NCBI RefSeq assembly: GCF_029892485.1
Contig: NZ_JARXVG010000017.1
Coordinates: forward strand, 1 to 64,000
Reading direction: 5' to 3'
Source: Variovorax boronicumulans
GTDB lineage: Bacteria; Pseudomonadota; Gammaproteobacteria; Burkholderiales; Burkholderiaceae_C
DNA: 64,000 nt
The first letter of the stretch is position 1. Each line of letters opens with the position of its first letter. Of the stretch, positions 1 through 64,000 are shown piece after piece. The position numbers and the translations under genes are program-made. The notes beneath the pieces are model-generated. The model worked only from the letters and a program-made list of their open reading frames with translations. It did not search any database and had not been told where the DNA came from.

Positions 1-2
1 TG

Positions 3-68
3 ATCATCCTGAACGCCATCGCTCGCACCAAGTCGCCTTGGAGCAATGAGCTCGCAGGGATAGTTTGA
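3..68 (+). CDS. 3' end of an unidentified gene (partial)
   Basis: An open frame enters from the left edge and stops at TGA 66-68, giving a 21-residue tail that begins IILNAIARTKS. It is too short to assign to a family. It could be the C-terminus of a real gene or a chance frame. Nothing else occupies the first 117 bases. Confidence 0.3.
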   Translation: MILNAIARTKSPWSNELAGIV

Positions 69-117
69 GTTAGTCATTCAAGATGGTTGCTGTCTTCACT
101 CCCGGAAAGTTGTCTTC

Positions 118-1332
118 ATGCATGTGTGTGTGCTCGGTGCCGGCATCGTGGGCCTGGCCACCGCCTGGCAGCTCGAACGCCGGGGCCATCAGGTCACGGT
201 GATCGACCGCGCGGCGCCCGGTGCCGGCGCGAGCGGCGGCAATGGCGCGCAGCTGAGCTACTCCTACGTGCAGCCGCTGGCCGATCCGTCGATCTGGAAG
301 CAGTTGCCCAAGCTGCTGTTCTCGACCACCTCGCCGCTCAAGCTGCGGCCGCAACTCGACCCGCTGCAATGGCGTTGGGGCATGGCATTTCTTGCGGCCT
401 GCAATGCCGAGACCTCGCGCGACACCACGGCCAGGCTGCTGGCGCTGGCCGCATCGAGCCGCACCGAGTTCGAGGCGATGCAGGCCGACATCGCGCCCGA
501 CTGCGACTTCTCCGCCACCGGCAAGCTGGTGCTGTACGCGAGCGCGGCATCGCTCGAAGGCGCGCTCGCGCAAGTCGAACTGCAGCGCACCCTGGGCAGC
601 GAGCAGCGCATCGTCACGCCCGACGAATGCATCGCCATCGAGCCCGCGCTCGCGAGCTACCGCGGCCAGATGGCCGGCGCGGTCTACACGCCCAGCGAAT
701 GCGCGGCAGACTGCCTCAAGGTGTGCGCCGGGCTGATGCGTGCGCTCCAGGCACGCGGCGTGCGCTTCCTGCTCGGCACCGACGTGCACGGCTTCGCCCG
801 CAACGGACATCAGATCGCGGCGGTGAACACGAGCCAGGGCGACATCGAGGCCGACGCCTTCGTGATGGCGCTGGGCTCGGCCTCGCACAAGCTAGGCCGG
901 GCGCTGGGCGCCTACCTGCCGGTGTATCCGCTCAAGGGCTACAGCATCACGGTGGATGTCGATCCTGCGCCCGGCGCGGCGCCGACGGTGAGCGTGACCG
1001 ACAGCGCGCGCAAGGTGGTGTTCGCGCGCATCGGCTCGCGCCTGCGTGTGGCGGGCATGGCCGAGCTGGTGGGGCACGACGCCAGCATTCCGGCGACGCG
1101 CATCGAGACGCTGGCCGCCGCGACGCGTGCGGTCTTCCCGCAGGCGAGCCGTCTCGAGGAACTGCATCCCTGGACGGGCATGCGGCCTGCCACGCCGAAG
1201 GGGTTGCCGATCATCGGACGGCTGGAGAGCGCACCGTCGAACATGCTGTTCAACACCGGGCACGGTGCGCTGGGTTTCACGCTGGCTTTCGGCTCGGCGC
1301 TGAAGATCGGGCAGGCGCTGCAGGCCGCCTGA
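118..1332 (+). CDS. D-amino acid dehydrogenase-like FAD oxidoreductase (DadA family)
   Basis: A 404-residue flavoprotein of the DAO/DadA family. Such enzymes oxidise D-amino acids or similar amines to 2-oxo acids, passing electrons to the respiratory chain. The N-terminus carries the dinucleotide-binding motif GAGIVG (about residues 7-12) with the acidic end of the second strand (VTVIDR, about residue 31). The C-terminus has the family pattern with GMRPATPKGLPIIG, in the substrate/FAD cap region. Length is close to DadA small subunits (about 410-430). It converges on the LysR gene only 10 bp downstream, with no clear terminator between. The substrate cannot be read from sequence. Confidence 0.85.
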   Translation: MHVCVLGAGIVGLATAWQLERRGHQVTVIDRAAPGAGASGGNGAQLSYSYVQPLADPSIWKQLPKLLFSTTSPLKLRPQLDPLQWRWGMAFLAACNAETSRDTTARLLALAASSRTEFEAMQADIAPDCDFSATGKLVLYASAASLEGALAQVELQRTLGSEQRIVTPDECIAIEPALASYRGQMAGAVYTPSECAADCLKVCAGLMRALQARGVRFLLGTDVHGFARNGHQIAAVNTSQGDIEADAFVMALGSASHKLGRALGAYLPVYPLKGYSITVDVDPAPGAAPTVSVTDSARKVVFARIGSRLRVAGMAELVGHDASIPATRIETLAAATRAVFPQASRLEELHPWTGMRPATPKGLPIIGRLESAPSNMLFNTGHGALGFTLAFGSALKIGQALQAA

Positions 1333-1342
1333 GCGCGAGCAG

Positions 1343-2245
1343 CTACAGCGTTTCCTGGATCGCCTGCTGCATGCAGCGCGTGATGCCGCGCACCGCCACC
1401 GAGTCGGGCCGGCCGGTGAAGCGCAGCGCGCGCACCGGCACCGGGATGTGCGGTTCGAGCGTGAGCACGTCGACCTTCTCGCGGTCCGCCGACAGCGCGG
1501 TGCAGCCGTCGACCAGCGCCACGCCCAAGCCGTGGTGTGCCATGGCCAGCGCCGCGTGATAGGTCTGCACGGTCACCACCGCCTGCTGGAAGCCGACGCC
1601 GGCCTGCCGGCAGGCCTGGCTGAGACTCGTGCCGACGGGGTCGCGGCTATCAAGGCCGATCACCGGTCGATCGACCAGGTCGTGCAGCGCCACCGAGCCA
1701 TTGCGCACCAGCGCGCGCGGCAGCATGCCCTTGGGCGCGATGCACACCATGCGGCTGTCGGCCAGCGTCTCCTGCGTGAGCGACGGGTGCACCACGGGGC
1801 TGAAAGCGAAGCCCACGTCGGCCTCCTGCAGCAGCAGCGCCGACATGATCTGCGGCGAGTGCAGCGACTCGACTGAAATCGCATAGCCAGGATGCTTTTC
1901 GCGAAAGGCCTTGAGCGCGCGCGGCAATATCTCGTAGCTGAGCGCCAGCACGCTCAGGATGCGCAACTCGCCCGTGTCGCTGCCGGCCTTGAGGTTGGAA
2001 GCCAGCCGCTGCACTTCGTCCAGCTGCGCGAACAGGCGCTCGATGTGCGGGTACAGCGTGAGCGCCTCGGTGGTCGGCGTGAGCCGCCCCTTGGCGCGCT
2101 GGAACAGCGGAAAGCCCAGTTGCAGCTCCGCATGCTGCAGGGTGCGGCTCACGGCCGGCTGCGTGATGTTGATGAGCCGCGCCGCCGCGCTCACGCTGCC
2201 GGTGAGCATGATCGCGTTGAAGACCTCGATGTGGCGCAGCCGCAT
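1343..2245 (-). CDS. LysR-family transcriptional regulator
   Basis: A 300-residue LTTR. The N-terminal winged helix-turn-helix (about residues 1-60) has the typical MRLRHIEVF start, GSVSAAARLINITQPAVSRTL recognition segment and an LFQRAKGRLTPT wing. A periplasmic-binding-like effector domain follows (about 90-295). The gene lies 7 bp after the M20 peptidase gene on the same strand, so the two are probably co-transcribed and it may regulate peptide or N-acyl amino acid use. The opposing DadA-like gene is another possible target. The effector is unknown. Confidence 0.92.
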   Translation of the reverse strand: MRLRHIEVFNAIMLTGSVSAAARLINITQPAVSRTLQHAELQLGFPLFQRAKGRLTPTTEALTLYPHIERLFAQLDEVQRLASNLKAGSDTGELRILSVLALSYEILPRALKAFREKHPGYAISVESLHSPQIMSALLLQEADVGFAFSPVVHPSLTQETLADSRMVCIAPKGMLPRALVRNGSVALHDLVDRPVIGLDSRDPVGTSLSQACRQAGVGFQQAVVTVQTYHAALAMAHHGLGVALVDGCTALSADREKVDVLTLEPHIPVPVRALRFTGRPDSVAVRGITRCMQQAIQETL

Positions 2246-2252
2246 GGCCGTA

Positions 2253-3539
2253 TCAGTTGGCGCCGGTCTTGCCGCGCGAAATATCCATCACCATGCGCGT
2301 GGCGAGATACAGGCGCGGCTCGATGGAATCGAGCAGCACGTACTCGGCATCGGCCGAGTGCGCGCCGAAGCCCTGCAGGCCGAAGCGCTCGACCACGGGC
2401 GCCTTGGTCTTGAGCGAGGCGAAGGCGGCGTCGGTGCCGCCGCCGGCCGCCTTGTCGTCGGCGCCCAGCGGACGGCCGAGTTCATCCTTGTAAATGGCCT
2501 GCGCATGCTTCGCGAACGCGATCGAGGCGGCGGTGGCCTCGAGCGGCGGGCGGCGGCGCTCGAACTTGAGCTCGACCTTGGCTTCGGGAATCAGCTGCTT
2601 CTTCACGCGCTCGTTGACCTGCTGCTCGATGCGGTCGTAGTCGGCGACCTTGAGCACGCGCACGTCGGCGCCTGCGGTGGCCGATGCCGGGATCACGTTG
2701 CGGTTGCTGCCCGACTTGGAGATGGTCCAGTTCATCTTCAGGCCCGTGGCCGGGTCGGACAGGTCGCGCATCTGCAAGATCTGGTGCGAGAGTTCGTACA
2801 ACGCGTTCACGCCCAGCTCCGGCGCCGAGCCCGCATGCGAAGCCTTGCCGGTGACGTTCAGCGTGACCGAGGCGATGCCCGCGGTGGCCAGCGAGAGCTT
2901 GTCGTCCTTGATGGAGGCGCCCTCGAAGGACATCACCGCATCGTGCTCGCCGCCCAGGCGCGTGAGGAGCGCGCGCGAACCGGGCGAGCTGATTTCCTCG
3001 TCGCCGTTGATCAGCACGGTGAGCGTGCCGTACTCCTTGAACTTCATCGCCTGCAGCATGGCCACCGTGTGCGTGATGACCGCCACGCCCTGCTTGTCGT
3101 CGGAGATGCCCAGCCCATAGGCCTTGTCGCCGTCGATGCGGAACGGCTGCTTGTTGAGCATGCCGATGGTGTAGACCGTGTCCATGTGCGCGATGAGCAT
3201 GATCTTCTTGGTGCCCGTGCCCTTGAAGGTGGCGCGCACCACGCGGCCGATTTTCTCGGGCGTGTCTTCCATGCGGTAGGCCTCGGCGCTCGGATCGATC
3301 AGCTCGACCTCGCCGCCCAACGCCTTGAACTTCGCGGCAATGAGGTCGGAGATTTTCTCCAGGCCTTCGAGGTCGCGGCTGCCCGATTCGATGGAGACCA
3401 GTTCCTTCAGCGTGTCGAGCAGCGCGGGCTTTTCCTTGGCGGCGAGCGACGCGATGCTGGCATCGGGGGCGGCGAAGGCGGTGCCGAGGAAGGCCGCGCA
3501 GACGGCGGCGAGCAGGAATTTGCGGGGCTGGCGTGTCAT
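2253..3539 (-). CDS. Secreted M20 metallopeptidase (carboxypeptidase G2-like)
   Basis: A 428-residue zinc exopeptidase of family M20, the glutamate carboxypeptidase/CPG2 type. ATG at 3539 is chosen because it begins a clean signal peptide (MTRQPRKFLLAAVCAAFLGTAFA, split here: basic MTRQPRK, hydrophobic core, AFA cleavage) and falls 30 bp after polA. Metal and catalytic residues are visible: H118-M-D120, D147/D148, and E181-E182 in NGDEE. A dimerisation lid domain lies in the middle (about 215-330). It probably removes C-terminal residues, often Glu, from peptides or folates in the periplasm. It sits between polA and the LysR gene on the same strand. Confidence 0.88.
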   Translation of the reverse strand: MTRQPRKFLLAAVCAAFLGTAFAAPDASIASLAAKEKPALLDTLKELVSIESGSRDLEGLEKISDLIAAKFKALGGEVELIDPSAEAYRMEDTPEKIGRVVRATFKGTGTKKIMLIAHMDTVYTIGMLNKQPFRIDGDKAYGLGISDDKQGVAVITHTVAMLQAMKFKEYGTLTVLINGDEEISSPGSRALLTRLGGEHDAVMSFEGASIKDDKLSLATAGIASVTLNVTGKASHAGSAPELGVNALYELSHQILQMRDLSDPATGLKMNWTISKSGSNRNVIPASATAGADVRVLKVADYDRIEQQVNERVKKQLIPEAKVELKFERRRPPLEATAASIAFAKHAQAIYKDELGRPLGADDKAAGGGTDAAFASLKTKAPVVERFGLQGFGAHSADAEYVLLDSIEPRLYLATRMVMDISRGKTGAN

Positions 3540-3568
3540 GGGTCTGGTTCTTCTTTCGTCTTGTCTCT

Positions 3569-6382
3569 TCAGTGGGCTTTGTCCCAGTTGGGACCGATGC
3601 CGATCTCGGCGAGCAGCGGCACCTTGAGCGCCGCCACGCCGGCCATCAGGCGCGGGATTTCGATGCGCACCCATTCGACTTCGGCTTCGGGCACTTCGAA
3701 CACCAGTTCGTCGTGCACCTGCATGATCATCTTCGTGGCGCGCTTCTCTTCGTCAAGCACGTTCTGTACCTTGACCATGCTGAGCTTGATGAGGTCGGCC
3801 GCCGTGCCCTGCATCGGCGCGTTGATGGCCGCGCGCTCGGCGCCGCCGCGGCGCGGGCCGTTGGGCGAGTTGATCTCGGGCAGGTACAGGCGCCGGCCGA
3901 ACACGGTCTCCACATAGCCCTGCTCCTTGGCGAGCGCCTTGGTCTCGTCCATGTATGCCTTCACGCCCGGGTAGCGCGCGAAGTAGCGCTCGATGTACGA
4001 GGCCGCCGCCTTGGTCTCGATGCCCAGGTTGCGCGCGAGGCCGAAGCTGCTCATGCCGTAGATCAGCCCGAAGTTGATGACCTTCGCATAACGGCGCTGC
4101 TCGCTGGACACCTGGTCGGGCGTGGAGCCGAACACTTCGGCGGCCGTCGCGCGGTGCACGTCGATGCCTTCGGTGAATGCGCGCAACAGCGACTCGTCGC
4201 CGCTGATGTGGGCCATGATGCGCAGCTCGATCTGCGAGTAGTCGGCGCTCGCGATCACGCTTCCCGCCGGTGCCACGAAGGCCTCGCGCACGCGGCGGCC
4301 CTCGGGCGTGCGGATCGGGATGTTCTGCAGGTTCGGGTCGTTGCTGCTCAGGCGCCCCGTCACCGCCACGGCCTGCGCATAGTGCGTGTGGACGCGGCCG
4401 GTGCGTGGGTTGGCCAGCTGGCCCAGCTTGTCGGTGTAGGTGCCCTTGAGTTTGGAGAGGCCGCGGTGTTCGAGGATCTTGGCGGGGAGCGGATAGTCCT
4501 CGGCCAGTTTCTCCAGCACTTCTTCGTCGGTGCTGGGCGCGCCGCTCGGTGTTTTCTTGACCACCGGCAGGCCCAGCTTGGTGAAGAAGATCTCGCCGAT
4601 CTGCTTGGGCGAACCGAGGTTGAAGGGCTGGCCCGCGATCTCGTAGGCCTCCTGCTCCAGCGCCATGATGCGCGTGCCGAGTTCGTGGCTCTGCGCGGCG
4701 AGCGTGGCGCTGTCGATCATCACGCCGTTGCGCTCGACGCGGTAGAGCGCCTCGCTCGAATCCATCTCGAGCTGGTAGACGAAGCGCAGCTTCTCGTTGG
4801 CTTCGAGCTGGGGCCACAGCGTGCGGTGCACGTCGAGCGTCTGGTCGCTGTCTTCGCACGAGTATTCGGCGGCCTTGGCGATGTCGACTTGGCTGAAGGA
4901 GATCTGGTGCGCGCCCTTGCCGCACAGGTCTTCGTAGGAGATGCCGCTGCGGCCCAGGTGGCGCTCGGCCAGGGACGCGAGGCCGTGCGGCTTGTGCACT
5001 TCGAGCACGTAGCTCTGCAGCATGGTGTCGTGCGTGTAGCCCTCGACTTCGATGCCGTGGTTGGCGAACACATGGCGGTCGTATTTGATGTGCTGGCCGA
5101 GCTTTTTCTTGTCGGCGTTCTCGAGCCAGGGCTTGAGCTTCGCAAGCACCTCGTCGATGGGCAGCTGCGCGGGCGCATCGGGGTAGTTGTGCGTGAGCGG
5201 GATGTAGGCCGCTTCGCCGGGTTCGACGCTGAAGCTCACGCCGACGATCTGCGCGACCATTTCATCGAGCGAGGTGGTCTCGGTGTCGATTGCCGCGAGC
5301 TCGGCGGCTTCGAGCCTTGCGAGCCAGGTGTCGAACTGCTCCCAGGTGGTGATGGTGTCGTACTTGAGGTTGCTCGCGGGCGCGGCGGCGTCGAGCGCGC
5401 TCAGGTCCGAAGGCTCGTCGAACAGGCCGCCCTGGTCGGTGTCGGCCTTCGCGGCCTTCTTCTTGATGTTTTCCTCGATCAACTCGGGCGGCACTTCCTG
5501 CGCCTCGAGCGTCTTCACCAGGCTCTTGAAGCCGAACTTCTCGTAGAAGGGCTTGAGTTCGCCCGTCTGCGGCGCGCCGACCGGCAGGCCTTCGAGGGAC
5601 GGCAGGCCGGTGACGTGGCCGTCGAGGTCGCAGTCGGTGCGGATGGTGACGAGCCTGCGGCTCAGGGGCAGCTTGTCCAGCGCCTTACGCAGGTTTTCGC
5701 CGGCGGCGCCCTTCACTTCGGCGGCGCGTTCAACCAGCGCATCGAGCGAACCGTATTCGAGCAGCCATTTGGCTGCCGTCTTGGGGCCGACCTTCTCGAC
5801 GCCGGGCACGTTGTCGACCGTATCGCCCACCAGCGTCTGGTAGTCGACCATGAGGTTCGGAGGCACGCCGAACTCGGCCGTCACGCCGGCCACATCGCGC
5901 TTCTTGCCGTTCATCGTGTCGATGATCGTGATGTGCTCGTCGACCAGTTGGCTCAGGTCCTTGTCGCCGCTGGAGACGATCACCTCGACGCCCTGCGCCG
6001 CCGCGATCTTGGCGAGCGTGCCGATCACGTCGTCGGCCTCCACGTCGGGCACGCTGAGCACCGGCCAGCCCAGGAGCTTCACCACTTCGTGGATGGGGTC
6101 GATCTGGCTGCGCAGGTCGTCGGGCATCGGCGAGCGGTTGGCCTTGTATTCGGGATACCAGTCGTCGCGAAAGGTCTTGCCGGGCGCGTCGAAGATGCAG
6201 GCCGCATAGTCGGCGCGCACCTCGCGGCGCAGCGCGGTCATCATGTTGATCATTCCGCGGATGGCGCCTGTGGCGGGGCTCTTCGGATCGCCGGGCACGG
6301 CGCGCAGGTCGGGCATGGCGTGGAAGGCCCGGTACAGATAGCTCGAGCCATCGACGAGCAGCAGCGTTTTCTTGTCGGTCAT
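3569..6382 (-). CDS. polA: DNA polymerase I
   Basis: A 937-residue Pol I that fills Okazaki-fragment and repair gaps. All three domains are present. The N-terminal 5'-3' exonuclease (about 1-300) begins LLLVDGSSYLYRAFH. A 3'-5' proofreading domain follows (about 345-520) with an intact DTET acidic motif. The family A polymerase domain (about 560-937) has motif A DYSQIELR, the O-helix region RRYAKVINFGLIYG and motif C VHDELVFE. ATG 6382 is preferred over upstream in-frame codons because the family starts at MTDKKTLLLVDG. Neighbouring thrB and the small exported protein match the order seen in other beta- and gammaproteobacteria. Confidence 0.98.
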   Translation of the reverse strand: MTDKKTLLLVDGSSYLYRAFHAMPDLRAVPGDPKSPATGAIRGMINMMTALRREVRADYAACIFDAPGKTFRDDWYPEYKANRSPMPDDLRSQIDPIHEVVKLLGWPVLSVPDVEADDVIGTLAKIAAAQGVEVIVSSGDKDLSQLVDEHITIIDTMNGKKRDVAGVTAEFGVPPNLMVDYQTLVGDTVDNVPGVEKVGPKTAAKWLLEYGSLDALVERAAEVKGAAGENLRKALDKLPLSRRLVTIRTDCDLDGHVTGLPSLEGLPVGAPQTGELKPFYEKFGFKSLVKTLEAQEVPPELIEENIKKKAAKADTDQGGLFDEPSDLSALDAAAPASNLKYDTITTWEQFDTWLARLEAAELAAIDTETTSLDEMVAQIVGVSFSVEPGEAAYIPLTHNYPDAPAQLPIDEVLAKLKPWLENADKKKLGQHIKYDRHVFANHGIEVEGYTHDTMLQSYVLEVHKPHGLASLAERHLGRSGISYEDLCGKGAHQISFSQVDIAKAAEYSCEDSDQTLDVHRTLWPQLEANEKLRFVYQLEMDSSEALYRVERNGVMIDSATLAAQSHELGTRIMALEQEAYEIAGQPFNLGSPKQIGEIFFTKLGLPVVKKTPSGAPSTDEEVLEKLAEDYPLPAKILEHRGLSKLKGTYTDKLGQLANPRTGRVHTHYAQAVAVTGRLSSNDPNLQNIPIRTPEGRRVREAFVAPAGSVIASADYSQIELRIMAHISGDESLLRAFTEGIDVHRATAAEVFGSTPDQVSSEQRRYAKVINFGLIYGMSSFGLARNLGIETKAAASYIERYFARYPGVKAYMDETKALAKEQGYVETVFGRRLYLPEINSPNGPRRGGAERAAINAPMQGTAADLIKLSMVKVQNVLDEEKRATKMIMQVHDELVFEVPEAEVEWVRIEIPRLMAGVAALKVPLLAEIGIGPNWDKAH

Positions 6383-6480
6383 CGGGCCATTTTGCCGTGC
6401 CCTGACCGGCCTGCAGAACCACGACACCGCGCGCTGGATGCCCACACCCTGGAACCGGGGGGCACGCCTACAATCCGGGC

Positions 6481-6846
6481 ATGCCTAGCTCCACACTCCT
6501 GATTGCCCGCCGCATCCTGCTGGCGCTGGCCTTTGCAGCCCCCTTTGCCGCTGCGCACGCGCAATCCGCGCCGGCCGCCACCCCGGCCCCGGCGGAGACG
6601 CTACAAAATCAGGAGCAGTCCGAAGGCCGCCGCAACCAGAAGGTCGAGCACATCCACACGGAAGACAGCGGCGCCTCGGTCGACGAAGTCCGCTATGGCG
6701 GCCGCACGCAGAGCATCAACGTCAAGCCGAAGTCCAACATGCCGGGCTACGAAGTGCTGCCCAACGACCCGGGCGCACGCCCCGGTGCAGGCGAGACCAA
6801 CTCCACCGGCAACGGCGCGCGTGTCTGGAACGTGATGAAGTTCTGA
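6481..6846 (+). CDS. Small exported protein, DUF2782-like
   Basis: A 121-residue protein of unknown function. A signal peptide is evident (basic start, hydrophobic RILLALAFAAPFAAAHA, cleavage after AHA). A low-complexity Ala/Pro stretch follows, then a short conserved-looking part (VEHIHTEDSGASVDEVRYGG, about 50-70) and a Gly/Asn-rich C-terminus. Its position between polA and thrB is where DUF2782 proteins sit in Pseudomonas and relatives, and the EVRYGG...INVKP pattern is reminiscent of them. That family assignment is by context and resemblance only. It probably shares the thrB transcript, 55 bp downstream. Confidence 0.75.
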   Translation: MPSSTLLIARRILLALAFAAPFAAAHAQSAPAATPAPAETLQNQEQSEGRRNQKVEHIHTEDSGASVDEVRYGGRTQSINVKPKSNMPGYEVLPNDPGARPGAGETNSTGNGARVWNVMKF

Positions 6847-6901
6847 CCGTGCCTTCGCCGCTCCCGTTCACCGCATTTCCAGCTCTTCGCTGAGCACCCT
6901 C

Positions 6902-7951
6902 ATGGCAGTTTTTACCGAAGTCGAGTTCGGCGAGGCAGACGCGCTCGTCCAGCGCCTGGGCATGGGCGCACTGCGCGACCTGCGCGGCATCGAGGGCGGC
7001 ATCGAGAACACCAACTACTTCGCGACCACCGAGTCCGGCGAGTTCGTGCTCACGCTGTTCGAGCGCCTCCGCGCCGATCAGCTGCCCTACTACCTTTGCC
7101 TGATGAAGCACCTGGCAGCCGGTGGCCTGCCGGTGCCGGAGCCCGTGGCCGACCCAGCAGTGCAAGCCCCCAAGGGCCACGCGCTGACCGTTCCCGCCAA
7201 TGCGCCCTGCGAGCTGCTGCATATCGTGGCAGGCAAGCCGGCGGCGCTGGTGCAGCGCCTGTCGGGCCACAGCGAACTCGCCCCGACCGCAGCGCACTGC
7301 GCCGAGCTGGGCGCGATGCTGGCGCGCATGCACATCGCCGCGCGCGACTTCCCGCGCATCCAGCCGAACCTGCGCGGCCTCGCGTGGTGGAACGAGACCG
7401 TTCCGGTGGTGCTGCCCTACATCGACGAATCGCAGGCCGCGCTGCTGCGCGCCGAACTCGCCTACCAGAACCACATCGCCGAATCGTCGGCCTACGCGGC
7501 GCTGCCGCGCGGACCGGTGCATGCCGACATGTTCCGCGACAACGTGATGTTCGCGACCGGCGGCGACGCAGGTTCGCCGCCGCGCCTGACCGGCGTGTTC
7601 GACTTCTACTTCGCCGGCACCGACACCTGGCTGTTCGACCTCTCGGTGTGCCTGAACGACTGGGCCATCGACCTGTCGACAGGCGAACACGATGCCGTGC
7701 GTGCCGAGGCCCTGCTCTCGGCCTACGAAACCGTGCGCCCGCTGAACGCCGCCGAGCGCGCCCTGCTGCCCGCGATGCTGCGCGCCGCGGCGCTGCGCTT
7801 CTGGATCTCGCGCCTGTGGGACTTCCACCTGCCGCGAGAGGCCAGCATGCTCAAGCCCCACGACCCCACGCACTTCGAGCGCGTGCTGCGCGGGCGCGCC
7901 ACCCATCCGCATGCCATGGGCGAGGCCCTCGAGCCGCTCATGGCCGCATGA
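6902..7951 (+). CDS. thrB: Homoserine kinase (choline/aminoglycoside kinase-fold type)
   Basis: A 349-residue enzyme that phosphorylates L-homoserine in threonine biosynthesis. It is the aminoglycoside-phosphotransferase-like ThrB of beta- and many gammaproteobacteria, not the GHMP type of E. coli. Visible marks are the nucleotide-loop segment GIEGGIENTNYF (about 29-40), the Brenner-type catalytic motif HADMFRDN at residues 207-214, and the metal-binding DF.FAGTD region (about 234-240). The gene follows the DUF2782-like protein and precedes a membrane protein by 10 bp, suggesting a short operon. Confidence 0.95.
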   Translation: MAVFTEVEFGEADALVQRLGMGALRDLRGIEGGIENTNYFATTESGEFVLTLFERLRADQLPYYLCLMKHLAAGGLPVPEPVADPAVQAPKGHALTVPANAPCELLHIVAGKPAALVQRLSGHSELAPTAAHCAELGAMLARMHIAARDFPRIQPNLRGLAWWNETVPVVLPYIDESQAALLRAELAYQNHIAESSAYAALPRGPVHADMFRDNVMFATGGDAGSPPRLTGVFDFYFAGTDTWLFDLSVCLNDWAIDLSTGEHDAVRAEALLSAYETVRPLNAAERALLPAMLRAAALRFWISRLWDFHLPREASMLKPHDPTHFERVLRGRATHPHAMGEALEPLMAA

Positions 7952-7961
7952 CCCGGACCCC

Positions 7962-8801
7962 ATGAAACTCAACCTCGTGCCGGCGCGAACCGGCGCCGTA
8001 TGGGTCCGCTCCGGGCTCAAGACCTTCTGGCAGCAGCCGCTCGCCTTCATCTCGCTGTTCTTCCTGCTGATGGCGGTGATCTCGACGGTGTCGGTGCTGC
8101 CGCTCATCGGCAGCGTGATCGCGCCGGTGCTGCTGCCCTTCATGACGCTGGGGCTGATGGTGGCCACTTCGGTGGCCCACAACGACAACGCCGATGCCCT
8201 TGGCCACACCGGTCAGCTCGGTGACGCGCAGCGGCCCACGGGCTCCGCGATGTTCGTGGCGGTGTTCGGCGCCATGCGCGCCGAATGGCGCTCGCTGGTG
8301 GTGCTGGGCGTGATCTCGGCGATCTACTTCGTGTTCGCGGTGATGGTCACCGCGCTGGTCGATGGCGGGCAGCTCATGCGCGCCTACCTGCTCGACGATG
8401 CGATCACCCCCGAAGTGATGGCCAGCAGCGATTTCCAGCTCGCCCGCGTGCTCCTGATGTGCCTGAACCTGCCGCTCTCCCTGGCCATGTGGCATGCGCC
8501 GGCGCTGGTGCACTGGCACCGCGTGGAGCCGGTCAAGAGCATCTTCTTCAGCATCGTCGCGCTGTTCCGCAACTTCGGCGCCTATGCGCTGTTCGTGCTC
8601 GCATGGTTCGGCGTGTTCCTGCTGGCCGGCATTGCGATGGGCCTGGTCGCGACCGTGCTGGTGGGTGTCGGCGCGCTGGGCGCGGGCGGCGCGGCCGTGG
8701 CGGTCGGCAACATCCTGATGATCGGCACGGCGCTGGTGCTGGCGGCCATGTCGCTGAGCTCCACCTGGTTCACCTTCCGCGACAGCTTCGATCCGAACTG
8801 A
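7962..8801 (+). CDS. BPSS1780-like integral membrane protein
   Basis: A 279-residue multi-pass membrane protein with about six hydrophobic segments (around 27-50, 50-72, 105-135, 160-180, 205-235 and 240-262). It resembles the BPSS1780 family of uncharacterised Burkholderiales inner-membrane proteins, including the N-terminal pattern of a conserved W-rich segment (VWVRSGLKTFWQQPLAF). ATG 7962 is taken because it lies 10 bp behind thrB with a usable leader and starts MKLNLVPARTG as in that family. Function is unknown. It converges on the DUF3999 gene 10 bp downstream. Confidence 0.8.
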   Translation: MKLNLVPARTGAVWVRSGLKTFWQQPLAFISLFFLLMAVISTVSVLPLIGSVIAPVLLPFMTLGLMVATSVAHNDNADALGHTGQLGDAQRPTGSAMFVAVFGAMRAEWRSLVVLGVISAIYFVFAVMVTALVDGGQLMRAYLLDDAITPEVMASSDFQLARVLLMCLNLPLSLAMWHAPALVHWHRVEPVKSIFFSIVALFRNFGAYALFVLAWFGVFLLAGIAMGLVATVLVGVGALGAGGAAVAVGNILMIGTALVLAAMSLSSTWFTFRDSFDPN

Positions 8802-8811
8802 TCGCCGGCGG

Positions 8812-10299
8812 TCAGTCGGCCGCTGCCCTGTCCTTGCGCAGGCTCGCGAACAGCGACCACGCCATGCCTGCGAGCAACAGCAGGCCGACACCCAAAGCAC
8901 CCCAGAGCCACCACTTGCGTGACGGGTCGTTGGGCGCCACCTCGGGAACGGGCGCGAGCGCGGCGGCTGCGACGGCGGCCTCCACCGCAGCCACGGGCAA
9001 CGTGACCGAAGTGCCGTCCGCCACGACGGGTTTGTCCGCGGCGTAACCCGGTATCAGCGTCGACAACGCGAGCGGCGCACCCGGCACCGCACCTTGAACC
9101 GCGCCCTTGCCGGGCGCCGCGCTCCAGGCCAGCGAGAACGGTGCACCGCCCTGCGCGAGAAACACCAACGTGCGCGGCGTGGCGCCCACCGCAATCGTCG
9201 GCGGCGTGGCGCCGAGCACGCTCACCGGGCCGGAAGTGCGCAGCCGCAGGCGCGAATACACCGCGCCGTCGAGCGCCAGAACCGGCGAACGCGCTTCGCC
9301 GCCGGGTTGCGCGAGGCGGTACACCACCGTGTCGAGCAGCGGTGCCTCGCCGGGGCCGCTGGGCAGCGGGGTCGTTCGGCGCTGCTGGTGTCGCAGCGCG
9401 TAGAGCGGGTTGCGCGGCACGAACTGCGGCGGCGTTGCAGAAGCCGGCGCGGCATCGACCAGGCCCGACACACCGACCTGCGCCAGCGTGTTGATGTCGG
9501 CCAGGTCGATGCGCAGGCTCTGCACCGGCAGGCCGCGCGGCAGCACATAGTCGCAGTAGTCCTCGGCGCAGCGCTCCGGCTTCAGCGCGGCGGACCATTC
9601 GATCGGCGCCACCGGTTCGACCTCCTGCACGCTGTCGATTTCCACCTTGGCGAGCGGCACGCCGTGCTTCGGATCGCTCCAGCGCAGGCGCAGGAAACGC
9701 GTGCGCAGATTGCCCAGCTCGACCGCCATGCGCTCGATGGTCTGGCCGCCGTGGGCCAGGCGCACCAGCTGCTCCTCGCCACCCACCGGGCGCCATTGCC
9801 GCAGGTCGTCGCTGGCCTCCAGCCGGAAGCCGAACAGGCCGCGCGCATCGGGCGCAACCTCGAAGCGCGCCTGCAGCAGGCTGCCCTTGACCTGGCTCAC
9901 GTCGATGAGCCATTGCGCTGCGTCGTTCGGCCTGGCGGCGGTCTTGCTGTCCAGCGCCAAAGAGCCGTCGGGGCGCACGGTGAAAGCCAGTGCGGTATCG
10001 CCCGACGCGGGGTTGCCGGGCAACGCGAAGATCGGCACCGCCTGCGAAGCCGTGCGCGGCGCGGCTGCTTCGTTGCGCAACCAGGCATAGGGCACCGCGT
10101 GTCCGGCGGCGTTGTGGACCCGCAGGTCGCTCAGGTCGCCATAGGCGGCGCGGCCGTAGATGGCGAGCGGCAGCGTGAGCCGGTGGTACGGCCCGGCGCC
10201 CTGCAGCGAGATGGGCGCGGAAGTGATCGGCTGCGCCTGTGCGGCGCTCGTCGCCGCCATCAGCAGCGCAAAGACAACACGAATCGAACGGCCGGTCAT
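8812..10299 (-). CDS. DUF3999 exported membrane-anchored protein
   Basis: A 495-residue protein with a cleavable signal peptide (VVFALLMAATSAAQAQ, about 8-23). A long beta-rich exported body follows. A C-terminal transmembrane helix (KWWLWGALGVGLLLLAG, about 463-482) precedes a short basic cytoplasmic tail. It matches the DUF3999 family, which almost always sits beside a DUF2339 polytopic protein. Here the two genes overlap by 4 bp (ATGA), so they are translationally coupled and probably act together in the envelope. No enzymatic motif is visible. Confidence 0.85.
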   Translation of the reverse strand: MTGRSIRVVFALLMAATSAAQAQPITSAPISLQGAGPYHRLTLPLAIYGRAAYGDLSDLRVHNAAGHAVPYAWLRNEAAAPRTASQAVPIFALPGNPASGDTALAFTVRPDGSLALDSKTAARPNDAAQWLIDVSQVKGSLLQARFEVAPDARGLFGFRLEASDDLRQWRPVGGEEQLVRLAHGGQTIERMAVELGNLRTRFLRLRWSDPKHGVPLAKVEIDSVQEVEPVAPIEWSAALKPERCAEDYCDYVLPRGLPVQSLRIDLADINTLAQVGVSGLVDAAPASATPPQFVPRNPLYALRHQQRRTTPLPSGPGEAPLLDTVVYRLAQPGGEARSPVLALDGAVYSRLRLRTSGPVSVLGATPPTIAVGATPRTLVFLAQGGAPFSLAWSAAPGKGAVQGAVPGAPLALSTLIPGYAADKPVVADGTSVTLPVAAVEAAVAAAALAPVPEVAPNDPSRKWWLWGALGVGLLLLAGMAWSLFASLRKDRAAAD

Positions 10300-13200
10300 G
10301 CCGTACCTCCTTCAGCCGGCGCATTTTGCTTCGGCGCAGTCTCTTCTTTCTTGGGCGGCACGGGCGCGAAGTACCCCACCAGCAACAGCAATGCGCCGAC
10401 GGCGATGAACGACACGATGCGGAACAGCCCGCCCCGGTCTGCCAGCTCGACGAAGAAGAGCTTCAGCACCACCACGCCGAGCAGCGCGGCACCCGCGATC
10501 CACAAGGTCCGTACCCGCCGCCCATGGCCGAGCACCATCGCGACCACGCCGCAGATCGCCCAGGTGATCGACAGCGCCGCCTGCGTGAGCCACGAGGCAT
10601 AGAGCGCATCGAAGCGCCACTCCACGCCCGCGTAGTGGTGGCAGGTGCGCAGCACCATGCCGGTCAGCAGCGCGAGGCCGGTGAAGCCGACCGCGCCCTT
10701 GGCGACCATCGGCTGCACGCGCGCGGACGAACCCTGCGGCAGCGCGCGCCACCAGAGCACCAACGCGAACAGCACGAGCCATTGCGCGAGTTCTAGCGGA
10801 TTGAGCAGCGGCACATACGGCAGCGGCGCCGCATTGCCCGGACTGACGGCGTTGGTGACCCACACCCATGCGAGCAGGTACACCGCCACCGGCGTTGCGG
10901 CGAACTCCAGGTAGGCGCTGCGGTACTCGCTGAGCGGCCAGCGCTGCAGCAGCACCCGAGAACGCAGCGCCCACAGCACGAGCGCCGGCACGATGGCCCA
11001 GCCCAGCAGTTGCCAGCTCGACCACTCGGCGCCGATGCGGCCGAGCTGCCACTGGCACTCGCGCGCCGCGAGCAGGAGGAAGAGCCAGAAGCCCGCGACG
11101 TGGAACGGCTTGAGCGCCGAGACGTCGAGCCAGCGCTTCTGCGCATGCAGCAGGCGCAGGTGCCACACGAGCGCCAGCGGCCAGGCGATCCAGCCGAGCG
11201 CGCTCGACGGCACGTAGAACAGCGTCGGACCGCCTGCGATGCCGTAGGCGGCGATCAGGCCGAAGCCGGGCAGCGTGGCGATCGTTGCCTGGCCGAGCTG
11301 CGACCAGTCGCGCCGGTGCGCCACGAGCGCGGACAGCACCGACGTCACCAGCACCACCGCCATGACGGCTGCGGGCACGTGGTTCGCCAACGCGTTCAGG
11401 TTCAGCGTCCGGACGCTTTCGTTCAGCATGCCGAACAGCCACCAGCCCAGGCCCCAGACCACGGGCACCCACAGCACGACCGGGTTCGCGCACCAGGCGT
11501 TGACCCAGCGCTTGCGCGCCACACCGGTGGGCTCGCCTGCGCGCGGCCGTGCTTCATCGCGCAGCCAGTCACCGGCCAGCAGCGCCGTAAGGCCCAGCAC
11601 CACCGGCGTCCAGAAACCGAGATGGGCGAAGGCGGGGCGCAGCACGCGCATGTCGCCGCCCATCTCCGCCAGCACGATGAAGAAGATCGCCGAGACCGCA
11701 TGCAGCACGCCCGCGAACGCCGCGAGCGGCAGGTGCGCCATGCGCAGCGCCACCCACAGCACGACGCTGGCGGTCAGCGGCCACAGCAGCGCGGCTTGGG
11801 CGAGGCTGATCTGGAACAGCATCGCCAGGTGCAGCAGGCCCACGCCCGCGATCACGCCCACCACATTGCCGACCGACCACACGGGCTGCACGCCGCGCGC
11901 CAGGGCCGCGCGGTGCGCCTGCAGCATCGACCAGGCGGCACTGCCGAGCACGCTGAGCGCGATCAGGCACGCAGCCGCGGCGCCCTGCCAGCCGCTTTCG
12001 AGCGCCTGCCTGGCATCGAGACCATCGCCCGTGCGATGCAGCGTGGCGATGAACCCCGCCACCGCCAGCGCCTGCATGCCGAAGCTCACGTAGGTGAGCG
12101 GCAGCAGCGCGAAGCGCACGGCCACCGCGAAGGTGACCGATGCGAGCACGGCCGTCGCCGCCGCGGCCCAGGGCGGCATGAACCACTGCCACAACAGCAG
12201 CGTGAGCGCGGCCATGCCGAGCCACGGCAAGGCGCTGCCGACGATGGCTTCGAGACTGTCGCCCTCGTCGAGCTTCGCGCGGCGGTGCATGGCCCACATC
12301 GCGAAGGCACTCGCCGCCACCAGCAGTGGGCCGATCACCGAACCCTGCAGCAACGGATGGCCCGCCGCCCCGTCGAGCTGCGTGGCTTCGAGCAGCTTCC
12401 ACACCGCGCCTGCGAACACCAGGAACGAGAAGGCACGCGCATAGACGCGCCCTTGCCGCGCGCCCAGCCAGTACATGCCGGCCGCCTCGACCGCCCACGC
12501 CGCGCCGGTCCACTGCCCCTCGAGGCCGAGCGGAATGGCAAGCGTGCCGAAGATCACCCCGACGATCGCGTAGGCCTCCGCCAGCAGCGCAAGGCCCTTG
12601 GGCTGCGTGGCGAACACCAGCCGCCCCATCACGAGGTAGAACGCCGCGAGCGCCATTGCCGAGAAAGCGGCGCCGTAGGGCCACGGATGCATCAGCAGGT
12701 ACTGCATGCCGAATGCGACCATCGGCGTGCCGAACACCAGCGAGCTGTCGACCCGGCCCGCGCGGCGCAGCGTGTCGAGCGCGCGCGTGGCCAGCGGTTG
12801 CGCGGACTGCACCGGCGCATCGAACAGCGTGCGGCGCGCAAAGAACAAGCCGATGGCCGTGAACAGCAGGAAGAACACGATGAGGAACGGCTGCACGATG
12901 CCGTACTGGTCGTCGGTGTAGTACTTGTGCGCCCAGCCGGCCGCGAGCGTGAAGGTGCCGACGAAGCCGATCAGGTTGAGCACGCGCCAGGCCTTGAACC
13001 AAGCGATCAGCACGATGCCCACGTCGAGCACCAGCAGGTAGGTGAAGAGGCCGACCGGCTGGTTGGAGCCGGTCGATGCCAGCACCGGTGCCGCGAAGCC
13101 TTCGAGCGCCGCGACGATGGCGAGCAAGGGCGCGTTCTGCAGCACCGCAAGCGCGGCGCTGAGCGCCGCCACGCCGAACAGGAATGCGAAGCCCACGCTG

Positions 13201-14135
13201 GCCGGCAGCAGGCCGCTGAGCTTCATGGCCGCGAGCGTCGTGAGATAGAAGACGCCGATGCCCGCGCCCTGCAATATCAGCGCATAGTCCGCGCGCTTGT
13301 GGCGCAGCAGCCAGCCCAGCACCAAGAGGCCCGCGCCCACCAGCGCGACCGCGGCGTAGCGCAGCTCGATCGGCACCGTGACGCGTTCGGCCGTGTAGCG
13401 CAGCAGGAAAGCCAGGCCGAGGAACAGGATCAGCACGCCGAGCTTGACCAGCATGTTGCCGCCGAAGATCAGGTTGGAGATCGGTGCGGGCAGTCGGTCG
13501 CGCAGCGGGATCGGTGGCGGCGGAGGCGGCGGAGGTGGACGGCGGACCAGCGGCGGCACGGCGACCGGCGCAGGGACAGCGATGGTCTCAGACGGACGTG
13601 GCGCGGCGGGTTTGTCGAAAGCGGGAACGACGGGTGCGGCCGGCGCCTCTGCGGCGGGCTCCTTGGCAACGACGACAGGTTGCGGAACCTGCATGGTCGA
13701 GATGGGGGGCCGCGTCATCTCGGCGGCGCGTGCGGTCGCCGGTTGACCCAAGGGCAATGAAGGCGATTCGGCCACTGGCGTGCTGGCCATGGAGGTGGCG
13801 AGATCGCCCACCGGCGTCGCCACCGGTGCAGCAGCCACTTCGCTCGCACCCTGCGCGAGCCGGCGTTCGAGCTGGCTGACGCGCTCCTCGAGTTCGGTCA
13901 CTCGCTGCTGCAGCTTCAGCACGCCGCCTGCGGGTGCGGTCGCGGCCGGCGTGCCAGCGGCGCGGCCGTCCAGCAAGCCGCCTTCAGCCTCGGTGCGCTG
14001 CGGCGCATCCTTTTTCTTCTTGCCGAACAGCTTCGAGAACGCAAAGGCGCCGACGAGGGCGAGGACCAGCGCCACAGGCACCGATTCGAACAGCGCCCCG
14101 ATGAACAGGCCGGCAATCATGCCTATGAACCACAT
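10296..14135 (-). CDS. DUF2339 giant polytopic membrane protein
   Basis: A 1279-residue inner-membrane protein. The N-terminus has one hydrophobic segment (about 2-35), then a coiled-coil stretch (LKLQQRVTELEERVSQLERRL, about 73-93) and a Pro/Ala-rich linker ending in a run of prolines (about 195-205). From about residue 225 to the end there are some 25-30 closely packed hydrophobic segments, as in DUF2339. The molecular role is unknown. It is coupled to the DUF3999 partner by a 4-bp overlap. About 108 bp separate its start from the end of the helicase gene, with no clear terminator. Confidence 0.85.
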   Translation of the reverse strand: MWFIGMIAGLFIGALFESVPVALVLALVGAFAFSKLFGKKKKDAPQRTEAEGGLLDGRAAGTPAATAPAGGVLKLQQRVTELEERVSQLERRLAQGASEVAAAPVATPVGDLATSMASTPVAESPSLPLGQPATARAAEMTRPPISTMQVPQPVVVAKEPAAEAPAAPVVPAFDKPAAPRPSETIAVPAPVAVPPLVRRPPPPPPPPPIPLRDRLPAPISNLIFGGNMLVKLGVLILFLGLAFLLRYTAERVTVPIELRYAAVALVGAGLLVLGWLLRHKRADYALILQGAGIGVFYLTTLAAMKLSGLLPASVGFAFLFGVAALSAALAVLQNAPLLAIVAALEGFAAPVLASTGSNQPVGLFTYLLVLDVGIVLIAWFKAWRVLNLIGFVGTFTLAAGWAHKYYTDDQYGIVQPFLIVFFLLFTAIGLFFARRTLFDAPVQSAQPLATRALDTLRRAGRVDSSLVFGTPMVAFGMQYLLMHPWPYGAAFSAMALAAFYLVMGRLVFATQPKGLALLAEAYAIVGVIFGTLAIPLGLEGQWTGAAWAVEAAGMYWLGARQGRVYARAFSFLVFAGAVWKLLEATQLDGAAGHPLLQGSVIGPLLVAASAFAMWAMHRRAKLDEGDSLEAIVGSALPWLGMAALTLLLWQWFMPPWAAAATAVLASVTFAVAVRFALLPLTYVSFGMQALAVAGFIATLHRTGDGLDARQALESGWQGAAAACLIALSVLGSAAWSMLQAHRAALARGVQPVWSVGNVVGVIAGVGLLHLAMLFQISLAQAALLWPLTASVVLWVALRMAHLPLAAFAGVLHAVSAIFFIVLAEMGGDMRVLRPAFAHLGFWTPVVLGLTALLAGDWLRDEARPRAGEPTGVARKRWVNAWCANPVVLWVPVVWGLGWWLFGMLNESVRTLNLNALANHVPAAVMAVVLVTSVLSALVAHRRDWSQLGQATIATLPGFGLIAAYGIAGGPTLFYVPSSALGWIAWPLALVWHLRLLHAQKRWLDVSALKPFHVAGFWLFLLLAARECQWQLGRIGAEWSSWQLLGWAIVPALVLWALRSRVLLQRWPLSEYRSAYLEFAATPVAVYLLAWVWVTNAVSPGNAAPLPYVPLLNPLELAQWLVLFALVLWWRALPQGSSARVQPMVAKGAVGFTGLALLTGMVLRTCHHYAGVEWRFDALYASWLTQAALSITWAICGVVAMVLGHGRRVRTLWIAGAALLGVVVLKLFFVELADRGGLFRIVSFIAVGALLLLVGYFAPVPPKKEETAPKQNAPAEGGTA

Positions 14136-14243
14136 CCCTGACTCCCCATGTTTTGGCGAGTCCGGAGTGTACGGCTGATCCCGGCTGAAACCGCTGCGGC
14201 GCCCGCCCGGCCTATGCTGTTAGCTATAGGTTTGGTAGCAGTC

Positions 14244-16655
14244 TCAGACCGGCGTGAGCTTGGCCACCGACAGCGCCAACCACTTCACGCCGTGGCGCGT
14301 GAACTTGACCTGCGCACGCGCGTCGTCGCCCGTGCCTTCGAGGGCGACCACTGTGCCTTCGCCGAACTTGTTGTGGAACACCTGCATGCCCGAGCGCAGG
14401 CCGTGCGACGGTGCGGTCTTCTGCGGCGGCACCGGCGGGCTGGCGAAGGTGTCCTTGCTGCCGCCGTAGCTGTTGCTTCCACCGCTGTAGCCGCCGCTGC
14501 CGCCGCGCGTGCTCGCATAACCGCCGCCATAGCCGAACGCCGACGGCGTGAAGCCCTGGTTCTTCGGCGTGAGCCACTTGAGCGCGCTCTCGGGCAGCTC
14601 GTCGAAGAAACGGCTCTTGACGTTGTAGCGGGTCTGGCCGTGCAGCATGCGCGTCTGCGAATGGCTCAGGTACAGGCGCTTGCGGGCGCGCGTGATCGCC
14701 ACGTACATCAGGCGGCGCTCTTCTTCGAGGCTCTCGAAGTCGCTCATCGAGTTCTCGTGCGGAAAGAGGCCCTCCTCCATGCCGGTGATGAACACGCAGT
14801 CGAACTCCAGGCCCTTGGCGGCGTGCACGGTCATGAGCTGCACCGCGTCCTGCCCGGCCTGCGCCTGGTTGTCGCCCGATTCGAGCGCGGCGTGCGTGAG
14901 GAAGGCGGCCAGCGGGCTCAGCGTTTCGCCAGTTTCGGCGTCGGGGGCGAGCGGCTCGTCGACCACCGGGCGGGTGGGGTCGATGCCCTGGCTCGCGGGC
15001 GACTGGCGCAACTCGTCGATCGGCAGCGCCACCGCATCGCGGCCGAAGCCTTCCAGCGTGACGAAGCTCTCGGCCGCATTCACCAGTTCTTCCAGATTCT
15101 CGAGGCGGTCCGCGCCTTCTCGGTCGGCCTTGTAGTGCTCGACGAGCCCGCTGTGATCGAGCACCAGCTCGATGATCTCGCGCAGGCTCACGCCCTGGGT
15201 CTGCTCGCGCAGCACGTCGATCTTGGCGACGAAGCCCGTGAGGTTCGCGCCCGCCTTGCCGCCGACGACGCTGACCGCATCGTGCAGCGAACGCCCGGCC
15301 GCGCGGGCCGCGTCCTGCAGGGTTTCGAGCGTGCGCGCGCCGATGCCGCGCGGCGGGAAGTTGACGACACGCAGGAAGCTGGTGTCGTCGTCCTTGTTCT
15401 CCAGGAGGCGCAAGTAAGCCAGCGCGTGCTTGATTTCGGCGCGCTCGAAGAAGCGGAGGCCCCCATACACGCGGTACGGCACCGAAGCATTGAAGAGCGC
15501 GGTTTCTATCACCCGGCTCTGCGCATTGCTGCGGTAGAGCACGGCCATTTCCTTGCGGTCGAAGCCGTCGCGCACCAGCTGGCGCATTTCCTCGACCATC
15601 CACTGCGCCTCGGCGAGGTCGGTGGGCGATTCGTACACGCGCACCGGCTCGCCCGGGCCCTGGTCGGTACGCAGGTTCTTGCCCAGGCGCTTCTTGTTGT
15701 GGCTGATGAGCTCGTTGGCCGAGTCGAGGATGTTGCTGTAGCTGCGGTAGTTCTGCTCCAGCTTGATCTGGTGCTGCACGTCGAACTCGCGCACGAAGTC
15801 GGCCATGTTGCCCACGCGCGCGCCGCGAAAGGCGTAGATGCTCTGGTCATCGTCGCCCACGGCGATCACGCTGTTGTTCGGGTTCGGCGTGAACTGCCCG
15901 CCGACGGTGCTGCCCGAGAGCATCTTGATCCACGCGTACTGCAGGCGGTTGGTGTCCTGGAACTCGTCGATCAGGATGTGGCGAAAGCGCCGCTGGTAGT
16001 GCTCGCGCACGGGGTCGTTGTCGCGCAGCAGTTCGTAGCTGCGCAGCATGAGCTCGCCGAAGTCGACCACGCCTTCGCGCTGGCACTGCTCTTCGTACAG
16101 CTGGTAGAGCTCGACCTTCTTGCGGTCGTCGTCGCTGCGGATCTCCACATCCTTCGGACGCAGGCCGTCTTCCTTGGCGCCGGCGATGAACCACTGGGTC
16201 TGCTTGGCGGGAAAACGCTCGTCGTCGACGTTGAACTGCTTCATCAGGCGCTTGATGGCCGAGAGCTGGTCCTGGGTGTCGAGGATCTGGAAGGTCGAAG
16301 GCAGGTTGGCGAGCTTCCAGTGCGCGCGCAGGAGGCGGTTGCACAGGCCGTGGAAGGTGCCGATCCACATGCCGCGCACATTGACCGGCAGGATCGCCGT
16401 CAGCCGCGTCATCATTTCCTTGGCGGCCTTGTTGGTGAAGGTCACGGCGAGGATGCCGCCGGCGGAGACCTGACCCGTCTGCAGCAGCCAGGCGATGCGG
16501 GTGGTCAGCACCCGGGTCTTGCCGGAGCCAGCGCCCGCGAGGATGAGCGCATTGCCCGCCGGCAGGGTGACCGCAGAAAGCTGCTCCGCGTTCAGGTTCT
16601 TGAGCAGCGGCAGGTCCGCAGAGTGGGCGTCAGCCGCAGGATCGTTAAACAACAT
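14244..16655 (-). CDS. uvrD: UvrD/Rep-type ATP-dependent 3'-5' DNA helicase
   Basis: An 803-residue superfamily 1A helicase for nucleotide-excision and mismatch repair or replication restart. Motifs in order: Q/I region LNAEQLSAV, Walker A AGAGSGKT (about 42-49), Ia TFTNKAAKEM, II DEFQDTN, III GDDDQSIYAFRGA, IV EQNYRS, V TVHAAKGLEFD and VI EERRLMYVAITRA. The C-terminus has a Gly/Ser/Tyr-rich linker (about 690-730) and ends in a Tudor-like segment (GMQVFHNKFGEGTVVALEG), typical of UvrD/PcrA. ATG 16655 is chosen because a good GGAGG lies just upstream. Whether it is functionally UvrD or Rep cannot be decided here. Confidence 0.93.
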   Translation of the reverse strand: MLFNDPAADAHSADLPLLKNLNAEQLSAVTLPAGNALILAGAGSGKTRVLTTRIAWLLQTGQVSAGGILAVTFTNKAAKEMMTRLTAILPVNVRGMWIGTFHGLCNRLLRAHWKLANLPSTFQILDTQDQLSAIKRLMKQFNVDDERFPAKQTQWFIAGAKEDGLRPKDVEIRSDDDRKKVELYQLYEEQCQREGVVDFGELMLRSYELLRDNDPVREHYQRRFRHILIDEFQDTNRLQYAWIKMLSGSTVGGQFTPNPNNSVIAVGDDDQSIYAFRGARVGNMADFVREFDVQHQIKLEQNYRSYSNILDSANELISHNKKRLGKNLRTDQGPGEPVRVYESPTDLAEAQWMVEEMRQLVRDGFDRKEMAVLYRSNAQSRVIETALFNASVPYRVYGGLRFFERAEIKHALAYLRLLENKDDDTSFLRVVNFPPRGIGARTLETLQDAARAAGRSLHDAVSVVGGKAGANLTGFVAKIDVLREQTQGVSLREIIELVLDHSGLVEHYKADREGADRLENLEELVNAAESFVTLEGFGRDAVALPIDELRQSPASQGIDPTRPVVDEPLAPDAETGETLSPLAAFLTHAALESGDNQAQAGQDAVQLMTVHAAKGLEFDCVFITGMEEGLFPHENSMSDFESLEEERRLMYVAITRARKRLYLSHSQTRMLHGQTRYNVKSRFFDELPESALKWLTPKNQGFTPSAFGYGGGYASTRGGSGGYSGGSNSYGGSKDTFASPPVPPQKTAPSHGLRSGMQVFHNKFGEGTVVALEGTGDDARAQVKFTRHGVKWLALSVAKLTPV

Positions 16656-16738
16656 CCTCCGATTGTAGAAACCACGGCGTATGCGGGTTATATGAAGAAC
16701 TGGAAGACCTGCCACCGGGACACCGCGTAGACTCAATC

Positions 16739-16770
16739 ACCGGGCCCAAGATTCTTGCGCCCGGTTTTTT
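16739..16770 (+). terminator. Strong intrinsic terminator upstream of guaC
   Basis: Stem ACCGGGC (16739-16745) pairs with GCCCGGT (16759-16765). The loop can itself pair CAAG with CTTG (16747-16757), and TTTTTT follows. It lies on the plus strand about 95 bp before guaC, while the only upstream gene (uvrD) runs the other way. It must therefore end a short leader or small RNA. A second CACCGGG copy at 16713-16719 could compete for the same right arm. Confidence 0.75.
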
Positions 16771-16862
16771 GTGGGCGTTTTCTTTTCGAGAAGCACCGCA
16801 AAGGCCGGCCGGACCAAGCGCTCATTCGTTTTTTTCTAACGATTCCTTTCAGGAGCCTGGTC

Positions 16863-17840
16863 ATGCAGATTTTCGACTACGACAACATCCTTTTGCTCCC
16901 CCGCAAGTGCCGCGTGGAGAGCCGCTCCGAATGCGACGCCAGCGTCACGCTGGGCGAGCGCACCTTCCGCCTCCCGGTGGTGCCGGCCAACATGAAGACG
17001 GTGGTCGACGAGTCGATCTGCCTGTGGCTCGCGCAGAACGGCTACTTCTATGTGATGCACCGCTTCGACCTGGACAACGTGAAGTTCGTCAAGGAGATGC
17101 AGGGCAAGGGCGTGTTCGCCTCGATCTCGCTCGGCGTGAAGAAGCCCGACTACGAGACCGTCGACCAACTGGTGGCACAAGGCCTCGCTCCCGAATACAT
17201 CACGATCGACATCGCGCATGGCCATGCCGACAGCGTGAAGAACATGATCGGCTACCTCAAGGAGAAGCTGCCCAAGGCCTTCGTGATCGCCGGCAATGTC
17301 GGCACGCCCGAAGCGGTGATCGACCTGGAGAACTGGGGCGCGGATGCGACCAAGGTCGGCATCGGCCCGGGCAAGGTCTGCATCACCAAGCTCAAGACGG
17401 GTTTCGGCACGGGCGGCTGGCAGCTGTCGGCGCTCAAGTGGTGCGCGCGCGTGGCGACCAAGCCGATCATTGCGGATGGCGGCATTCGCGACCACGGCGA
17501 CATCGCCAAGAGCGTGCGCTTCGGCGCCTCGATGGTGATGATCGGCTCGCTGTTCGCGGGCCACGAAGAGTCGCCGGGCAAGACGGTGGACGTCGACGGC
17601 ACGCTCTTCAAGGAGTACTACGGCTCGGCCAGCGACTTCAACAAGGGCGAGTACAAGCACGTCGAGGGCAAGCGCATCCTCGAACCCATCAAGGGCAAGC
17701 TGGCCGACACGCTGGTCGAGATGGAGCAGGACGTGCAGAGCTCGATCAGCTATGCAGGCGGCCGCACGCTGATGGACATCCGCAAGGTCAACTACGTCAC
17801 GCTGGGCGGCGCCAACGAGGGCGAACATCTGCTGATGTAA
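16863..17840 (+). CDS. guaC: GMP reductase
   Basis: A 325-residue IMPDH/GMPR-family TIM barrel that converts GMP to IMP with NADPH and release of ammonia, in purine salvage. It is the short Bacillus-type GuaC without CBS domains. Seen in sequence: N-terminal [21 protein letters not shown] (about 43-50), the phosphate/catalytic loop [12 protein letters not shown] with nucleophile C173, and the GGWQLSA and [13 protein letters not shown] segments (about 216-229). ATG 16863 follows an AGGAG at about 16851. A strong terminator in its leader suggests expression may be attenuated. Confidence 0.95.
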
Positions 17841-17864
17841 GCGCCCTGCCCTGGGCTGTGTCGG

Positions 17865-18731
17865 TCAGGCTTCGAGCAGTTGCACCGCGTGGCGGTGCAG
17901 CGTGTGGGCCGGGTCGGCGAATGCATCGACCACGCCGAAATGGTCGAGGCCCGGGAGCACCTCGCACACCGGCACCGCATTGCGGCCCCAGGCGTCGCGG
18001 ATCATCGTGTTGTGGCGGATGAATTCGGGGCTCTCTTCACCACCGACGGCTGCGTAGAGCTGGCCGCGTGGCGGCGCGGGCCAGAGCGCCGGACTCGCAC
18101 GATGGGCGTCTGCATCGGTCAGCTTCAGCGTGTGCTCCAGGAAGGGCGTGCGTTGCAGCGGCCGCAGGTCGTAGAGGCCAGAGATCGAAAGCGCGTTGCG
18201 CACCAGTTGCGCGGGCAGATCGGGCGTGACCGCATTCCAGTCGCAGGACAACAAAGCCGCCGCCATGTGGCCACCGGCCGAATGACCGGCGACGGTGATG
18301 CGCGAGGGATCGCCGCCGTAGGCCGCGACGTGGCGCCACGTCCATTCGAGCGCGCGCACCATCTGCAGCAGGATGCCCGGCACGGTGACGGGTGCCTCGA
18401 CCGGTCCGGGGCACAACGCGTAGTTGGGTACGACGACGCAAATGCCGCGGTCGTTGAACGACGGCGCGATGAAGGAATGCTGGCTCTTGTCCATCGCACG
18501 CCAGTAGCCGCCGTGGATGAAGACCAGCACCGGCGCGTCGGGGATCGGCGCGGGGAAGATGTCGAGCGTCTCGTTCGGGCCCTCGCCGTAGGGCAGGTCG
18601 ATCCGGCCGGGCAAGGCATCGCGCACCGCGGCCGATTCGCGCGTCCAGCGTTCGAAGTACGCCGGATGGTTTTTCACCCGCGCGAGGTTGTTGTACATGC
18701 CTTCCAGCCAGGCGGGGTCGTACGAAGCCAT
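17865..18731 (-). CDS. Alpha/beta hydrolase (kynurenine formamidase/HSL-like)
   Basis: A 288-residue alpha/beta hydrolase. The oxyanion motif HGGYW (about 93-97) and the nucleophile elbow GHSAGG (about 148-153, Ser at about 150) are those of the hormone-sensitive lipase/arylformamidase group. The catalytic His is likely in LDHFGVVD near residue 268. The fold is close to bacterial and eukaryotic kynurenine formamidases of the esterase type. The substrate is not certain and no tryptophan genes adjoin it. It is transcribed towards guaC, with 24 bp between the stops. Confidence 0.8.
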   Translation of the reverse strand: MASYDPAWLEGMYNNLARVKNHPAYFERWTRESAAVRDALPGRIDLPYGEGPNETLDIFPAPIPDAPVLVFIHGGYWRAMDKSQHSFIAPSFNDRGICVVVPNYALCPGPVEAPVTVPGILLQMVRALEWTWRHVAAYGGDPSRITVAGHSAGGHMAAALLSCDWNAVTPDLPAQLVRNALSISGLYDLRPLQRTPFLEHTLKLTDADAHRASPALWPAPPRGQLYAAVGGEESPEFIRHNTMIRDAWGRNAVPVCEVLPGLDHFGVVDAFADPAHTLHRHAVQLLEA

Positions 18732-18819
18732 GCAGTTGTTGCTCTTGATTTGCGAGGCGCGAATCTTGGCATGCCGACGAGCGCCGGGGCAGGAGTCTGG
18801 TTAGAATTTACGTCGTGTT

Positions 18820-18895
<76 letters not shown>

Positions 18896-18904
18896 ACCGA
18901 TTTG

Positions 18905-18940
18905 AAAAGGCCTTGGCAACCGCCAAGGCCTTTTCTTTTT
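18905..18940 (+). terminator. Intrinsic terminator after tRNA-Ala
   Basis: A 13-bp perfect stem, AAAAGGCCTTGGC (18905-18917) against GCCAAGGCCTTTT (18922-18934), has a 4-nt loop and a following T-rich run (TTCTTTTT). Its A-rich left arm gives T-rich sequence on the other strand too, so it may also serve the SDR gene that ends at 18946 on the minus strand. Confidence 0.9.
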
Positions 18941-18945
18941 GGCAT

Positions 18946-19653
18946 TCAGGTATCGAGCGTCAGGTGCTGTCCATGCATCGCCGCCGCGGCGGGCGATGCG
19001 AGGAACCCGATGGTCTGCGCTGCAACCGACGTAGACACCCACTCAGCCGGATTGGCATCGGGCATCGCCTGGCGATTCGCCGGCGTGTCCAGCACGCTCG
19101 GCGCGACGCTGTTCACGCTGACACCGTGCGGCGCGGCTTCGGCGGCCATGGCTTCCACCAGGCGCTGCAGCGCGCTCTTCGATGCGATGTATGCAGCCAT
19201 CGCCGGCACACCGCGCGCCGCGACCTTCGCCGTCACGGCGACGATGCGGCCGGCTTTGCGTTCGATCATCGAAGGCAGCACGGCCTGCGTCACCGCGACG
19301 AAGGACCATGCGTTGAGATTCATCATCCGGTCCCAGCTCGCGCGCGACAGCGCATGCGTTGCTTCGCCCATCTCGAAACCGCCGGCGATGTGCACGAGCG
19401 CGTCGACACGGCCGAAGGCCTTGAGCGCCTGGCCGGTCAGCTCGGCCATGTCGGGCGCCGAGGTCACGTCGCCTGCAAGCAGCAGGTGCTGCGAGTTGTC
19501 GAGCCCCGGAAAGACTTCGGCCAGGCGACCCGCGTGGTGATCGACCAGCGCAAGGCGCGCGCCCTGGTCGAGGAAATGCTGCGCCACGGCCCGACCCAGT
19601 GCGCCTGCAGCACCGGTGATCACGACGTGGGGTGTGGTGTTTGCATCGCTCAT
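18946..19653 (-). CDS. SDR-family oxidoreductase
   Basis: A 235-residue classical short-chain dehydrogenase. The cofactor motif TGAAGALG is at residues 13-20 and the catalytic YxxxK is Y155-K159. The usual catalytic Ser position in IVAVTAKV holds Thr/Ala, which is slightly atypical. ATG 19653 is used because it puts the Rossmann strand at the usual distance. It stands alone between two tRNA genes of opposite orientation. The substrate is unknown. Confidence 0.85.
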   Translation of the reverse strand: MSDANTTPHVVITGAAGALGRAVAQHFLDQGARLALVDHHAGRLAEVFPGLDNSQHLLLAGDVTSAPDMAELTGQALKAFGRVDALVHIAGGFEMGEATHALSRASWDRMMNLNAWSFVAVTQAVLPSMIERKAGRIVAVTAKVAARGVPAMAAYIASKSALQRLVEAMAAEAAPHGVSVNSVAPSVLDTPANRQAMPDANPAEWVSTSVAAQTIGFLASPAAAAMHGQHLTLDT

Positions 19654-19728
19654 AAGAAAATGCTCCAGATAAGAGAAGGGGCGCGGCCCCATGGGTGGCG
19701 CATCCTAACGCCGCGATTCACAAATTTT

Positions 19729-19757
19729 TTGGACACCGGAAAATTCTGGGATATACT
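19729..19757 (+). promoter_or_regulatory. Sigma-70 promoter for tRNA-Lys
   Basis: TTGGAC (19729-19734), a 17-bp spacer and TATACT (19752-19757) form a near-consensus promoter. The predicted start at about 19764 is some 33 nt before the mature tRNA-Lys. Confidence 0.8.
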
Positions 19758-19796
19758 CGTGGTCTTGCCTGAAAACGCTAGTCGTTTACAGCGCTG

Positions 19797-19872
19797 GGGC
19801 TCTTAGCTCAGTTGGTAGAGCAGCGGACTCTTAATCCGTAGGTCGAGTGTTCGAGTCACTCAGGGCCCACCA
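19797..19872 (+). tRNA. tRNA-Lys (anticodon CTT)
   Basis: A 76-nt cloverleaf with encoded CCA. Acceptor GGGCTCT (19797-19803) pairs with AGGGCCC (19862-19868). D arm GCTC...GAGC, anticodon loop ACTCTTAAT region with CTT, T arm GAGTG-TTCGAGT-CACTC. Confidence 0.95.
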
Positions 19873-19892
19873 CCAACATCGCGGAAACGCTG

Positions 19893-19928
19893 AAAAAGCC
19901 TGCTACCTCACCGGTAGCAGGCTTTTTT
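19893..19928 (+). terminator. Intrinsic terminator after tRNA-Lys
   Basis: GCCTGCTACC (19898-19907) pairs with GGTAGCAGGC (19913-19922) and is followed by TTTTTT. The AAAAA on the left extends the stem and makes a T-rich tract on the minus strand, where the hypothetical gene ending at 19944 could also use it. Confidence 0.92.
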
Positions 19929-19943
19929 ATTTGCTGTTCGGCA

Positions 19944-20366
19944 TCACGGCGAACCTGCCGCATCCTGTTGCGCCATCCAGTCGTCAACGAAGCTCGCGAG
20001 CACCTCGCGCTTTTCATTGACCTCGGCCATCAGGTATTGCCGCGCATGTTCCCGGGCCAACTCGTTCGACAGAAACCATTGCTCCCGCGCGGCGCTGCCT
20101 TGCGGTGGTGGCGTGCCCCAGGCGGCAACATGCTTGCCCAGGAAGGCCTCCGTGACAGGCAGTCGTCCATCCGTCTTGCCGATGTCCGACAACGCATTGC
20201 GCGGACCGCCGAGCACGACGCGGGCCTGAACGACGTCGATCTCCGCATGAATGGACGCGCCGAGGCCGCCCGATTGATGCACCTGCCAGAGTTGCTCTGC
20301 AGAAGCGTTGCGAATCCAGTTCTCCAGCGCACGCGTCAAACTCTCGAGGATGATTTCTTTGTCCAT
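19944..20366 (-). CDS. Hypothetical 140-residue protein
   Basis: A soluble, charged, mostly helical-looking protein, with no signal peptide, membrane segment or motif I recognise. It begins MDKEIILESLTRALENWIRN and ends with a helical FVDDWMAQQ. Support comes from codon-typical sequence, a terminator just beyond its stop, and no competing frame of better quality. The start has only a weak ribosome-binding site, so translation start is tentative. Confidence 0.55.
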   Translation of the reverse strand: MDKEIILESLTRALENWIRNASAEQLWQVHQSGGLGASIHAEIDVVQARVVLGGPRNALSDIGKTDGRLPVTEAFLGKHVAAWGTPPPQGSAAREQWFLSNELAREHARQYLMAEVNEKREVLASFVDDWMAQQDAAGSP

Positions 20367-20523
20367 ATAGGCACTATTTCACATTTACGACTGACAGTTT
20401 CGAACTGCTGTGCCCTCGGATACAAAAAATCCGGCGTGCGACATGGCATCTTGTACCTGCTGTCACGCATCACAACAATCAGGATCCCAGGGACATCAAC
20501 TTCGAAGCAAAAAAGCTCGTTGG

Positions 20524-20548
20524 ACCCGCTTCGGCGGGTTATTTTTTT
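20524..20548 (+). terminator. Intrinsic terminator with UUCG tetraloop
   Basis: ACCCGC (20524-20529), a TTCG loop and GCGGGT (20534-20539) are followed by TATTTTTTT. No upstream plus-strand gene is identified, so it may end an unrecognised short transcript. Confidence 0.8.
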
Positions 20549-20560
20549 GCCCTCCGATCT

Positions 20561-20737
20561 TTGCAGCAGGCTTCCGACATAGGCAAAGCCACCGTCCCCA
20601 TCGACCTGATCGGGCCGGAACACTGGGGCCACTCGAAGCGCGGCAATCGTCGGGCCACCAAAGTGTTCTGCATCATCGTCGGCGGCCTCGCGGCTGCGGG
20701 GGTGATTGCCTACCGCGTCTTTGGCGTGGGGCGCTGA
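20561..20737 (+). CDS. Possible small single-pass membrane protein (start uncertain)
   Basis: From a TTG at 20561 the frame gives about 58 residues and stops at 20735-20737. The sequence has a basic segment (HSKRGNRRATK) followed by a hydrophobic helix, consistent with a small inner-membrane protein. It is placed between two terminators. There is no Shine-Dalgarno at the TTG, and the frame stays open further upstream without an ATG, so it may be a decayed gene or a chance frame. Confidence 0.3.
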   Translation: MQQASDIGKATVPIDLIGPEHWGHSKRGNRRATKVFCIIVGGLAAAGVIAYRVFGVGR

Positions 20738-20755
20738 ACATTCCGCTTGCACAAG

Positions 20756-20790
20756 AAAAAGCCCGCTGTTCGACGACAGCGGGCTTTTTT
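20756..20790. terminator. Bidirectional intrinsic terminator
   Basis: GCCCGCTGT (20761-20769) pairs with ACAGCGGGC (20776-20784). It is flanked by AAAAA on the left and TTTTTT on the right, so it can terminate on both strands. On the minus strand it lies 36 bp past the HNH gene stop. Confidence 0.9.
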
Positions 20791-20825
20791 ACGTGGGGCC
20801 GACCCCATGCACGGCAGCGCGCCTC

Positions 20826-21389
20826 TCATTGAAGCCGCGAGCCCTTGGGCAGCCGCCTGGCCAGCCACTCGTGCACGTCCGCTCGAATGTTGCGGCCCTC
20901 CAGCAGGAAGTTCTCGAAGCGGCTCGGCACGTAGGGCAGGTACACCAGCGGCATGCCGGCTTCCTCGGGCGTGCGCGCGGCCTTTCTGTTGTTGCAGACG
21001 GCGCACGCGCTCACCAGGTTGGTCCAGGTCCACGGACCGCCGCGCGATTCGGGCAGAACGTGTTCGCATTGCAGATCGCGTTCATGGAACACACCCGCGC
21101 AGTACGCGCAGGTGTGGCGGTCGCGGCGCAGCAACTTGCTCTTGGTGACGCTGGGAATCACGTCGAAGAGGTTGATCTTCGACGCGCCACGCAGCGCAAT
21201 GATGGGCGCCACGTCGATGCGCGACTGCACACCGTGCGCAACGTTGAAGCCGCCGCGCAGCGTGGCCAGCGGCAGGACGCCGTCTTCCCACGCGACCGAT
21301 CCGGTGGCGTAGTGCAGCACCGCCTGCTCCAGTGAAATCCAGGCTTGCGGCGTGCCCTGAATATCGAGTTGCAGGACGTGGGGTTGCAT
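20826..21389 (-). CDS. HNH endonuclease family protein
   Basis: A 187-residue protein with a C-terminal HNH/McrA-type nuclease domain. A zinc site is formed by C94-x2-C97 and C129-x2-C132. The HNH core has H110 in CEHVLPESRGG and N134 with the following RK. The N-terminal 80 residues look like the conserved beta-rich lead of housekeeping HNH proteins found beside tRNAs in Burkholderiales. Its role is unknown, and no cognate methylase or restriction partner adjoins it. ATG 21389 has a strong GGAGG upstream. Confidence 0.87.
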   Translation of the reverse strand: MQPHVLQLDIQGTPQAWISLEQAVLHYATGSVAWEDGVLPLATLRGGFNVAHGVQSRIDVAPIIALRGASKINLFDVIPSVTKSKLLRRDRHTCAYCAGVFHERDLQCEHVLPESRGGPWTWTNLVSACAVCNNRKAARTPEEAGMPLVYLPYVPSRFENFLLEGRNIRADVHEWLARRLPKGSRLQ

Positions 21390-21447
21390 GATGGCTCGCC
21401 TCCTTTTGCGGCGATGGCTGAACGGGTTGAAGAAGAAAGAAGACGAC

Positions 21448-21521
21448 GGGGTGCACGAACGGAATCGAACCGTCGTCAGCGGGACCACAACCCGCGGCTC
21501 TGCCGTTGAGCTACGCGCACC
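21448..21521 (-). tRNA. tRNA-His (anticodon GTG)
   Basis: On the minus strand the acceptor GTGCGCG pairs with CGTGCAC. An extra 5' G (at 21521) sits opposite C73, the histidine-specific G-1:C73 pair. Anticodon stem GCGGG/CCCGC encloses TTGTGGT with GTG, and the T arm is GACGG-TTCGATT-CCGTT. CCA is not fully encoded (CCG follows). Confidence 0.93.
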
Positions 21522-21545
21522 GTTGAGAGAAAACCGACCGGCCCG

Positions 21546-21752
21546 CTACCACTCGCCCACTTCGCGCACGCGCTGGTCGAGATCGAGGCACTCGCGCAGG
21601 CGCACATGCCCGAGCGAAGCGGACGAGTCCACTGCCGCGGGCCGCGCATCGGCGCCGATGCCGAAACGACGAAACAGGGCGAGCACCACGCGGCTGCGCG
21701 GCTGGGCCGGGCGCACGGTGATCATCCGGATCGGGGTGTTGCGCTTGCGCAT
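21546..21752 (-). CDS. Small basic protein between two tRNAs
   Basis: A 68-residue protein starting MRKRNTPIRMITVRPAQPRS, very basic at the N-terminus, with a hydrophobic VVLALFRRFGIG patch at about 22-33. Support is a good AAGGAG six bases before the ATG and its placement in a compact minus-strand unit (tRNA-Arg, this gene, tRNA-His, HNH gene). No family is recognised. Confidence 0.55.
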   Translation of the reverse strand: MRKRNTPIRMITVRPAQPRSRVVLALFRRFGIGADARPAAVDSSASLGHVRLRECLDLDQRVREVGEW

Positions 21753-21787
21753 GGTGACTCCTTGGTTGCGATGACAGCAAAACAAAA

Positions 21788-21864
21788 TGGCCCCACGTGC
21801 ACGACTCGAACGTGCAACCCCTTGCTTCGTAGGCAAGTGCTCTGATCCATTGAGCTAACGCGGG
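21788..21864 (-). tRNA. tRNA-Arg (anticodon ACG)
   Basis: A 77-nt minus-strand cloverleaf with encoded CCA (TGG at 21788-21790 on the plus strand). Acceptor CCCGCGT pairs with ACGTGGG and the discriminator is G. Anticodon stem CTTGC/GCAAG encloses CTACGAA with ACG, and the T arm is GCACG-TTCGAGT-CGTGC. Confidence 0.95.
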
Positions 21865-22171
21865 ATGGAAAGCAAAAACAAAAAGTGTCCGGTTACGAGT
21901 TCCGGCGCCGCCCAATCTTTGCGGCCGGTTCCGCGGAAGGACCATCTGCAATGGCCCGGTTCCGCTCGGGTTCGGTGCGAAAAAACGAATGACCGCTTTT
22001 CCATTTCGGTTGTGTCCTCACGCGACGGACAGCGCGCTGGGCGCTGCCCCGTACGACGTCGCTGCACAGGAGAGATCAGTTCCTGCACATCCCGCCAGAC
22101 CGTCTACGTGGTGGGTTCTGGCGGTGTGGTGAAGGCACACCCGAAATGACAAAGCACGACAAACAAGAGCA
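21865..22171. other. Intergenic stretch upstream of tRNA-Arg
   Basis: No supported gene is visible. It contains a potential hairpin, CCGCCAGA (22093-22100) with TCTGGCGG (22118-22125) around a 17-nt loop, with no T-run. It should also contain the minus-strand promoter for the tRNA-Arg unit, though no clear -35/-10 pair stands out. Confidence 0.5.
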
Positions 22172-22217
22172 AAAAAACAAAACAAAAAGGCCCGGAAACC
22201 TTTCGGTGTCCGGGCCT
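22172..22217 (-). terminator. Intrinsic terminator (minus strand)
   Basis: AGGCCCGGA (22188-22196) and TCCGGGCCT (22209-22217) form the stem, with ACC/GGT extending it across the loop. On the minus strand it is followed by TTTTTGTTTTG and more T-rich sequence. It lies 30 bp past the stop of the 67-residue gene. Confidence 0.88.
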
Positions 22218-22246
22218 CTGCTGGAGAGAGCTTGAAAGGTATGCGC

Positions 22247-22450
22247 CTACGCGCAACCTCCACCCGGTAGCACCTGATCCTCGAACTTGCCAACGCGCAG
22301 GCGGGCTGCGGTTTGCGTGGCATGCACGTAGCTCTGGCGCAGATTCGATTTCGACGACGGCATGCCGAACCCACCGCCACACGACCACACGCGCACGAAC
22401 GCCCGGCCCGATGCGGGGCGAATGTTGGTGAGGGTCAATGCGGTGTACAC
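22247..22450 (-). CDS. Small hypothetical protein, GTG start
   Basis: A 67-residue protein of unknown family beginning with GTG (YTALTLTNIRPASGRAFVRV) with AGGAA upstream. It is Arg/Ser-rich with Cys near the middle and at the end. The case for a real gene is its placement between a good minus-strand promoter (-35 and -10 at about 22554-22559 and 22531-22536) and a strong terminator 30 bp beyond its stop. The alternative is that this transcript is a non-coding RNA of about 350 nt. Confidence 0.5.
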   Translation of the reverse strand: MYTALTLTNIRPASGRAFVRVWSCGGGFGMPSSKSNLRQSYVHATQTAARLRVGKFEDQVLPGGGCA

Positions 22451-22510
22451 GATGGTTCCTGGTCAAAAATTGCCGCTGTCGGCTGTAAAGGGTTGGAAAA
22501 AAGATACGGC

Positions 22511-22560
22511 TTGAGCCGCGAGTGAGGTTGACTGTAAATAGTGTTTACGGCAACGTCAAC
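22511..22560. promoter_or_regulatory. Divergent promoter region with nested inverted repeats
   Basis: On the minus strand, TTGACG (22559-22554), a 17-bp spacer and TACAGT (22536-22531) form a good promoter for the 67-residue gene. Between them lies GTAAA-TAGTG-TTTAC (22534-22548), and a wider pair GTTGAC (22527-22532)/GTCAAC (22555-22560) brackets it. A weaker plus-strand promoter (TTGAGC 22511, 17 bp, GTAAAT 22534) would serve the adjacent HTH gene. This looks like an autoregulated operator. Confidence 0.5.
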
Positions 22561-22602
22561 AACCGGGACAATCTTTTCTTGTCTTGTTGTTGTTTTTGAA
22601 CA

Positions 22603-22986
22603 GTGCCCAATACCACCGTCGCGCGCCGTCGCAATGTCCTTGCGCTGCATCGCCGCTTTCTCGAGGGCGCCGTTGCCGCGGGCCTGCCAGCCAAGGGGCT
22701 GGACCAGGCCTTTGCGAAGAAGATCGAAATCTCCCCGAGCATGTGGAGCCAGATCAAGAGTTCCCGGCCCATCGGCGACAACCTCGCGCGACAGATCGAG
22801 CGGCATTGCGATGTGGAGGTCGGCTGGCTCGACAAGGAAGACCGGCCCTCCGAGGTACCCGATGCAGCGGAAGAGCGCTTCATCGCGGCCGCGCGCGAGG
22901 CGTGGCGCACAGCCAATGCCAAAGGGAAACGAGAACTCAGCGGCTGGCTGAAGAAACACGCGCAGGGCGCCGAGCCGCCCCCCTGA
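22603..22986 (+). CDS. Small helix-turn-helix DNA-binding protein
   Basis: A 127-residue protein, GTG start at 22603 with no clear Shine-Dalgarno. The centre looks like a phage-repressor/XRE-type HTH (GLDQAFAKKIEISPSMWSQI, about 32-51, then DNLARQIERHCDVEVGWLD), where the second half resembles the Cro/CI-like end of such domains. The C-terminal third is helical and charged. Likely role: transcription factor for itself and the divergent small transcript, given the palindromes upstream. It converges on the thioesterase gene with only 3 bp between stops. Confidence 0.65.
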   Translation: MPNTTVARRRNVLALHRRFLEGAVAAGLPAKGLDQAFAKKIEISPSMWSQIKSSRPIGDNLARQIERHCDVEVGWLDKEDRPSEVPDAAEERFIAAAREAWRTANAKGKRELSGWLKKHAQGAEPPP

Positions 22987-22989
22987 ACT

Positions 22990-23454
22990 TCAACCCACCA
23001 ATGCCGGCGCGTCGCGCAGGATTGCCGCGCGCATGTCGTCGGGAATGGCGACGGCGCGATGCGTCTCCAGCGATGTCGTGACGATCACCTGCGTCATCTG
23101 CATCCGCACTTCGCCGCTCTCGGCACCGAAGCAGCGCACTGCCAGCGTCATCGAACGCGAACCGAGCCGCTCCACGGCAAGCCCGAGCGTCACCTGATCG
23201 CCCATGCGGCTCACGGCGCGGAAGTCCACGTCGAGCTTCACGGTCGGCAGACCGATGCGGCGCTGCGCCACGAGCCCGTGGTAACTCAGCCCCAGCCCTT
23301 CGTTCACCCAGTCTTCGACGAGCCCGTTGAGCATCACGAAGTACTGCGGATAGAACACGATGCCCGCCGGATCGCAATCCGAAAACCGGATCAGCCGCGG
23401 CCGCCTGAACTCCGCACTCGCCGCTGCCAGGTCGGCATGCGTGGCCTCGCTCAT
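22990..23454 (-). CDS. 4-hydroxybenzoyl-CoA-type acyl-CoA thioesterase
   Basis: A 154-residue single hotdog-fold thioesterase. The motif SDCDPAGIVFYPQY (residues 25-38) is nearly that of Pseudomonas 4-hydroxybenzoyl-CoA thioesterase, and D28 aligns with its catalytic Asp17. It is the last gene of the long minus-strand catabolic cluster, 2 bp after the MarR gene. The cluster contains an aryl 2-oxoacid:ferredoxin oxidoreductase, so a likely substrate is an aromatic CoA ester such as anthraniloyl-CoA, released as anthranilate. The family is clear; the substrate is inferred. Confidence 0.87.
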   Translation of the reverse strand: MSEATHADLAAASAEFRRPRLIRFSDCDPAGIVFYPQYFVMLNGLVEDWVNEGLGLSYHGLVAQRRIGLPTVKLDVDFRAVSRMGDQVTLGLAVERLGSRSMTLAVRCFGAESGEVRMQMTQVIVTTSLETHRAVAIPDDMRAAILRDAPALVG

Positions 23455-23456
23455 GC

Positions 23457-23987
23457 TCAGCCCTCCTCGCCCGTCGCCTCGCCGCGCATCACGTGCACGC
23501 GCAGCAACCCGAGCTGGCTGTGCATCTGCTTGACCGTCTTCATGTCCAGGCCCGAGAACATCTCGAGGATCCACTGCTCGTGCTCGCTCGCCATGGTCTC
23601 GAAAGTGCGCCGGCCGGCGGGCGTGAGGCTCACGATCCATGCGCGGCGGTCGTCGGGGCTGGGGGCGCGCGCCACCATGCCTTCACGCTCCAGTTCGTCG
23701 GTCAAGCCGGTCACGTTGCCGCCGGTCACCATGAGGTAGCGCGACAGCACGCGCATCTTGAGACCGTCCTTGTAGCGGTAAAGCTGCGCCATGTAGTCGA
23801 AGCGCGCGAGCGAGATGCCGAAGCGCTCGCGCAGACGGCGGCGGATCTCGGCCTCGATCTGCGTGGTGCTCGCGAGCATGCGCAGCCACAGCTTGAGCAT
23901 CGCGTGGTCCTCGTGGCCGGCGCGGCCCTCGTGACCGAGTTCTTCGGCGTCGCTCAGCGCGGCGTGCGAAGCGTCGTTGCGTGTCAT
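23457..23987 (-). CDS. MarR-family transcriptional regulator (internal)
   Basis: A 176-residue winged-HTH regulator of aromatic catabolism type. The HTH and wing lie at about residues 66-118 ([24 protein letters not shown], then SPDDRRAW as the wing). ATG 23987 overlaps the upstream SDR gene by 4 bp (ATGA), so it is made with the operon. It is the second MarR of the cluster, the other being divergent at 47909. The ligand could be IAA or a CoA-linked intermediate, as in aromatic-acid MarRs. Confidence 0.9.
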
Positions 23988-24760
23988 GTCACCTCCCCTC
24001 CTGAAACCGAAATCGACTGGCCAGTGACCGACGCGGCGCCCTCCCCGCACAACCATCGCACGGCATCGGCCACTTCGGACGGCTGCACGATGCGCTTCTG
24101 CGGATTCACGCTGGAGAACTCCGCCAGCGCATCGGCCTCGCTGCGCCCGGTCTTGCCGACCACGTTGGCGACGCTGTTGCGCAGGATGTCGGTGTCGGTG
24201 TAGCCCGGGCACACGGCATTCACCGTGATGCCCTTGCGCGCCACCTCCAGTGCGAGCGAGCGCGTCAGCCCGATCACGCCATGCTTGGCCGCGGTGTACG
24301 CCGAGACGTAGGCATAGCCCTTCTGCCCCGCCGTGCTCGCGATGTTGACGATGCGGCCCCAGCCGGCCTCGAGCATGTCGGGCAACGCGGCCTGCGCGCA
24401 CAGGAAGCTGCCGGTAAGGTTCACCGACAGCATCCGCTGCCAGAGCTCGACCGAGGTCTTGAGAAACGGCGCGCTCTCTGCGGCGCCTGCGTTGTTGACG
24501 AGGATGACGATCGGGCCCCGCGCTGCACGCGCCTGCGCGAAGGCCGCCTGCACGCCTTCCGGGTCGGCCACATCGGCAGCGGCCACGCCATGTCCGCCGC
24601 CGGCGAGCGTATCGGCCACGCGCTGGAGCGCCTCGCGGTCACGCCCGAGCAGGGTCAGCACGGCGCCCTCGGCCGCCAGGGTTCGCGCGATCTCCGCACC
24701 GATGCCGCGCGCAGCGCCGGTCACGAGCGCGTGCCGGCCAATGAGTAGATTTGATTGCAT
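23984..24760 (-). CDS. SDR-family dehydrogenase (3-hydroxyacyl/3-oxoacyl reductase-like)
   Basis: A 258-residue classical SDR. Cofactor motif TGAARGIG is at 14-21, NNAG at 89-92, catalytic S142, Y155 and K159. The later part ([16 protein letters not shown]) resembles 3-hydroxybutyrate dehydrogenase and HSD10-like enzymes. It follows the CoA ligase gene on the same strand after about 105 bp, which contains two direct GAATnnTT repeats (24764-24786) near the start. It may oxidise a hydroxyacyl or dihydrodiol intermediate of the cluster. The substrate is unproven. Confidence 0.88.
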
Positions 24761-24865
24761 GCCTGAATTGTTTAGTTCTGAATCATTTTAACGGCGCTGC
24801 ACGACCCGGGCTGTCACCGCATGCAACGCCCGCCATTCAGGTCCAGCGGCGCGGTGCCCATGGAC

Positions 24866-26452
24866 CTACCGGCTCGCGGGCCGACCGTCCCAGGTCTCTG
24901 GACCCACACCGCGCTCGCGCAGCTTGAACTTCTGGACCTTGCCGTTCTCGGTGCGCGGCAGGTCGGGCAGGACGTCGATGTAGCGCGGCACCGCGAAGTA
25001 CGGCAGAAGGCTCTCGCAGAAGCGCGACAGTTCCACGGGATCGATGCGCTCGCCCTCGCGCGCGACCAGTGCGGCCATCACTTCGTCTTCGGCCAACTCG
25101 GAGCGCACGGGGTACACGGCACACGAGGCCACGCCGGGGTGACTCAGCAGCACCTGCTCGACCTCGAACGAAGAAATGTTCTCGCCTCGCCGGCGGATCG
25201 CGTCCTTGATGCGGTCGACGAAGCGAAACGCCCCGTCCGCATCGCGCACCACGCGGTCGCCGGTGTGGAACCACAGGTTGCGCCAGGCCTCGACGGTCTT
25301 CTCCGGCATGTTGAAGTAGCCGCTGGCGAAGGCGTAGGGCTCGTCCGCACGCAGCAGCAGTTCGCCGGCCTCGCCGGGCTGCAGCGCCACGTCGTCCTCA
25401 TCGGCCACACAGGCCTGGAAGCCGGGTCGCAGCCAGCCCATGACGCCGCCGCGCGGCGAATCGGGCGCAGTGGCGATCGCGAAGTTGGTTTCCGTCGAGC
25501 CGTAGCCCTCCAGCAGCGGCACGCCCGTGCGCGCCTTGAACGCCTGTCCCGCCGCCGAAGGCACGCCCGGCCCGAGCCCGATGCGAACCCGGTGATCCCT
25601 CTCGCCTTCGCCCTCGGGCTGCGCGAGCAGGATCGGCACCATCGCGCCGAGCAGGTAGACCACGGTCGCGCCGTTCGCGCGCATCGACGGCCAGAAGCCC
25701 GACGCGGAGAAGCGCGAATCGAACACCACCTCGGCCCCGGTCAGCGCAGCCTGCGCGAAGGTATTGAGCGCGTTGATGTGAAAGAGCGGCAGCGTGGTGC
25801 ACAGCACGTCGTCGCGGCCGACACCGAGCACCTCGGCGCTGTTCACGCCCCACCAGAAATACTGCGCGTGTGGGCAGATCACGCCCTTGGCCGGGCCGGT
25901 GGTACCGGAGGTGTAGAGGATGGCGAGCGGATCGCCCGGCTGCACGGCGGCAGGTGCCATTGCTTCAGAACCTGCGGGGTAGCTCGTGACGCGCACGCCA
26001 GCGGGCGGCTCCCACGAGGCATCACTCTGGCCCACCACCCACACATCGCGCAACGCGGTGCGTCCGAGATCGGCCGTCTTCAAGCGCTCGAGAAAACCCG
26101 CTTCGATCACCAGCAGCTTCGCCGCGCTGTTCGCGAGGAAGTACTCGATCTGCGGCCCCATCGACGCCGTATTGACTGGCACGACCGACGCACCCATCCA
26201 TCCCGCACCGAGAAAGGTCTCGAGAAACTCGATGCGATTGCCGCACATCACCGCGATGCGGTCGCCCCGTGCCACGCCGGCTTGCGCGAGCGCCCCGGCA
26301 CGCACCGCCGCGGCTTCGGCCGCATCGGCGTGCGTCCATTGCCGCCCCGCAATACGCAGCAGCGGGCGACCGGCGAACATCGCCGACTGCCGCTGCAGCA
26401 TCGCGGGCAGCGTGCGCTGCGCTGGCGGCAGTGCGCGCACCTCACTCGTCAT
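24866..26452 (-). CDS. Acyl-CoA synthetase, ANL superfamily (CaiC-like)
   Basis: A 528-residue adenylate-forming ligase that activates a carboxylic acid to its CoA thioester using ATP. The P-loop motif [11 protein letters not shown] is at residues 180-190. The A5-like YGSTE region precedes the TGD hinge ([14 protein letters not shown]) and the C-terminal catalytic Lys lies in RTENGKVQK. It overlaps livF by 11 bp, so it is part of the same operon. It is one of two ligases in the cluster. A crotonobetaine/carnitine-CoA ligase-like sequence does not fix the substrate. Confidence 0.88.
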
Positions 26453-27173
26453 CGTGCGTGCCTCCGCCGAGATAGGTCGCTTGCACGCGCGGGTCGCTCG
26501 CCAGCTCGGCCGAGGCGCCAGAGAGCGCGATCTCGCCAGTCTCCAGCACATACCCCTCGTCCGAACTCTCGAGCGCCGCGCGGGCGTTCTGCTCCACCAG
26601 CAGGATCGAGACGCCGTCTTCGCGCAGCTTGCGCACGATGGTGAGGATGTCCCGCACGATCAGCGGCGCGAGGCCCAGGCTCGGCTCGTCGAGCATCAGC
26701 AGACGTGGTGCCGACATCAGCGCGCGCCCCACCGCCAGCATCTGACGTTCGCCGCCCGAGAGCGTGTCGGCGCGCTGCGCACGGCGCTCGGCCAGCCGCG
26801 GGAAGCGGTCGTACACCGATTGCAGACGCTTCTTCATCGCGTCGCCGCGCAGCCGCTTGGCATACGCGCCGAGCTGCAGGTTGTCGAGCACGGTGAGCTC
26901 ACCGAACAGCTCGCGCTTCTCGGGCACCAGGCACAGGCCGCGCTCCACGCGCGCTTCCACGTCGAGCCCTTGCAGGTCTTCGCCCTCGAAGCGCAGCGTG
27001 CCCTTGCAAGGAAGGAGCCCCATCGCAGCCGCCAGCAGCGTGGTCTTGCCCGCACCGTTCGGCCCGATCACCGAGATGATCTGCCCCGGCTGCAAGTCGA
27101 GCGACACACCGCGCACCGCCTCGACCTGTCCGTAAGACACATGCAGGTCGCCGATCTCCAGCATTGCAGTCAT
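26442..27173 (-). CDS. Branched-chain-type ABC transporter ATPase (LivF)
   Basis: A 243-residue ATP-binding subunit of a HAAT-family importer. Walker A GPNGAGKT at 37-44, signature LSGGE at 138-142, Walker B LLMLDEP at about 158-164, and the LivF-type insertion [19 protein letters not shown]. It pairs with the ATPase half of the upstream LivM-LivG fusion, whose stop it overlaps by 4 bp. In this cluster the importer probably takes up an aromatic acid such as indole-3-acetate rather than branched-chain amino acids. Confidence 0.93.
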
Positions 27174-28957
27174 ACGACGCTCCCCAGGTAAGCCGCCTGC
27201 ACACGCTCGTCGGCGCGCACCGCTGAGGGCACGCCCTCCACGAGCTTGGAGCCGAAGTTCATCACCACCAGCCGGTCCACCAGTTTCATCACGAAGTCCA
27301 TGTCGTGTTCGACGATCAGGATGGTCACGCCCTCTTCGCGCAGCTTGCGCAGCAGGTCGCCGAGCGCCATCTTTTCCTTGCGGCGCAAGCCTGCCGCGGG
27401 TTCGTCGAGCACCAGCAGCACCGGGTCGGCGGCGAGTGCGCGCGCGATTTCCAGGATGCGCTGCGTGCCCAGCGGCAGGCTGCCCGCGAGTTCGTGCGCG
27501 CGGTCGCCGAGGCCGATGCGGTCGAGCTGGCGCTGCGCCTCCTGCAGGATCTGCATTTCCTCCTTGCGGTCGAGCCGCAGGCCCGCCTTCAGGATGCCCG
27601 AGCGCGTGCGCGAATGCGCACCCAGCGCCACGTTGTCCAGCAGGCTCATGTGCGGCCGCAGCTTCACATGCTGGAAGGTGCGGGCCAGTCCCAGCCGCGC
27701 CACCTGACGCTGCGGCATGCCGGCGATGTCGTGGTCCAGAAAGCGCACCTGGCCCGATGTCATCGGCAGCGTGCAGGTCAGCAGGTTGAACATGGTCGAC
27801 TTGCCCGCGCCGTTCGGCCCGATCAGCCCGACGATCTCGCCGGCCTTCACGTCGAAGCTCACATCGTTCACCGCCACCAGCCCGCCGAAGCGCTTGACCG
27901 CGCCATTCACCGACAGCACCTGCGTGCCGCGCGCCGGCAGTTGGCGATGCGGCAGCGGGTCGACCGGCGGTGCCTCATGGCGCGAAGCGCCCTGCGTGCC
28001 GCCGCGCTTGCGCGTCCAGCGCCGCAGCAGTCCCATCAACCCGCCGCGCGCAAAGTGCAGCAGCAGGATGAAGAGCGCGGCGAAGGCCACGGCCTCCAGC
28101 TGGCCCGCGCGCTGCGTGAGCATCGGCAGCACGTCCTGCAGCCCGTTCTTGAGCACCAGCACCAGCGCGGCGCCCACCAGCGCGCCCGCCAGTTGCCCGA
28201 GGCCGCCGGCCACGGCCATCAGCAGGTACTCGATGCTCGCGCGCACGTCGAAGGGCGACGGGCTCACGAAGCGGTTCATGTGCGCATAGAGCCAGCCGGC
28301 CAACCCTGCGAAGAGCGCAGCCGTCACGAACAGCGAGAGCCGCACGCGGTACGCATCCGCCCCCACGCTCGCCAGCAGCGTCGCGCCGCCGCGCAGCCCG
28401 CGAATGGCGCGGCCCGGGCGCGACTGCAGCAGGTTGTGGCTGAACAGGCAGGCCAGCCCGACCACCACCCAGATCAGGTAGTACATCGAGCGCGGATCGG
28501 CCAGCGACCAGCCCGCGACCTGCAGCGCCGGAATGTTCGACAGGCCCGTGTGGCGGCCGAGCGCATCGACGTTGCCGAACAGCATGGCGATCGACAGCCC
28601 CCACGCGATCGTGCTGAGCGGCAGGAAGTGCCCTCCGAGCCGCAGCGTCAGCATGCCGATGGCCAGCGCCGAGAGGCCCGTGAGCAGCAGCGCGAACAAG
28701 AGGCCAATCCACGGCGACATGCCCTGCGCCGTCGTGAGCCACGCCGTCGCGTAGGCCGCGATGCCCACGAAGGCGGCCTGTCCGAACGAGGTCGCGCCGC
28801 CCACGCCGGTGAGCAGCACCAGCCCGAGCGCGACCAGCGCACCGATGCCGATGTCGTTGAGCAGCGAAACCGTGAAGCTGCCCGCCACCGCCGGCACCAG
28901 GGCCAGCACGACGACCACCGCAGCGATCCAGCCCATGCGTTTGCGGTTGCCGTTCAT
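27170..28957 (-). CDS. LivM permease-LivG ATPase fusion
   Basis: A 595-residue fused ABC subunit. Residues 1-310 are a LivM-type permease with about nine hydrophobic segments and the [18 protein letters not shown] loop. A charged linker (about 312-345) leads into a LivG ATPase: Walker A GPNGAGKS at 380-387, a degenerate signature SLPLGTQR (about 493-500), Walker B VLLVLDEP at 513-520 and switch H551. The frame is continuous with no intervening stop. It overlaps livH (4 bp) and livF (4 bp). Such fusions are known in Comamonadaceae. Confidence 0.93.
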
Positions 28958-30009
28958 TGGTCCACCTCGTCTTCTTCCTCTTCCGAATGGGTCACCATGA
29001 AGGACCGCAGCATGAGCACCGGGATGAGCAGGCTGAACACGATCACGTCTTTCAGCGCACCGCTCCAGAACGAGGCAAAGCTCTCCACGACGCCGACGGC
29101 GAGCGCGCCCACGGCCGTCATCGGGTAGCTCACGAGCCCGCCGATGATCGCGGCCACGAAGGCCTTCAGGCCGATGATGAAACCGGAGTCGTAGTACATG
29201 GTCGTCACCGGCGCGATCAGCACGCCGATGAGCCCGGCGAGCAACGATGCGCACCCGTATGCCAGCAGCGCCGTGCGCACCGGCCGGATGCCGACCAGCC
29301 GCGCGCCGACACGGTTGACCGCCGTGGCGCGCAGTGCCTTGCCGGCCACCGTGCGCTCGAACACGAGAAAGAACAACCCGCTGAGCACGATGGCAGCCCC
29401 CACCATCAGCACCACCTGGCCGCTGACCGTGAACCCGTCGCCGAGCGTGAACACCGCGCTGGTGAGCGGCGTGGTGCGCGAGCCTTCAGGGCCGAAGAAC
29501 AGCAGGCCCAGACCGGAGAGCAGGAAGTGCAGCGCGAGCGACACGATCAGCAGCACCAGCACCGACGCATCGGCGATCGGCTGGAACACCACCCGTGCGA
29601 GCAGCGGCGCGATGGGCACCACCAGCAGCACCGCCACCGCGATGTGCACCGCCACTGGCACGCCGGGCCGCGCCGCGAGCCATGCGAGCACGCACGGGAT
29701 CGCGGGCAGCACACCCCACATCAGCACCGCCTTCGGAATGCGCGCCGCTTCACCGCGCCGCAGCAAGCTGCCGACTTCGGTGGCCAGAGCCAAAGCCGCC
29801 AGCACCGCGACCATGCCGATGGTCGCCGGCACGCGGCCGGTTTCGAAGGCCGCGAGCGACAGGGCCGCAAAGGCCGCGATGTCGCCGAACGGCACGAACA
29901 CCACGCGCGTCACGGAAAAGATCAATACCAGCCCGAGCCCGGCCAGCAGATAGACGGCACCGTTGGCCAGGCCATCGGTGACGAGGATCAGCGCCACGTC
30001 CCATGTCAT
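28954..30009 (-). CDS. Branched-chain-type ABC transporter permease (LivH)
   Basis: A 351-residue inner-membrane permease with about nine hydrophobic segments, including the LivH hallmarks GLANGAVYLLAGLGLVLIF at the N-terminus and FVAAIIGGLVSYPMTAVGA near the C-terminus. The tail is strongly acidic ([11 protein letters not shown]). It follows a substrate-binding protein gene by 40 bp and overlaps the LivM-LivG fusion by 4 bp. It is longer than E. coli LivH, due to a soluble insertion at about 80-110. Confidence 0.92.
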   Translation of the reverse strand: MTWDVALILVTDGLANGAVYLLAGLGLVLIFSVTRVVFVPFGDIAAFAALSLAAFETGRVPATIGMVAVLAALALATEVGSLLRRGEAARIPKAVLMWGVLPAIPCVLAWLAARPGVPVAVHIAVAVLLVVPIAPLLARVVFQPIADASVLVLLIVSLALHFLLSGLGLLFFGPEGSRTTPLTSAVFTLGDGFTVSGQVVLMVGAAIVLSGLFFLVFERTVAGKALRATAVNRVGARLVGIRPVRTALLAYGCASLLAGLIGVLIAPVTTMYYDSGFIIGLKAFVAAIIGGLVSYPMTAVGALAVGVVESFASFWSGALKDVIVFSLLIPVLMLRSFMVTHSEEEEDEVDQ

Positions 30010-30049
30010 AGAAAAACCCCTGGCAAGAACATCGTGGTCGTGAAGCGGT

Positions 30050-31213
30050 TCAAGGTGCGAGCTTCCATTGGCCGTTGTCGAGCTTGACGATCACGCGGGC
30101 GCGCTCGTCCACGCCGTAAAGGCTGCCGGGCTTGAAGGTGTAGACGCCGTGCGTGCCCACCACTTCCTTGGTGCTGAAGATGGCATCGCGCAGCGCGACG
30201 CGGAACTCGGCCGTTCCCGGCTCGGCCTTCTTCATGGCGCGCGAGGCGGCGTCGGCGAACACCAGCCAGCCGTCGAAGGAATAGGCCGAGAAGGCATCGC
30301 TGGTCGGCGCGTTGTTGACCTTCTGGAACACCGCGCGGAACTCGGTCGCGATCTTCTTGGTCGGGTAACTGTCGGGCAGCTGCTCGGCGACGATCACCGG
30401 GCCGGTGGGCATCAAGGCGTTTTGCCCTGCTGCACCGACCACGCGCACGAAGTCGGGGTTGATGAGGCCGTGCTGCCCGTACACGCCGCCTTTGTATCCG
30501 CGCTCCTGCAACGCAAGGAACGGCAGCGCACCGGGTGTGCCGGCGCCGCCGGTCATCACCGCGTCGGGGCGCAGCGCCACGATCTTGAGCACCTGGCCGG
30601 TCACCGAGGCGTCGGCGCGCGCATAGCGCTCGTTGCTCACCACCTTGATGCCCGCGCCGGGCGCGGCCCTCATGAGCGCGTCGTACACCAGGTCGCCCCA
30701 TGCGTCGGTGAAGCCGATGTAGCCCACCGTCTTCACGTTGTTGCGCTTCATGCGCTCGACCACCGCGTCGATCATCAGCTGCGTGGGCTGCGCGACCGTC
30801 ATGACCCACGGGTTCTCGTTCGGGTCCAACAGGATGGGCGTGAGTCCGATCATCGGCGTCTTCGCATCGCGGCCGACCTGCGCCATCGCGATGGCCGCCG
30901 GCACCCCCGATGTGCCCATGAGCACATCGACCTTTTCCTCTTCGACCAGCTTGCGCGCGTTGCGGCCGGCGGTGGTCGGGTCGGAGCCGTCATCCAGCAC
31001 GACCAGCTGCACCTTGCGGCCGTTGATCTCGGGCTTGTAGGCGAGCGCCGCCTGCATGCCCTTCGCATAGGGCACGCCCAGCGAGGAGTTCGGCCCAGAG
31101 AGCGAAACGCTCAGGCCGACCTTCAGGTCGGCCGCAAGAACGCTCGCAACGCCACAGGCGGCGAGCGCCGCGGCGAGGGCACCGCGCGTCAGGGTCAGCA
31201 TCAGGCTCTTCAT
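30050..31213 (-). CDS. ABC transporter substrate-binding protein (HAAT family) 1
   Basis: A 387-residue periplasmic binding protein. ATG 31213 begins a signal peptide (MKSLMLTLTRG, hydrophobic AALAACGVASVLA, cleavage before ADLKVG). The mature part has the two-lobe Leu/Ile/Val-binding fold beginning LKVGLSVSLSGPNSSLGVPYAKG. It is one of three related binding proteins in the cluster and the one next to livH, so it is probably the main partner of the permease. Confidence 0.92.
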   Translation of the reverse strand: MKSLMLTLTRGALAAALAACGVASVLAADLKVGLSVSLSGPNSSLGVPYAKGMQAALAYKPEINGRKVQLVVLDDGSDPTTAGRNARKLVEEEKVDVLMGTSGVPAAIAMAQVGRDAKTPMIGLTPILLDPNENPWVMTVAQPTQLMIDAVVERMKRNNVKTVGYIGFTDAWGDLVYDALMRAAPGAGIKVVSNERYARADASVTGQVLKIVALRPDAVMTGGAGTPGALPFLALQERGYKGGVYGQHGLINPDFVRVVGAAGQNALMPTGPVIVAEQLPDSYPTKKIATEFRAVFQKVNNAPTSDAFSAYSFDGWLVFADAASRAMKKAEPGTAEFRVALRDAIFSTKEVVGTHGVYTFKPGSLYGVDERARVIVKLDNGQWKLAP

Positions 31214-31253
31214 GTCGTAGCTCCAGTGAGGATGGGTGGAAAGGACGGATGAC

Positions 31254-31727
31254 TCAGATGAACAACTGGATCGCCGGCAACGCGCGCCCGGCGTTGAGCA
31301 GATCGATGCGCTTCTGGCGGATGGCCCAGCCCGAAGGCGTCGATGGCGTGCGCACAAGGTGGTGGCGGGCAATGCCGCTCAGCAGGATCTGGGCTTCGCC
31401 GCGCGCCTCGACGTAGATGAACGGCGTGCGCAGGTGCACTTCGTCGGCCGTCTCGCTCTCGATGCGTGAAGGCTGTAGCACGTGCTGGCTGTGGCTCTCG
31501 GGATGCTGCGAATGCGCGCGCGGGCTCTTCAGGCGGTCGACGCGCAGCTGCAGCAGCAGCCGGTCTTCATAGGCCAGCGAGTTGTGCGAGAACGGATCGG
31601 CCTGCGCCGCACCCAGCAACGGCACCCAGTAGTAGCCGTCGTCAGCGAAGAGCGCCAGCCAGTCGTCGAAGCGCCGCTCGTCGAGCAAGGCCGCCTCGTG
31701 GGCGATGAAGTCGTGCGGATCGTTCAT
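31254..31727 (-). CDS. Aromatic-ring-hydroxylating dioxygenase beta subunit 2
   Basis: A 157-residue small (beta) subunit of a Rieske dioxygenase, with the cystatin/SnoaL-like fold expected for structural subunits of alpha3beta3 enzymes. It contains DFIAHEAALLDERRFDDWLALF and WVPLL at the usual places. ATG 31727 overlaps its large-subunit gene by 4 bp (ATGA). The sequence is clearly related to the other beta subunit at 41233-41721 (shared endings ALPAIQLFI and ALPAVQLFI), pointing to duplication of the whole alpha-beta pair. Confidence 0.9.
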   Translation of the reverse strand: MNDPHDFIAHEAALLDERRFDDWLALFADDGYYWVPLLGAAQADPFSHNSLAYEDRLLLQLRVDRLKSPRAHSQHPESHSQHVLQPSRIESETADEVHLRTPFIYVEARGEAQILLSGIARHHLVRTPSTPSGWAIRQKRIDLLNAGRALPAIQLFI

Positions 31728-33043
31728 GCCACGACCTCCGATGCCATCGCCTTCGCCCAGGCACGGAACTGGTTGCGCATGAGCAGCTCGTTCGTGCCGT
31801 TGGTGGTGATCGTCGATTGCGCGAGTTCGGCCGCGTCGAAGTTGCGGTGCAGGCTCACCCATTCGTTGCCACCGGCCCGCAGGCCCTGCTGGATGCTCTC
31901 GAACAGGTGCACATCGTCGTGCGCCACCACCGACATCGGCGAGAACACGAGCCGGTTGTAGCTCATTGCGCGCTCGAAGAGCAGTGCGGGCGCGCCGGCC
32001 GCGCGGAAGCTCCAGGCCTCGATCAGCGTGCGGTCGGCGGCCAGCGGACGGATCACGCGGATCGCCTGCGGCGAGCCCTTGACCGACAGGCTCGGATAGA
32101 AGACCGAGTTCTGCGGCGAGCGCTGCAGGATGTCGGCCGCGCGCTCGGCCCCGTGCGCCGCCTGCATCGCGGCCTCGTACTCGGGCAGCTGCGCATAGTT
32201 GGAGTGGATGCTGAAGTTGACGCCCAGTACGCTGTGCCCGTTGGCGAACACCCGCCCACCCATCCTGTCGAAGAACTCGTAGCCCGAGCCGAAGGGCAGG
32301 ATCTGCTCCATCGCCATCGGCTTGGGGTCGGTGGGCGCATGGCCTTCCCACAGCGCCTCGGCCGCCTTGGTGGCCGATTCGTGCGTCGACATCGGATGCA
32401 CCGTGTCGTTGATGTTCTCCAGGTACATCTTCCAGTTGCAGTGGACGATGTTGCGCAACACGCCGCCGCCCACGGCGAGCTTGCCTTCGGGCGAGCGGTC
32501 GACCATGTTGTCGATGGCGCCGAGCACTTCGCCGAAGTAGTCCTCGAACGTGGGGCCGGTGTCGGCCAGGCGCACGAACACGAAGTCGCGGTAGACCTTC
32601 ACATGCTTCACCACGGAAAGCCCCTGACCCGATTCGCAGGCCTTGAGCTGTGTGCCTTCATACCCGGCCTTCAGCGGCACGCCGAGCGGCGCGCCGTCGA
32701 GCTTGTAGGTCCACGCGTGGTACGGGCAGCGGAAGAAGCGGCCGGTGTTGCCGCTCTCGTCCGTCACCAGCTGCGTGCCCTTGTGGGCGCAGCGGTTGTA
32801 CATGACATGCACCGCGCCGTCGGGCTGCCGCACCATCAGCAGCGGCCGGCCCGCGACCTCCTGCGTCACGAAGTCGCCCGCATCCGGCACCTGGCTCGCA
32901 TGGCCGAGGAAGACCCAGGTGTTCGCGAACAGGCGCTCCTGTTCGAGCGCGAAGATCTCCTCGCTCAGGTACAGGTCGCGGTGCACGCGGTCGTCCTGCA
33001 CCAGGGCGGCGATGCGGTCGGGATGATGGCGGTAGCTGGTCAT
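31724..33043 (-). CDS. Rieske non-heme iron dioxygenase alpha subunit 2
   Basis: A 439-residue catalytic subunit. Rieske [2Fe-2S] ligands C85-x-H87 and C106-x2-H109. Mononuclear iron ligands H216 and H221, with the bridging D213 (NDTVHPMSTH). It is a close relative of the alpha subunit at 41721-43034, with the same length and spacing. No reductase adjoins it, so it probably takes electrons from the reductase at 43051-44043. It may perform a second oxygenation or accept a different auxin or indole. The substrate is inferred only. Confidence 0.93.
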   Translation of the reverse strand: MTSYRHHPDRIAALVQDDRVHRDLYLSEEIFALEQERLFANTWVFLGHASQVPDAGDFVTQEVAGRPLLMVRQPDGAVHVMYNRCAHKGTQLVTDESGNTGRFFRCPYHAWTYKLDGAPLGVPLKAGYEGTQLKACESGQGLSVVKHVKVYRDFVFVRLADTGPTFEDYFGEVLGAIDNMVDRSPEGKLAVGGGVLRNIVHCNWKMYLENINDTVHPMSTHESATKAAEALWEGHAPTDPKPMAMEQILPFGSGYEFFDRMGGRVFANGHSVLGVNFSIHSNYAQLPEYEAAMQAAHGAERAADILQRSPQNSVFYPSLSVKGSPQAIRVIRPLAADRTLIEAWSFRAAGAPALLFERAMSYNRLVFSPMSVVAHDDVHLFESIQQGLRAGGNEWVSLHRNFDAAELAQSTITTNGTNELLMRNQFRAWAKAMASEVVA

Positions 33044-33064
33044 CGGCGGGCGCTCAGGTTTCTT

Positions 33065-34210
33065 TCAGGGGACCAGCTTCCACTGGCCCTTGTTCATCTG
33101 CACGATCACCACGCCGCGCTGGTCGGAGCCGTAGCGGTCGTCGGGCTTGAAGGTGTAGATGCCGTGCGTGCCCACCAGCTCCTTGGTACTCACGATGGCG
33201 TCGCGCAGTGCCGTGCGGTACTGCGGCGTGCCAGGCTCGCCTTTGGTGCGCGAGGCGGCGTCGGCCAACAGCAGGTAGGCGTCGTAGGTGTACGAGGAGA
33301 AGGCATCGGTCGGCACTGCGCCGTTGACCTTCTGGTAGGCCGCACGGAAGGCCATCGACACCTTCTTGATGGGGTTGCTGTCGGGCAACTGGTCGGCCAC
33401 GAGCACGGGGCCGCTGGGCACCTGCAGGCCTTCGATGGAGGCGCCGCCCACGCGCACGAAGTCGGCGTTGATGAGCCCGTGCGTGCCGTAGATCTTGCCC
33501 TTGTAGCCGCGCTCGGCGAGCGCGATGTAGGGCAGCGCGCCGGGCGTGCCGGAGTTGCCTGCGAACACGGCATCGGGCCGCGCCGCGACGATCTTCAGGA
33601 TCTGCCCCGCCACCGACGAATCGCTGCGCGCATAGCGCTCGTTCGCCACCACCTTGATGCCGGCGGCGGCCGTGCTCTTCATCAGCGAGTCGTAGGCGAG
33701 GTCGCCCAGCGCGTCGGAGAAGCCGATGAAGGCCACCGTCTTCACGCCGGACTTCTGCATGCGATCCACCACGCCCGCCACCATGAGCGGAAAGGGCTGC
33801 GATACCGTCACCGTCCACGCGCCCTCGGGGCCGGCGATGGTCACCGGCGTGGGCGAGATCAGCGGCGTGTTCAGCTCACGCGCCACAGAGGCGATGGCCA
33901 TCGCACCCGGCACACCCGAGGTGCCGATGAGCACATCGACCTTGTCTTCCGTCACCAGCTTGCGGGCATTGCGGCCGGCGGTCGTGGGGTCGGAGGCATC
34001 GTCGAGCACGATCAGCTGGACCTTGCGGCCACCGATTTCCGGGTGCTCGGCGATGGCTGCGCGAATGCCCTTTTCGTAGGGCACACCCAGTGCGGCGACA
34101 GGCCCCGACAGCGAGCTGATGAAGCCGATCTTCAGATCAGCCGCCATGGCCTGTGCAGCTGCCAGTGCGACGGCGGTGAGGCCGAGAATGCGGACCAGTT
34201 TCTTTTTCAT
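33065..34210 (-). CDS. ABC transporter substrate-binding protein (HAAT family) 2
   Basis: A 381-residue periplasmic binding protein with signal peptide (MKKKLVRILG, hydrophobic LTAVALAAAQAMA, cleavage before ADLKIG). It is a close paralogue of the two other binding proteins in the cluster (LKIGFISSLSGPVAALGVPYEKG). It lies between the third binding protein and the second dioxygenase pair. It may deliver a different indole-like ligand to the single LivH/LivMG/LivF channel. The ATG is confirmed by the basic start and cleavage pattern. Confidence 0.92.
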   Translation of the reverse strand: MKKKLVRILGLTAVALAAAQAMAADLKIGFISSLSGPVAALGVPYEKGIRAAIAEHPEIGGRKVQLIVLDDASDPTTAGRNARKLVTEDKVDVLIGTSGVPGAMAIASVARELNTPLISPTPVTIAGPEGAWTVTVSQPFPLMVAGVVDRMQKSGVKTVAFIGFSDALGDLAYDSLMKSTAAAGIKVVANERYARSDSSVAGQILKIVAARPDAVFAGNSGTPGALPYIALAERGYKGKIYGTHGLINADFVRVGGASIEGLQVPSGPVLVADQLPDSNPIKKVSMAFRAAYQKVNGAVPTDAFSSYTYDAYLLLADAASRTKGEPGTPQYRTALRDAIVSTKELVGTHGIYTFKPDDRYGSDQRGVVIVQMNKGQWKLVP

Positions 34211-34244
34211 CGAGGTTGCTCCAGCGTGTGTTGTGTGCGTTGCA

Positions 34245-35414
34245 TCAGGGAACCAGCTTCCACTGGCCCTTTTCAAGCTTCACGACCACACGCGAGCGCT
34301 CGTCCGATCCATAGCGATCGGTCGGCTTGAAGTTGTAGACGCTGTGCGTGCCCACCAGCTCCTTGGTGCTGACGATGGCGTCGCGCAGCGCGAGGCGGAA
34401 CTGCGGCGTGCCCGGCTCGGCCTTGGTGGCGAGTGCGCGCTGGGCAGCGTCCAGGTACAGCAGCCAGGCATCGAAGGTGTAGGCCGAGAAGGCATCGGTC
34501 GGCGGCGCGCCGTTGGCCTTCTGGTAGGCCGCGCGGAAGTCCATCGAGACCTTGCGGATCGGGTTGTCGTTCGACAACTGCTCGGCGACGATCACCGGCC
34601 CGGTCGGCGCGAGCATGCCTTCGACGGCTGCACCGCCCACGCGCACGAAGTCGGGGTTGATGAGCGCATGCATGCCGTAGATCTGGCCCTTGTAGCCACG
34701 CTCGGCGAGCGCCAGGTACGGCAACGCGCCGGGTGTGCCGGAGGTGCCGGTGATCACCGCATCGGGGCGCAGCGCCACGATCTTGAGCACCTGGCCGGTC
34801 ACCGACGAATCGGCGCGCGCATAGCGCTCGTTCGACACGATCTTGATGCCCGCTGGCTCCGCGCTCTTCTGCAGCGCGTCGTACACCAGGTCGCCCCAGG
34901 CGTCTGAGAAGCCGATGTAGCCGACCGTCTTCACGCCCGACTTCTTCATGCGCTCGACCACTGCGCTCACCATCAGCGGCGCGGGTTGCGGCAGCGTGAC
35001 CATCCACGCGCCCTCTTCGCCCGGCAGGTTGGCGTTGGCGATGGAGATCAGCGGCGTCTTCGTTTCGCGCGCCACGCCGGCGATGGCCAATGCGCCGGGC
35101 GAGCCTGCGGTGCCGATGATGACGTCGACCTTGTCCTCGTCGATCATCTTGCGGGCATTGCGCGCGGCCGTGGACGGGTCGGAGGCATCGTCGAGCTGCA
35201 CCAGCTGGATCTTGCGGCCGCCCAGGTCCGCCTTGTAGGCGAGCGCGGCCTTCATGCCCTTCTCGTAGGGAATGCCCAGCGACGACACCGGCCCCGAGAG
35301 CGACGTGATGAAACCGACCTTGAGATCGGCGGCCCACGCGCCAGCCACGGCGGTCAGGGCGCCGAGGCCCACGGCAATGCTTGCGAGGGCACGGAATCGG
35401 TTCAGGACTTTCAT
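34245..35414 (-). CDS. ABC transporter substrate-binding protein (HAAT family) 3
   Basis: A 389-residue periplasmic binding protein with signal peptide (MKVLNRFR, hydrophobic ALASIAVGLGALTAVAGAWA, cleavage before ADLKVG). It is a paralogue of the binding proteins at 33065 and 30050. Three copies served by one permease set suggest a range of related ligands, or differing affinity. It follows the SDR gene at 35462 by 47 bp on the same strand. Confidence 0.92.
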   Translation of the reverse strand: MKVLNRFRALASIAVGLGALTAVAGAWAADLKVGFITSLSGPVSSLGIPYEKGMKAALAYKADLGGRKIQLVQLDDASDPSTAARNARKMIDEDKVDVIIGTAGSPGALAIAGVARETKTPLISIANANLPGEEGAWMVTLPQPAPLMVSAVVERMKKSGVKTVGYIGFSDAWGDLVYDALQKSAEPAGIKIVSNERYARADSSVTGQVLKIVALRPDAVITGTSGTPGALPYLALAERGYKGQIYGMHALINPDFVRVGGAAVEGMLAPTGPVIVAEQLSNDNPIRKVSMDFRAAYQKANGAPPTDAFSAYTFDAWLLYLDAAQRALATKAEPGTPQFRLALRDAIVSTKELVGTHSVYNFKPTDRYGSDERSRVVVKLEKGQWKLVP

Positions 35415-35461
35415 GGCGATGCTCCAGAGGTGATGTTTTTTGAACGGAACGGGAATAAAAA

Positions 35462-36196
35462 CTAGAGCGCCAGGCTACCGACGCTGGTGCCGCCGCAGAC
35501 ATAGAGCACCTGGCCGGTGACGAAGCTGTTGTCGGGGTCGGCGAAGAAGCGCACGGCGCGTGCCACGTCGGCCGATTCGCCCAGGCGCTTGACCGGCACG
35601 GAGGCCGCGAGCGCGCGTTCCTTCTCGCTGCCGGCTTCGACGACGTCGTAGAACATGTCGGTGCGGATGGGCCCGGGCGCCACCACATTCACCGTGATGC
35701 CGTCCGCTGCGAGTTCCAGCGCCCAGGTGCGCGCCATGCCCAGCATGCCGGCTTTGGTGGCGGAATAGCTGGTGCGGGTGGCGAGGCCCAGCGCCGCGCG
35801 CGACGACAGCAGCACGACGCGGCCGAAACGCTGTGCACGCATGGCGGGCAATGCACCCTGCACGAGCTGGATCGCGCAGCCCAGGTGCAGGTCGACCAAT
35901 GCATCGAGGTCGTCGAGCTTCACTTCAGGCAGCAACGCGGCGCGGATGACGCCCGCGTTGTGGACGATGGTGGTCGGCGCAAAACGCTCGACCAGCTCGT
36001 GCACCGCTTCGCCCGTGTCGGCGCGGTCGCTCAGGTCGACCTCCAGGCTGTGCAGCTTCGGGTGGTCGATCTCGGCCTTGCGGCGCGCGAGCGAGATCAC
36101 CTCGTAGCCCTGCGCCAGCAGGTCCTCGCAGATCGCCTTGCCGATGCCGGCGCTGCCGCCGGTGACCGCCGCCACCTTCGGTGCCGCGCCGGTCAT
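35462..36196 (-). CDS. SDR-family dehydrogenase, candidate dihydrodiol or hydroxyindoline oxidase
   Basis: A 244-residue classical SDR. TGGSAGIG is at 12-19, HNAG at 79-82, with catalytic S131/S132, Y144 and K148, all intact. ATG 36196 is used because the in-frame upstream sequence is a palindromic repeat element rather than protein. In the cluster it is well placed to oxidise the product of the Rieske dioxygenase (2,3-dihydroxyindoline-3-acetate to dioxindole-3-acetate). That role is an inference from context. It could instead act on another hydroxylated intermediate. Confidence 0.88.
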   Translation of the reverse strand: MTGAAPKVAAVTGGSAGIGKAICEDLLAQGYEVISLARRKAEIDHPKLHSLEVDLSDRADTGEAVHELVERFAPTTIVHNAGVIRAALLPEVKLDDLDALVDLHLGCAIQLVQGALPAMRAQRFGRVVLLSSRAALGLATRTSYSATKAGMLGMARTWALELAADGITVNVVAPGPIRTDMFYDVVEAGSEKERALAASVPVKRLGESADVARAVRFFADPDNSFVTGQVLYVCGGTSVGSLAL

Positions 36197-36216
36197 GCGC
36201 GCTCCCCTTGTCTTGC

Positions 36217-36315
36217 TCCCTCTCCCGCCTGCGGGAGAGGGTTGGGGTGAGGGTGTCCCCTGCGGCCTTCGCAAGCACCCTCATCCCCCGCCTTCTCCCG
36301 CACGCGGGAGAAGGA
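36217..36315. repeat. REP-like palindromic repeat pair inside the operon
   Basis: Two imperfect copies in opposite orientation. CCCTCTCCCGC (36218-36228)/GCGGGAGAGGG (36231-36241) continues to GTTGGGGTGAGGGTG. The second, CCTTCTCCCGC (36291-36301)/GCGGGAGAAGG (36304-36314), is preceded by the reverse sequence CACCCTCATCCCC. This GGGGTGAGGG-type element is the common intergenic repeat of many proteobacteria. It fills the largest clear gap in the catabolic operon and may alter mRNA stability there. Confidence 0.85.
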
Positions 36316-36341
36316 GCCAAAGCTAATGCGGCAGCAGCGAG

Positions 36342-37154
36342 TCATAGCCAAGCTCCCACCAAAGCCAGCACGCGCAACGGACTCCCGCTGCCCTTCTCGA
36401 TCTTCAACGGCGGACAGATGAGCACCGCGCCAGAAGGCGGCAGCAGATCGAGATTGGCCAGGCACTGCAACCCATAGCGCCCCGCCCCATGCATGTAGTA
36501 GTGGCACGGATACGGCGGCCGCAGGTGATAGCCCTGCCCTGCATCGGTGCCGATGGCTTCGGAGCCGAAGCCCAGCACATCGCGCTGCTCCACCAGGAAG
36601 CGCACGGCTTCTGTGCTCGGGCCGGGCGTGTGCTGGCCGGTCTCGTCGAAGTTCTGATAAGCCTCGGGGTCGCTGCGCTTGGACCAGTCGGTGCGCATCA
36701 GCACCCACGCGCCCTTTGGAATGCGGCCGTGCGCGGCCTCGTAGCGCTCGATGTCGGCCACGCTCAGCAGGTAGTCGTCGTTGCCCTGCACCTCGGCCGA
36801 GCAGTCGATCACGCAGGCCGGCGCGACGAAGTTCTGTACCGGAATCGTGTCTACCGAGTTGTTCGGCAGGTCGCGTCCCGAGATCCAGTGGATCGGCGCG
36901 TCGAAGTGCGTGCCGGTGTGCTCGCCGCAAGAGAAGTTGTTCCAGTACCAGCCCGGGCCGCGCTCGTCGTACTTCGACACTTCCTCGATGCGGAAGGGCC
37001 AGCACTGGCCCATCTCGGGTGGCAGCGCGATCTGCGGGAACTCGGGGGTGAGCGTCTGCGTGAGGTCGATCACGCGGATGCGGCCGCTCGCCATGGCGGT
37101 CACCAGGCCGCCGAGGATTTCGGCGGCGGACATCAGTTCGGTTGTCGTGGTCAT
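36342..37154 (-). CDS. Cyclase-family metallohydrolase, probable isatin hydrolase
   Basis: A 270-residue member of the cyclase/kynurenine formamidase family. Metal site H79-T-G-T-H83-F-D85-A-P-x-H89, matching the H-x3-H-x-D manganese ligands of isatin hydrolase. Isatin hydrolases cleave isatin to isatinate in indole-3-acetate breakdown. The surrounding IAA-type cluster supports that role, but a formamidase or other ring-opening hydrolase cannot be excluded from sequence alone. It follows the DUF35-SDR fusion gene by 17 bp on the same strand. Confidence 0.8.
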   Translation of the reverse strand: MTTTTELMSAAEILGGLVTAMASGRIRVIDLTQTLTPEFPQIALPPEMGQCWPFRIEEVSKYDERGPGWYWNNFSCGEHTGTHFDAPIHWISGRDLPNNSVDTIPVQNFVAPACVIDCSAEVQGNDDYLLSVADIERYEAAHGRIPKGAWVLMRTDWSKRSDPEAYQNFDETGQHTPGPSTEAVRFLVEQRDVLGFGSEAIGTDAGQGYHLRPPYPCHYYMHGAGRYGLQCLANLDLLPPSGAVLICPPLKIEKGSGSPLRVLALVGAWL

Positions 37155-37171
37155 TCGTGTGGCTCCTGTTC

Positions 37172-38425
37172 TCAGCCGCCTGCGGCCAGCTCGCGTTCAA
37201 GCACCTTGGGGTTGTCGCGCCAGCGCTCCAGCCATTCCTGTGCGACGTCGCCTGGGTAGACGTCTTCGACGCCATCGCGCAGTGCCTTCACGATGGCGTT
37301 GGCCAAGGCGGTGGGCGCCAGCTTGGGCGGGGGCGTGTGCTGGTTCCATTCGTCGTCGATGGGGCCGGGGAACACGTTGATCACGCGAATGCCAGCTGGA
37401 CGCATCTCGGCGCGCAGGCACTGCGCCAGCGAATGCGCCGCCGCCTTCGAGGCGCTGAAGGTGCCATGCGGCGGGAAGTTGCTGAGCGCATAGATCGACA
37501 GCAGGTTGACCCACGCCGTCGCGCCCGTCGCACCATCGGCCGAGCGGCCCTTGAGCGCGGGGCCGAACTCCTGCGCCAGGCGCAGCAGGCCGAAGTAGTT
37601 GATGTCCATCTCGGCCTTGGCCACATCCGTGCCGCGGCGTGCGCCGATGCCGAAGGTGCGGTGCACCTCGGCGTTGTTGATCACGATGTCGACCTTGCCG
37701 CCGATGGAGCCCGCGAGCTCGGTCACCTGGCGGCCGTTGGTCAGGTCCAGCGGCACCAGCGTCACCTGCGGCAGCGCCGAGATGTCGTCCAGGCCGTCGC
37801 CCATCTTCTTCCAGGGCTCGGCGTGGCCGACCCAGACGATGTCGGCGCCGGCCTTCACCAGCGCGCGCACGATGGCCTGGCCGGTCTCGGTCTTGCCGTC
37901 GGTCACCAGCGCCTTGCGGAACTTGGGGTCGCTGGTCATTTCACGCAGCATCTTGTCGTCGGCCATATGGGCACTCCCTTCATTCGGAAAACCAATGAGA
38001 ACGGCCTGGCCCGCGCGGTCGAGCCGGGCGCCGACACGCACGCGGGTGGGCGCTTCGCCGACCTCGCCATGCAGGTGGACCATGAGCGTCGGGCCGGCAT
38101 CGAGGTGCACCAGCCCCAGCCGCCAGGGCAGCCGTTCGCGGAAGAACAGGTCGTTGCTGTGGTGCAGCGTGGTGCTGCCGAGCAGTTCGCCTTCGCCGCT
38201 CTGCGCGCGCCAACGCAACGCGGCCGAGAGGCACTTGTGGCAGACCTCGCGCGGCGGGTACTGCACGGTGCCGCAGTCCTCGCAGGTCTGCAGTTCGAAG
38301 CGACCCTCGGCGGCAGCGGCCGTGAGGCCGAGCGCCACGCGGCCGCGTGCGCCGGGCGGCAGGTTCATCTGCCGGGTGCGCAGCACCGGGTTCTTGCGCG
38401 GGGGGCGCATCATCGGCATCGTCAT
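37172..38425 (-). CDS. Zn-ribbon/OB-fold (DUF35) domain fused to a degenerate SDR domain
   Basis: A 417-residue two-domain protein in one frame. Residues 30-150 form a DUF35-type rubredoxin-like Zn ribbon (C48-x2-C51, C62-x2-C65) plus an OB fold, as in partners of thiolase-like proteins such as ChsH2. Residues 165-417 are an SDR domain, but the cofactor loop is altered (VTDGKTETG instead of TGxxxGxG) and the catalytic Tyr position in GTFSASK is Phe (F323, with K327). The domain may be non-catalytic. It overlaps the thiolase-like gene by 4 bp, so the two products are probably a complex. Confidence 0.85.
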   Translation of the reverse strand: MTMPMMRPPRKNPVLRTRQMNLPPGARGRVALGLTAAAAEGRFELQTCEDCGTVQYPPREVCHKCLSAALRWRAQSGEGELLGSTTLHHSNDLFFRERLPWRLGLVHLDAGPTLMVHLHGEVGEAPTRVRVGARLDRAGQAVLIGFPNEGSAHMADDKMLREMTSDPKFRKALVTDGKTETGQAIVRALVKAGADIVWVGHAEPWKKMGDGLDDISALPQVTLVPLDLTNGRQVTELAGSIGGKVDIVINNAEVHRTFGIGARRGTDVAKAEMDINYFGLLRLAQEFGPALKGRSADGATGATAWVNLLSIYALSNFPPHGTFSASKAAAHSLAQCLRAEMRPAGIRVINVFPGPIDDEWNQHTPPPKLAPTALANAIVKALRDGVEDVYPGDVAQEWLERWRDNPKVLERELAAGG

Positions 38426-39594
38426 GCGGGTCTCCCGAGGATGACGGCACCTGTGCACAGGCAGCGGTCGTAGGTCACCATGCCGAAGCCAGCGACGAGG
38501 CCCAGTTGCGCATCGGGCACCGTGCGCTTGTCGGCTTGATCCGTCAGTTGGCGGATCGCCTCGACCATGCCAAGGAAGCCGCCCGCCGCACCCGCCTGCC
38601 CTGCCGACAGTTGTCCGCCACTCGTGTTGTTCGGAAAGCTGCCGTCGAAGGTCATGGTGTGCGACTGCACGAAGGCCGGGCCCTCGCCTTTTTCGCAGAA
38701 GCCCAGGTCTTCGAATTGCATCATCGCGATGACGGGGTAGTCGTCGTAGGTCTGCACGAAATCGAGCGCGTCGGGCTGGATGCCGGCCTGCGCGTAGAGG
38801 TCGTCGCGGTCCTTGCGCCAACCGCCCTGCACCATCACCGGGTCTTCGGCGTAGGCGTTGTGGCGTTCGATGGCGCCGCGGATCACCACGTGCGCCAGGC
38901 CCAGGTCGCGTGCGCGTTCCTCGCTCATCACCAGGAAAGCCTCAGCACCGGCGCAAGGCATCACGCAGTCGAAGAGATGGATGGGGTCGGAGATGGGGCG
39001 CGCGGCCATGTACTCCTCCAGCGTCAGCGCCTTCTTGAACATCGCGTTCGGATTGCCGAGCGCGTTGGTGCGCTGGTCCACGCAGATGCGGCCGAAGTCC
39101 TCGCGCGTGGCGCCGTAGATGCGCATGTAGTTGGCGGTGATGAACGCGAAGATCGAGTTCGGCCCGCCCGAGCCGTAGGGGTAGCTCGCATCGCGCGCGA
39201 AGTTGCTGAAGCTGCCGAGCGTCTGGCGGAATGAGTCGACGTGGTTGGTGTCGGCGCCCACGCAGGCGACGATGTCCGCATCGCCCGCCTGCACCGCACG
39301 CGCGGCACGGCGCAGGCACATCACGCCCGAGGCTCCTCCCGTGGGCACATGGTCTAGCCAGCGCGGCGAAAGGCCCAGGTGCTGCGTGACGCCCACGGCC
39401 GTGTCGGGCGCAAGCGAGAAGCTGCTGAGGCACAGGCCGTCGATCTGTTCCTTCGGCACGCCGCTGGCCTTGACCAGTGCCTCGACGGCCTGGCCGATGA
39501 ACCAGTGCGCGGTGCGCGTGGAGTAGCGCACGTAGGGCACTGTGACCGGAACGGCCACCGCGACGCCTTCGTAGGAGAGTCGATTGCGGGTCAT
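38422..39594 (-). CDS. Thiolase-superfamily protein lacking catalytic Cys/His (aldolase partner type)
   Basis: A 390-residue thiolase fold of the lipid-transfer/SCP2 type. The nucleophile motif is GGASG (86-90) with no Cys. The GHP-type His is replaced in AGQAGAAGG (Q333), and N322-N-T-S-G-G and the CLCTG end remain. Ltp2-type proteins with the same losses, together with a DUF35 partner, are acyl-CoA retro-aldolases in steroid side-chain breakdown. Here the overlapping DUF35 gene suggests C-C cleavage of a hydroxyacyl-CoA, possibly dioxindole-3-acetyl-CoA to isatin and acetyl-CoA. A transfer or condensation role is not excluded. Confidence 0.85.
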   Translation of the reverse strand: MTRNRLSYEGVAVAVPVTVPYVRYSTRTAHWFIGQAVEALVKASGVPKEQIDGLCLSSFSLAPDTAVGVTQHLGLSPRWLDHVPTGGASGVMCLRRAARAVQAGDADIVACVGADTNHVDSFRQTLGSFSNFARDASYPYGSGGPNSIFAFITANYMRIYGATREDFGRICVDQRTNALGNPNAMFKKALTLEEYMAARPISDPIHLFDCVMPCAGAEAFLVMSEERARDLGLAHVVIRGAIERHNAYAEDPVMVQGGWRKDRDDLYAQAGIQPDALDFVQTYDDYPVIAMMQFEDLGFCEKGEGPAFVQSHTMTFDGSFPNNTSGGQLSAGQAGAAGGFLGMVEAIRQLTDQADKRTVPDAQLGLVAGFGMVTYDRCLCTGAVILGRPA

Positions 39595-41225
39595 GCCTGT
39601 CCCGCCTGTCTCTTCTTCATCGCGCGTGTGTCGATGCAGTGGCCCTGCCCCGGCAGCGACTGCGCCATCTCGCGCAGCTGTCCGCGCTGAATCTTCTGCG
39701 AGGGCGTGAGCGGCAGTGCGTCGACGAAGGCGACGTAGCCTGGGGCCTTGTAGTAAGCCAACTGCGCGAGCGCATGCTGGACGATGCTGGCTGCGAACTG
39801 CTCGCGCTGCGATACATCGGTGTCTTCGCGCATCACGATGCAGGCCAGCACTTCGTCGCCGCGCACCGCATCGGGCGTGGCGGCCACGGCCGATGTCTTC
39901 ACGGCCGGGTGCTGGTTGAGCACGCTCTCGACCTCGACGGCCGAGATGTTCTCTCCGCTGCGGCGGATCACGTTCTTCTTGCGGTCAACGAAGAAGAAGT
40001 TGCCCTCGGCATCGCGGCACACCAGGTCGCCGGTGTGGAACCAGCCGTCGGCCCAGGCTTCGCGCGTGGCTTCCTCGTCCTTCAGGTAGCCGGAGAAGAA
40101 GTAGCGCTTGGGGTCGCTGCCTGCCGAGCGCACGAGCAGTTCGCCGGGTGCATCGGTGCCGACATCGCTGCCGTCCTCGCCGACGAGGCGGATCTGCACG
40201 AAGTCTTCCTGGCGTCCGAAGCAGCTCGTGCCCACGAGACGCGGCTCGCGGTTGGCCATGATGCAGGCGGCCGCGCCGGTCTCGGTCATGGCCCATGCCT
40301 CGACCAGCGGGAAGCCGAAGCGCTCTTCGAAAGGCACGTGATTCTTGCGGTCCACACCGGCGCCGAAGCCCCAGCGGATTGCATGGTCGCGGTCGGCGGC
40401 CGATGCGGGCGCCGACAACAGCATCGCGGGCATCACGCCAAGGTAATGCACGATGGTCGCACCGCTTTCGCGCGCGCTCGCCAGCCAAGTCTTCGGATGA
40501 AAGCGATCAAGCTGCACCAGGCAGCCGCCCGCTACCAGCACCACCATGGTGGAGAACGCCATCGCGTTCATGTGGTTGAGCGGCAGCGGCGTGATGACGC
40601 GCTCGGTGTCGGGGCGGATGCTGCACACGCCGTCGAGTGCCGCGTACCACTCGCCCGCGCGCAGGAAGTACGCGTTGCTCAGGATGCAACCCTTGGGGCG
40701 CCCGGTGGTGCCCGAGGTGTAGAGCAGGCCGCATTCGGTATCAACACCGACGGGCTCGTGGGCGCGTGGTGCGGCGGTCATCGCTTCAGGCACCGCGTCG
40801 CCGGGGCCCATGGTCTCGAATGGCACGCCGGCTTGGGCTGCGGCAGCGTGCAGGTCGGCGGCGCGCTCCGGCAGCGTGACCGCCAGGCCGATCTCGCTGT
40901 GGCCGATGAGATAGACCAGTTCGGCCGAACGCATCTCGGCGTTGATCGGCACCACGCTCACGCCCAGCGCATTGAGCGCGAACCAGTGAAAGAGAAAGGC
41001 AGGCCGGTTCTCCAGCAGCAGGCCGACGCGGTGGCCGTGCCCGTAGCCGGCTTGCGCATAGGCCGCTCGCAAGCGCCCGACCTCTGTGGCAGCCTCACTC
41101 CAACGAATGGCGCCGGCCGCGATGCCATAGGCAGCAGCGGTCACCGATTCGGTGAACAGGAACTCGGCCTGCGGCGTGCGCTTGGCAGTCGCCGCGAAGA
41201 CTTGATGGACGGTGGTGTGTGGCAT
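39591..41225 (-). CDS. Acyl-CoA ligase, ANL superfamily
   Basis: A 544-residue adenylate-forming enzyme: P-loop YTSGTTGRPKG at 169-179, WAMTETG region, the hinge WFHTGDLVCRDAEG, and catalytic Lys in TPSQKIQRG. It lies between the beta subunit of dioxygenase 1 (7-bp gap) and the thiolase-like gene (4-bp overlap). That order suggests it activates the oxygenated indole-acetate so that the thiolase-like/DUF35 pair can cleave it. A caiC-like ligase at 24866 is the second ligase. Confidence 0.9.
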   Translation of the reverse strand: MPHTTVHQVFAATAKRTPQAEFLFTESVTAAAYGIAAGAIRWSEAATEVGRLRAAYAQAGYGHGHRVGLLLENRPAFLFHWFALNALGVSVVPINAEMRSAELVYLIGHSEIGLAVTLPERAADLHAAAAQAGVPFETMGPGDAVPEAMTAAPRAHEPVGVDTECGLLYTSGTTGRPKGCILSNAYFLRAGEWYAALDGVCSIRPDTERVITPLPLNHMNAMAFSTMVVLVAGGCLVQLDRFHPKTWLASARESGATIVHYLGVMPAMLLSAPASAADRDHAIRWGFGAGVDRKNHVPFEERFGFPLVEAWAMTETGAAACIMANREPRLVGTSCFGRQEDFVQIRLVGEDGSDVGTDAPGELLVRSAGSDPKRYFFSGYLKDEEATREAWADGWFHTGDLVCRDAEGNFFFVDRKKNVIRRSGENISAVEVESVLNQHPAVKTSAVAATPDAVRGDEVLACIVMREDTDVSQREQFAASIVQHALAQLAYYKAPGYVAFVDALPLTPSQKIQRGQLREMAQSLPGQGHCIDTRAMKKRQAGQA

Positions 41226-41232
41226 CACGTCC

Positions 41233-41721
41233 CTAGATGAAAAGCTGCACGGCCGGAAGCGCCGCATCGCAGTTGAGCAGGTTGACGCGCTTGAGCGTCA
41301 TGCGCAGCGCGCCGTCCTGCACTGTGAGGTAATGAAAGAAAGTGCCCACGTAGAACTGCAGTTCGTCGCCCTGCGACTCGGTGTAATGGAACCCGGTGCG
41401 CACCACGAAGCGATTGCCCTCGGCGTCGAAGGTCTCGACCACCGGCACCTGCAGCAGGTGATGGCAGCGGCTCGGCGGCTGCTGCGAAAACGCGCGCGGG
41501 CTCTTCAGGCGCTCGATGCGCAGCTCGCGCAGCAGCTTGTCTTCGTAGAGGTGCGAGGTGTGGTTGAGGCCGTCTTCCTGGTCGGGCACGAGCGGCACCC
41601 AGTAGAAGGCGTCGTCGGTGAAGAGCGCGTTCCACTCTTCGTAGCGACGGGTGTCGAGCAGGTGCGCTTCGTTCACCACGAAGTCGATCAGGTCCTGACG
41701 CGTGATGTCGGTGCCACTCAT
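41233..41721 (-). CDS. iadE: Rieske dioxygenase beta subunit 1 (IadE-like)
   Basis: A 162-residue small subunit, cystatin-like fold, with DLIDFVVNEAHLLDTRRYEEWNALF and WVPLV at the expected places. Its start shares one base with the alpha-subunit stop (TGATG). The gene order oxidoreductase-A, oxidoreductase-B, reductase, alpha, beta agrees with the lettering of the Variovorax iad genes (A, B, C, D, E), in which iadDE is reported as the pair needed for IAA degradation. The symbol rests on this context, not on an alignment. Confidence 0.85.
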   Translation of the reverse strand: MSGTDITRQDLIDFVVNEAHLLDTRRYEEWNALFTDDAFYWVPLVPDQEDGLNHTSHLYEDKLLRELRIERLKSPRAFSQQPPSRCHHLLQVPVVETFDAEGNRFVVRTGFHYTESQGDELQFYVGTFFHYLTVQDGALRMTLKRVNLLNCDAALPAVQLFI

Positions 41722-43034
41722 CACATGGTCTCCGTCATGCGCTTGACCCAACTGCGGTACTGATTGCGCATCGGCAGCTCGTTGGTGCCGCCGGTGGTGA
41801 TCTCGCCGCCCTTCAGTTCCGACGCGTCGTAGTCGCGGTGCAGGCTCACCCACTCGTTGCCGCTCGCATGCAGACCGGCCTGCATGCCGCGATAGGCCTG
41901 CAGGTCGTCATGCCCCACCACCGAGAACGGCGAGTTGATGAGCCGGTTGTACATGGTGGTGCGCTGCAGCAGCTCGGGCGGCGCGCCCTTCAGGCGAAAG
42001 GTCCAGCTCTCGATCAGCGTCTTGTCGGCCGAGATCGGCTTCACCACGCGAATCGCCTGGATCGCGCCCTTGATCGTGAGGTTCGGGTAGTACACCGTGT
42101 TGTGCCGTGCCATGCCTAGGATCTGCGCGGTCTTCTCCTCGCCATAGCGCGCCTTCATCGCGTCGTCGTATGCAGGGATCGCCTTGTACTTGCTGTGGAT
42201 GCTGAAGTGCACGCCCGTGAAGCTGTGGCCGTGGTCGTAGGTGCGGATGCCCATGTCCTCGAAGAACTTGTAGTCGGACATGAAGGGCACGAACTGCTCG
42301 ACCGCCATCGGCTTGGGTTCGTCGGCGGGCTTGTCGGCCCACATGCGCTTGGCGGTGCCGGCCGACGATTCGTGCGCCACCATCGGGTGCATGGTGTCGT
42401 TGAGGTTCTCCACGAACATCTTCCAGTTGCACTGGTGCATGAAGCGCAGGCACCCGCCGGCGATTTCGAGCTCACCTTCGGGCGAGCGGTCGGCCATGTT
42501 GTCGATGGAGCTGAGCGAATCGCCGAAGTACTCGTCGAAGTCAGGGCCCGCGTCGTTGATCTTCACGAAGATGAAACCGCGGTGGCTGCGCACATGCTTC
42601 AACGTCGTCAGGCCCTTGGCCGACTCGCATTCGTGCAGCGCGGTGTTCTCGTAGCCGGTCTTCAACGGAATCGCCAGCAGCGAACCATCGGTCTTGAAGG
42701 TCCACGCGTGGTACGGGCAGCGAAAGAACTTTCCGGTGTTGCCGCAGGGCGCGCTCACCAGGCGCGAGCCCTTGTGGGCGCAGCGGTTCATCATCGCGCG
42801 CACGCTGCCGTCGGTGTGGCGCACCACGATCAGCGGGCGGCCGGCGATCTCGTTGCTGATCCAGTCGCCGGGTTTCGGCAGTTGGCTCTCGTGGCCGACG
42901 TAGTTCCAGGTGTTGGCGAAGAAGTGCTCCTGTTCCAGCTCGAAGAGTTCCTGGCTGGTGTACAGGTCGCGGTGCACGCGGTCGTTCTGCACGAGTGCGC
43001 GCACGGCATCGGGGTTGTCTCTGTACGAAGGCAT
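41721..43034 (-). CDS. iadD: Rieske non-heme iron dioxygenase alpha subunit 1 (IadD-like)
   Basis: A 437-residue catalytic subunit. Rieske ligands C85, H87, C106, H109; catalytic iron ligands H216 and H221 with bridging D213. It is a close relative of the alpha subunit at 31724. It follows the reductase by 16 bp and overlaps the beta subunit by 1 bp. The enzyme would insert both oxygen atoms of O2 into the pyrrole ring of indole-3-acetate, the first committed step of iad-type auxin breakdown. The assignment to IadD rests on gene order and neighbours. Confidence 0.88.
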   Translation of the reverse strand: MPSYRDNPDAVRALVQNDRVHRDLYTSQELFELEQEHFFANTWNYVGHESQLPKPGDWISNEIAGRPLIVVRHTDGSVRAMMNRCAHKGSRLVSAPCGNTGKFFRCPYHAWTFKTDGSLLAIPLKTGYENTALHECESAKGLTTLKHVRSHRGFIFVKINDAGPDFDEYFGDSLSSIDNMADRSPEGELEIAGGCLRFMHQCNWKMFVENLNDTMHPMVAHESSAGTAKRMWADKPADEPKPMAVEQFVPFMSDYKFFEDMGIRTYDHGHSFTGVHFSIHSKYKAIPAYDDAMKARYGEEKTAQILGMARHNTVYYPNLTIKGAIQAIRVVKPISADKTLIESWTFRLKGAPPELLQRTTMYNRLINSPFSVVGHDDLQAYRGMQAGLHASGNEWVSLHRDYDASELKGGEITTGGTNELPMRNQYRSWVKRMTETM

Positions 43035-43050
43035 GGTTCTGGTATCTCCT

Positions 43051-44043
43051 TCAGATGTCGAGCACCAGGCGCGCACCCTTGGCGCGCGAGATGCATATCT
43101 GCATGACATTGCCAGCCGCCTTCTCGCGGGCGGTGAGCACGTAGTCGCGGTGTTCGATCTCGCCCTCGAGCACCGGCACGGCGCACACGCCGCATTCGCC
43201 GCGCTTGCAGTCGAACATCGGGTCGCAGCCGTTGTCGATGAGGCAATCGAGGATGCTCTGGTCGGCCGCGACGGTGAAGCGCTGGCCCGACTGGGCGAGT
43301 TCGACCTCGAAGGGCTGGTCGCCTTCTTCGGCGACCGGTTCGGTGAAGAGTTCGAAGTGCACGCGGTCGTGGTCCCAGCCGCGTGCCTGGGTGCGGGCAA
43401 GCACCGCGTCGAGCATGACCTTGGGGCCGCAGACGTAGAGGCGGTCGCCGGCAGGTACGTCGTCGAGCAGTGCGTCGATGTCCAGCGGCGCGCCGGCCTC
43501 GGCGTCGGTGTGCACGCGCAGGTCGTCGCCGAGCAGCGCCTTGAGTTCGGGCAGGAAAGCCATCAGCTCGCGGCTGCGGCCGGCGTAGTGCATGCGCACC
43601 GGTGCTTCTTCGGCGCGGCGGCGTGCGGCCATGGTGGCGAGCGGGGTGACGCCGATGCCGCCGGCCACCAGCACCGAGCCGCCGGGGCCGGTGTGCAGCG
43701 GGAAGTCGTTCTTCGGCGCCTCGATGGCGAGCGTGTCGCCTTCGTTCAACCCTTCGTGCATGAAGCGCGAGCCGCCGCGGCCTTCGGCTTCCTTGCGTAC
43801 GGCGATCACGTATTCCGTCGGCGCATTGGTGGCGTTGCGCGCGGTCGCAAAGTTGATCAGCGAGTAGTGTCGCCAGTCGGTCTTGCCATCGGCCAGCAAC
43901 ACCTGCACGCGGATGTGGGCGCCGGCCGCGAAGCCGGGCAACGGCCGACCGTCTTCGCCGCGCAGGCGCAGCATGCGGATCAGCGGATTGAGTTGGCGCG
44001 CTTCGGCGACACGAAGCTGGAGCGTGGCGGTGGGAGCGGTCAT
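43051..44043 (-). CDS. iadC: Phthalate dioxygenase reductase-type flavin/2Fe-2S reductase (IadC-like)
   Basis: A 330-residue electron donor. Flavin-binding RHYSL (58-62), NAD(P)H-binding GGIGVTP (128-134) and CGP (205-207), then a C-terminal plant-type [2Fe-2S] ferredoxin with C279, C284, C287 and C317. The domain order (flavin, NAD, ferredoxin) is that of phthalate and vanillate dioxygenase reductases. It is the only such reductase in the cluster, so it probably feeds both Rieske enzymes. The symbol is inferred from its position next to iadD. Confidence 0.88.
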   Translation of the reverse strand: MTAPTATLQLRVAEARQLNPLIRMLRLRGEDGRPLPGFAAGAHIRVQVLLADGKTDWRHYSLINFATARNATNAPTEYVIAVRKEAEGRGGSRFMHEGLNEGDTLAIEAPKNDFPLHTGPGGSVLVAGGIGVTPLATMAARRRAEEAPVRMHYAGRSRELMAFLPELKALLGDDLRVHTDAEAGAPLDIDALLDDVPAGDRLYVCGPKVMLDAVLARTQARGWDHDRVHFELFTEPVAEEGDQPFEVELAQSGQRFTVAADQSILDCLIDNGCDPMFDCKRGECGVCAVPVLEGEIEHRDYVLTAREKAAGNVMQICISRAKGARLVLDI

Positions 44044-44061
44044 CGTGCGTCCGTTGTCTCT

Positions 44062-45573
44062 TCAGGCCAGCGCGTGCTGCGCCAGCGCGGCTTGCAGCTT
44101 GTGGCCGTGTTCATCGGCGAGCGCCGCGTCGCGCAACTCGCGCAAGGTAGCGGGAGCGAGTTGTGCACCGGCGCGCTCGACCGCGCGCATCACGGTGTCG
44201 TAGTTGCGGATGCCGCGCTCGTGCGTGTCGCTGTAGCCCTTGACGAGGCGCTGGCACTGCGCGAGTTCCACCGCCAGTTCGGGGTTGCGCTGCGCGGTCG
44301 CGGCGATGCGCTGCAGCCATTCCTCGATGCGGCGGTTTTCTTCCGCGTAGCGCATCGTCGAACGGCGCCAGCGCTTCATGGCAGCGACCGTGCGCAGCAT
44401 CAGGTAGCCGCGCAGCGAGCTGGTCTGGATCACGCGGCCGTGTTGCGTGAAGCGCTCGACGATCTTCTTCGGCAACGTGGAACCCATCAGCCAACGGCCG
44501 ATGCCACCTGGCAGCGTCTCGCAGATTTCCTGCAGGCGCGGGTGCATGTATTCGTTGATCGCAAGCACCTGGCCGGGTTGCACGCGGGCTTCGCCGCGCA
44601 CGCGCTCGAAGCGGGTGGCGCGGGTTTTGAGGGCCGCCACGCGGGCGGTGTCTTCGTAGGACATCCAGAGCGCGAGGTGGCGTGCGGTCTCGCGCAGCAG
44701 GCGGTGGTCGTCGTTGCTGGGCAATGCAGCGATCGTGGCCATGCGGTCTAGGTACAGGCCGGCATACGCCACGTCCTGGTAGTCGATGAGGCGACGCACC
44801 CCTTCGAGCAAGAAGTCTTGTGCGGCCAGCGGAAAGTCGTGTTGCACGCGTTCGACCAGCGCGCGCACGGCCGGGTGGCGCGGTTGCGGCATTGGCGGGG
44901 CCACTGCCGGTTCCGGCGGCGTCTCGCCGTCGTCGCCGGCCTGTGCGCGAGCGAATGCGCCGCCGAAGGCCTTCAGGCTGGGCTTGATGCCCACGCCGCC
45001 GCGCTCGATGGTCGCCTCGAACTGCGCACGGCTGAACGGCAGCACGCCAGACCCCGCGAGCGCACCGAAGAGCACGGCGCTGATCACGCTGCCCGATGCT
45101 TCGGCGGCTTGCGCCATGTCGAAGCGGATGAAGCGCTTGGCGGCCTTGGCCGTGTGCGCGAGCAGTTGCGCGCTGTCGACACGCCCATCGCCCAGTGCGC
45201 TCTTCTCGGCAATGGAGAACACGCGGTGCGTGGAGGCGATGAGTGTGGTGCGGTCGTTCGTGACGAGGCCGCGCTGCACCGCGCGGCCGGCTTCCATGAG
45301 TTCCGATGCGAGCACCACATCGACATCGCCCGGCAAGGGCATCAATGCCAGCACAGGGTGTCCGCCATCGGCGTCGGCTTGCGCGATCGGATACAGCTCG
45401 ACGTAGTAAATGGTCGCGCCGGTGCGCTGGGCCACGCCCGGCACCGAAGTGGTCTGCGCGACATAACCATTCGCCTCGCCCATGTCCACGATCCAGTCGG
45501 CCAGCACGCCGCCGCCCTCCCCGCCCATGGCGAGGATCGCGATCTTGATCGGTTGTGCCTTGATGTTCGTCAT
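44062..45573 (-). CDS. Indolepyruvate oxidoreductase subunit beta family protein, long form
   Basis: A 503-residue protein. The N-terminal 200 residues are the 2-oxoacid:acceptor oxidoreductase gamma/IorB fold (IAILAMGGEGGGVLADWI, SVPGVAQRTGATIYYVE). The remaining 300 residues are a helical C-terminal domain (DUF6537-type) found only in the long family, with no motif I can interpret. ATG 45573, 4 bp after the IorA stop, is preferred over an upstream GTG that would overlap it. It works with the alpha subunit next to it. Confidence 0.85.
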   Translation of the reverse strand: MTNIKAQPIKIAILAMGGEGGGVLADWIVDMGEANGYVAQTTSVPGVAQRTGATIYYVELYPIAQADADGGHPVLALMPLPGDVDVVLASELMEAGRAVQRGLVTNDRTTLIASTHRVFSIAEKSALGDGRVDSAQLLAHTAKAAKRFIRFDMAQAAEASGSVISAVLFGALAGSGVLPFSRAQFEATIERGGVGIKPSLKAFGGAFARAQAGDDGETPPEPAVAPPMPQPRHPAVRALVERVQHDFPLAAQDFLLEGVRRLIDYQDVAYAGLYLDRMATIAALPSNDDHRLLRETARHLALWMSYEDTARVAALKTRATRFERVRGEARVQPGQVLAINEYMHPRLQEICETLPGGIGRWLMGSTLPKKIVERFTQHGRVIQTSSLRGYLMLRTVAAMKRWRRSTMRYAEENRRIEEWLQRIAATAQRNPELAVELAQCQRLVKGYSDTHERGIRNYDTVMRAVERAGAQLAPATLRELRDAALADEHGHKLQAALAQHALA

Positions 45574-45577
45574 CGCT

Positions 45578-47764
45578 TCAGAAGGCATAGGCTTCACGGC
45601 GGCGCGCTTCGCCGCGCTGCAGCCAGCCGATGACGGCAGAACGCACGCGCTCGCGCAGCTTGTCCCAGCCGGTGGGGTTGCTCACGATCTGCGCCTTGTA
45701 GAACGAAGGGCACAGCACCGCGGCATGCGAAACCTCGCCGCACACGCCGCAGCCCACGCAGCTGTCGAGCACGGTCGCGACCGGGTCGGTGCGCAGCGGA
45801 TCGGGGTTGGGCTTGATGGAGAGCGACGGGCAGCCCGACAGACGGATGCACGAGTGGTCGCCGGTGCAGGTGTCCGAATCGACGCCGAACTTCTCGCGCA
45901 CCATGCGCTTGCCGTCGGCGATGGCCTTGCGCACCAGCGGCTTCTCGCGGCGCTGCTTGTTGAGCATGCACTCCGACTGCGCGATCAGGACCTTGGGGCC
46001 CTTCTTCGTGGTGGTGAGCGCTTCCTTGAGCGCATCGCGCATGCCCGCCACGTCGTAGGTGCGACGCAGCGTCTTCACCCATTCCACGCCGACGCCGCGC
46101 ACGGCGCGCTCGATTTCGTGGCCGGTGCTGCGTGTCTTGTTGACGGCGTTCGAGGAGAGGATGTCTTGCCCGCCCGTGGCCGAGGTGTAGTTGTTGTCGA
46201 CGACGATGGTGAGGTTGTCGCTCTTGTTGAAGACCGAGTTCGCCACGCCGCTGGTGAGGCCGTTGTGCCAGAAGCCACCGTCGCCCATCATCGAGATGGC
46301 GCGCTTGCCGGCCGGCGCATTCAACGCGGACGCACCCGCGCCACCAAGGCCGTAGCCCATCGTGGTGTTGCCGATGTTGAAGGGCGGCAGGATCGAGAAC
46401 AGGTGGCAGCCGATGTCGGCGCTCACATGGTGCGCGCCGAGTTCGCGCTCGACCAGCTTCATCGCGCTGAAGATCGGACGCTCGGGGCAGCCGGTGCAGA
46501 AGCCCGGGGGACGGGCATGCACGACATCGCCGAGAGCTGAGGACGGCACGGCCGGCTCGGGCGCGGCGTCCACGCCAATGGCGGCCACTTCCCTGAGCGG
46601 GATCACCTTGCGCACCGGTGCGGGCAGCGGCGCGAGGCGCTCGTAGCGCTCGCAGAAGGCACGCGCGCCCTTGAGCAGTTCGGAGGACGTGTACTCGCCG
46701 GCAACGGGCAGCATGTCCTTGCCATGCAGCGCCGTCGTGGAGCCGGCCTGGCGCAGGATCGTCGCGAGGTTCTGTTCGACGAAGTTGGGCTGACCCTCTT
46801 CCACGATCAGCACCGCGCGCTTGCCTTCGCAAAAGCGGATGACTTCGCTCTCGATGACGGGGTACGCCACGTTCATCACGTAGAGCGGCACCTTGGTGTT
46901 GCCGTACACATCGGCGAGGTCGAGCCGCTCCAGCGCGCGCAGCAGCGTGTTGTAGCTGCCGCCCTGCACGATGATGCCAATGTCGTCGGCGTCCTCGGAG
47001 AAGAACTCGTTGAGCTGGCGCTCCTCGATGAAGCGCACCGCGGCGGGCCAGCGGTCCTTCACCTTTTCCTGCTCGTGCACGAAGCTCGCGGGCGGCAGCA
47101 CGATGCGGCTCACGTCGCGCTGCGGGTTCTCCAGCGCTTCCTGCAGCGTGAACTTGGCGCGCTTGTTGTCGCCGGCGATGAAGTGGCCGTGCACATGGCA
47201 CGCGCGGATGCGCAGCTGCAGCATCACGGGCGTGTTGCTGGCCTCGGAGAGATCGAAACCCGTCTTCACCGCATCGACGATGCTCGGCAGGTTGGGGCGC
47301 GGATCGAGCAGCCAGATCTGCGACTTCATCGCGAACGCGTGGCTGCGCTCCTGCATGATCGATGAACCTTCGCCGTAGTCCTCGCCCACGATGATGAGTG
47401 CGCCGCCGGTCACGCCGCCCGAGGCGAGGTTGGCCAACGCGTCGGACGCGACGTTGGTGCCCACGGTGGCCTTGAAGGTGACGGCGCCGCGCAGCGGGTA
47501 GTTGACGGAGGCGGCCAGCGTGGCGGCGGCGGTGGCTTCGCTCGCGCTGTTCTCGAAGCGGATGCCCTGCTCGGCGAGGATGTCCTGCGCATCGGCCAGC
47601 ACGTCCATCAGGTGCGAAATGGGCGCCCCCTGGTACCCGGCCACGTAGGAAACCCCCGATTCGAGCAAGGCCTTGGTGACCGCCAGAATGCCTTCACCGC
47701 GAAACACATCTCCGCCCGAAAGCCGCAGCTTCTTGACTTCCTCGACGAACGAACGCTCAGCCAT
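45578..47764 (-). CDS. iorA: Indolepyruvate:ferredoxin oxidoreductase subunit alpha family (thiamin-dependent)
   Basis: A 728-residue thiamin-diphosphate/Fe-S enzyme. Pyrimidine-domain start EGILAVTKALLESGV, thiamin motif G494-D-G...N524-N525, and a C-terminal ferredoxin-like module with C633, C639 and C645 plus C669-x2-C672-x2-C675...C685. Family members oxidatively decarboxylate aryl-2-oxoacids to acyl-CoA. In this cluster the likely substrate is isatinate (2-aminophenylglyoxylate), giving anthraniloyl-CoA. That is inferred. It is the first gene of the minus-strand operon, driven from a promoter at about 47823-47851. Confidence 0.9.
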   Translation of the reverse strand: MAERSFVEEVKKLRLSGGDVFRGEGILAVTKALLESGVSYVAGYQGAPISHLMDVLADAQDILAEQGIRFENSASEATAAATLAASVNYPLRGAVTFKATVGTNVASDALANLASGGVTGGALIIVGEDYGEGSSIMQERSHAFAMKSQIWLLDPRPNLPSIVDAVKTGFDLSEASNTPVMLQLRIRACHVHGHFIAGDNKRAKFTLQEALENPQRDVSRIVLPPASFVHEQEKVKDRWPAAVRFIEERQLNEFFSEDADDIGIIVQGGSYNTLLRALERLDLADVYGNTKVPLYVMNVAYPVIESEVIRFCEGKRAVLIVEEGQPNFVEQNLATILRQAGSTTALHGKDMLPVAGEYTSSELLKGARAFCERYERLAPLPAPVRKVIPLREVAAIGVDAAPEPAVPSSALGDVVHARPPGFCTGCPERPIFSAMKLVERELGAHHVSADIGCHLFSILPPFNIGNTTMGYGLGGAGASALNAPAGKRAISMMGDGGFWHNGLTSGVANSVFNKSDNLTIVVDNNYTSATGGQDILSSNAVNKTRSTGHEIERAVRGVGVEWVKTLRRTYDVAGMRDALKEALTTTKKGPKVLIAQSECMLNKQRREKPLVRKAIADGKRMVREKFGVDSDTCTGDHSCIRLSGCPSLSIKPNPDPLRTDPVATVLDSCVGCGVCGEVSHAAVLCPSFYKAQIVSNPTGWDKLRERVRSAVIGWLQRGEARRREAYAF

Positions 47765-47822
47765 GTGGGTCCTTCTTCTTTCTCGTGGGAGGATGCGCTT
47801 CAGGTGCCACATCACGCTTTCT

Positions 47823-47855
47823 ATAATGTTGACAAATGAATGTATCCACAATCAT
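47823..47855 (-). promoter_or_regulatory. iorA promoter with MarR-type operator
   Basis: On the minus strand TTGTGG (47851-47846), 17 bp, CATTAT (47828-47823) form a promoter for the long operon. An inverted repeat ATGAATGT-ATCC-ACAATCAT (47836-47855, one mismatch pair) covers the -35 and spacer. A MarR gene begins 54 bp away on the other strand. The plus-strand TTGACA at 47829-47834 may be part of the divergent promoter. Confidence 0.6.
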
Positions 47856-47908
47856 GTATTACCCTAAACATGCAAGCAGCGTGCCCGCGGCAACCTTGAG
47901 GTGCCTTC

Positions 47909-48406
47909 ATGGCCAAGTCGACGCCTGAGTCGCATCGCTTCGTCGACGACTACCTGCCTGCCCTGCTGGCGCAGGCAAGCCAGTTGATCTCGTCGGAATT
48001 CCACGAGGTGGCGCGCCAGCAAGGGTTCTCGGTGTCGGAGTGGCGCGTGATGGCCTCGCTCGCGGGCAGCGAACCGGTCAGCATCGGCCAGCTCGCACAG
48101 GTGACCGTGACCAAGCAGCCGACGGTGACGCGCTTGCTGGACCGCATGGAATCGCGCGGACAGGTCGAGCGGCTGCCCCATGAAAGTGACCGTCGCATCA
48201 CGCTGGTGCGCATCACACCTGCGGGGTTGAAGGCGGTCGAGCACCTCATGGAGCTGGCTCGCGAACACGAGCGGCGCGTGCTCGAGCCCTTCGGCCTGCG
48301 ACGGGCCGAAGAACTCAAGCAGACACTGCGGCGAATGATCGAACTGCATGTGCATGTGCCGCTCGAAGAGCCGGAGAGGAGTAAGGCGTTCGCTCTTCGC
48401 GCTTAG
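47909..48406 (+). CDS. MarR-family repressor, divergent to the catabolic operon
   Basis: A 165-residue winged-HTH protein. HTH at about 56-80 (SIGQLAQVTVTKQPTVTRLLDRM) and wing at about 88-97 (HESDRRIT). Placed head-to-head with the operon start, it is the natural repressor. In the published Variovorax auxin locus the MarR repressor (IadR) binds IAA. Whether this is that ortholog needs alignment. Its stop overlaps the opposing quinone oxidoreductase gene end by 4 bp. Confidence 0.93.
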   Translation: MAKSTPESHRFVDDYLPALLAQASQLISSEFHEVARQQGFSVSEWRVMASLAGSEPVSIGQLAQVTVTKQPTVTRLLDRMESRGQVERLPHESDRRITLVRITPAGLKAVEHLMELAREHERRVLEPFGLRRAEELKQTLRRMIELHVHVPLEEPERSKAFALRA

Positions 48407-49290
48407 CGCAGCCAGGGCACCAGCACCGCGCGCCCGCGATGACCGCGTTGCGCGATCCAGTCGAGTGCGATGGCGGCATCGGCCAGCGCGAAGCTCTGCA
48501 CATCGAGGTGCAGGCGGCCATCGGCCAACCGCGCGAGCAATTCGGGCGCGGCGGCGCGGCCTGCGGCCTCTCGCCGGAACATGTTGAGCGGCAGCAGAGC
48601 GACATCGCGCTGCAGGAAGTACGCAATGTCGAGTTGCAGCGTGGGCCCGGCGGTGTAGCCGATCAGCACGGCGCGCCCACCGGGCCGCACGGCAGGCAGC
48701 GCCGTCGCGAGGACGCTGCCGCCCACAGTGTCGATGAGCAGGTCGGCGCTGGCGACGGCGGGCGGTCCGGCGTCGGGATCCACCCGCGCCACGGTGCAGC
48801 CCGCATCGCTTGCAAGCTGCATTGCGAGAGAGCCGACTGCGCCGCTTGCGCCAGTCACCAGCACCTGTTCGCCGGCCTGCAGCTTCGCGACTTCGTGCAG
48901 CGCCACCCATGCCGATGTGGTGGGCGAGAAGAAGGCTGCACCGAGCGTCATCGGCAATGCATCGGGCAAGAGGCCGAGGGCTTCGTCGGGCGCATCGATC
49001 AGTTCGCACCAGGTGCCATCGAACAAGGTGCCCAGCCCGCTGCCGCGCAGCCACACACGCTGTCCCACGTCGTAGCGTTCGCTCGCGACAACGATGCCCG
49101 CGGCTTCCACGCCCGGCGTGTAGGGCAACGGCGGATGCCGCAGGAAACTGCCACGCCACACGGTGCGATCGATGTGACCGACGGTTGCCGCCTGCATGCG
49201 GACGATGGTGCGGCCGGGGCGCGCAACAGGATCGACCACCTCTTCCACCGCAGGCACCGCGTCGAAACCGTGGATGCGGACGGCCTTCAT
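48403..49290 (-). CDS. Zinc-free medium-chain alcohol dehydrogenase/quinone oxidoreductase-like
   Basis: A 295-residue MDR-family protein, shorter than typical QOR (about 325). The N-terminal GroES-like part (1-125) lacks the catalytic zinc Cys/His set. The Rossmann motif VTGASGAVGS (145-154) is at the usual distance from the end. It is the last gene of a separate four-gene minus-strand operon starting at 52151. It overlaps the upstream alpha/beta hydrolase by 4 bp. The substrate is unknown. Confidence 0.85.
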   Translation of the reverse strand: MKAVRIHGFDAVPAVEEVVDPVARPGRTIVRMQAATVGHIDRTVWRGSFLRHPPLPYTPGVEAAGIVVASERYDVGQRVWLRGSGLGTLFDGTWCELIDAPDEALGLLPDALPMTLGAAFFSPTTSAWVALHEVAKLQAGEQVLVTGASGAVGSLAMQLASDAGCTVARVDPDAGPPAVASADLLIDTVGGSVLATALPAVRPGGRAVLIGYTAGPTLQLDIAYFLQRDVALLPLNMFRREAAGRAAAPELLARLADGRLHLDVQSFALADAAIALDWIAQRGHRGRAVLVPWLR

Positions 49291-50087
49291 GGCAGTGTCG
49301 AAAGAAAGTCGAGCAGAGTGCGTGCAAAGGCTTCGGGCATCTGGTCGGGCAAGGGGACCATGCCGCCTTCGATGTCGACGATGCGCGCTTGCGGCAGGCG
49401 GTGCAGAAGTTCGACGGCATGCGGTGCAGCGAAGGGATCGTCGGTGGCGCGGATGATGAGCGCAGGCTGCGTTACACAGCCAATGCGATCTTCCATGCGA
49501 TAGGACGCGACAGCACGATGCCCCTCCTCCACGCGATGACCGACCTTCAATGCGTCCAGCACGAAGGCCTCGAGCAAGTCGGCGCGACCCGCTGGATAGA
49601 AGCCCTGGCGCTTTTGCCACAGTGCGGCGAGATGGCTTCCGTCTTCGCTGGGCGCGACCTCGTCGATGGGCGGCCGCTGGGCTCGCGCAACGCGAAAGGG
49701 CTCATCGGTGTACGGCGTGGATGACAGCACCAGGCCGCGAATGCGATCCGGAAATGCAGCTGCCAGTTCGAGCGCGACGACGCCACCGGTGTGATGGCCC
49801 ACGACCACGGCGTCGCGAATGCCCAGCGCATCGAGCAGTTCGCGCGCCACCCGCGCCCACTGTTCGATGCTCGCCGGCACGCCGCCGTCCGCGGAGTCGC
49901 CGAAGCCCGCGGTGTCCATCGCAATGGCACGGTACCGTGAGCCGATCAGCGGGAGCACCTCGCGGTATTCGGCCCAGCTGCGCGGCGACTGGTGCAGCAG
50001 CAGAACAGCCGGCGCCTCCGCGTCGCCGCACGTCGCGTAGTGCACCTGTCCCACCGACAGGTCGGCAAAGGCACGGCGGATGGTCAT
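49287..50087 (-). CDS. Alpha/beta hydrolase-fold protein with degenerate catalytic triad
   Basis: A 266-residue alpha/beta hydrolase fold. The elbow motif is GHHTGG (97-102), so the nucleophile position is H99 rather than Ser, and the usual catalytic His in GGxVPLPDQMPE is replaced by Met (M243). The acid candidates D216/D217 remain. Either the protein is non-hydrolytic (binding or carrier) or uses another chemistry. ATG 50087 overlaps the 3-hydroxyacyl-CoA dehydrogenase by 4 bp, within an operon. Confidence 0.82.
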   Translation of the reverse strand: MTIRRAFADLSVGQVHYATCGDAEAPAVLLLHQSPRSWAEYREVLPLIGSRYRAIAMDTAGFGDSADGGVPASIEQWARVARELLDALGIRDAVVVGHHTGGVVALELAAAFPDRIRGLVLSSTPYTDEPFRVARAQRPPIDEVAPSEDGSHLAALWQKRQGFYPAGRADLLEAFVLDALKVGHRVEEGHRAVASYRMEDRIGCVTQPALIIRATDDPFAAPHAVELLHRLPQARIVDIEGGMVPLPDQMPEAFARTLLDFLSTLP

Positions 50088-51088
50088 GACACCGTCTCGC
50101 CCGCAGGTGCACGCCACAGGCCCGCGTGCTTCAACTCGCCCAGCGTGCGCGAGAGCACGTCGCGTCGATAGGCGGCGATGTCGCGGCCCTCGTAGTCGTA
50201 GAACCCGCTGCCGCTCTTGAGGCCGAGGCGTCCTTCTTCGACCATGCGATCGACGATGGCTGGCGCGGTGTAGCGGCCCTTGTCGATCGAGGCCGACATC
50301 TCGCGGCTCGCATGGTGCAGGATGTCGCAGCCGCCGATGTCGATGAACTCGACCACGCCCAGCGCGGCGAAGCGCAGGCCGAGGCCGTAGCGCGTGGCCT
50401 TGTCGATTTCTTCGGCGGTGGCGGCGCCCTCCTCGATCATGCGAGCCGCCTCGTTCATGACCAGCGCCTGCAGGCGCGGCACGATGTAGCCGGGCGAGGC
50501 GCCGCAGACCACGGGCAGCTTGCCGATCTCTTCCATCAGCGCCTTGGTGCGTGCGAGCACGGCGGCATCGGTACCGGGATGGCAGCTGAGCTCGACCACT
50601 GGAATCACGTACGCCGGATTGAGCCAGTGCATGTTGAGAAAGCGCCCGGGCAGTCGCACCAGCGATGCGAGTTCGGTCACCAGAATGCTGCTGGTGGTCG
50701 AGGTGAGGATCGCGTCGTCGCGGCAATGGCGGTTGAGATGCGCGAAGGCATCGCGCTTGGCGTCCATGGTTTCGGGGACGCCTTCGAACACCAGTTCGGC
50801 GGCGGCGAGCGCCTGCGGGGCGGCTGCGGCATTCACGAAGTCCACGCGCGCGGCGATGGGCTGGATCTGCGCCGCATCGATCACGCCGAGTTGCGCGAGT
50901 CCTGCGAGGCTGGCTTCGATCTCCGTTTTCGCTTCGTCGCGCAGGCGCTGCCAGGCTTGGTCGCTGCGCTGGCGCAGGTCGATCAGCGAGATGCGGTGGC
51001 CGGCATAGGCGAATGCAATCGCGATGCCGCGTCCCATGCGGCCGGCGCCGACGGCTGCGAAGCGGGGCAACGCGGGGTCATTCGCCAT
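50084..51088 (-). CDS. 3-hydroxyacyl-CoA dehydrogenase-family oxidoreductase
   Basis: A 334-residue NAD-dependent dehydrogenase of the 3HCDH/lambda-crystallin group: Rossmann GAGRMGRG (14-21) and the catalytic segment MHWLNPAYVIPVVELS with its invariant His (about 177). The C-terminal 3HCDH domain includes PGYIVPRLQALVMNEA. It oxidises or reduces a 3-hydroxyacyl-CoA-like or hydroxyacid substrate. It overlaps the opine-dehydrogenase-like gene by 11 bp, indicating co-translation. Confidence 0.87.
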   Translation of the reverse strand: MANDPALPRFAAVGAGRMGRGIAIAFAYAGHRISLIDLRQRSDQAWQRLRDEAKTEIEASLAGLAQLGVIDAAQIQPIAARVDFVNAAAAPQALAAAELVFEGVPETMDAKRDAFAHLNRHCRDDAILTSTTSSILVTELASLVRLPGRFLNMHWLNPAYVIPVVELSCHPGTDAAVLARTKALMEEIGKLPVVCGASPGYIVPRLQALVMNEAARMIEEGAATAEEIDKATRYGLGLRFAALGVVEFIDIGGCDILHHASREMSASIDKGRYTAPAIVDRMVEEGRLGLKSGSGFYDYEGRDIAAYRRDVLSRTLGELKHAGLWRAPAGETVS

Positions 51089-52151
51089 CGTGCAGCCTCT
51101 GCTTGAGCTGTGCTGCACTCAGGTCGGCGAGGCCCAGGCTTTCGAAGGTGCGCGGACCATGGCGCAGATCGCGGCCCAGGAAGCCGCCGACGATGGCCAG
51201 CAGGCCGTGTGCAATGGGCGCATCCACCCCGGCATAGCGCGCTGCCGAGGCGAGGAAGGCCAGACCGATTTCGGTGTCTTCGGTGATGTAACGGTGCGTG
51301 TGAAGGTCGATGTTCTCGCGCCAGTCGCCGGACTTGACGAGCTGCTTGTGCGCGTCGCCGTACATCCACCGGTCGTTGTTGTAGTGGTCGGCCAGCGGAT
51401 AATGCGGCACGCCCTGTCCGAAGGCTTCGCGCACCGCCATGCGCTCGCGGTCGAGCCGGTCGGTCACGTCGCGCACCGCGCGCTGGGTGCCTTCGTTGTG
51501 GATGTCCCAGCGCTCGAAGTGTTGCAGCGGGGCGGCGTTCATCACCATCAGCGGCGGATGGATGACAGGGCCGGCGTTCATCAGCGCGCCCGAAAGCGCG
51601 TCTCCGCAGCCATGCACGGCCGGGTAGGCCTTGCGGATCACCTCTATCGCCTCGGCCTCCTTACGCGCCGGGTAGACGCCGGTCGGCAAGCGGATCGCCC
51701 GGATCGTGACGTTCACTTCGCGCTCGCCGTGCTTGCGCGCGAGGTACGGCAAGGTGCCAGTCTCGGCCCAGGCCACGTCGGCGTGGTTGCCGGCCTGCTT
51801 CACTGTTCTCGCCATCACGTAGCTGCCGAAGGTGCCGGGCGGCAGGAAGACGACCTGGCCGTCGGCGAGGTGCGGAGCCATGGCGAGCGCGATGTCGTGC
51901 TGTGCGATGGCGGGGGTCGGAATGACGATCAGCTCGGCGTCCTTCAACGCCTTGGCGATATCGGCGGTTGCGAGTGCGAGCGGCACCTCGCGCGAGCCAT
52001 CGGCATCTTTCAGCGTGATGGCACCGGCTCGCACGACCGGCTCGAGCGCGGCGGCATCACGACGCCACAGACGCACCTCGTGACCGGCTTCGGACAGGTC
52101 CGCAGCGGCTGCGTAAGCGCCGTGACCACCGCCAAGAATCGCAATTTTCAT
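51078..52151 (-). CDS. NAD/NADP octopine/nopaline dehydrogenase-family protein
   Basis: A 357-residue opine-dehydrogenase-fold enzyme: N-terminal MKIAILGGGHGAYAAAADL Rossmann motif, then the characteristic second domain with GPVIHPPLMVMNAA (about 208-221, containing the catalytic His of opine dehydrogenases) and the C-terminal helices (NNDRWMYGDAHKQLV). Such enzymes join an amino acid and a 2-oxo acid, or split the product. In a plant-associated bacterium, breakdown of plant-tumour opines is possible but unproven. It is the first gene of its operon. Confidence 0.83.
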   Translation of the reverse strand: MKIAILGGGHGAYAAAADLSEAGHEVRLWRRDAAALEPVVRAGAITLKDADGSREVPLALATADIAKALKDAELIVIPTPAIAQHDIALAMAPHLADGQVVFLPPGTFGSYVMARTVKQAGNHADVAWAETGTLPYLARKHGEREVNVTIRAIRLPTGVYPARKEAEAIEVIRKAYPAVHGCGDALSGALMNAGPVIHPPLMVMNAAPLQHFERWDIHNEGTQRAVRDVTDRLDRERMAVREAFGQGVPHYPLADHYNNDRWMYGDAHKQLVKSGDWRENIDLHTHRYITEDTEIGLAFLASAARYAGVDAPIAHGLLAIVGGFLGRDLRHGPRTFESLGLADLSAAQLKQRLHDGE

Positions 52152-52208
52152 GTTCGAAGTTTGAAAAGCAGATGTCGATGAACCGGCAGCCGCGGTGCGG
52201 ACCGGGGA

Positions 52209-52250
52209 GTAATGCGTCATTACATTACTTTTCATCGATTCAGATGTCAA
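52209..52250 (-). promoter_or_regulatory. Near-consensus promoter with perfect palindromic operator
   Basis: On the minus strand TTGACA (52250-52245), a 17-bp spacer and TAATGT (52227-52222) form a strong promoter for the opine-dehydrogenase operon. A perfect palindrome, GTAATG-CGT-CATTAC (52209-52223), covers the -10 and start point. An extra ATTAC follows at 52224-52228. This is the layout expected for a repressor site. No regulator adjoins. Confidence 0.7.
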
Positions 52251-52289
52251 TCAAACTTCGGTGTAGAAGCCCCCTCGAAAACCCGCAAT

Positions 52290-52330
52290 GAAAAAGCCCG
52301 CGCTTCTTGCGAAGCGCGGGCTTTCTTTTG
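52290..52330 (-). terminator. Intrinsic terminator after the DEAD-box gene
   Basis: AGCCCGCGCTTC (52295-52306) and GAAGCGCGGGCT (52311-52322) form a 12-bp stem with a 4-nt loop. On the minus strand TTTTTC follows, and CTTTCTTTT lies on the plus side, so it works in both directions. It ends the DEAD-box transcript about 43 bp past the stop. Confidence 0.9.
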
Positions 52331-52364
52331 GGGCGAGACGGCCGATCGGCCGCTCTGCAATGGA

Positions 52365-54308
52365 TCAGCGGGTGGGTTTGAATGCACGCTTTTGTGCATC
52401 GCGGGGCACGAACACCTTGCCCGGGCCGCCATGGCCTGCGCCATTGCCGCGCGGAGCGAAACCTTCGCGGGGTGCGAAGCCTTCACGGGGCGCGAAACCA
52501 CCGTCGCCGCGGCCACCGCCGTGGTGACCTTGGCCATGGCCGCCGCGCGGAGCGCTGTCGCCCCAGCCCGGCTTGCGGCCGTAGCCTGCGCCACCACCGT
52601 TGTTGCCGCCGTCGTCGCGACCGCCGCCGAAGCCGGCGTTGTTGCCACCCTGGAAGCCGCGCGGGGCCTGGTGGCCTTGGCTCGGAGCCGGGCCGCGTGC
52701 GTTGCGGTCGTTGAAGCCGCTGGCGCCGGCATAGCCGCCGCCGTTGTTGCCGCGGTAGCCACCGCCGCCGCCTGCACCGCCATTGCCGAACTTGCGGTCG
52801 CGCGACTGGTTGTCGCCACGGCCACCGCGGTACTCGCCCATCGGCGGACGCGATTGCGGCATGCGCTGTTGCGGCTCGAGGCCGGCAACCACTTCAGCCT
52901 TGAACTGCTGGCGGCTGTATTGCTCGATGTCCATGATCTTGCGGCGATCGCGGAATTCGGCAAAGGTGATGGCCAGGCCATCGCGGCCGGCACGGCCGGT
53001 GCGGCCGATGCGGTGGGTGTAGTCCTCGGCCTTCATCGGCAGGCCGAAGTTGAAGACGTGGGTGATGGTCGGCACGTCGATGCCGCGGGCGGCAACGTCG
53101 GTCGCCACCAGGATCTGCACCTGGCCTTGGCGCAGCGCCATCAGGCGGCGGTTGCGCAGGCCCTGGCTCAGGGCGCCGTGCAGCGCCACGGCGCTGAAGC
53201 CTTCTTGCTGCAGGTCGTTGGCGAGGCCGTCGCACTCGACTTGCGTGCTGGCGAACACGATGGCCTGGTTGATGCTGGTGTCACGCAGCCAGTGGTCGAG
53301 CAGCTTGCGCTTGTGCTGGCTGTTGTCGGCCCAGTACAGCGACTGCTTGATGTTGACGTGCTTCTCTTGCGGGCTGTCGATGGTGATGCGCTGCGGCTCG
53401 CGCATGACGCGCTGGGCCAGTTGCTGGATGCGCGGCGCGAAGGTGGCGCTGAACATCATCGTTTGCTGGCGCTCGATGGTGAGCTGGTTGACTTCGGCCA
53501 AGTCGTCCGAGAAGCCCAGGTCGAGCATGCGGTCGGCTTCGTCGACCACCAGGAACTTGACCTGGTCGAGCTTGAGTTGCTGCGAGCGTTGCAGGTCGAG
53601 CAGGCGGCCCGGGGTGGCAACCACGAGGTCGGCGTTCTGCAGCTTGGCGATCTGCAGCTGGTAAGGCATGCCGCCCACCACGTTGGCGATGCGAAGGCCG
53701 CGGCAATGGCGGACCAGTTCGATGGCGTCGTGTGCGACTTGCTGAGCCAGTTCGCGCGTCGGGCACAGGATCAGGGCGCCGGGGGTGGCGGCCTTGAAAT
53801 GACGGGTGTTGGTCGGGTCCTTGCGCTTGGGCTTCTTCGGGGCGGCTTCACCGCGGGCGGCGGCTTCGGCGGCCTGACGCTGGAATTCGGCCTTGGCTTC
53901 GGCTTCGGCTTCGGCCTGGCGCTTCAGGAGGGTGTGCAGCACGGGCAGCAGGAAGGCTGCGGTCTTGCCGGAACCGGTCTGGCTGGAGACCATCAGGTCG
54001 ACAAAACGGGCCTTGCCGTCCTGGCCGGCTTCGCCACCCATGGCGAGCGGAATGACCTTGTCCTGCACGGTGGTCGGCTGGGTGAAACCCAGGTCGGCCA
54101 CGGCGGCGATCAGTTCGGGGGCGAGGCCCAGGCGGATGAAGCCGTTGGGCAGGCTGGGTTCTTCGACCGCAGCGATCTCGGGGGCGGCTGCGTCGAGCGC
54201 CTCGAGGATCGGCGCTTCGGACATGGTGTCCACAGCGGCGGTGAATTCGTTGTTGGTAGAGGATTGCACAGGCGCGAACTCGCCCTGCGCTTCAAAAGCG
54301 TCGGTCAT
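52365..54308 (-). CDS. DEAD-box ATP-dependent RNA helicase (RhlE/DeaD-like)
   Basis: A 647-residue helicase with an N-terminal acidic extension (about 1-55) and helicase core from the Q motif FTQPTTVQ. Walker A is SSQTGSGKT, then PTRELAQQ, DEAD in VVDEADRMLDLGF, SAT, HGALSQ and HRIGRTGRAGRDG. An insertion rich in EAEAEAKA lies between motifs I and Ia. The last 140 residues form a low-complexity Gly/Arg/Asn tail (RGG-like) for RNA binding. ATG 54308 is preferred over a shorter leader. A 250-bp structured leader suggests cold or post-transcriptional control. It is not clear whether it is RhlE or CsdA. Confidence 0.93.
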   Translation of the reverse strand: MTDAFEAQGEFAPVQSSTNNEFTAAVDTMSEAPILEALDAAAPEIAAVEEPSLPNGFIRLGLAPELIAAVADLGFTQPTTVQDKVIPLAMGGEAGQDGKARFVDLMVSSQTGSGKTAAFLLPVLHTLLKRQAEAEAEAKAEFQRQAAEAAARGEAAPKKPKRKDPTNTRHFKAATPGALILCPTRELAQQVAHDAIELVRHCRGLRIANVVGGMPYQLQIAKLQNADLVVATPGRLLDLQRSQQLKLDQVKFLVVDEADRMLDLGFSDDLAEVNQLTIERQQTMMFSATFAPRIQQLAQRVMREPQRITIDSPQEKHVNIKQSLYWADNSQHKRKLLDHWLRDTSINQAIVFASTQVECDGLANDLQQEGFSAVALHGALSQGLRNRRLMALRQGQVQILVATDVAARGIDVPTITHVFNFGLPMKAEDYTHRIGRTGRAGRDGLAITFAEFRDRRKIMDIEQYSRQQFKAEVVAGLEPQQRMPQSRPPMGEYRGGRGDNQSRDRKFGNGGAGGGGGYRGNNGGGYAGASGFNDRNARGPAPSQGHQAPRGFQGGNNAGFGGGRDDGGNNGGGAGYGRKPGWGDSAPRGGHGQGHHGGGRGDGGFAPREGFAPREGFAPRGNGAGHGGPGKVFVPRDAQKRAFKPTR

Positions 54309-54559
54309 GTAGATATCAATCTCAAACGCGAGCGCTGCCGTAGGCGGCGCCCCGTTGGTGGTTAAAAACATCAACCATCCAACGACATTCAGCTTCCGGC
54401 TAACGCCTGAGGCTGTGGCCCTTTTTGATCAGCAATTGCGATCGGGCGCGGTGTGCAAGATAGGGAGATGCAAGAGACGCTGATCTGTCGTCCTACGACA
54501 TGTCAAATCAGCGAAGCCTGCGATTATTGCACGGCTTCGGGTTTTCACCTAATCTTTTG
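54309..54559. other. Non-coding leader between orn and the DEAD-box gene
   Basis: A 251-bp stretch with no gene. It includes a strong hairpin at 54478-54513: TGTCGT/ACGACA around CCT, enclosed by CGCTGAT/ATCAGCG. It is read in the DEAD-box transcript, where long structured leaders are usual for cold-shock helicases. A possible minus-strand -10 (AATAAT) lies at about 54523-54528. Confidence 0.6.
54478..54513 (-). other. Structured hairpin in the DEAD-box helicase leader
   Basis: Outer arms CGCTGAT (54478-54484) and ATCAGCG (54507-54513) enclose inner arms TGTCGT (54486-54491) and ACGACA (54495-54500), with a 3-nt loop. No T-run follows, so it is not a terminator. Confidence 0.6.
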
Positions 54560-55156
54560 TCAATCAGTCAGGCGAAGGAAGGTGTCCCGGTAATGGGCGA
54601 GCTCCTCGATGGACTCGTGCACGTCGGCCAGCGCGGTGTGCGCCTGCTGTTTCTTGAAGGCGCTGTAGGCCGAGGGCTTCCAACGCTTGGCCAGTTCCTT
54701 GAGGGTGCTGACGTCGAGGTTTCGGTAGTGGAAGTACGCCTCCAGCTTGGGCATGAACTTGACCAGAAACCGCCGGTCCTGCCCGATGGTGTTGCCGCAC
54801 ATCGGCGAGCCGCTGCGGGGAATGTATTTGGCGATGAATTCGAGCAGTTGCTGTTCAGCCGCAGCTTCGTCCAGCGTGGAGGCCTTCACCTTGTCGATCA
54901 GGCCGCTGCGGCCGTGGGTGCCCTTGTTCCAGGCGTCCATGGCGTCGAGCACGGCGTCGCTCTGGTGAATGACGAGCACGGGGCCGTCGATGCGGGGCGT
55001 GAGGTCGGGGCCGGTGACGACCACGGCGATCTCGAGCAGGAACTCTTTCTCGGGGTCGAGGCCGCTCATCTCGCAGTCCAGCCAGACCAGGTTCTGGTCG
55101 CTTTTCTTCAGGGTGGGCACGGCCGCGGGGGGCGTCGGGTCAAGGGATTCGGGCAT
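54560..55156 (-). CDS. orn: Oligoribonuclease
   Basis: A 198-residue DEDDh 3'-5' exoribonuclease that degrades di- and short oligonucleotides, including pGpG from c-di-GMP turnover. Catalytic residues D27 and E29 (WLDCEMSG), D127 (GQDRRF), H173 and D178 ([14 protein letters not shown]) are all present. The N-terminal 20 residues are an extension ([10 protein letters not shown]...) not found in E. coli. It is transcribed divergently from the M48 protease gene. Confidence 0.96.
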
Positions 55157-55215
55157 CGCAGGATTGTCGCCGACGGCCCGCGCCTGCAGATACCGAGGGC
55201 TAAACTCCGCGCTCC

Positions 55216-56481
55216 ATGTCCTATTCGCTCATCTTCACCATCGCCTTCGCGGCCGCGCTCGTTGCAGGCCTCGTCGTGAAGTTCTGGCTCGCTTCGCGGC
55301 AGGTGCGCCACGTGGCACAGCACCGCGGCGCCGTACCCGAAGCTTTCGCGCAGACCATCACGCTCGCAGCGCATCAGAAAGCCGCCGACTACACGATCGC
55401 CAAGGCTCGCTTCGGCTTGGTCGAGATGGCCTGGAGCGCGGCACTGCTGCTCGGCTGGACGCTGCTCGGCGGGCTCGATGTGCTGAACAAGCTGCTGCTG
55501 GTTTGGCTCGGCGGCGGCATGGTCCAGCAACTGGTGCTGCTGGCCGCCTTCGCGGCCATCGGCGGCCTGCTCGAACTACCGTTCACGCTCTGGCAGACCT
55601 TCAGGCTCGAAGAGCGCTTCGGCTTCAACAAGATGACCTGGAAGCTCTGGCTGGCCGACACCGCCAAGTCGACGCTGCTCGGCGCGCTGATCGGCTTGCC
55701 GATCGCAGCGCTGATCCTCTGGCTCATGGGCGCAGCCGGCACGTTGTGGTGGCTCTGGGCCTGGGCCGTGTGGATGGGGTTCAACCTGCTGTTGATGCTG
55801 ATCTATCCGAGCTTCATCGCCCCGCTGTTCAACAAGTTCAAGCCGCTCGACGACCCCACGCTGAAGGCGCGCGTCACGGCATTGATGAAGCGCTGCGGCT
55901 TCGCAGCCAAGGGCTTGTTCGTGATGGACGGCAGCACCCGCAGCGCGCATGCGAATGCGTACTTCACCGGCTTCGGCGCAAGCAAGCGCGTCGTGTTCTA
56001 CGACACGTTGTTGCGCCAGCTCAACGCCGGCGAGGTGGAGGCCGTGCTCGCGCACGAACTCGGCCACTTCAAGCACCGCCACATCGTGAAGCGGCTCGTC
56101 GCGATGTTCGCGCTGAGCCTGGCCGGCTTCGCGCTGCTGGGCTGGGTCTCGACACAGGTCTGGTTCTATACCGGCCTGGGCGTGCAGCCGAACATGTCGC
56201 CGGCCGCGCCCAACAGCGCGCTGGCCCTGCTGCTGTTCATGCTCGCCGTGCCGGTGTTCGGCTTCTTCGTGGCGCCGCTGCCGGCGCGCCTCTCGCGCAA
56301 GCACGAGTTCGAGGCCGATGCCTATGCGATCTCGCAAACCAGCGGCGCCGACCTCTCCGCCGCCCTGCTCAAGCTCTACCAGGACAACGCATCGACGCTC
56401 ACGCCCGACCCGGTGTTCGTCAAGTTCTACTACTCCCATCCGCCCGCCTCCGAGCGCCTCGCGCGCATGACCGCGGCGTGA
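55216..56481 (+). CDS. M48-family membrane metalloprotease (Ste24-like)
   Basis: A 421-residue CAAX-type zinc protease with several transmembrane segments (about 4-25, 68-88, 100-125, 152-172, 175-200 and 295-350). HExxH is H280-E-L-G-H284, and a second zinc-ligand region lies in [12 protein letters not shown] near residue 354. Family members process or degrade membrane proteins. The gene is followed by phhB and rsgA on the same strand with short gaps (31 and 12 bp), suggesting one transcript. Confidence 0.9.
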
Positions 56482-56512
56482 CCATCGATCAACCCATTTC
56501 GCGAAGCCCACC

Positions 56513-56863
56513 ATGAGCAGCATGTTCAAACCCAAGGACTGGAAGAACCTTCCGCCTCGCCAGGCCCTGAGCGCCACCGAGATCGTCTCCGGCCTCGCCC
56601 AGCTCGACGGCTGGAAGCTCACCGGCGACGGTGCCGATGTCGCCATCGAGAAGACTTTCACCTTCGCCAACTACTTCGAGACCATCGCCTTCGTGAACGC
56701 GCTGGCGCTCGTGGCCCACACGCAGGACCATCACCCCGACCTGTCGGTGCACTACAACCGCTGCGTCGTGCGCTTCAACACGCACGACGTGAATGGCCTG
56801 TCGGTCACCGATTTCGATTGCGCACGCCAAGCCGACGCGCTGGTCGCGAGCCCCGCCGCATGA
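56513..56863 (+). CDS. phhB: Pterin-4a-carbinolamine dehydratase
   Basis: A 116-residue enzyme that recycles tetrahydrobiopterin-type cofactors after aromatic amino acid hydroxylation. The active-site cluster HTQDHHPDLSVHYNRC (residues 69-84, His73 and His74) and FNTHDVNGLS are diagnostic. It follows the M48 protease and precedes rsgA with 12 bp between. No phenylalanine hydroxylase gene lies in this window. Confidence 0.93.
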   Translation: MSSMFKPKDWKNLPPRQALSATEIVSGLAQLDGWKLTGDGADVAIEKTFTFANYFETIAFVNALALVAHTQDHHPDLSVHYNRCVVRFNTHDVNGLSVTDFDCARQADALVASPAA

Positions 56864-56875
56864 GGAAGCACGCCT

Positions 56876-57828
56876 GTGGCTAAGCCCGGCCGCGCCGCCT
56901 TCACTCCTGCTGCGCACAACACGGGGAAGGCGCATCACGACGGCCTCGTCGTTGCCAGCCATGGGCGTCACTGTCTGGTCGAAACGCCTACGGGCGAGCG
57001 GCTGATCTGCCACCCGCGCGGCAAGAAGAGCCAGGCCGTGGTCGGCGACCGCGTGCGCTGGCAGGCCACCGAGGACGAAGGCACCATCGAAGAGGTTCTG
57101 CCGCGGCGCAACCTCTTCTACCGGCAGGACGAGATCCGCACCAAGTCGTTTGCGGCCAATCTGGACCACGTGCTGATCCTGATCGCCGCCGAGCCGGAGT
57201 TCTCCGAGCATCAATTGGCGCGCGCGCTGATTGCCGCCGAGGCCCAGCGCATCACACCGATCATCGCGCTCAACAAGAGCGACCTGGTCGAGCCCTTCGA
57301 GCGCGCCTGGGCCAAGCTGGCGCCCTACCGCCGCATGCATCACGGCGTGCTGCCGCTGTCTCTGAGGGCATCGGGCGAGGCGGACTATGCGTCGCTGATG
57401 AAGCTGCTGTCCGGCAAGTCCACCCTCGTGCTCGGCCCTTCCGGCTCGGGCAAGAGCACGCTGACCAACCTGCTGGTGCCGGGCGCGACCGTGCTGACCC
57501 AGGAGATTTCGCAGGCGCTGAATTCCGGCAAGCACACGACCACGAGCACCACCTGGTACTGGATCGACGAAGCCCGCACCACCGGCCTGATCGATTCGCC
57601 GGGCTTCCAGGAATTCGGCCTGAACCACATCGAGCCGATGCAGCTCGCCGGGTTGATGCCCGACATCGCCGAGCACACGGGGGACTGCAAGTTCTACAAC
57701 TGCACCCACCTGCATGAACCCGGCTGCGGCGTGATCTCGAACGTCGAGACGCCTGCGCACGCGGGCCCGATCAGCGCATCGCGCTACAGGATCTACGGCG
57801 AGCTGTTCGCCGAGCTGAGCCAGACGCG

Positions 57829-57835
<7 letters not shown>
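56876..57835 (+). CDS. rsgA: Ribosome small subunit-dependent GTPase RsgA
   Basis: A 319-residue circularly permuted GTPase for late 30S maturation. GTG start at 56876 with GAGGAAG upstream. Order of motifs: N-terminal OB fold, G4 NKSDL, G1 [15 protein letters not shown]3 DSPGFQEF, then the C-terminal zinc finger (C[11 protein letters not shown]). This order is the permuted pattern that defines the family. It converges on hisC with overlapping stops. Confidence 0.96.
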
Positions 57836-58917
<1,082 letters not shown>

Positions 58918-58927
58918 GTCGCGCCGC

Positions 58928-59929
58928 TCAGCCAAGCAGACGGGCGAGCGTCAGCAAGGCCAGCAGCACCATCCACATCACGACCGAGCGCCAGACGAGG
59001 CCGACCACGCTGCGCAAGTGGCCGGGTTCGGGCTCGCGCCCGGGCGTGCTGCCGCTGTCGGGCCTGCGGTCATCGATCACGGATTCGCCGGCCTGTGCGC
59101 GCGACAGCGGATCGGTGACCGGAATGGGGCTCAGCGAGCCGCCACCCAGCCGCACGTTGACCGCACCGGAGGTGGCCGCCAGGATCACGCCGTCGTTCTC
59201 GTTCGGAAAGCGACGCGCGTCGTTGCGCCAGCAGTCGATGGCTTCCTCGAAACTGCCGACCACCGCGAAGCCCAGCGCCGTGATGCGGGCGGGCAGCCAG
59301 TCGATCCCGTGCCAGGCGCTCTCGGCGGCCTGTTGCACGGAGACGCTCGACGGCTGCACAGCAGCGCCGTTCTTGTGGGCCCAGTAGCGTGCGACAAACT
59401 CGCTCATCCGGTAGAACACCGCGCCGGCCGGTCCGAGGCCGATGGCGGCGAGCACCGAGAACCACGCCAACACACCGAACACGTGGCGATGCGCCGCGAT
59501 GACCGAATGCTCGATCACGTGGCGCACGATCTCGCTGCGCTTCAGTTCGGCGGCATCGACGCCCTGCCAGTGCGCGAGCAGCGAGCGCGCAAGCGGCTCG
59601 TCGCCCTCGTCGAGCGCGTCGCGGATGTCGGTGAAATGATGGCTGAATTGCCGGAAGCCCAGCGTGACGTAAAGCACCGCAATGCTCCAGAGCACCGCGA
59701 ACGGCAGGCCCAGCGTCAGCACCAGCAGCCAGTGCACGCCGAGCGCCACCAGCGTGGGCACGAACACAGCGAGCCCCCAGGCGATCCATCCGTGGTGGGG
59801 CTTGCCCGCGTCGAAGTTGCGGCTGGTCCAGCGCGTCCACGCGAGGACGGTCCCGTACACGGGGTTGTGGGGGCCCAGCGGCCTCACCTGCTCGATCAAC
59901 AACGCGCACAGGATGGCAAAGAAGCTCAT
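58928..59929 (-). CDS. CobD/CbiB-family membrane protein
   Basis: A 333-residue membrane protein annotated in this family by its N-terminus ([17 protein letters not shown]) and the [19 protein letters not shown] segment (about 90-108), with four or five hydrophobic regions including the C-terminal [20 protein letters not shown]. Family members include adenosylcobinamide-phosphate synthase, but betaproteobacterial homologues like this are not firmly tied to cobalamin. It precedes hisC with 10 bp between. Confidence 0.82.
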
Positions 59930-59970
59930 CCTTCGATGATAGCGAGAGAGCCCGCAGGTTCAGACCGGGT

Positions 59971-60711
59971 TCAGGCGCTCAGGAAACGGTAAAGATTGCG
60001 CAGCATGCCGGCGGTCGCACCCCAGACGAAGCGCTCGTCGGCGCCATCCTGGTAGGGCATCGAATACCACTGCCGCTTCGTGCCGTCGGGCGCGGGCACG
60101 GTGTGGTGGCGGTGATTGGCCGGGTCCATCAGCCATGCGAGCGGCACCTCGAAGGCATCGGCGACTTCGTAGGGATTGATGGTGAGTTCGAAGTCGGGCT
60201 GCACCAGCGCGACCACAGGCGTCACGATGAAGGATGTGACCGTCGTGTAGGTCGGCAGGTTGCCGAGCACCTCGATGTATTGCGCCGATAGGCCGACCTC
60301 TTCCCAGGCTTCGCGCAACGCGGCCGCTGCAAGGTTCGCGTCTTCGGGATCTACACGGCCGCCGGGAAACGCGACTTGGCCCGAATGGGTAGACAGGTGC
60401 GCGGTGCGCTCGGTCAGCAGCACGGTCGCGCCTTGCGGACGCTGCACGATCGGCACGAGCACCGCGGCCTGGGCGGGTGCGCGCTCGGTCATGCGCGGCT
60501 CGCGGCGCAGCTCGGGCGTCCAGGTCGGCGGCGCCTCGAAACGCGCCCTAAGGGCTTGTGCCGTCAACTGCGCGGCCGCCACTGCCGGCAGACCATCGTT
60601 CTTCACCGTGAAAGGCGCCTTGCGCGGATCGAACGGCGGCAGCGTGGACAGTGCCACGGCGTTGACGGGTTCGACGGAGGCGTCCTGCAGGGAAGTGGAT
60701 GAGGTGGTCAA
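59971..60711 (-). CDS. NUDIX hydrolase, CoA diphosphatase (NudL-like)
   Basis: About 246 residues. The NUDIX box GGRVDPEDANLAAAALREAWEE carries the NudL-type arrangement, followed by VTPVVALVQPDF as in CoA pyrophosphatases. It cleaves CoA or ADP-linked nucleotides to phosphopantetheine plus AMP. The start is uncertain: TTG at 60711 (MTTSSTSLQ) is the nearest codon giving a typical length, but it lacks a good ribosome-binding site, and the frame extends upstream without a better ATG. Confidence 0.82.
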   Translation of the reverse strand: MTTSSTSLQDASVEPVNAVALSTLPPFDPRKAPFTVKNDGLPAVAAAQLTAQALRARFEAPPTWTPELRREPRMTERAPAQAAVLVPIVQRPQGATVLLTERTAHLSTHSGQVAFPGGRVDPEDANLAAAALREAWEEVGLSAQYIEVLGNLPTYTTVTSFIVTPVVALVQPDFELTINPYEVADAFEVPLAWLMDPANHRHHTVPAPDGTKRQWYSMPYQDGADERFVWGATAGMLRNLYRFLSA

Positions 60712-60790
60712 GAGATGAAAAGTACCGGAGCCGGAAAGAAGAAGTAGAGCGGAAAAACGAAAAGTTGTCTGCGAGCGGGAGCAAAAACGC

Positions 60791-60817
60791 AAAAAGCCGC
60801 CAGAGCGGCGGCTTTTT
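60791..60817 (-). terminator. Intrinsic terminator after rplS
   Basis: AGCCGCC (60795-60801) pairs with GGCGGCT (60807-60813). The left A-run gives TTTTT on the minus strand, and a T-run lies on the right as well. It lies about 20 bp past the rplS stop. Confidence 0.88.
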
Positions 60818-60835
60818 GCACTGCAGGAAAACGGC

Positions 60836-61219
60836 TTACTTGGCGGCCGCTGCTGCTTGCGACTTGCCCGGCAGCTTTTCCTTGATGCGTGCCGAACGAC
60901 CGCTGCGATCGCGCAGGTAGTACAGCTTGGCGCGGCGCACATCGCCACGACGCTTGACTTCGATGCCGGCGATCAGTGGGCTGTAGGTCTGGAACGTACG
61001 CTCCACGCCTTCGCCGCTGGAGATCTTGCGCACGGTGAAGCCGCTGTTGAGGCCGCGATTGCGCTTGGCGATCACGACGCCTTCGTAGGCCTGCACGCGC
61101 TTGCGGGTGCCTTCGACGACGCTCACGCTGACGATGACCGTGTCACCGGGCATGAAATCGGGGATCTTCTTGCCGAGGCGGGCGATTTCTTCCTGCTCGA
61201 GGGTTTCGATGAGGTTCAT
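60836..61219 (-). CDS. rplS: 50S ribosomal protein L19
   Basis: A 127-residue ribosomal protein at the 30S-50S interface. Start [15 protein letters not shown] and the conserved [27 protein letters not shown] and [14 protein letters not shown]-type segments are typical. It is last in the rpsP-rimM-trmD-rplS operon, about 112 bp after trmD. Confidence 0.98.
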
Positions 61220-61331
61220 GATTTCCTGATATTCGATCGTGTCGGGCTACACAAAAGGCGCCGTTGGTATCTGTCACCCGGGGGTGGGCAGAAGGCCAGG
61301 CGCGGCCGGGCAGAGGATCGGGAGCCCGATA

Positions 61332-62078
61332 TTATAGCTTTTTTTTCAGCACCGTCTCATCTGCCTTGTCCAAGCGGCCGGCAGCGCGGGCAGCGTCGAT
61401 GAGGTCGGGGCGCCGGGCGGCCGTCATGGCCAGCCGCTGGTCGCGGCGCCAGCGCTCGATCTGCGCATGGTGGCCCGAGAGCAGAGGCGCCGGAACGCCC
61501 TGCCCGTTCCACTGCTCGGGCCGGGTGTAGTGCGGGCAGTCGAGCAGGCCGTCGAGCGCGGGGTTGAAGCTGTCCTGCACATGGCTGGCCTCGTCGCCGA
61601 GCACCCCCGGCTGCAGCCGGGCCACGGCATCGAGCAGCGCCATGGCCGCGATCTCGCCCCCGGAGAGAACGAAATCGCCGAGGCTGATCTGATGGGTGAC
61701 GCGCGCGTCGATGAAGCGCTGGTCAATGCCTTCGTAGCGGCCGCAGACCAGCACCGCGCCCTCGCTCGCCGACCACTTTTCGACCGCTTCGTGGCGCAGC
61801 GCCTCGCCGATGGGGGAAAACAGCACGACCGGGGCCTCCGCCCCGCGTGCGGCCAGCGCCGCATCGAGGCAGGCCGCCAGCGGCTCGGCCATCATCACCA
61901 TGCCGGGGCCGCCGCCGAAGGGACGGTCGTCCACGCGCTTGTAGTTGCCCTGCGCGAAATCGCGCGGATTCCAGAGCACGACCTCGACCTGTTTCGACTC
62001 GTAGGCACGGCGCGTCACGCCGCTGGCCATGAAGGGCGCGAACAGTTCGGGAAAGAGCGTGAGGACGTCGAAGCGCAT
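61332..62078 (-). CDS. trmD: tRNA (guanine37-N1)-methyltransferase
   Basis: A 248-residue SPOUT-class enzyme that methylates G37 of tRNAs reading CNN codons, preventing frameshifts. N-terminus [13 protein letters not shown], then [20 protein letters not shown] and the knot segment [15 protein letters not shown] are diagnostic. It lies between rimM and rplS in the usual operon, 17 bp after rimM. Confidence 0.98.
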
Positions 62079-62095
62079 GCGCGCAAGCCCCGGAG

Positions 62096-62650
62096 TCAGA
62101 ACTCGGGTTGCCAGTCGACCGTGATGAGACGGCCGGCCAGATCGACCTTGTCGACGAAGACAGAGACGAAGGGCACCATGCGCTCGACGGTCTTGCCGTC
62201 TTCTTCGGCGGTGAGCACCAGCGTGGTCTGCGGGCCGGTGGCGAGCAGCTCTCGCACCGTACCGAGCGTCACGCCTTCGCGGTTGACGACCGACAGGCCG
62301 ATCAGGTCCACCCAGTAGTACTCGTCGTCACCGGCCGTCGGAAAGCTCGAGCGCGGCACGAACACGCGCGCGCCGCGCAGGGCCTCGGCCGCGTTGCGGT
62401 CGGGCACATCTTCAGACGAGGCGACGATGCAGTCGGAATGTTCTTTGGCTTCGCGGATCGCGAGCCGGAAAGCGGCGTTCGCCGAGGCTCCGGGAGCCTG
62501 CAGGAACCAGCGCTTGGAAGAAAAAAGCGCCTCGGGCTGGGCGCTGTGGGGCAGGACCTTGAACCAGCCCTTGATGCCCCATGCATCGGCGATGCGTCCT
62601 ACCTCGATCGCATCCGCCGGCAATTCGGCGGCTTCGAGTGCGGGCAACAT
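62096..62650 (-). CDS. rimM: 16S rRNA processing protein RimM
   Basis: A 184-residue 30S maturation factor. Start region [18 protein letters not shown] (about 17-34) and the C-terminal PRC-barrel segment ([21 protein letters not shown]) match the family. It lies 15 bp after rpsP in the conserved order. Confidence 0.96.
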
Positions 62651-62665
62651 CGCCGTGCTGACGGC

Positions 62666-62929
62666 TTAGGCTGCCGCCTTGGGGGCTGCAGCTGCAGCTT
62701 GCTTGATCAGGCGCAGGACCGTGGGCGAGGCTTGGGCGCCAACGCTCTTCCAGTAGGTCAGGCGATCCTGGGCAATGCGGATGCTTTCTTCGTTTTCCTT
62801 GGCGGTCGGGTTGTAGAAACCCAGGCGCTCGATGAAGCGGCCATCGCGGCGAACGCGCTTGTCCGACACGACGATGTTGAAGAACGGACGGCCTTTGGAG
62901 CCGCCGCGGGAGAGTCGAATGACGACCAT
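62666..62929 (-). CDS. rpsP: 30S ribosomal protein S16
   Basis: An 87-residue ribosomal protein. [25 protein letters not shown] and the [15 protein letters not shown] motif are the S16 hallmarks. It is first in its operon, with a promoter about 120 bp upstream. Confidence 0.98.
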
Positions 62930-63042
62930 GATTTATCCTTGGGTGGTCAGCGAGCCAGTTGGATGAGAAAGAGGCCCGCTCACAATGTTCTTCCAGCGTC
63001 GAGACACGCGACATGGCCACCCGGCCAGCGACACGCTGAAAA

Positions 63043-63078
63043 GCCTGCGATTATAGCCCGCTGCGCGTTTTCTCCGAA
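63043..63078 (-). promoter_or_regulatory. Promoter of the rpsP operon
   Basis: On the minus strand TATAAT (63055-63050) is a perfect -10. The -35 at 17 bp is weak (TTCGGA). The predicted start near 63043 gives a leader of about 114 nt before rpsP, which could carry autogenous control, but none is recognised. Confidence 0.6.
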
Positions 63079-63109
63079 TTTTCGGCCCTGAGCCGTCTCT
63101 TTTTCACCC

Positions 63110-63634
63110 ATGACCCTCTCCATCCGCCCCAGCTGCGACGACGACGTCGCAGCCATCACGGCCATCTATGCCCACCACGTGCTGCACGGCACGGGCACCT
63201 TCGAGACCGAGGCGCCGTCCGCCGCCGACATGGCCGCGCGCCGTGCCGACGTGCTCGGCAAGAACCTGCCCTACCTGGTCGCCGAGGAAGATGGCCAGGT
63301 GCTGGGTTTTGCCTACTGCAACTGGTTCAAGCCGCGTCCGGCCTACCGCTTTTCGGCCGAAGACTCGATCTACATGGCGGAGTCAGCGCGCGGCAAGGGT
63401 CTGGGTGCCAAGCTGCTGGCGGCGCTCTCGGAGGCCGCGGAAGCCGTCGGCGTCCGCAAGCTGATCGCGGTGATCGGCGACTCGGCCAACGCCGGTTCCG
63501 TCGGCGTGCACCGCAGCCAGGGCTTCACCCACGTGGGCGTGCTGAAGGACTGCGGCTGGAAGTTCGGCGAATGGCGCGACGTGGTCCTGATGGAAAAGGT
63601 GCTCGGCGAAGGCAGCACGACAAACCCTGAATGA
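63110..63634 (+). CDS. GNAT N-acetyltransferase (phosphinothricin acetyltransferase-like)
   Basis: A 174-residue acetyl-CoA-dependent N-acetyltransferase. The motif A region with SARGKGLGAKLL (about 92-103) and the preceding DSIYMAE beta strand are typical, and the N-terminal pattern IRPSCDDDVAAITAIYAHHVLHGTGTFE matches the PAT/YncA group that acts on amino-acid analogues such as phosphinothricin or methionine sulfone. The true substrate is not known. Its stop overlaps the next start by 4 bp (ATGA). Confidence 0.87.
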   Translation: MTLSIRPSCDDDVAAITAIYAHHVLHGTGTFETEAPSAADMAARRADVLGKNLPYLVAEEDGQVLGFAYCNWFKPRPAYRFSAEDSIYMAESARGKGLGAKLLAALSEAAEAVGVRKLIAVIGDSANAGSVGVHRSQGFTHVGVLKDCGWKFGEWRDVVLMEKVLGEGSTTNPE

Positions 63635-64000
63635 AAAACAAAACTACCGCAGCCTGGCTTTCTTTTCTCGGCGGTCCTCTAGGGCTGCACCGCTTCTACC
63701 TGCGCGGCATGGGCGACTTGCTGGGCTGGCTGCTGCCCATTCCGACGGCACTGGGCATCTACGGCATCGAGCGCGTGCGCATGTACGGCGTGGACGACGG
63801 CATGAGCTGGGCGCTGATTCCGCTGCTGGGTTTCACCATCGCCGGCTGTGCGCTGACGGCGATCGTCTACGGCCTGATGTCACCCGAAAAGTGGAATGCC
63901 CGCTTCAACACCAACGCCCCGGAAGACGCCGCCCCGGGCCAGACGAACTGGTTCACGATCGGTGCCGTGGTGTTGTCGCTCTTCTTCGGCAGCACGATCC
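63631..64000 (+). CDS. TM2-domain membrane protein (partial, cut by window end)
   Basis: The first 123 codons of a membrane protein. The TM2 motif (AWLSFLGGPLGLHRFYLRG, then WLLPIPTALGIYGIERV) is at residues 8-51, followed by two more hydrophobic segments. It overlaps the GNAT gene by 4 bp and is probably co-translated. The C-terminus lies outside the window. Confidence 0.82.
   Translation, partial: MKNKTTAAWLSFLGGPLGLHRFYLRGMGDLLGWLLPIPTALGIYGIERVRMYGVDDGMSWALIPLLGFTIAGCALTAIVYGLMSPEKWNARFNTNAPEDAAPGQTNWFTIGAVVLSLFFGSTI

Follow-up and report, generated by a model that had tools for sequence, protein, structure and literature searches.

IadG and IadH of the Variovorax auxin locus as a proposed DUF35-dependent retro-aldolase with a degenerate dehydrogenase half

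How does the iad auxin pathway remove the side chain of dioxindole-3-acetic acid (DOAA) to arrive at isatin? This step is the C–C cleavage of the pathway, and its enzyme has so far been assigned by annotation only. The question is raised by the window analyzed here (the whole stretch of 64,000 nucleotides of Variovorax boronicumulans DNA), in which a protein that joins a DUF35 zinc ribbon and OB fold to an SDR half is encoded next to a thiolase-like gene. We propose that the products of these two genes, IadH and IadG, form a DUF35-dependent retro-aldolase of the thiolase fold, which would convert DOAA-CoA into isatin and acetyl-CoA with the pseudo-SDR as a non-redox module; we put the probability of this reading at about 0.68. 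The complex, the reaction, and the role of the SDR half are what we infer from sequence signatures, conservation, selection, and gene context. The step that has been labeled thiolase plus alcohol dehydrogenase is probably neither.

The locus and the fusion

Gene order identifies the fusion protein as the IadH of the auxin (iad) locus of Variovorax: the genes run iadC, D, E, F, G, H, I, J, K2, the order described for the auxin locus of Variovorax paradoxus CL14 (PMC9613470, PMC10374108, PMC12633357). The closest named loci are from Variovorax, and a same-genus genome holds an IadH homolog that is 98% identical. The sequence-only reading of this DNA had missed the identity of iadH, the retro-aldolase-like character of IadG, and an isatin hydrolase as the next gene. 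The main text of PMC9613470 does not carry the names iadF, G, H, I, L, and M; among the iad proteins tested in PMC10374108, only IadK2 and IadD are reported to bind IAA. The features of the window are as follows.

37172 to 38425, minus strand: iadH, DUF35 zinc ribbon and OB fold (residues 36–136) fused to a degenerate SDR half (residues ~165–417)
38018 to 38320, minus strand: DUF35 half of IadH, residues 36–136, with zinc ligands Cys48, 51, 62, and 65
37175 to 37933, minus strand: pseudo-SDR half of IadH, residues 165–417, with TDGKTETG for TGxxxGxG, NNAE for NNAG, and F323 for Tyr
38422 to 39594, minus strand: iadG, thiolase-fold protein with PTGGASG, no nucleophile Cys, and YDDY at 283–286; proposed DUF35-dependent retro-aldolase
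36342 to 37154, minus strand: iadI, PF04199 protein, isatin hydrolase by similarity
39591 to 41267, minus strand: iadF, AMP-forming acyl-CoA ligase, proposed maker of dioxindole-3-acetyl-CoA
35462 to 36196, minus strand: iadJ, ordinary SDR with intact motifs; start placed at an internal ATG
41233 to 41721, minus strand: iadE, small subunit of a ring-hydroxylating oxygenase
41721 to 43034, minus strand: iadD, large subunit of a Rieske oxygenase; start uncertain, ATG near 43034 or 43109
43051 to 44043, minus strand: iadC, reductase
34245 to 35414, minus strand: iadK2, solute-binding protein, named after the gene order of PMC12633357
45578 to 47851: iadA reading frame

The translation of 47864–49420 had no Pfam match, and a promoter and terminator scan of 34000–50000 was uninformative (no promoter-like site, and 4 terminator-like sites where 9.0 were expected).

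Translation and Pfam agree with the sequence-only reading that a single 417-residue frame, uninterrupted from 38425 to 37172 on the minus strand, carries both a DUF35 and an SDR domain: Pfam places zf-ChsH2 at residues 36–70 (E 2.3e-13), OB_ChsH2_C at 72–136 (2.6e-13), and adh_short at 172–362 (6.8e-23). Its other landmarks are also where that reading had put them: the cysteines at 48, 51, 62, and 65, Phe323 at the place of the SDR Tyr, and a 4-bp overlap of iadH with the 3' end of the thiolase-like frame at 38422–39594. An alignment of 105 IadH homolog rows was built, from which three rows without the DUF35 half and one C-terminal fragment of the L091 protein were excluded; the 101 rows counted fall into 34 clusters at 90% identity and contain duplicates (the window's gene is both L001 and L102) as well as the main part of the interrupted L091 frame. 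All four zinc cysteines are present in 101 of these 101 rows.

Is the fusion an accident of one genome? The source genome has a single iadH copy; the next 16 matches there have E values of 6.8e-10 and up, share 24–39% identity, and lie nearly all on the SDR half. Within the order, 12 of 399 genomes carry the fusion (13 matches, the source genome counted), and so do 8 of 11 matching genomes among 398 of the phylum (the source genome and G350 counted; the remaining three match with the SDR half only) and 80 named loci retained out of 442 candidates. Because it recurs in this way, the fusion is not a frameshift artefact, and the sequencing error that could have undone the sequence-only reading can be dismissed; in locus L091, the iadH frame is broken near its 3' end. 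A search with PF01796 gave matches in 25 of 200 genomes, and in the 30 loci drawn from it the SDR half was matched by the window's own frame only; one match row outside those 30 loci (G505:C54) is an IadH. From these searches, the DUF35–SDR fusion looks rare, not unique. The expectation that DUF35 partners stand alone does not always hold: Shy is a DUF35 joined to a MaoC hydratase (PMC12329534), and DUF35 fusions to Rossmann domains were listed already in 2010 (PMC2954200).

The thiolase-fold partner

If iadG overlaps iadH and looks like a thiolase, why not call it one? IadG has PTGGASG in its nucleophile segment, with Gly87 aligned with the thiolase Cys; no Cys occurs in this segment in 99 of the 99 rows that cover it, and YDDY (283–286) is present in 100 of 100 rows (a 101st row, L095_0, is another thiolase and was set aside). 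The nucleophile Cys of a canonical thiolase is thus missing from IadG; BbsB and a Pyrococcus thiolase (7yvy) have Cys at this position and HDAF. In PDB sequence searches, the best match of IadG is Sal (9myr_A, 1.2e-50) and the third is Ltp2 (6ok1_A, 9.3e-41), and the DUF35 chains of the Ltp2 and Sal complexes are the two best matches of the IadH DUF35 half (6ok1_B, 1.9e-6; 9myr_B, 2.8e-5). The PDB fold comparison of IadH was filled by SDRs (model residues 163–417), and its DUF35 half was assigned by sequence. For IadG, the fold comparison (VIA Z) put Sal first (43.7) and Ltp2 second (41.8), ahead of 4u4e (41.1) and BbsB (39.1), a range in which aldolases and thiolases lie close. A DUF35 partner is encoded with IadG, as it is with retro-aldolases of the Sal/Ltp2 type, and the proposal of the sequence-only reading that the overlapping thiolase-like gene encodes the partner of IadH is supported by sequence.

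The closest complex is Sal–Shy of Comamonas testosteroni (PDB 9myr), a bile-acid side-chain retro-aldolase with a DUF35–MaoC partner. In Sal (CtSal), Gly replaces the Cys, and the catalytic motif is YDCY, with Tyr302 and Cys304 essential and with Gln347 and Gln352; substitution of Cys304 by Ala, Ser, or His abolished activity each time (PMC12329534). IadG has, like Sal, the thiolase fold with no nucleophile Cys, a Tyr base in YDxY, and a Gln pair (Sal Gln347/Gln352 align with IadG Gln328/Gln333); its DUF35 partner is itself fused to a second domain, and the cleavage of a β-hydroxyacyl-CoA to acetyl-CoA by Sal–Shy is what we propose for IadG–IadH. Yet the third motif residue is Asp in IadG and an essential Cys in Sal, the DUF35 zinc site has four Cys in IadH and three Cys plus one His in Sal–Shy, the second domain is a degenerate SDR in IadH and an active hydratase in Shy, and the substrate of IadG–IadH is proposed to be an oxindole.

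Two other systems frame the comparison. Ltp2–ChsH2 of Thermomonospora curvata (PDB 6ok1) shares the fold, the DUF35 pairing, and a C4 zinc site, and it acts on a steroid C17 alcohol, likewise a β-hydroxyacyl-CoA; its motif, however, is YDHF (PMC12329534), against YDDY in IadG. BbsAB/BbsCD of anaerobic toluene degradation (BbsB, PDB 7pxp) also has a DUF35-bound thiolase fold beside an SDR pair, one subunit of which is said to be inactive, but BbsB keeps Cys and HDAF, and its pseudo-SDR forms a subunit of its own, next to an active one. The general acids known from Sal and Ltp2 are not conserved in IadG, which has Asp285 at the place of Sal Cys304 and Gln333 at that of the acid Tyr344 of Ltp2; Asp285 as the general acid of IadG is a guess. 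By its motifs, IadG resembles the retro-aldolases more than the thiolases.

The former dehydrogenase half

What became of the dehydrogenase? Both Pfam and the structure model give the C-terminal half of IadH the Rossmann fold of SDRs: the model has fairly good confidence (pLDDT 85.0), and 237 residues of its SDR half can be superposed on 5u4s with Z 33.1 and rmsd 1.9, although the alignments behind the two structure models, of IadH and IadG, are shallow (35 and 33 rows). The nearest relatives of this half are 5u4s, an NADP-bound SDR of Burkholderia cenocepacia, and the NCBIfam family NF006118 (PRK08264 group), against which it scores 181.9 bits, under the cut-off of 279. Neither TGxxxGxG nor NNAG, the motifs of an active SDR, is retained as such by the IadH family: all 101 rows carry Asp or Asn in place of the first Gly of TGxxxGxG, a single row keeps the second, and the Gly of NNAG is likewise kept in one (Glu in 94, Asp in 5, and Ala in 1). 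The altered cofactor loop that the sequence-only reading had noticed is therefore a trait of the whole family.

The same cannot be said of the lost active-site Tyr, on which that reading had also dwelt. It is Phe in the window's protein, but position 323 varies across the family, by row (n = 101; F 85, Y 9, W 4, H 2, A 1) and by cluster (n = 34; F 19, Y 8, W 4, H 2, A 1). Some homologs thus keep the Tyr, which goes part of the way toward the refutation that the sequence-only reading had named; the non-redox reading of the SDR half survives, since the rows with Tyr too lack the first Gly and the NNAG Gly. Ser310 is Ser in 99 and Lys327 is Lys in 93 of the 101 rows; the window's IadH has both and, with Phe in place of Tyr, an incomplete Ser-Tyr-Lys set. 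Two controls were used: in all 77 IadJ sequences (77 of the 80 named loci were usable), the TGxxxGIG glycines (three), the NAG, the Tyr, and the Lys are intact, and three DUF35-less relatives of the SDR half retain the glycines, NNAG, Tyr, and Lys.

A tree was built of the 34 clusters and the three DUF35-less outgroup rows, from which the motif columns were removed and in which several branches are long or open. It requires at least ten changes at position 323 and at least six at 327, with two at 176, five at 253, and sixteen at 180; the counts indicate that the Tyr drifts, while the first Gly seems to have gone before the family spread. A Tyr-to-Phe replacement as the key change of the family is rejected on the same counts and on the five residues found at 323. 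The loss of Tyr by itself says little: 5u4s has, like the window's IadH, no Tyr at the site (Leu instead), but it differs from IadH in its Gly motif (TGADRGLG) and its NNAG, and its structure contains NADP. In some families, SDRs with altered motifs can nevertheless bind NAD(P), a point against the retro-aldolase model, as are the mostly kept Ser310 and Lys327. Judged by sequence, this half is no redox enzyme, and the suggestion of the sequence-only reading that it acts outside redox chemistry gains support.

Selection was compared across the named loci. The lowest median pairwise dN/dS, 0.112, belongs to the SDR half; the DUF35 half has 0.171, IadG 0.146, IadI 0.138, IadJ 0.198, and IadF 0.196; 1,200 random pairs were drawn, 876 to 1,162 were usable per gene, and the pairs are non-independent. 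Here and in the IadJ control, matches covering less than 90% of the query were excluded, which kept 79 (H), 77 (G), 77 (J), 79 (I), and 71 (F) of the 80 loci. By this measure, the SDR half is under strong purifying selection and not in decay. Five of its residues, W360, Q362, R294, D297, and G298, show no variation among 35 sequences, and 5u4s has other residues or a gap in their places; by sequence, W360 and Q362 lie near the former substrate loop, and R294, D297, and G298 lie in an insert.

The cleavage step and its alternatives

What chemistry does the step demand? A thiolase needs a 3-keto group and cannot cleave DOAA, whose C3 bears a tertiary alcohol; retro-aldol cleavage of DOAA-CoA would give isatin and acetyl-CoA with no redox cofactor. 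The formulas balance with no net redox change (DOAA, C10H9NO4 = isatin, C8H5NO2 + acetic acid, C2H4O2). The step before IadI should yield isatin, since IadI is an isatin hydrolase by similarity: it matches PDB 5nna_A, an isatin hydrolase, with E 2.6e-111 and 374.6 bits over residues 12–266 of 270 and looks like one itself. An acyl-CoA or indole pathway, which the sequence-only reading had in mind, is supported by sequence. Mutant data come from a 2025 preprint (PMC12633357), in which deletion of iadF, G, H, or I significantly lowers anthranilate and raises C10H9NO4 (DOAA), IadJ is placed before IadF, and IadG and IadH are called a ketothiolase and an alcohol dehydrogenase, both by annotation; IadH is read here as a DUF35–pseudo-SDR instead. 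The preprint's formulas C8H7NO3 and C7H7NO are, in our reading, isatinate and 2-aminobenzaldehyde, and so read they fit isatin hydrolysis; isatin, dioxindole, and isatinic acid have been found in CL14 cultures (PMC9613470).

One result sits less easily. The iadI mutant accumulates C8H7NO2, the formula of dioxindole (PMC12633357); a retro-aldolase predicts isatin, C8H5NO2, in this mutant, so that a side reduction of isatin or a pathway reductase is needed. We tentatively take the compound to be reduced isatin.

Gene content speaks for the same cleavage. Loci were retrieved through whole-protein IadH matches, which makes the IadH count itself uninformative, and a gene was scored as present when a tblastn match covered more than 40% of the query; some loci end at contig ends. 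Among 94 loci, iadH and iadI are each present in 94, iadG in 93 (the miss, L063, has only 105 bases ahead of iadH), iadF in 88, iadD and iadE in 83 each, and iadJ is nearby (>40% identity) in 81. G-H-I are adjacent in 92 of 93 loci; in L100, iadI is 3.2 kb away. In whole-genome searches of 16 IadH-bearing genomes, an IadJ relative was not found at E ≤ 1e-45 in eight, and IadD was not found at E ≤ 1e-60 in three.

What, then, supplies DOAA where the iad oxygenase is missing? In G352, a whole-genome search at these thresholds found neither IadD nor IadJ, and a CoA ligase and IacA/B/E/G-like genes share a 19-kb stretch with G-H-I-K2. The arrangement is the same in L092 (Alcaligenaceae bacterium CGII-47, 13.5 kb covered), in which an acyl-CoA-dehydrogenase-fold protein, a Pfam-less protein, an SDR, and a flavin reductase precede G-H-I; the G352 homologs of its IacA, B, E, and G candidates stand at 55.8, 67.5, 65.0, and 54.7%. 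We call these genes Iac-like because they match the published descriptions of IacA, B, E, and G, named Iac sequences not being the reference. According to PMC7225977, DOAA is the product of IacA and IacE, and the methods section of PMC9613470 speaks of hybrid iac/iad clusters. L092 and G352 (L010) fall in one region of the weakly resolved tree, and two independent iac swaps are not claimed; G758 and G647, which carry G-H-I, have neither an IadD nor an IacA homolog at these thresholds, and L097, a locus that breaks off shortly past iadH, showed no IacA-like gene. Two DOAA-making routes seem, judging by gene content, to feed one constant G-H-I module.

How might the module work? IadF would make the CoA thioester of DOAA, and the DUF35 half of IadH would hold and shape IadG. 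Tyr283 of the YDDY motif would deprotonate the tertiary C3-OH, and IadG would then split the C3–CH2 bond, giving isatin and the enolate of acetyl-CoA, which would be reprotonated, perhaps by Asp285, to acetyl-CoA; IadI would hydrolyze isatin to isatinate. The SDR half would derive from an NADP-dependent SDR that lost dinucleotide binding and was kept as a structural, docking, or pocket module: it may stabilize the complex, serve to close the pocket, bind isatin, or be the docking site of IadI.

The main alternative takes the labels at face value: IadH would be a working alcohol dehydrogenase and IadG a ketothiolase, which with IadF would remove the side chain reductively to give dioxindole. 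The build-up of C8H7NO2 when iadI is missing and the drop in anthranilate upon deletion of iadF, G, or H (PMC12633357) fit this scheme. So do the mostly kept Ser310 and Lys327 and the Tyr in 9 of 101 rows, but the first Gly is lost in every row while the IadJ motifs are intact in all 77, and the Tyr and Lys positions have changed repeatedly on the tree. The thiolase Cys is moreover absent from all 99 IadG rows, and the tertiary alcohol of DOAA is not the 3-keto group on which a thiolase acts; we consider this scheme unlikely. In a second alternative, the SDR half would pair with active IadJ in the manner of BbsC, reportedly the inactive subunit of BbsCD, with BbsD in toluene degradation, beside a BbsAB-like DUF35–thiolase. 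The BbsCD paper, as cited in PMC10818641, names inactive pseudoenzyme subunits in a heterotetrameric SDR in its title, and 81 of 94 loci have iadJ nearby; however, half of the 16 IadH-bearing genomes lack an IadJ relative at the threshold above (though another SDR could serve), IadJ acts before IadF according to PMC12633357, and IadG is without the Cys that BbsB has. With iac-type genes beside G-H-I and IadJ missing in some genomes, the pseudo-SDR appears independent of IadJ; IadJ as an obligate partner is unlikely given those eight genomes, and the pairing as a whole strikes us as quite improbable.

Could the SDR half have no function of its own and be a decaying passenger of the fusion? A lost cofactor motif and drifting catalytic residues are what one would see, but its dN/dS is below that of the DUF35 half and of IadG, IadI, IadJ, and IadF, and the half is shed in no locus (a weak point, since the loci were retrieved by whole-protein matches); we reject the passenger on dN/dS and find it hardly credible. 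A finer form of the retro-aldolase model would give the SDR half a ligand pocket for oxindole, isatin, or CoA, from which isatin is handed to IadI. The five invariant residues that differ or are missing in 5u4s and the adjacency of iadI speak for such a pocket; against it, the closest complex, Shy–Sal, is described as having no significant channeling (PMC12329534), which counsels caution in assuming channeling in IadG–IadH, and the pocket remains a tentative suggestion. Equally speculative is the fullest version of the retro-aldolase model, in which IadG would be a third kind of DUF35-dependent retro-aldolase (YDDY, with Asp as a possible acid) acting on an oxindole and the ex-dehydrogenase a pocket or dock that passes isatin to IadI.

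How much of this is new? The iad locus is known, and DUF35–Rossmann fusions were noted in 2010 (PMC2954200). In the accessible text of the CL14 iad papers (PMC9613470, PMC10374108, PMC12633357), there is no DUF35, aldolase, or pseudo-SDR reading, and the literature searched, supplements and most subscription journals aside, holds no retro-aldol role for iadG or iadH. As far as could be found, three things are new: reading IadG as an aldolase with a third type of motif, finding the cofactor motif lost throughout the IadH family, and placing both proteins at the DOAA-to-isatin step.

The iad route lets Variovorax protect roots from excess auxin. If the proposed reading is true, two annotation-based roles in this route, ketothiolase and alcohol dehydrogenase, would be replaced by one cofactor-free step, and thiolase-fold retro-aldolases would extend from steroids to aromatic heterocycles. 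IadH would also offer a clean case of a dehydrogenase fold that is under strong selection after losing its cofactor site.

Modular architecture and degeneration of the SDR site

In IadH, the DUF35 and SDR parts are fused, whereas at locus L152 (genome G093) they are encoded by neighboring genes: a separate frame matches the IadH SDR half (1.4e-13) and is followed directly by a DUF35-containing gene. Another relative of the SDR half, at locus L111, retains intact motifs and lies within a single 503-aa open frame; the sequence ahead of it presumably resembles an HpcH/HpaI-type aldolase. The homologue alignment reveals a more degenerate SDR site in L106, L107, and L108, relatives that belong to other classes of the phylum: the Tyr position is occupied by His, His, and Ala, and the Lys position by Cys, His, and Ala, respectively. 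In a metagenome-assembled genome of Variovorax sp. YR752 (L091, 2360-3612), the iadH frame is apparently broken near its 3′ end, with the C-terminal piece falling in another reading frame; this is perhaps an assembly error.

The iadG-iadH-iadI set in other genomes

In genome G758 (locus L115, 2268-8848), the set is adjoined by a 795-aa FAD_binding_3 + Oxidored_FMN protein, and a CoA ligase and an ECH/3HCDH protein also lie beside it, neighbors that we take to be reminiscent of the 2-aminobenzoyl-CoA monooxygenase/reductase route. At the search thresholds applied, this genome yielded no match to IadD, the Rieske oxygenase large subunit, and no IacA homologue. Genome G175 (estimated as 89% complete, 6% contaminated) carries two sets (L123 and L124), each on its own contig; a TRAP transporter adjoins one of them.

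Genes flanking iadC-iadK2

Downstream of iadK2 lies a second Rieske gene; upstream of iadC lie two adjoining genes, iadB and iadA:

31724-33043, minus strand: second Rieske oxygenase large subunit
44062-47851, minus strand: iadB/iadA pair
44062-45597, minus strand: iadB, POR + DUF6537 protein (Pfam)
45578-47851, minus strand: iadA, TPP-enzyme protein

What might this pair do? It resembles indolepyruvate ferredoxin oxidoreductase and, because isatinate is a 2-oxo acid, could decarboxylate isatinate oxidatively towards anthranilate.
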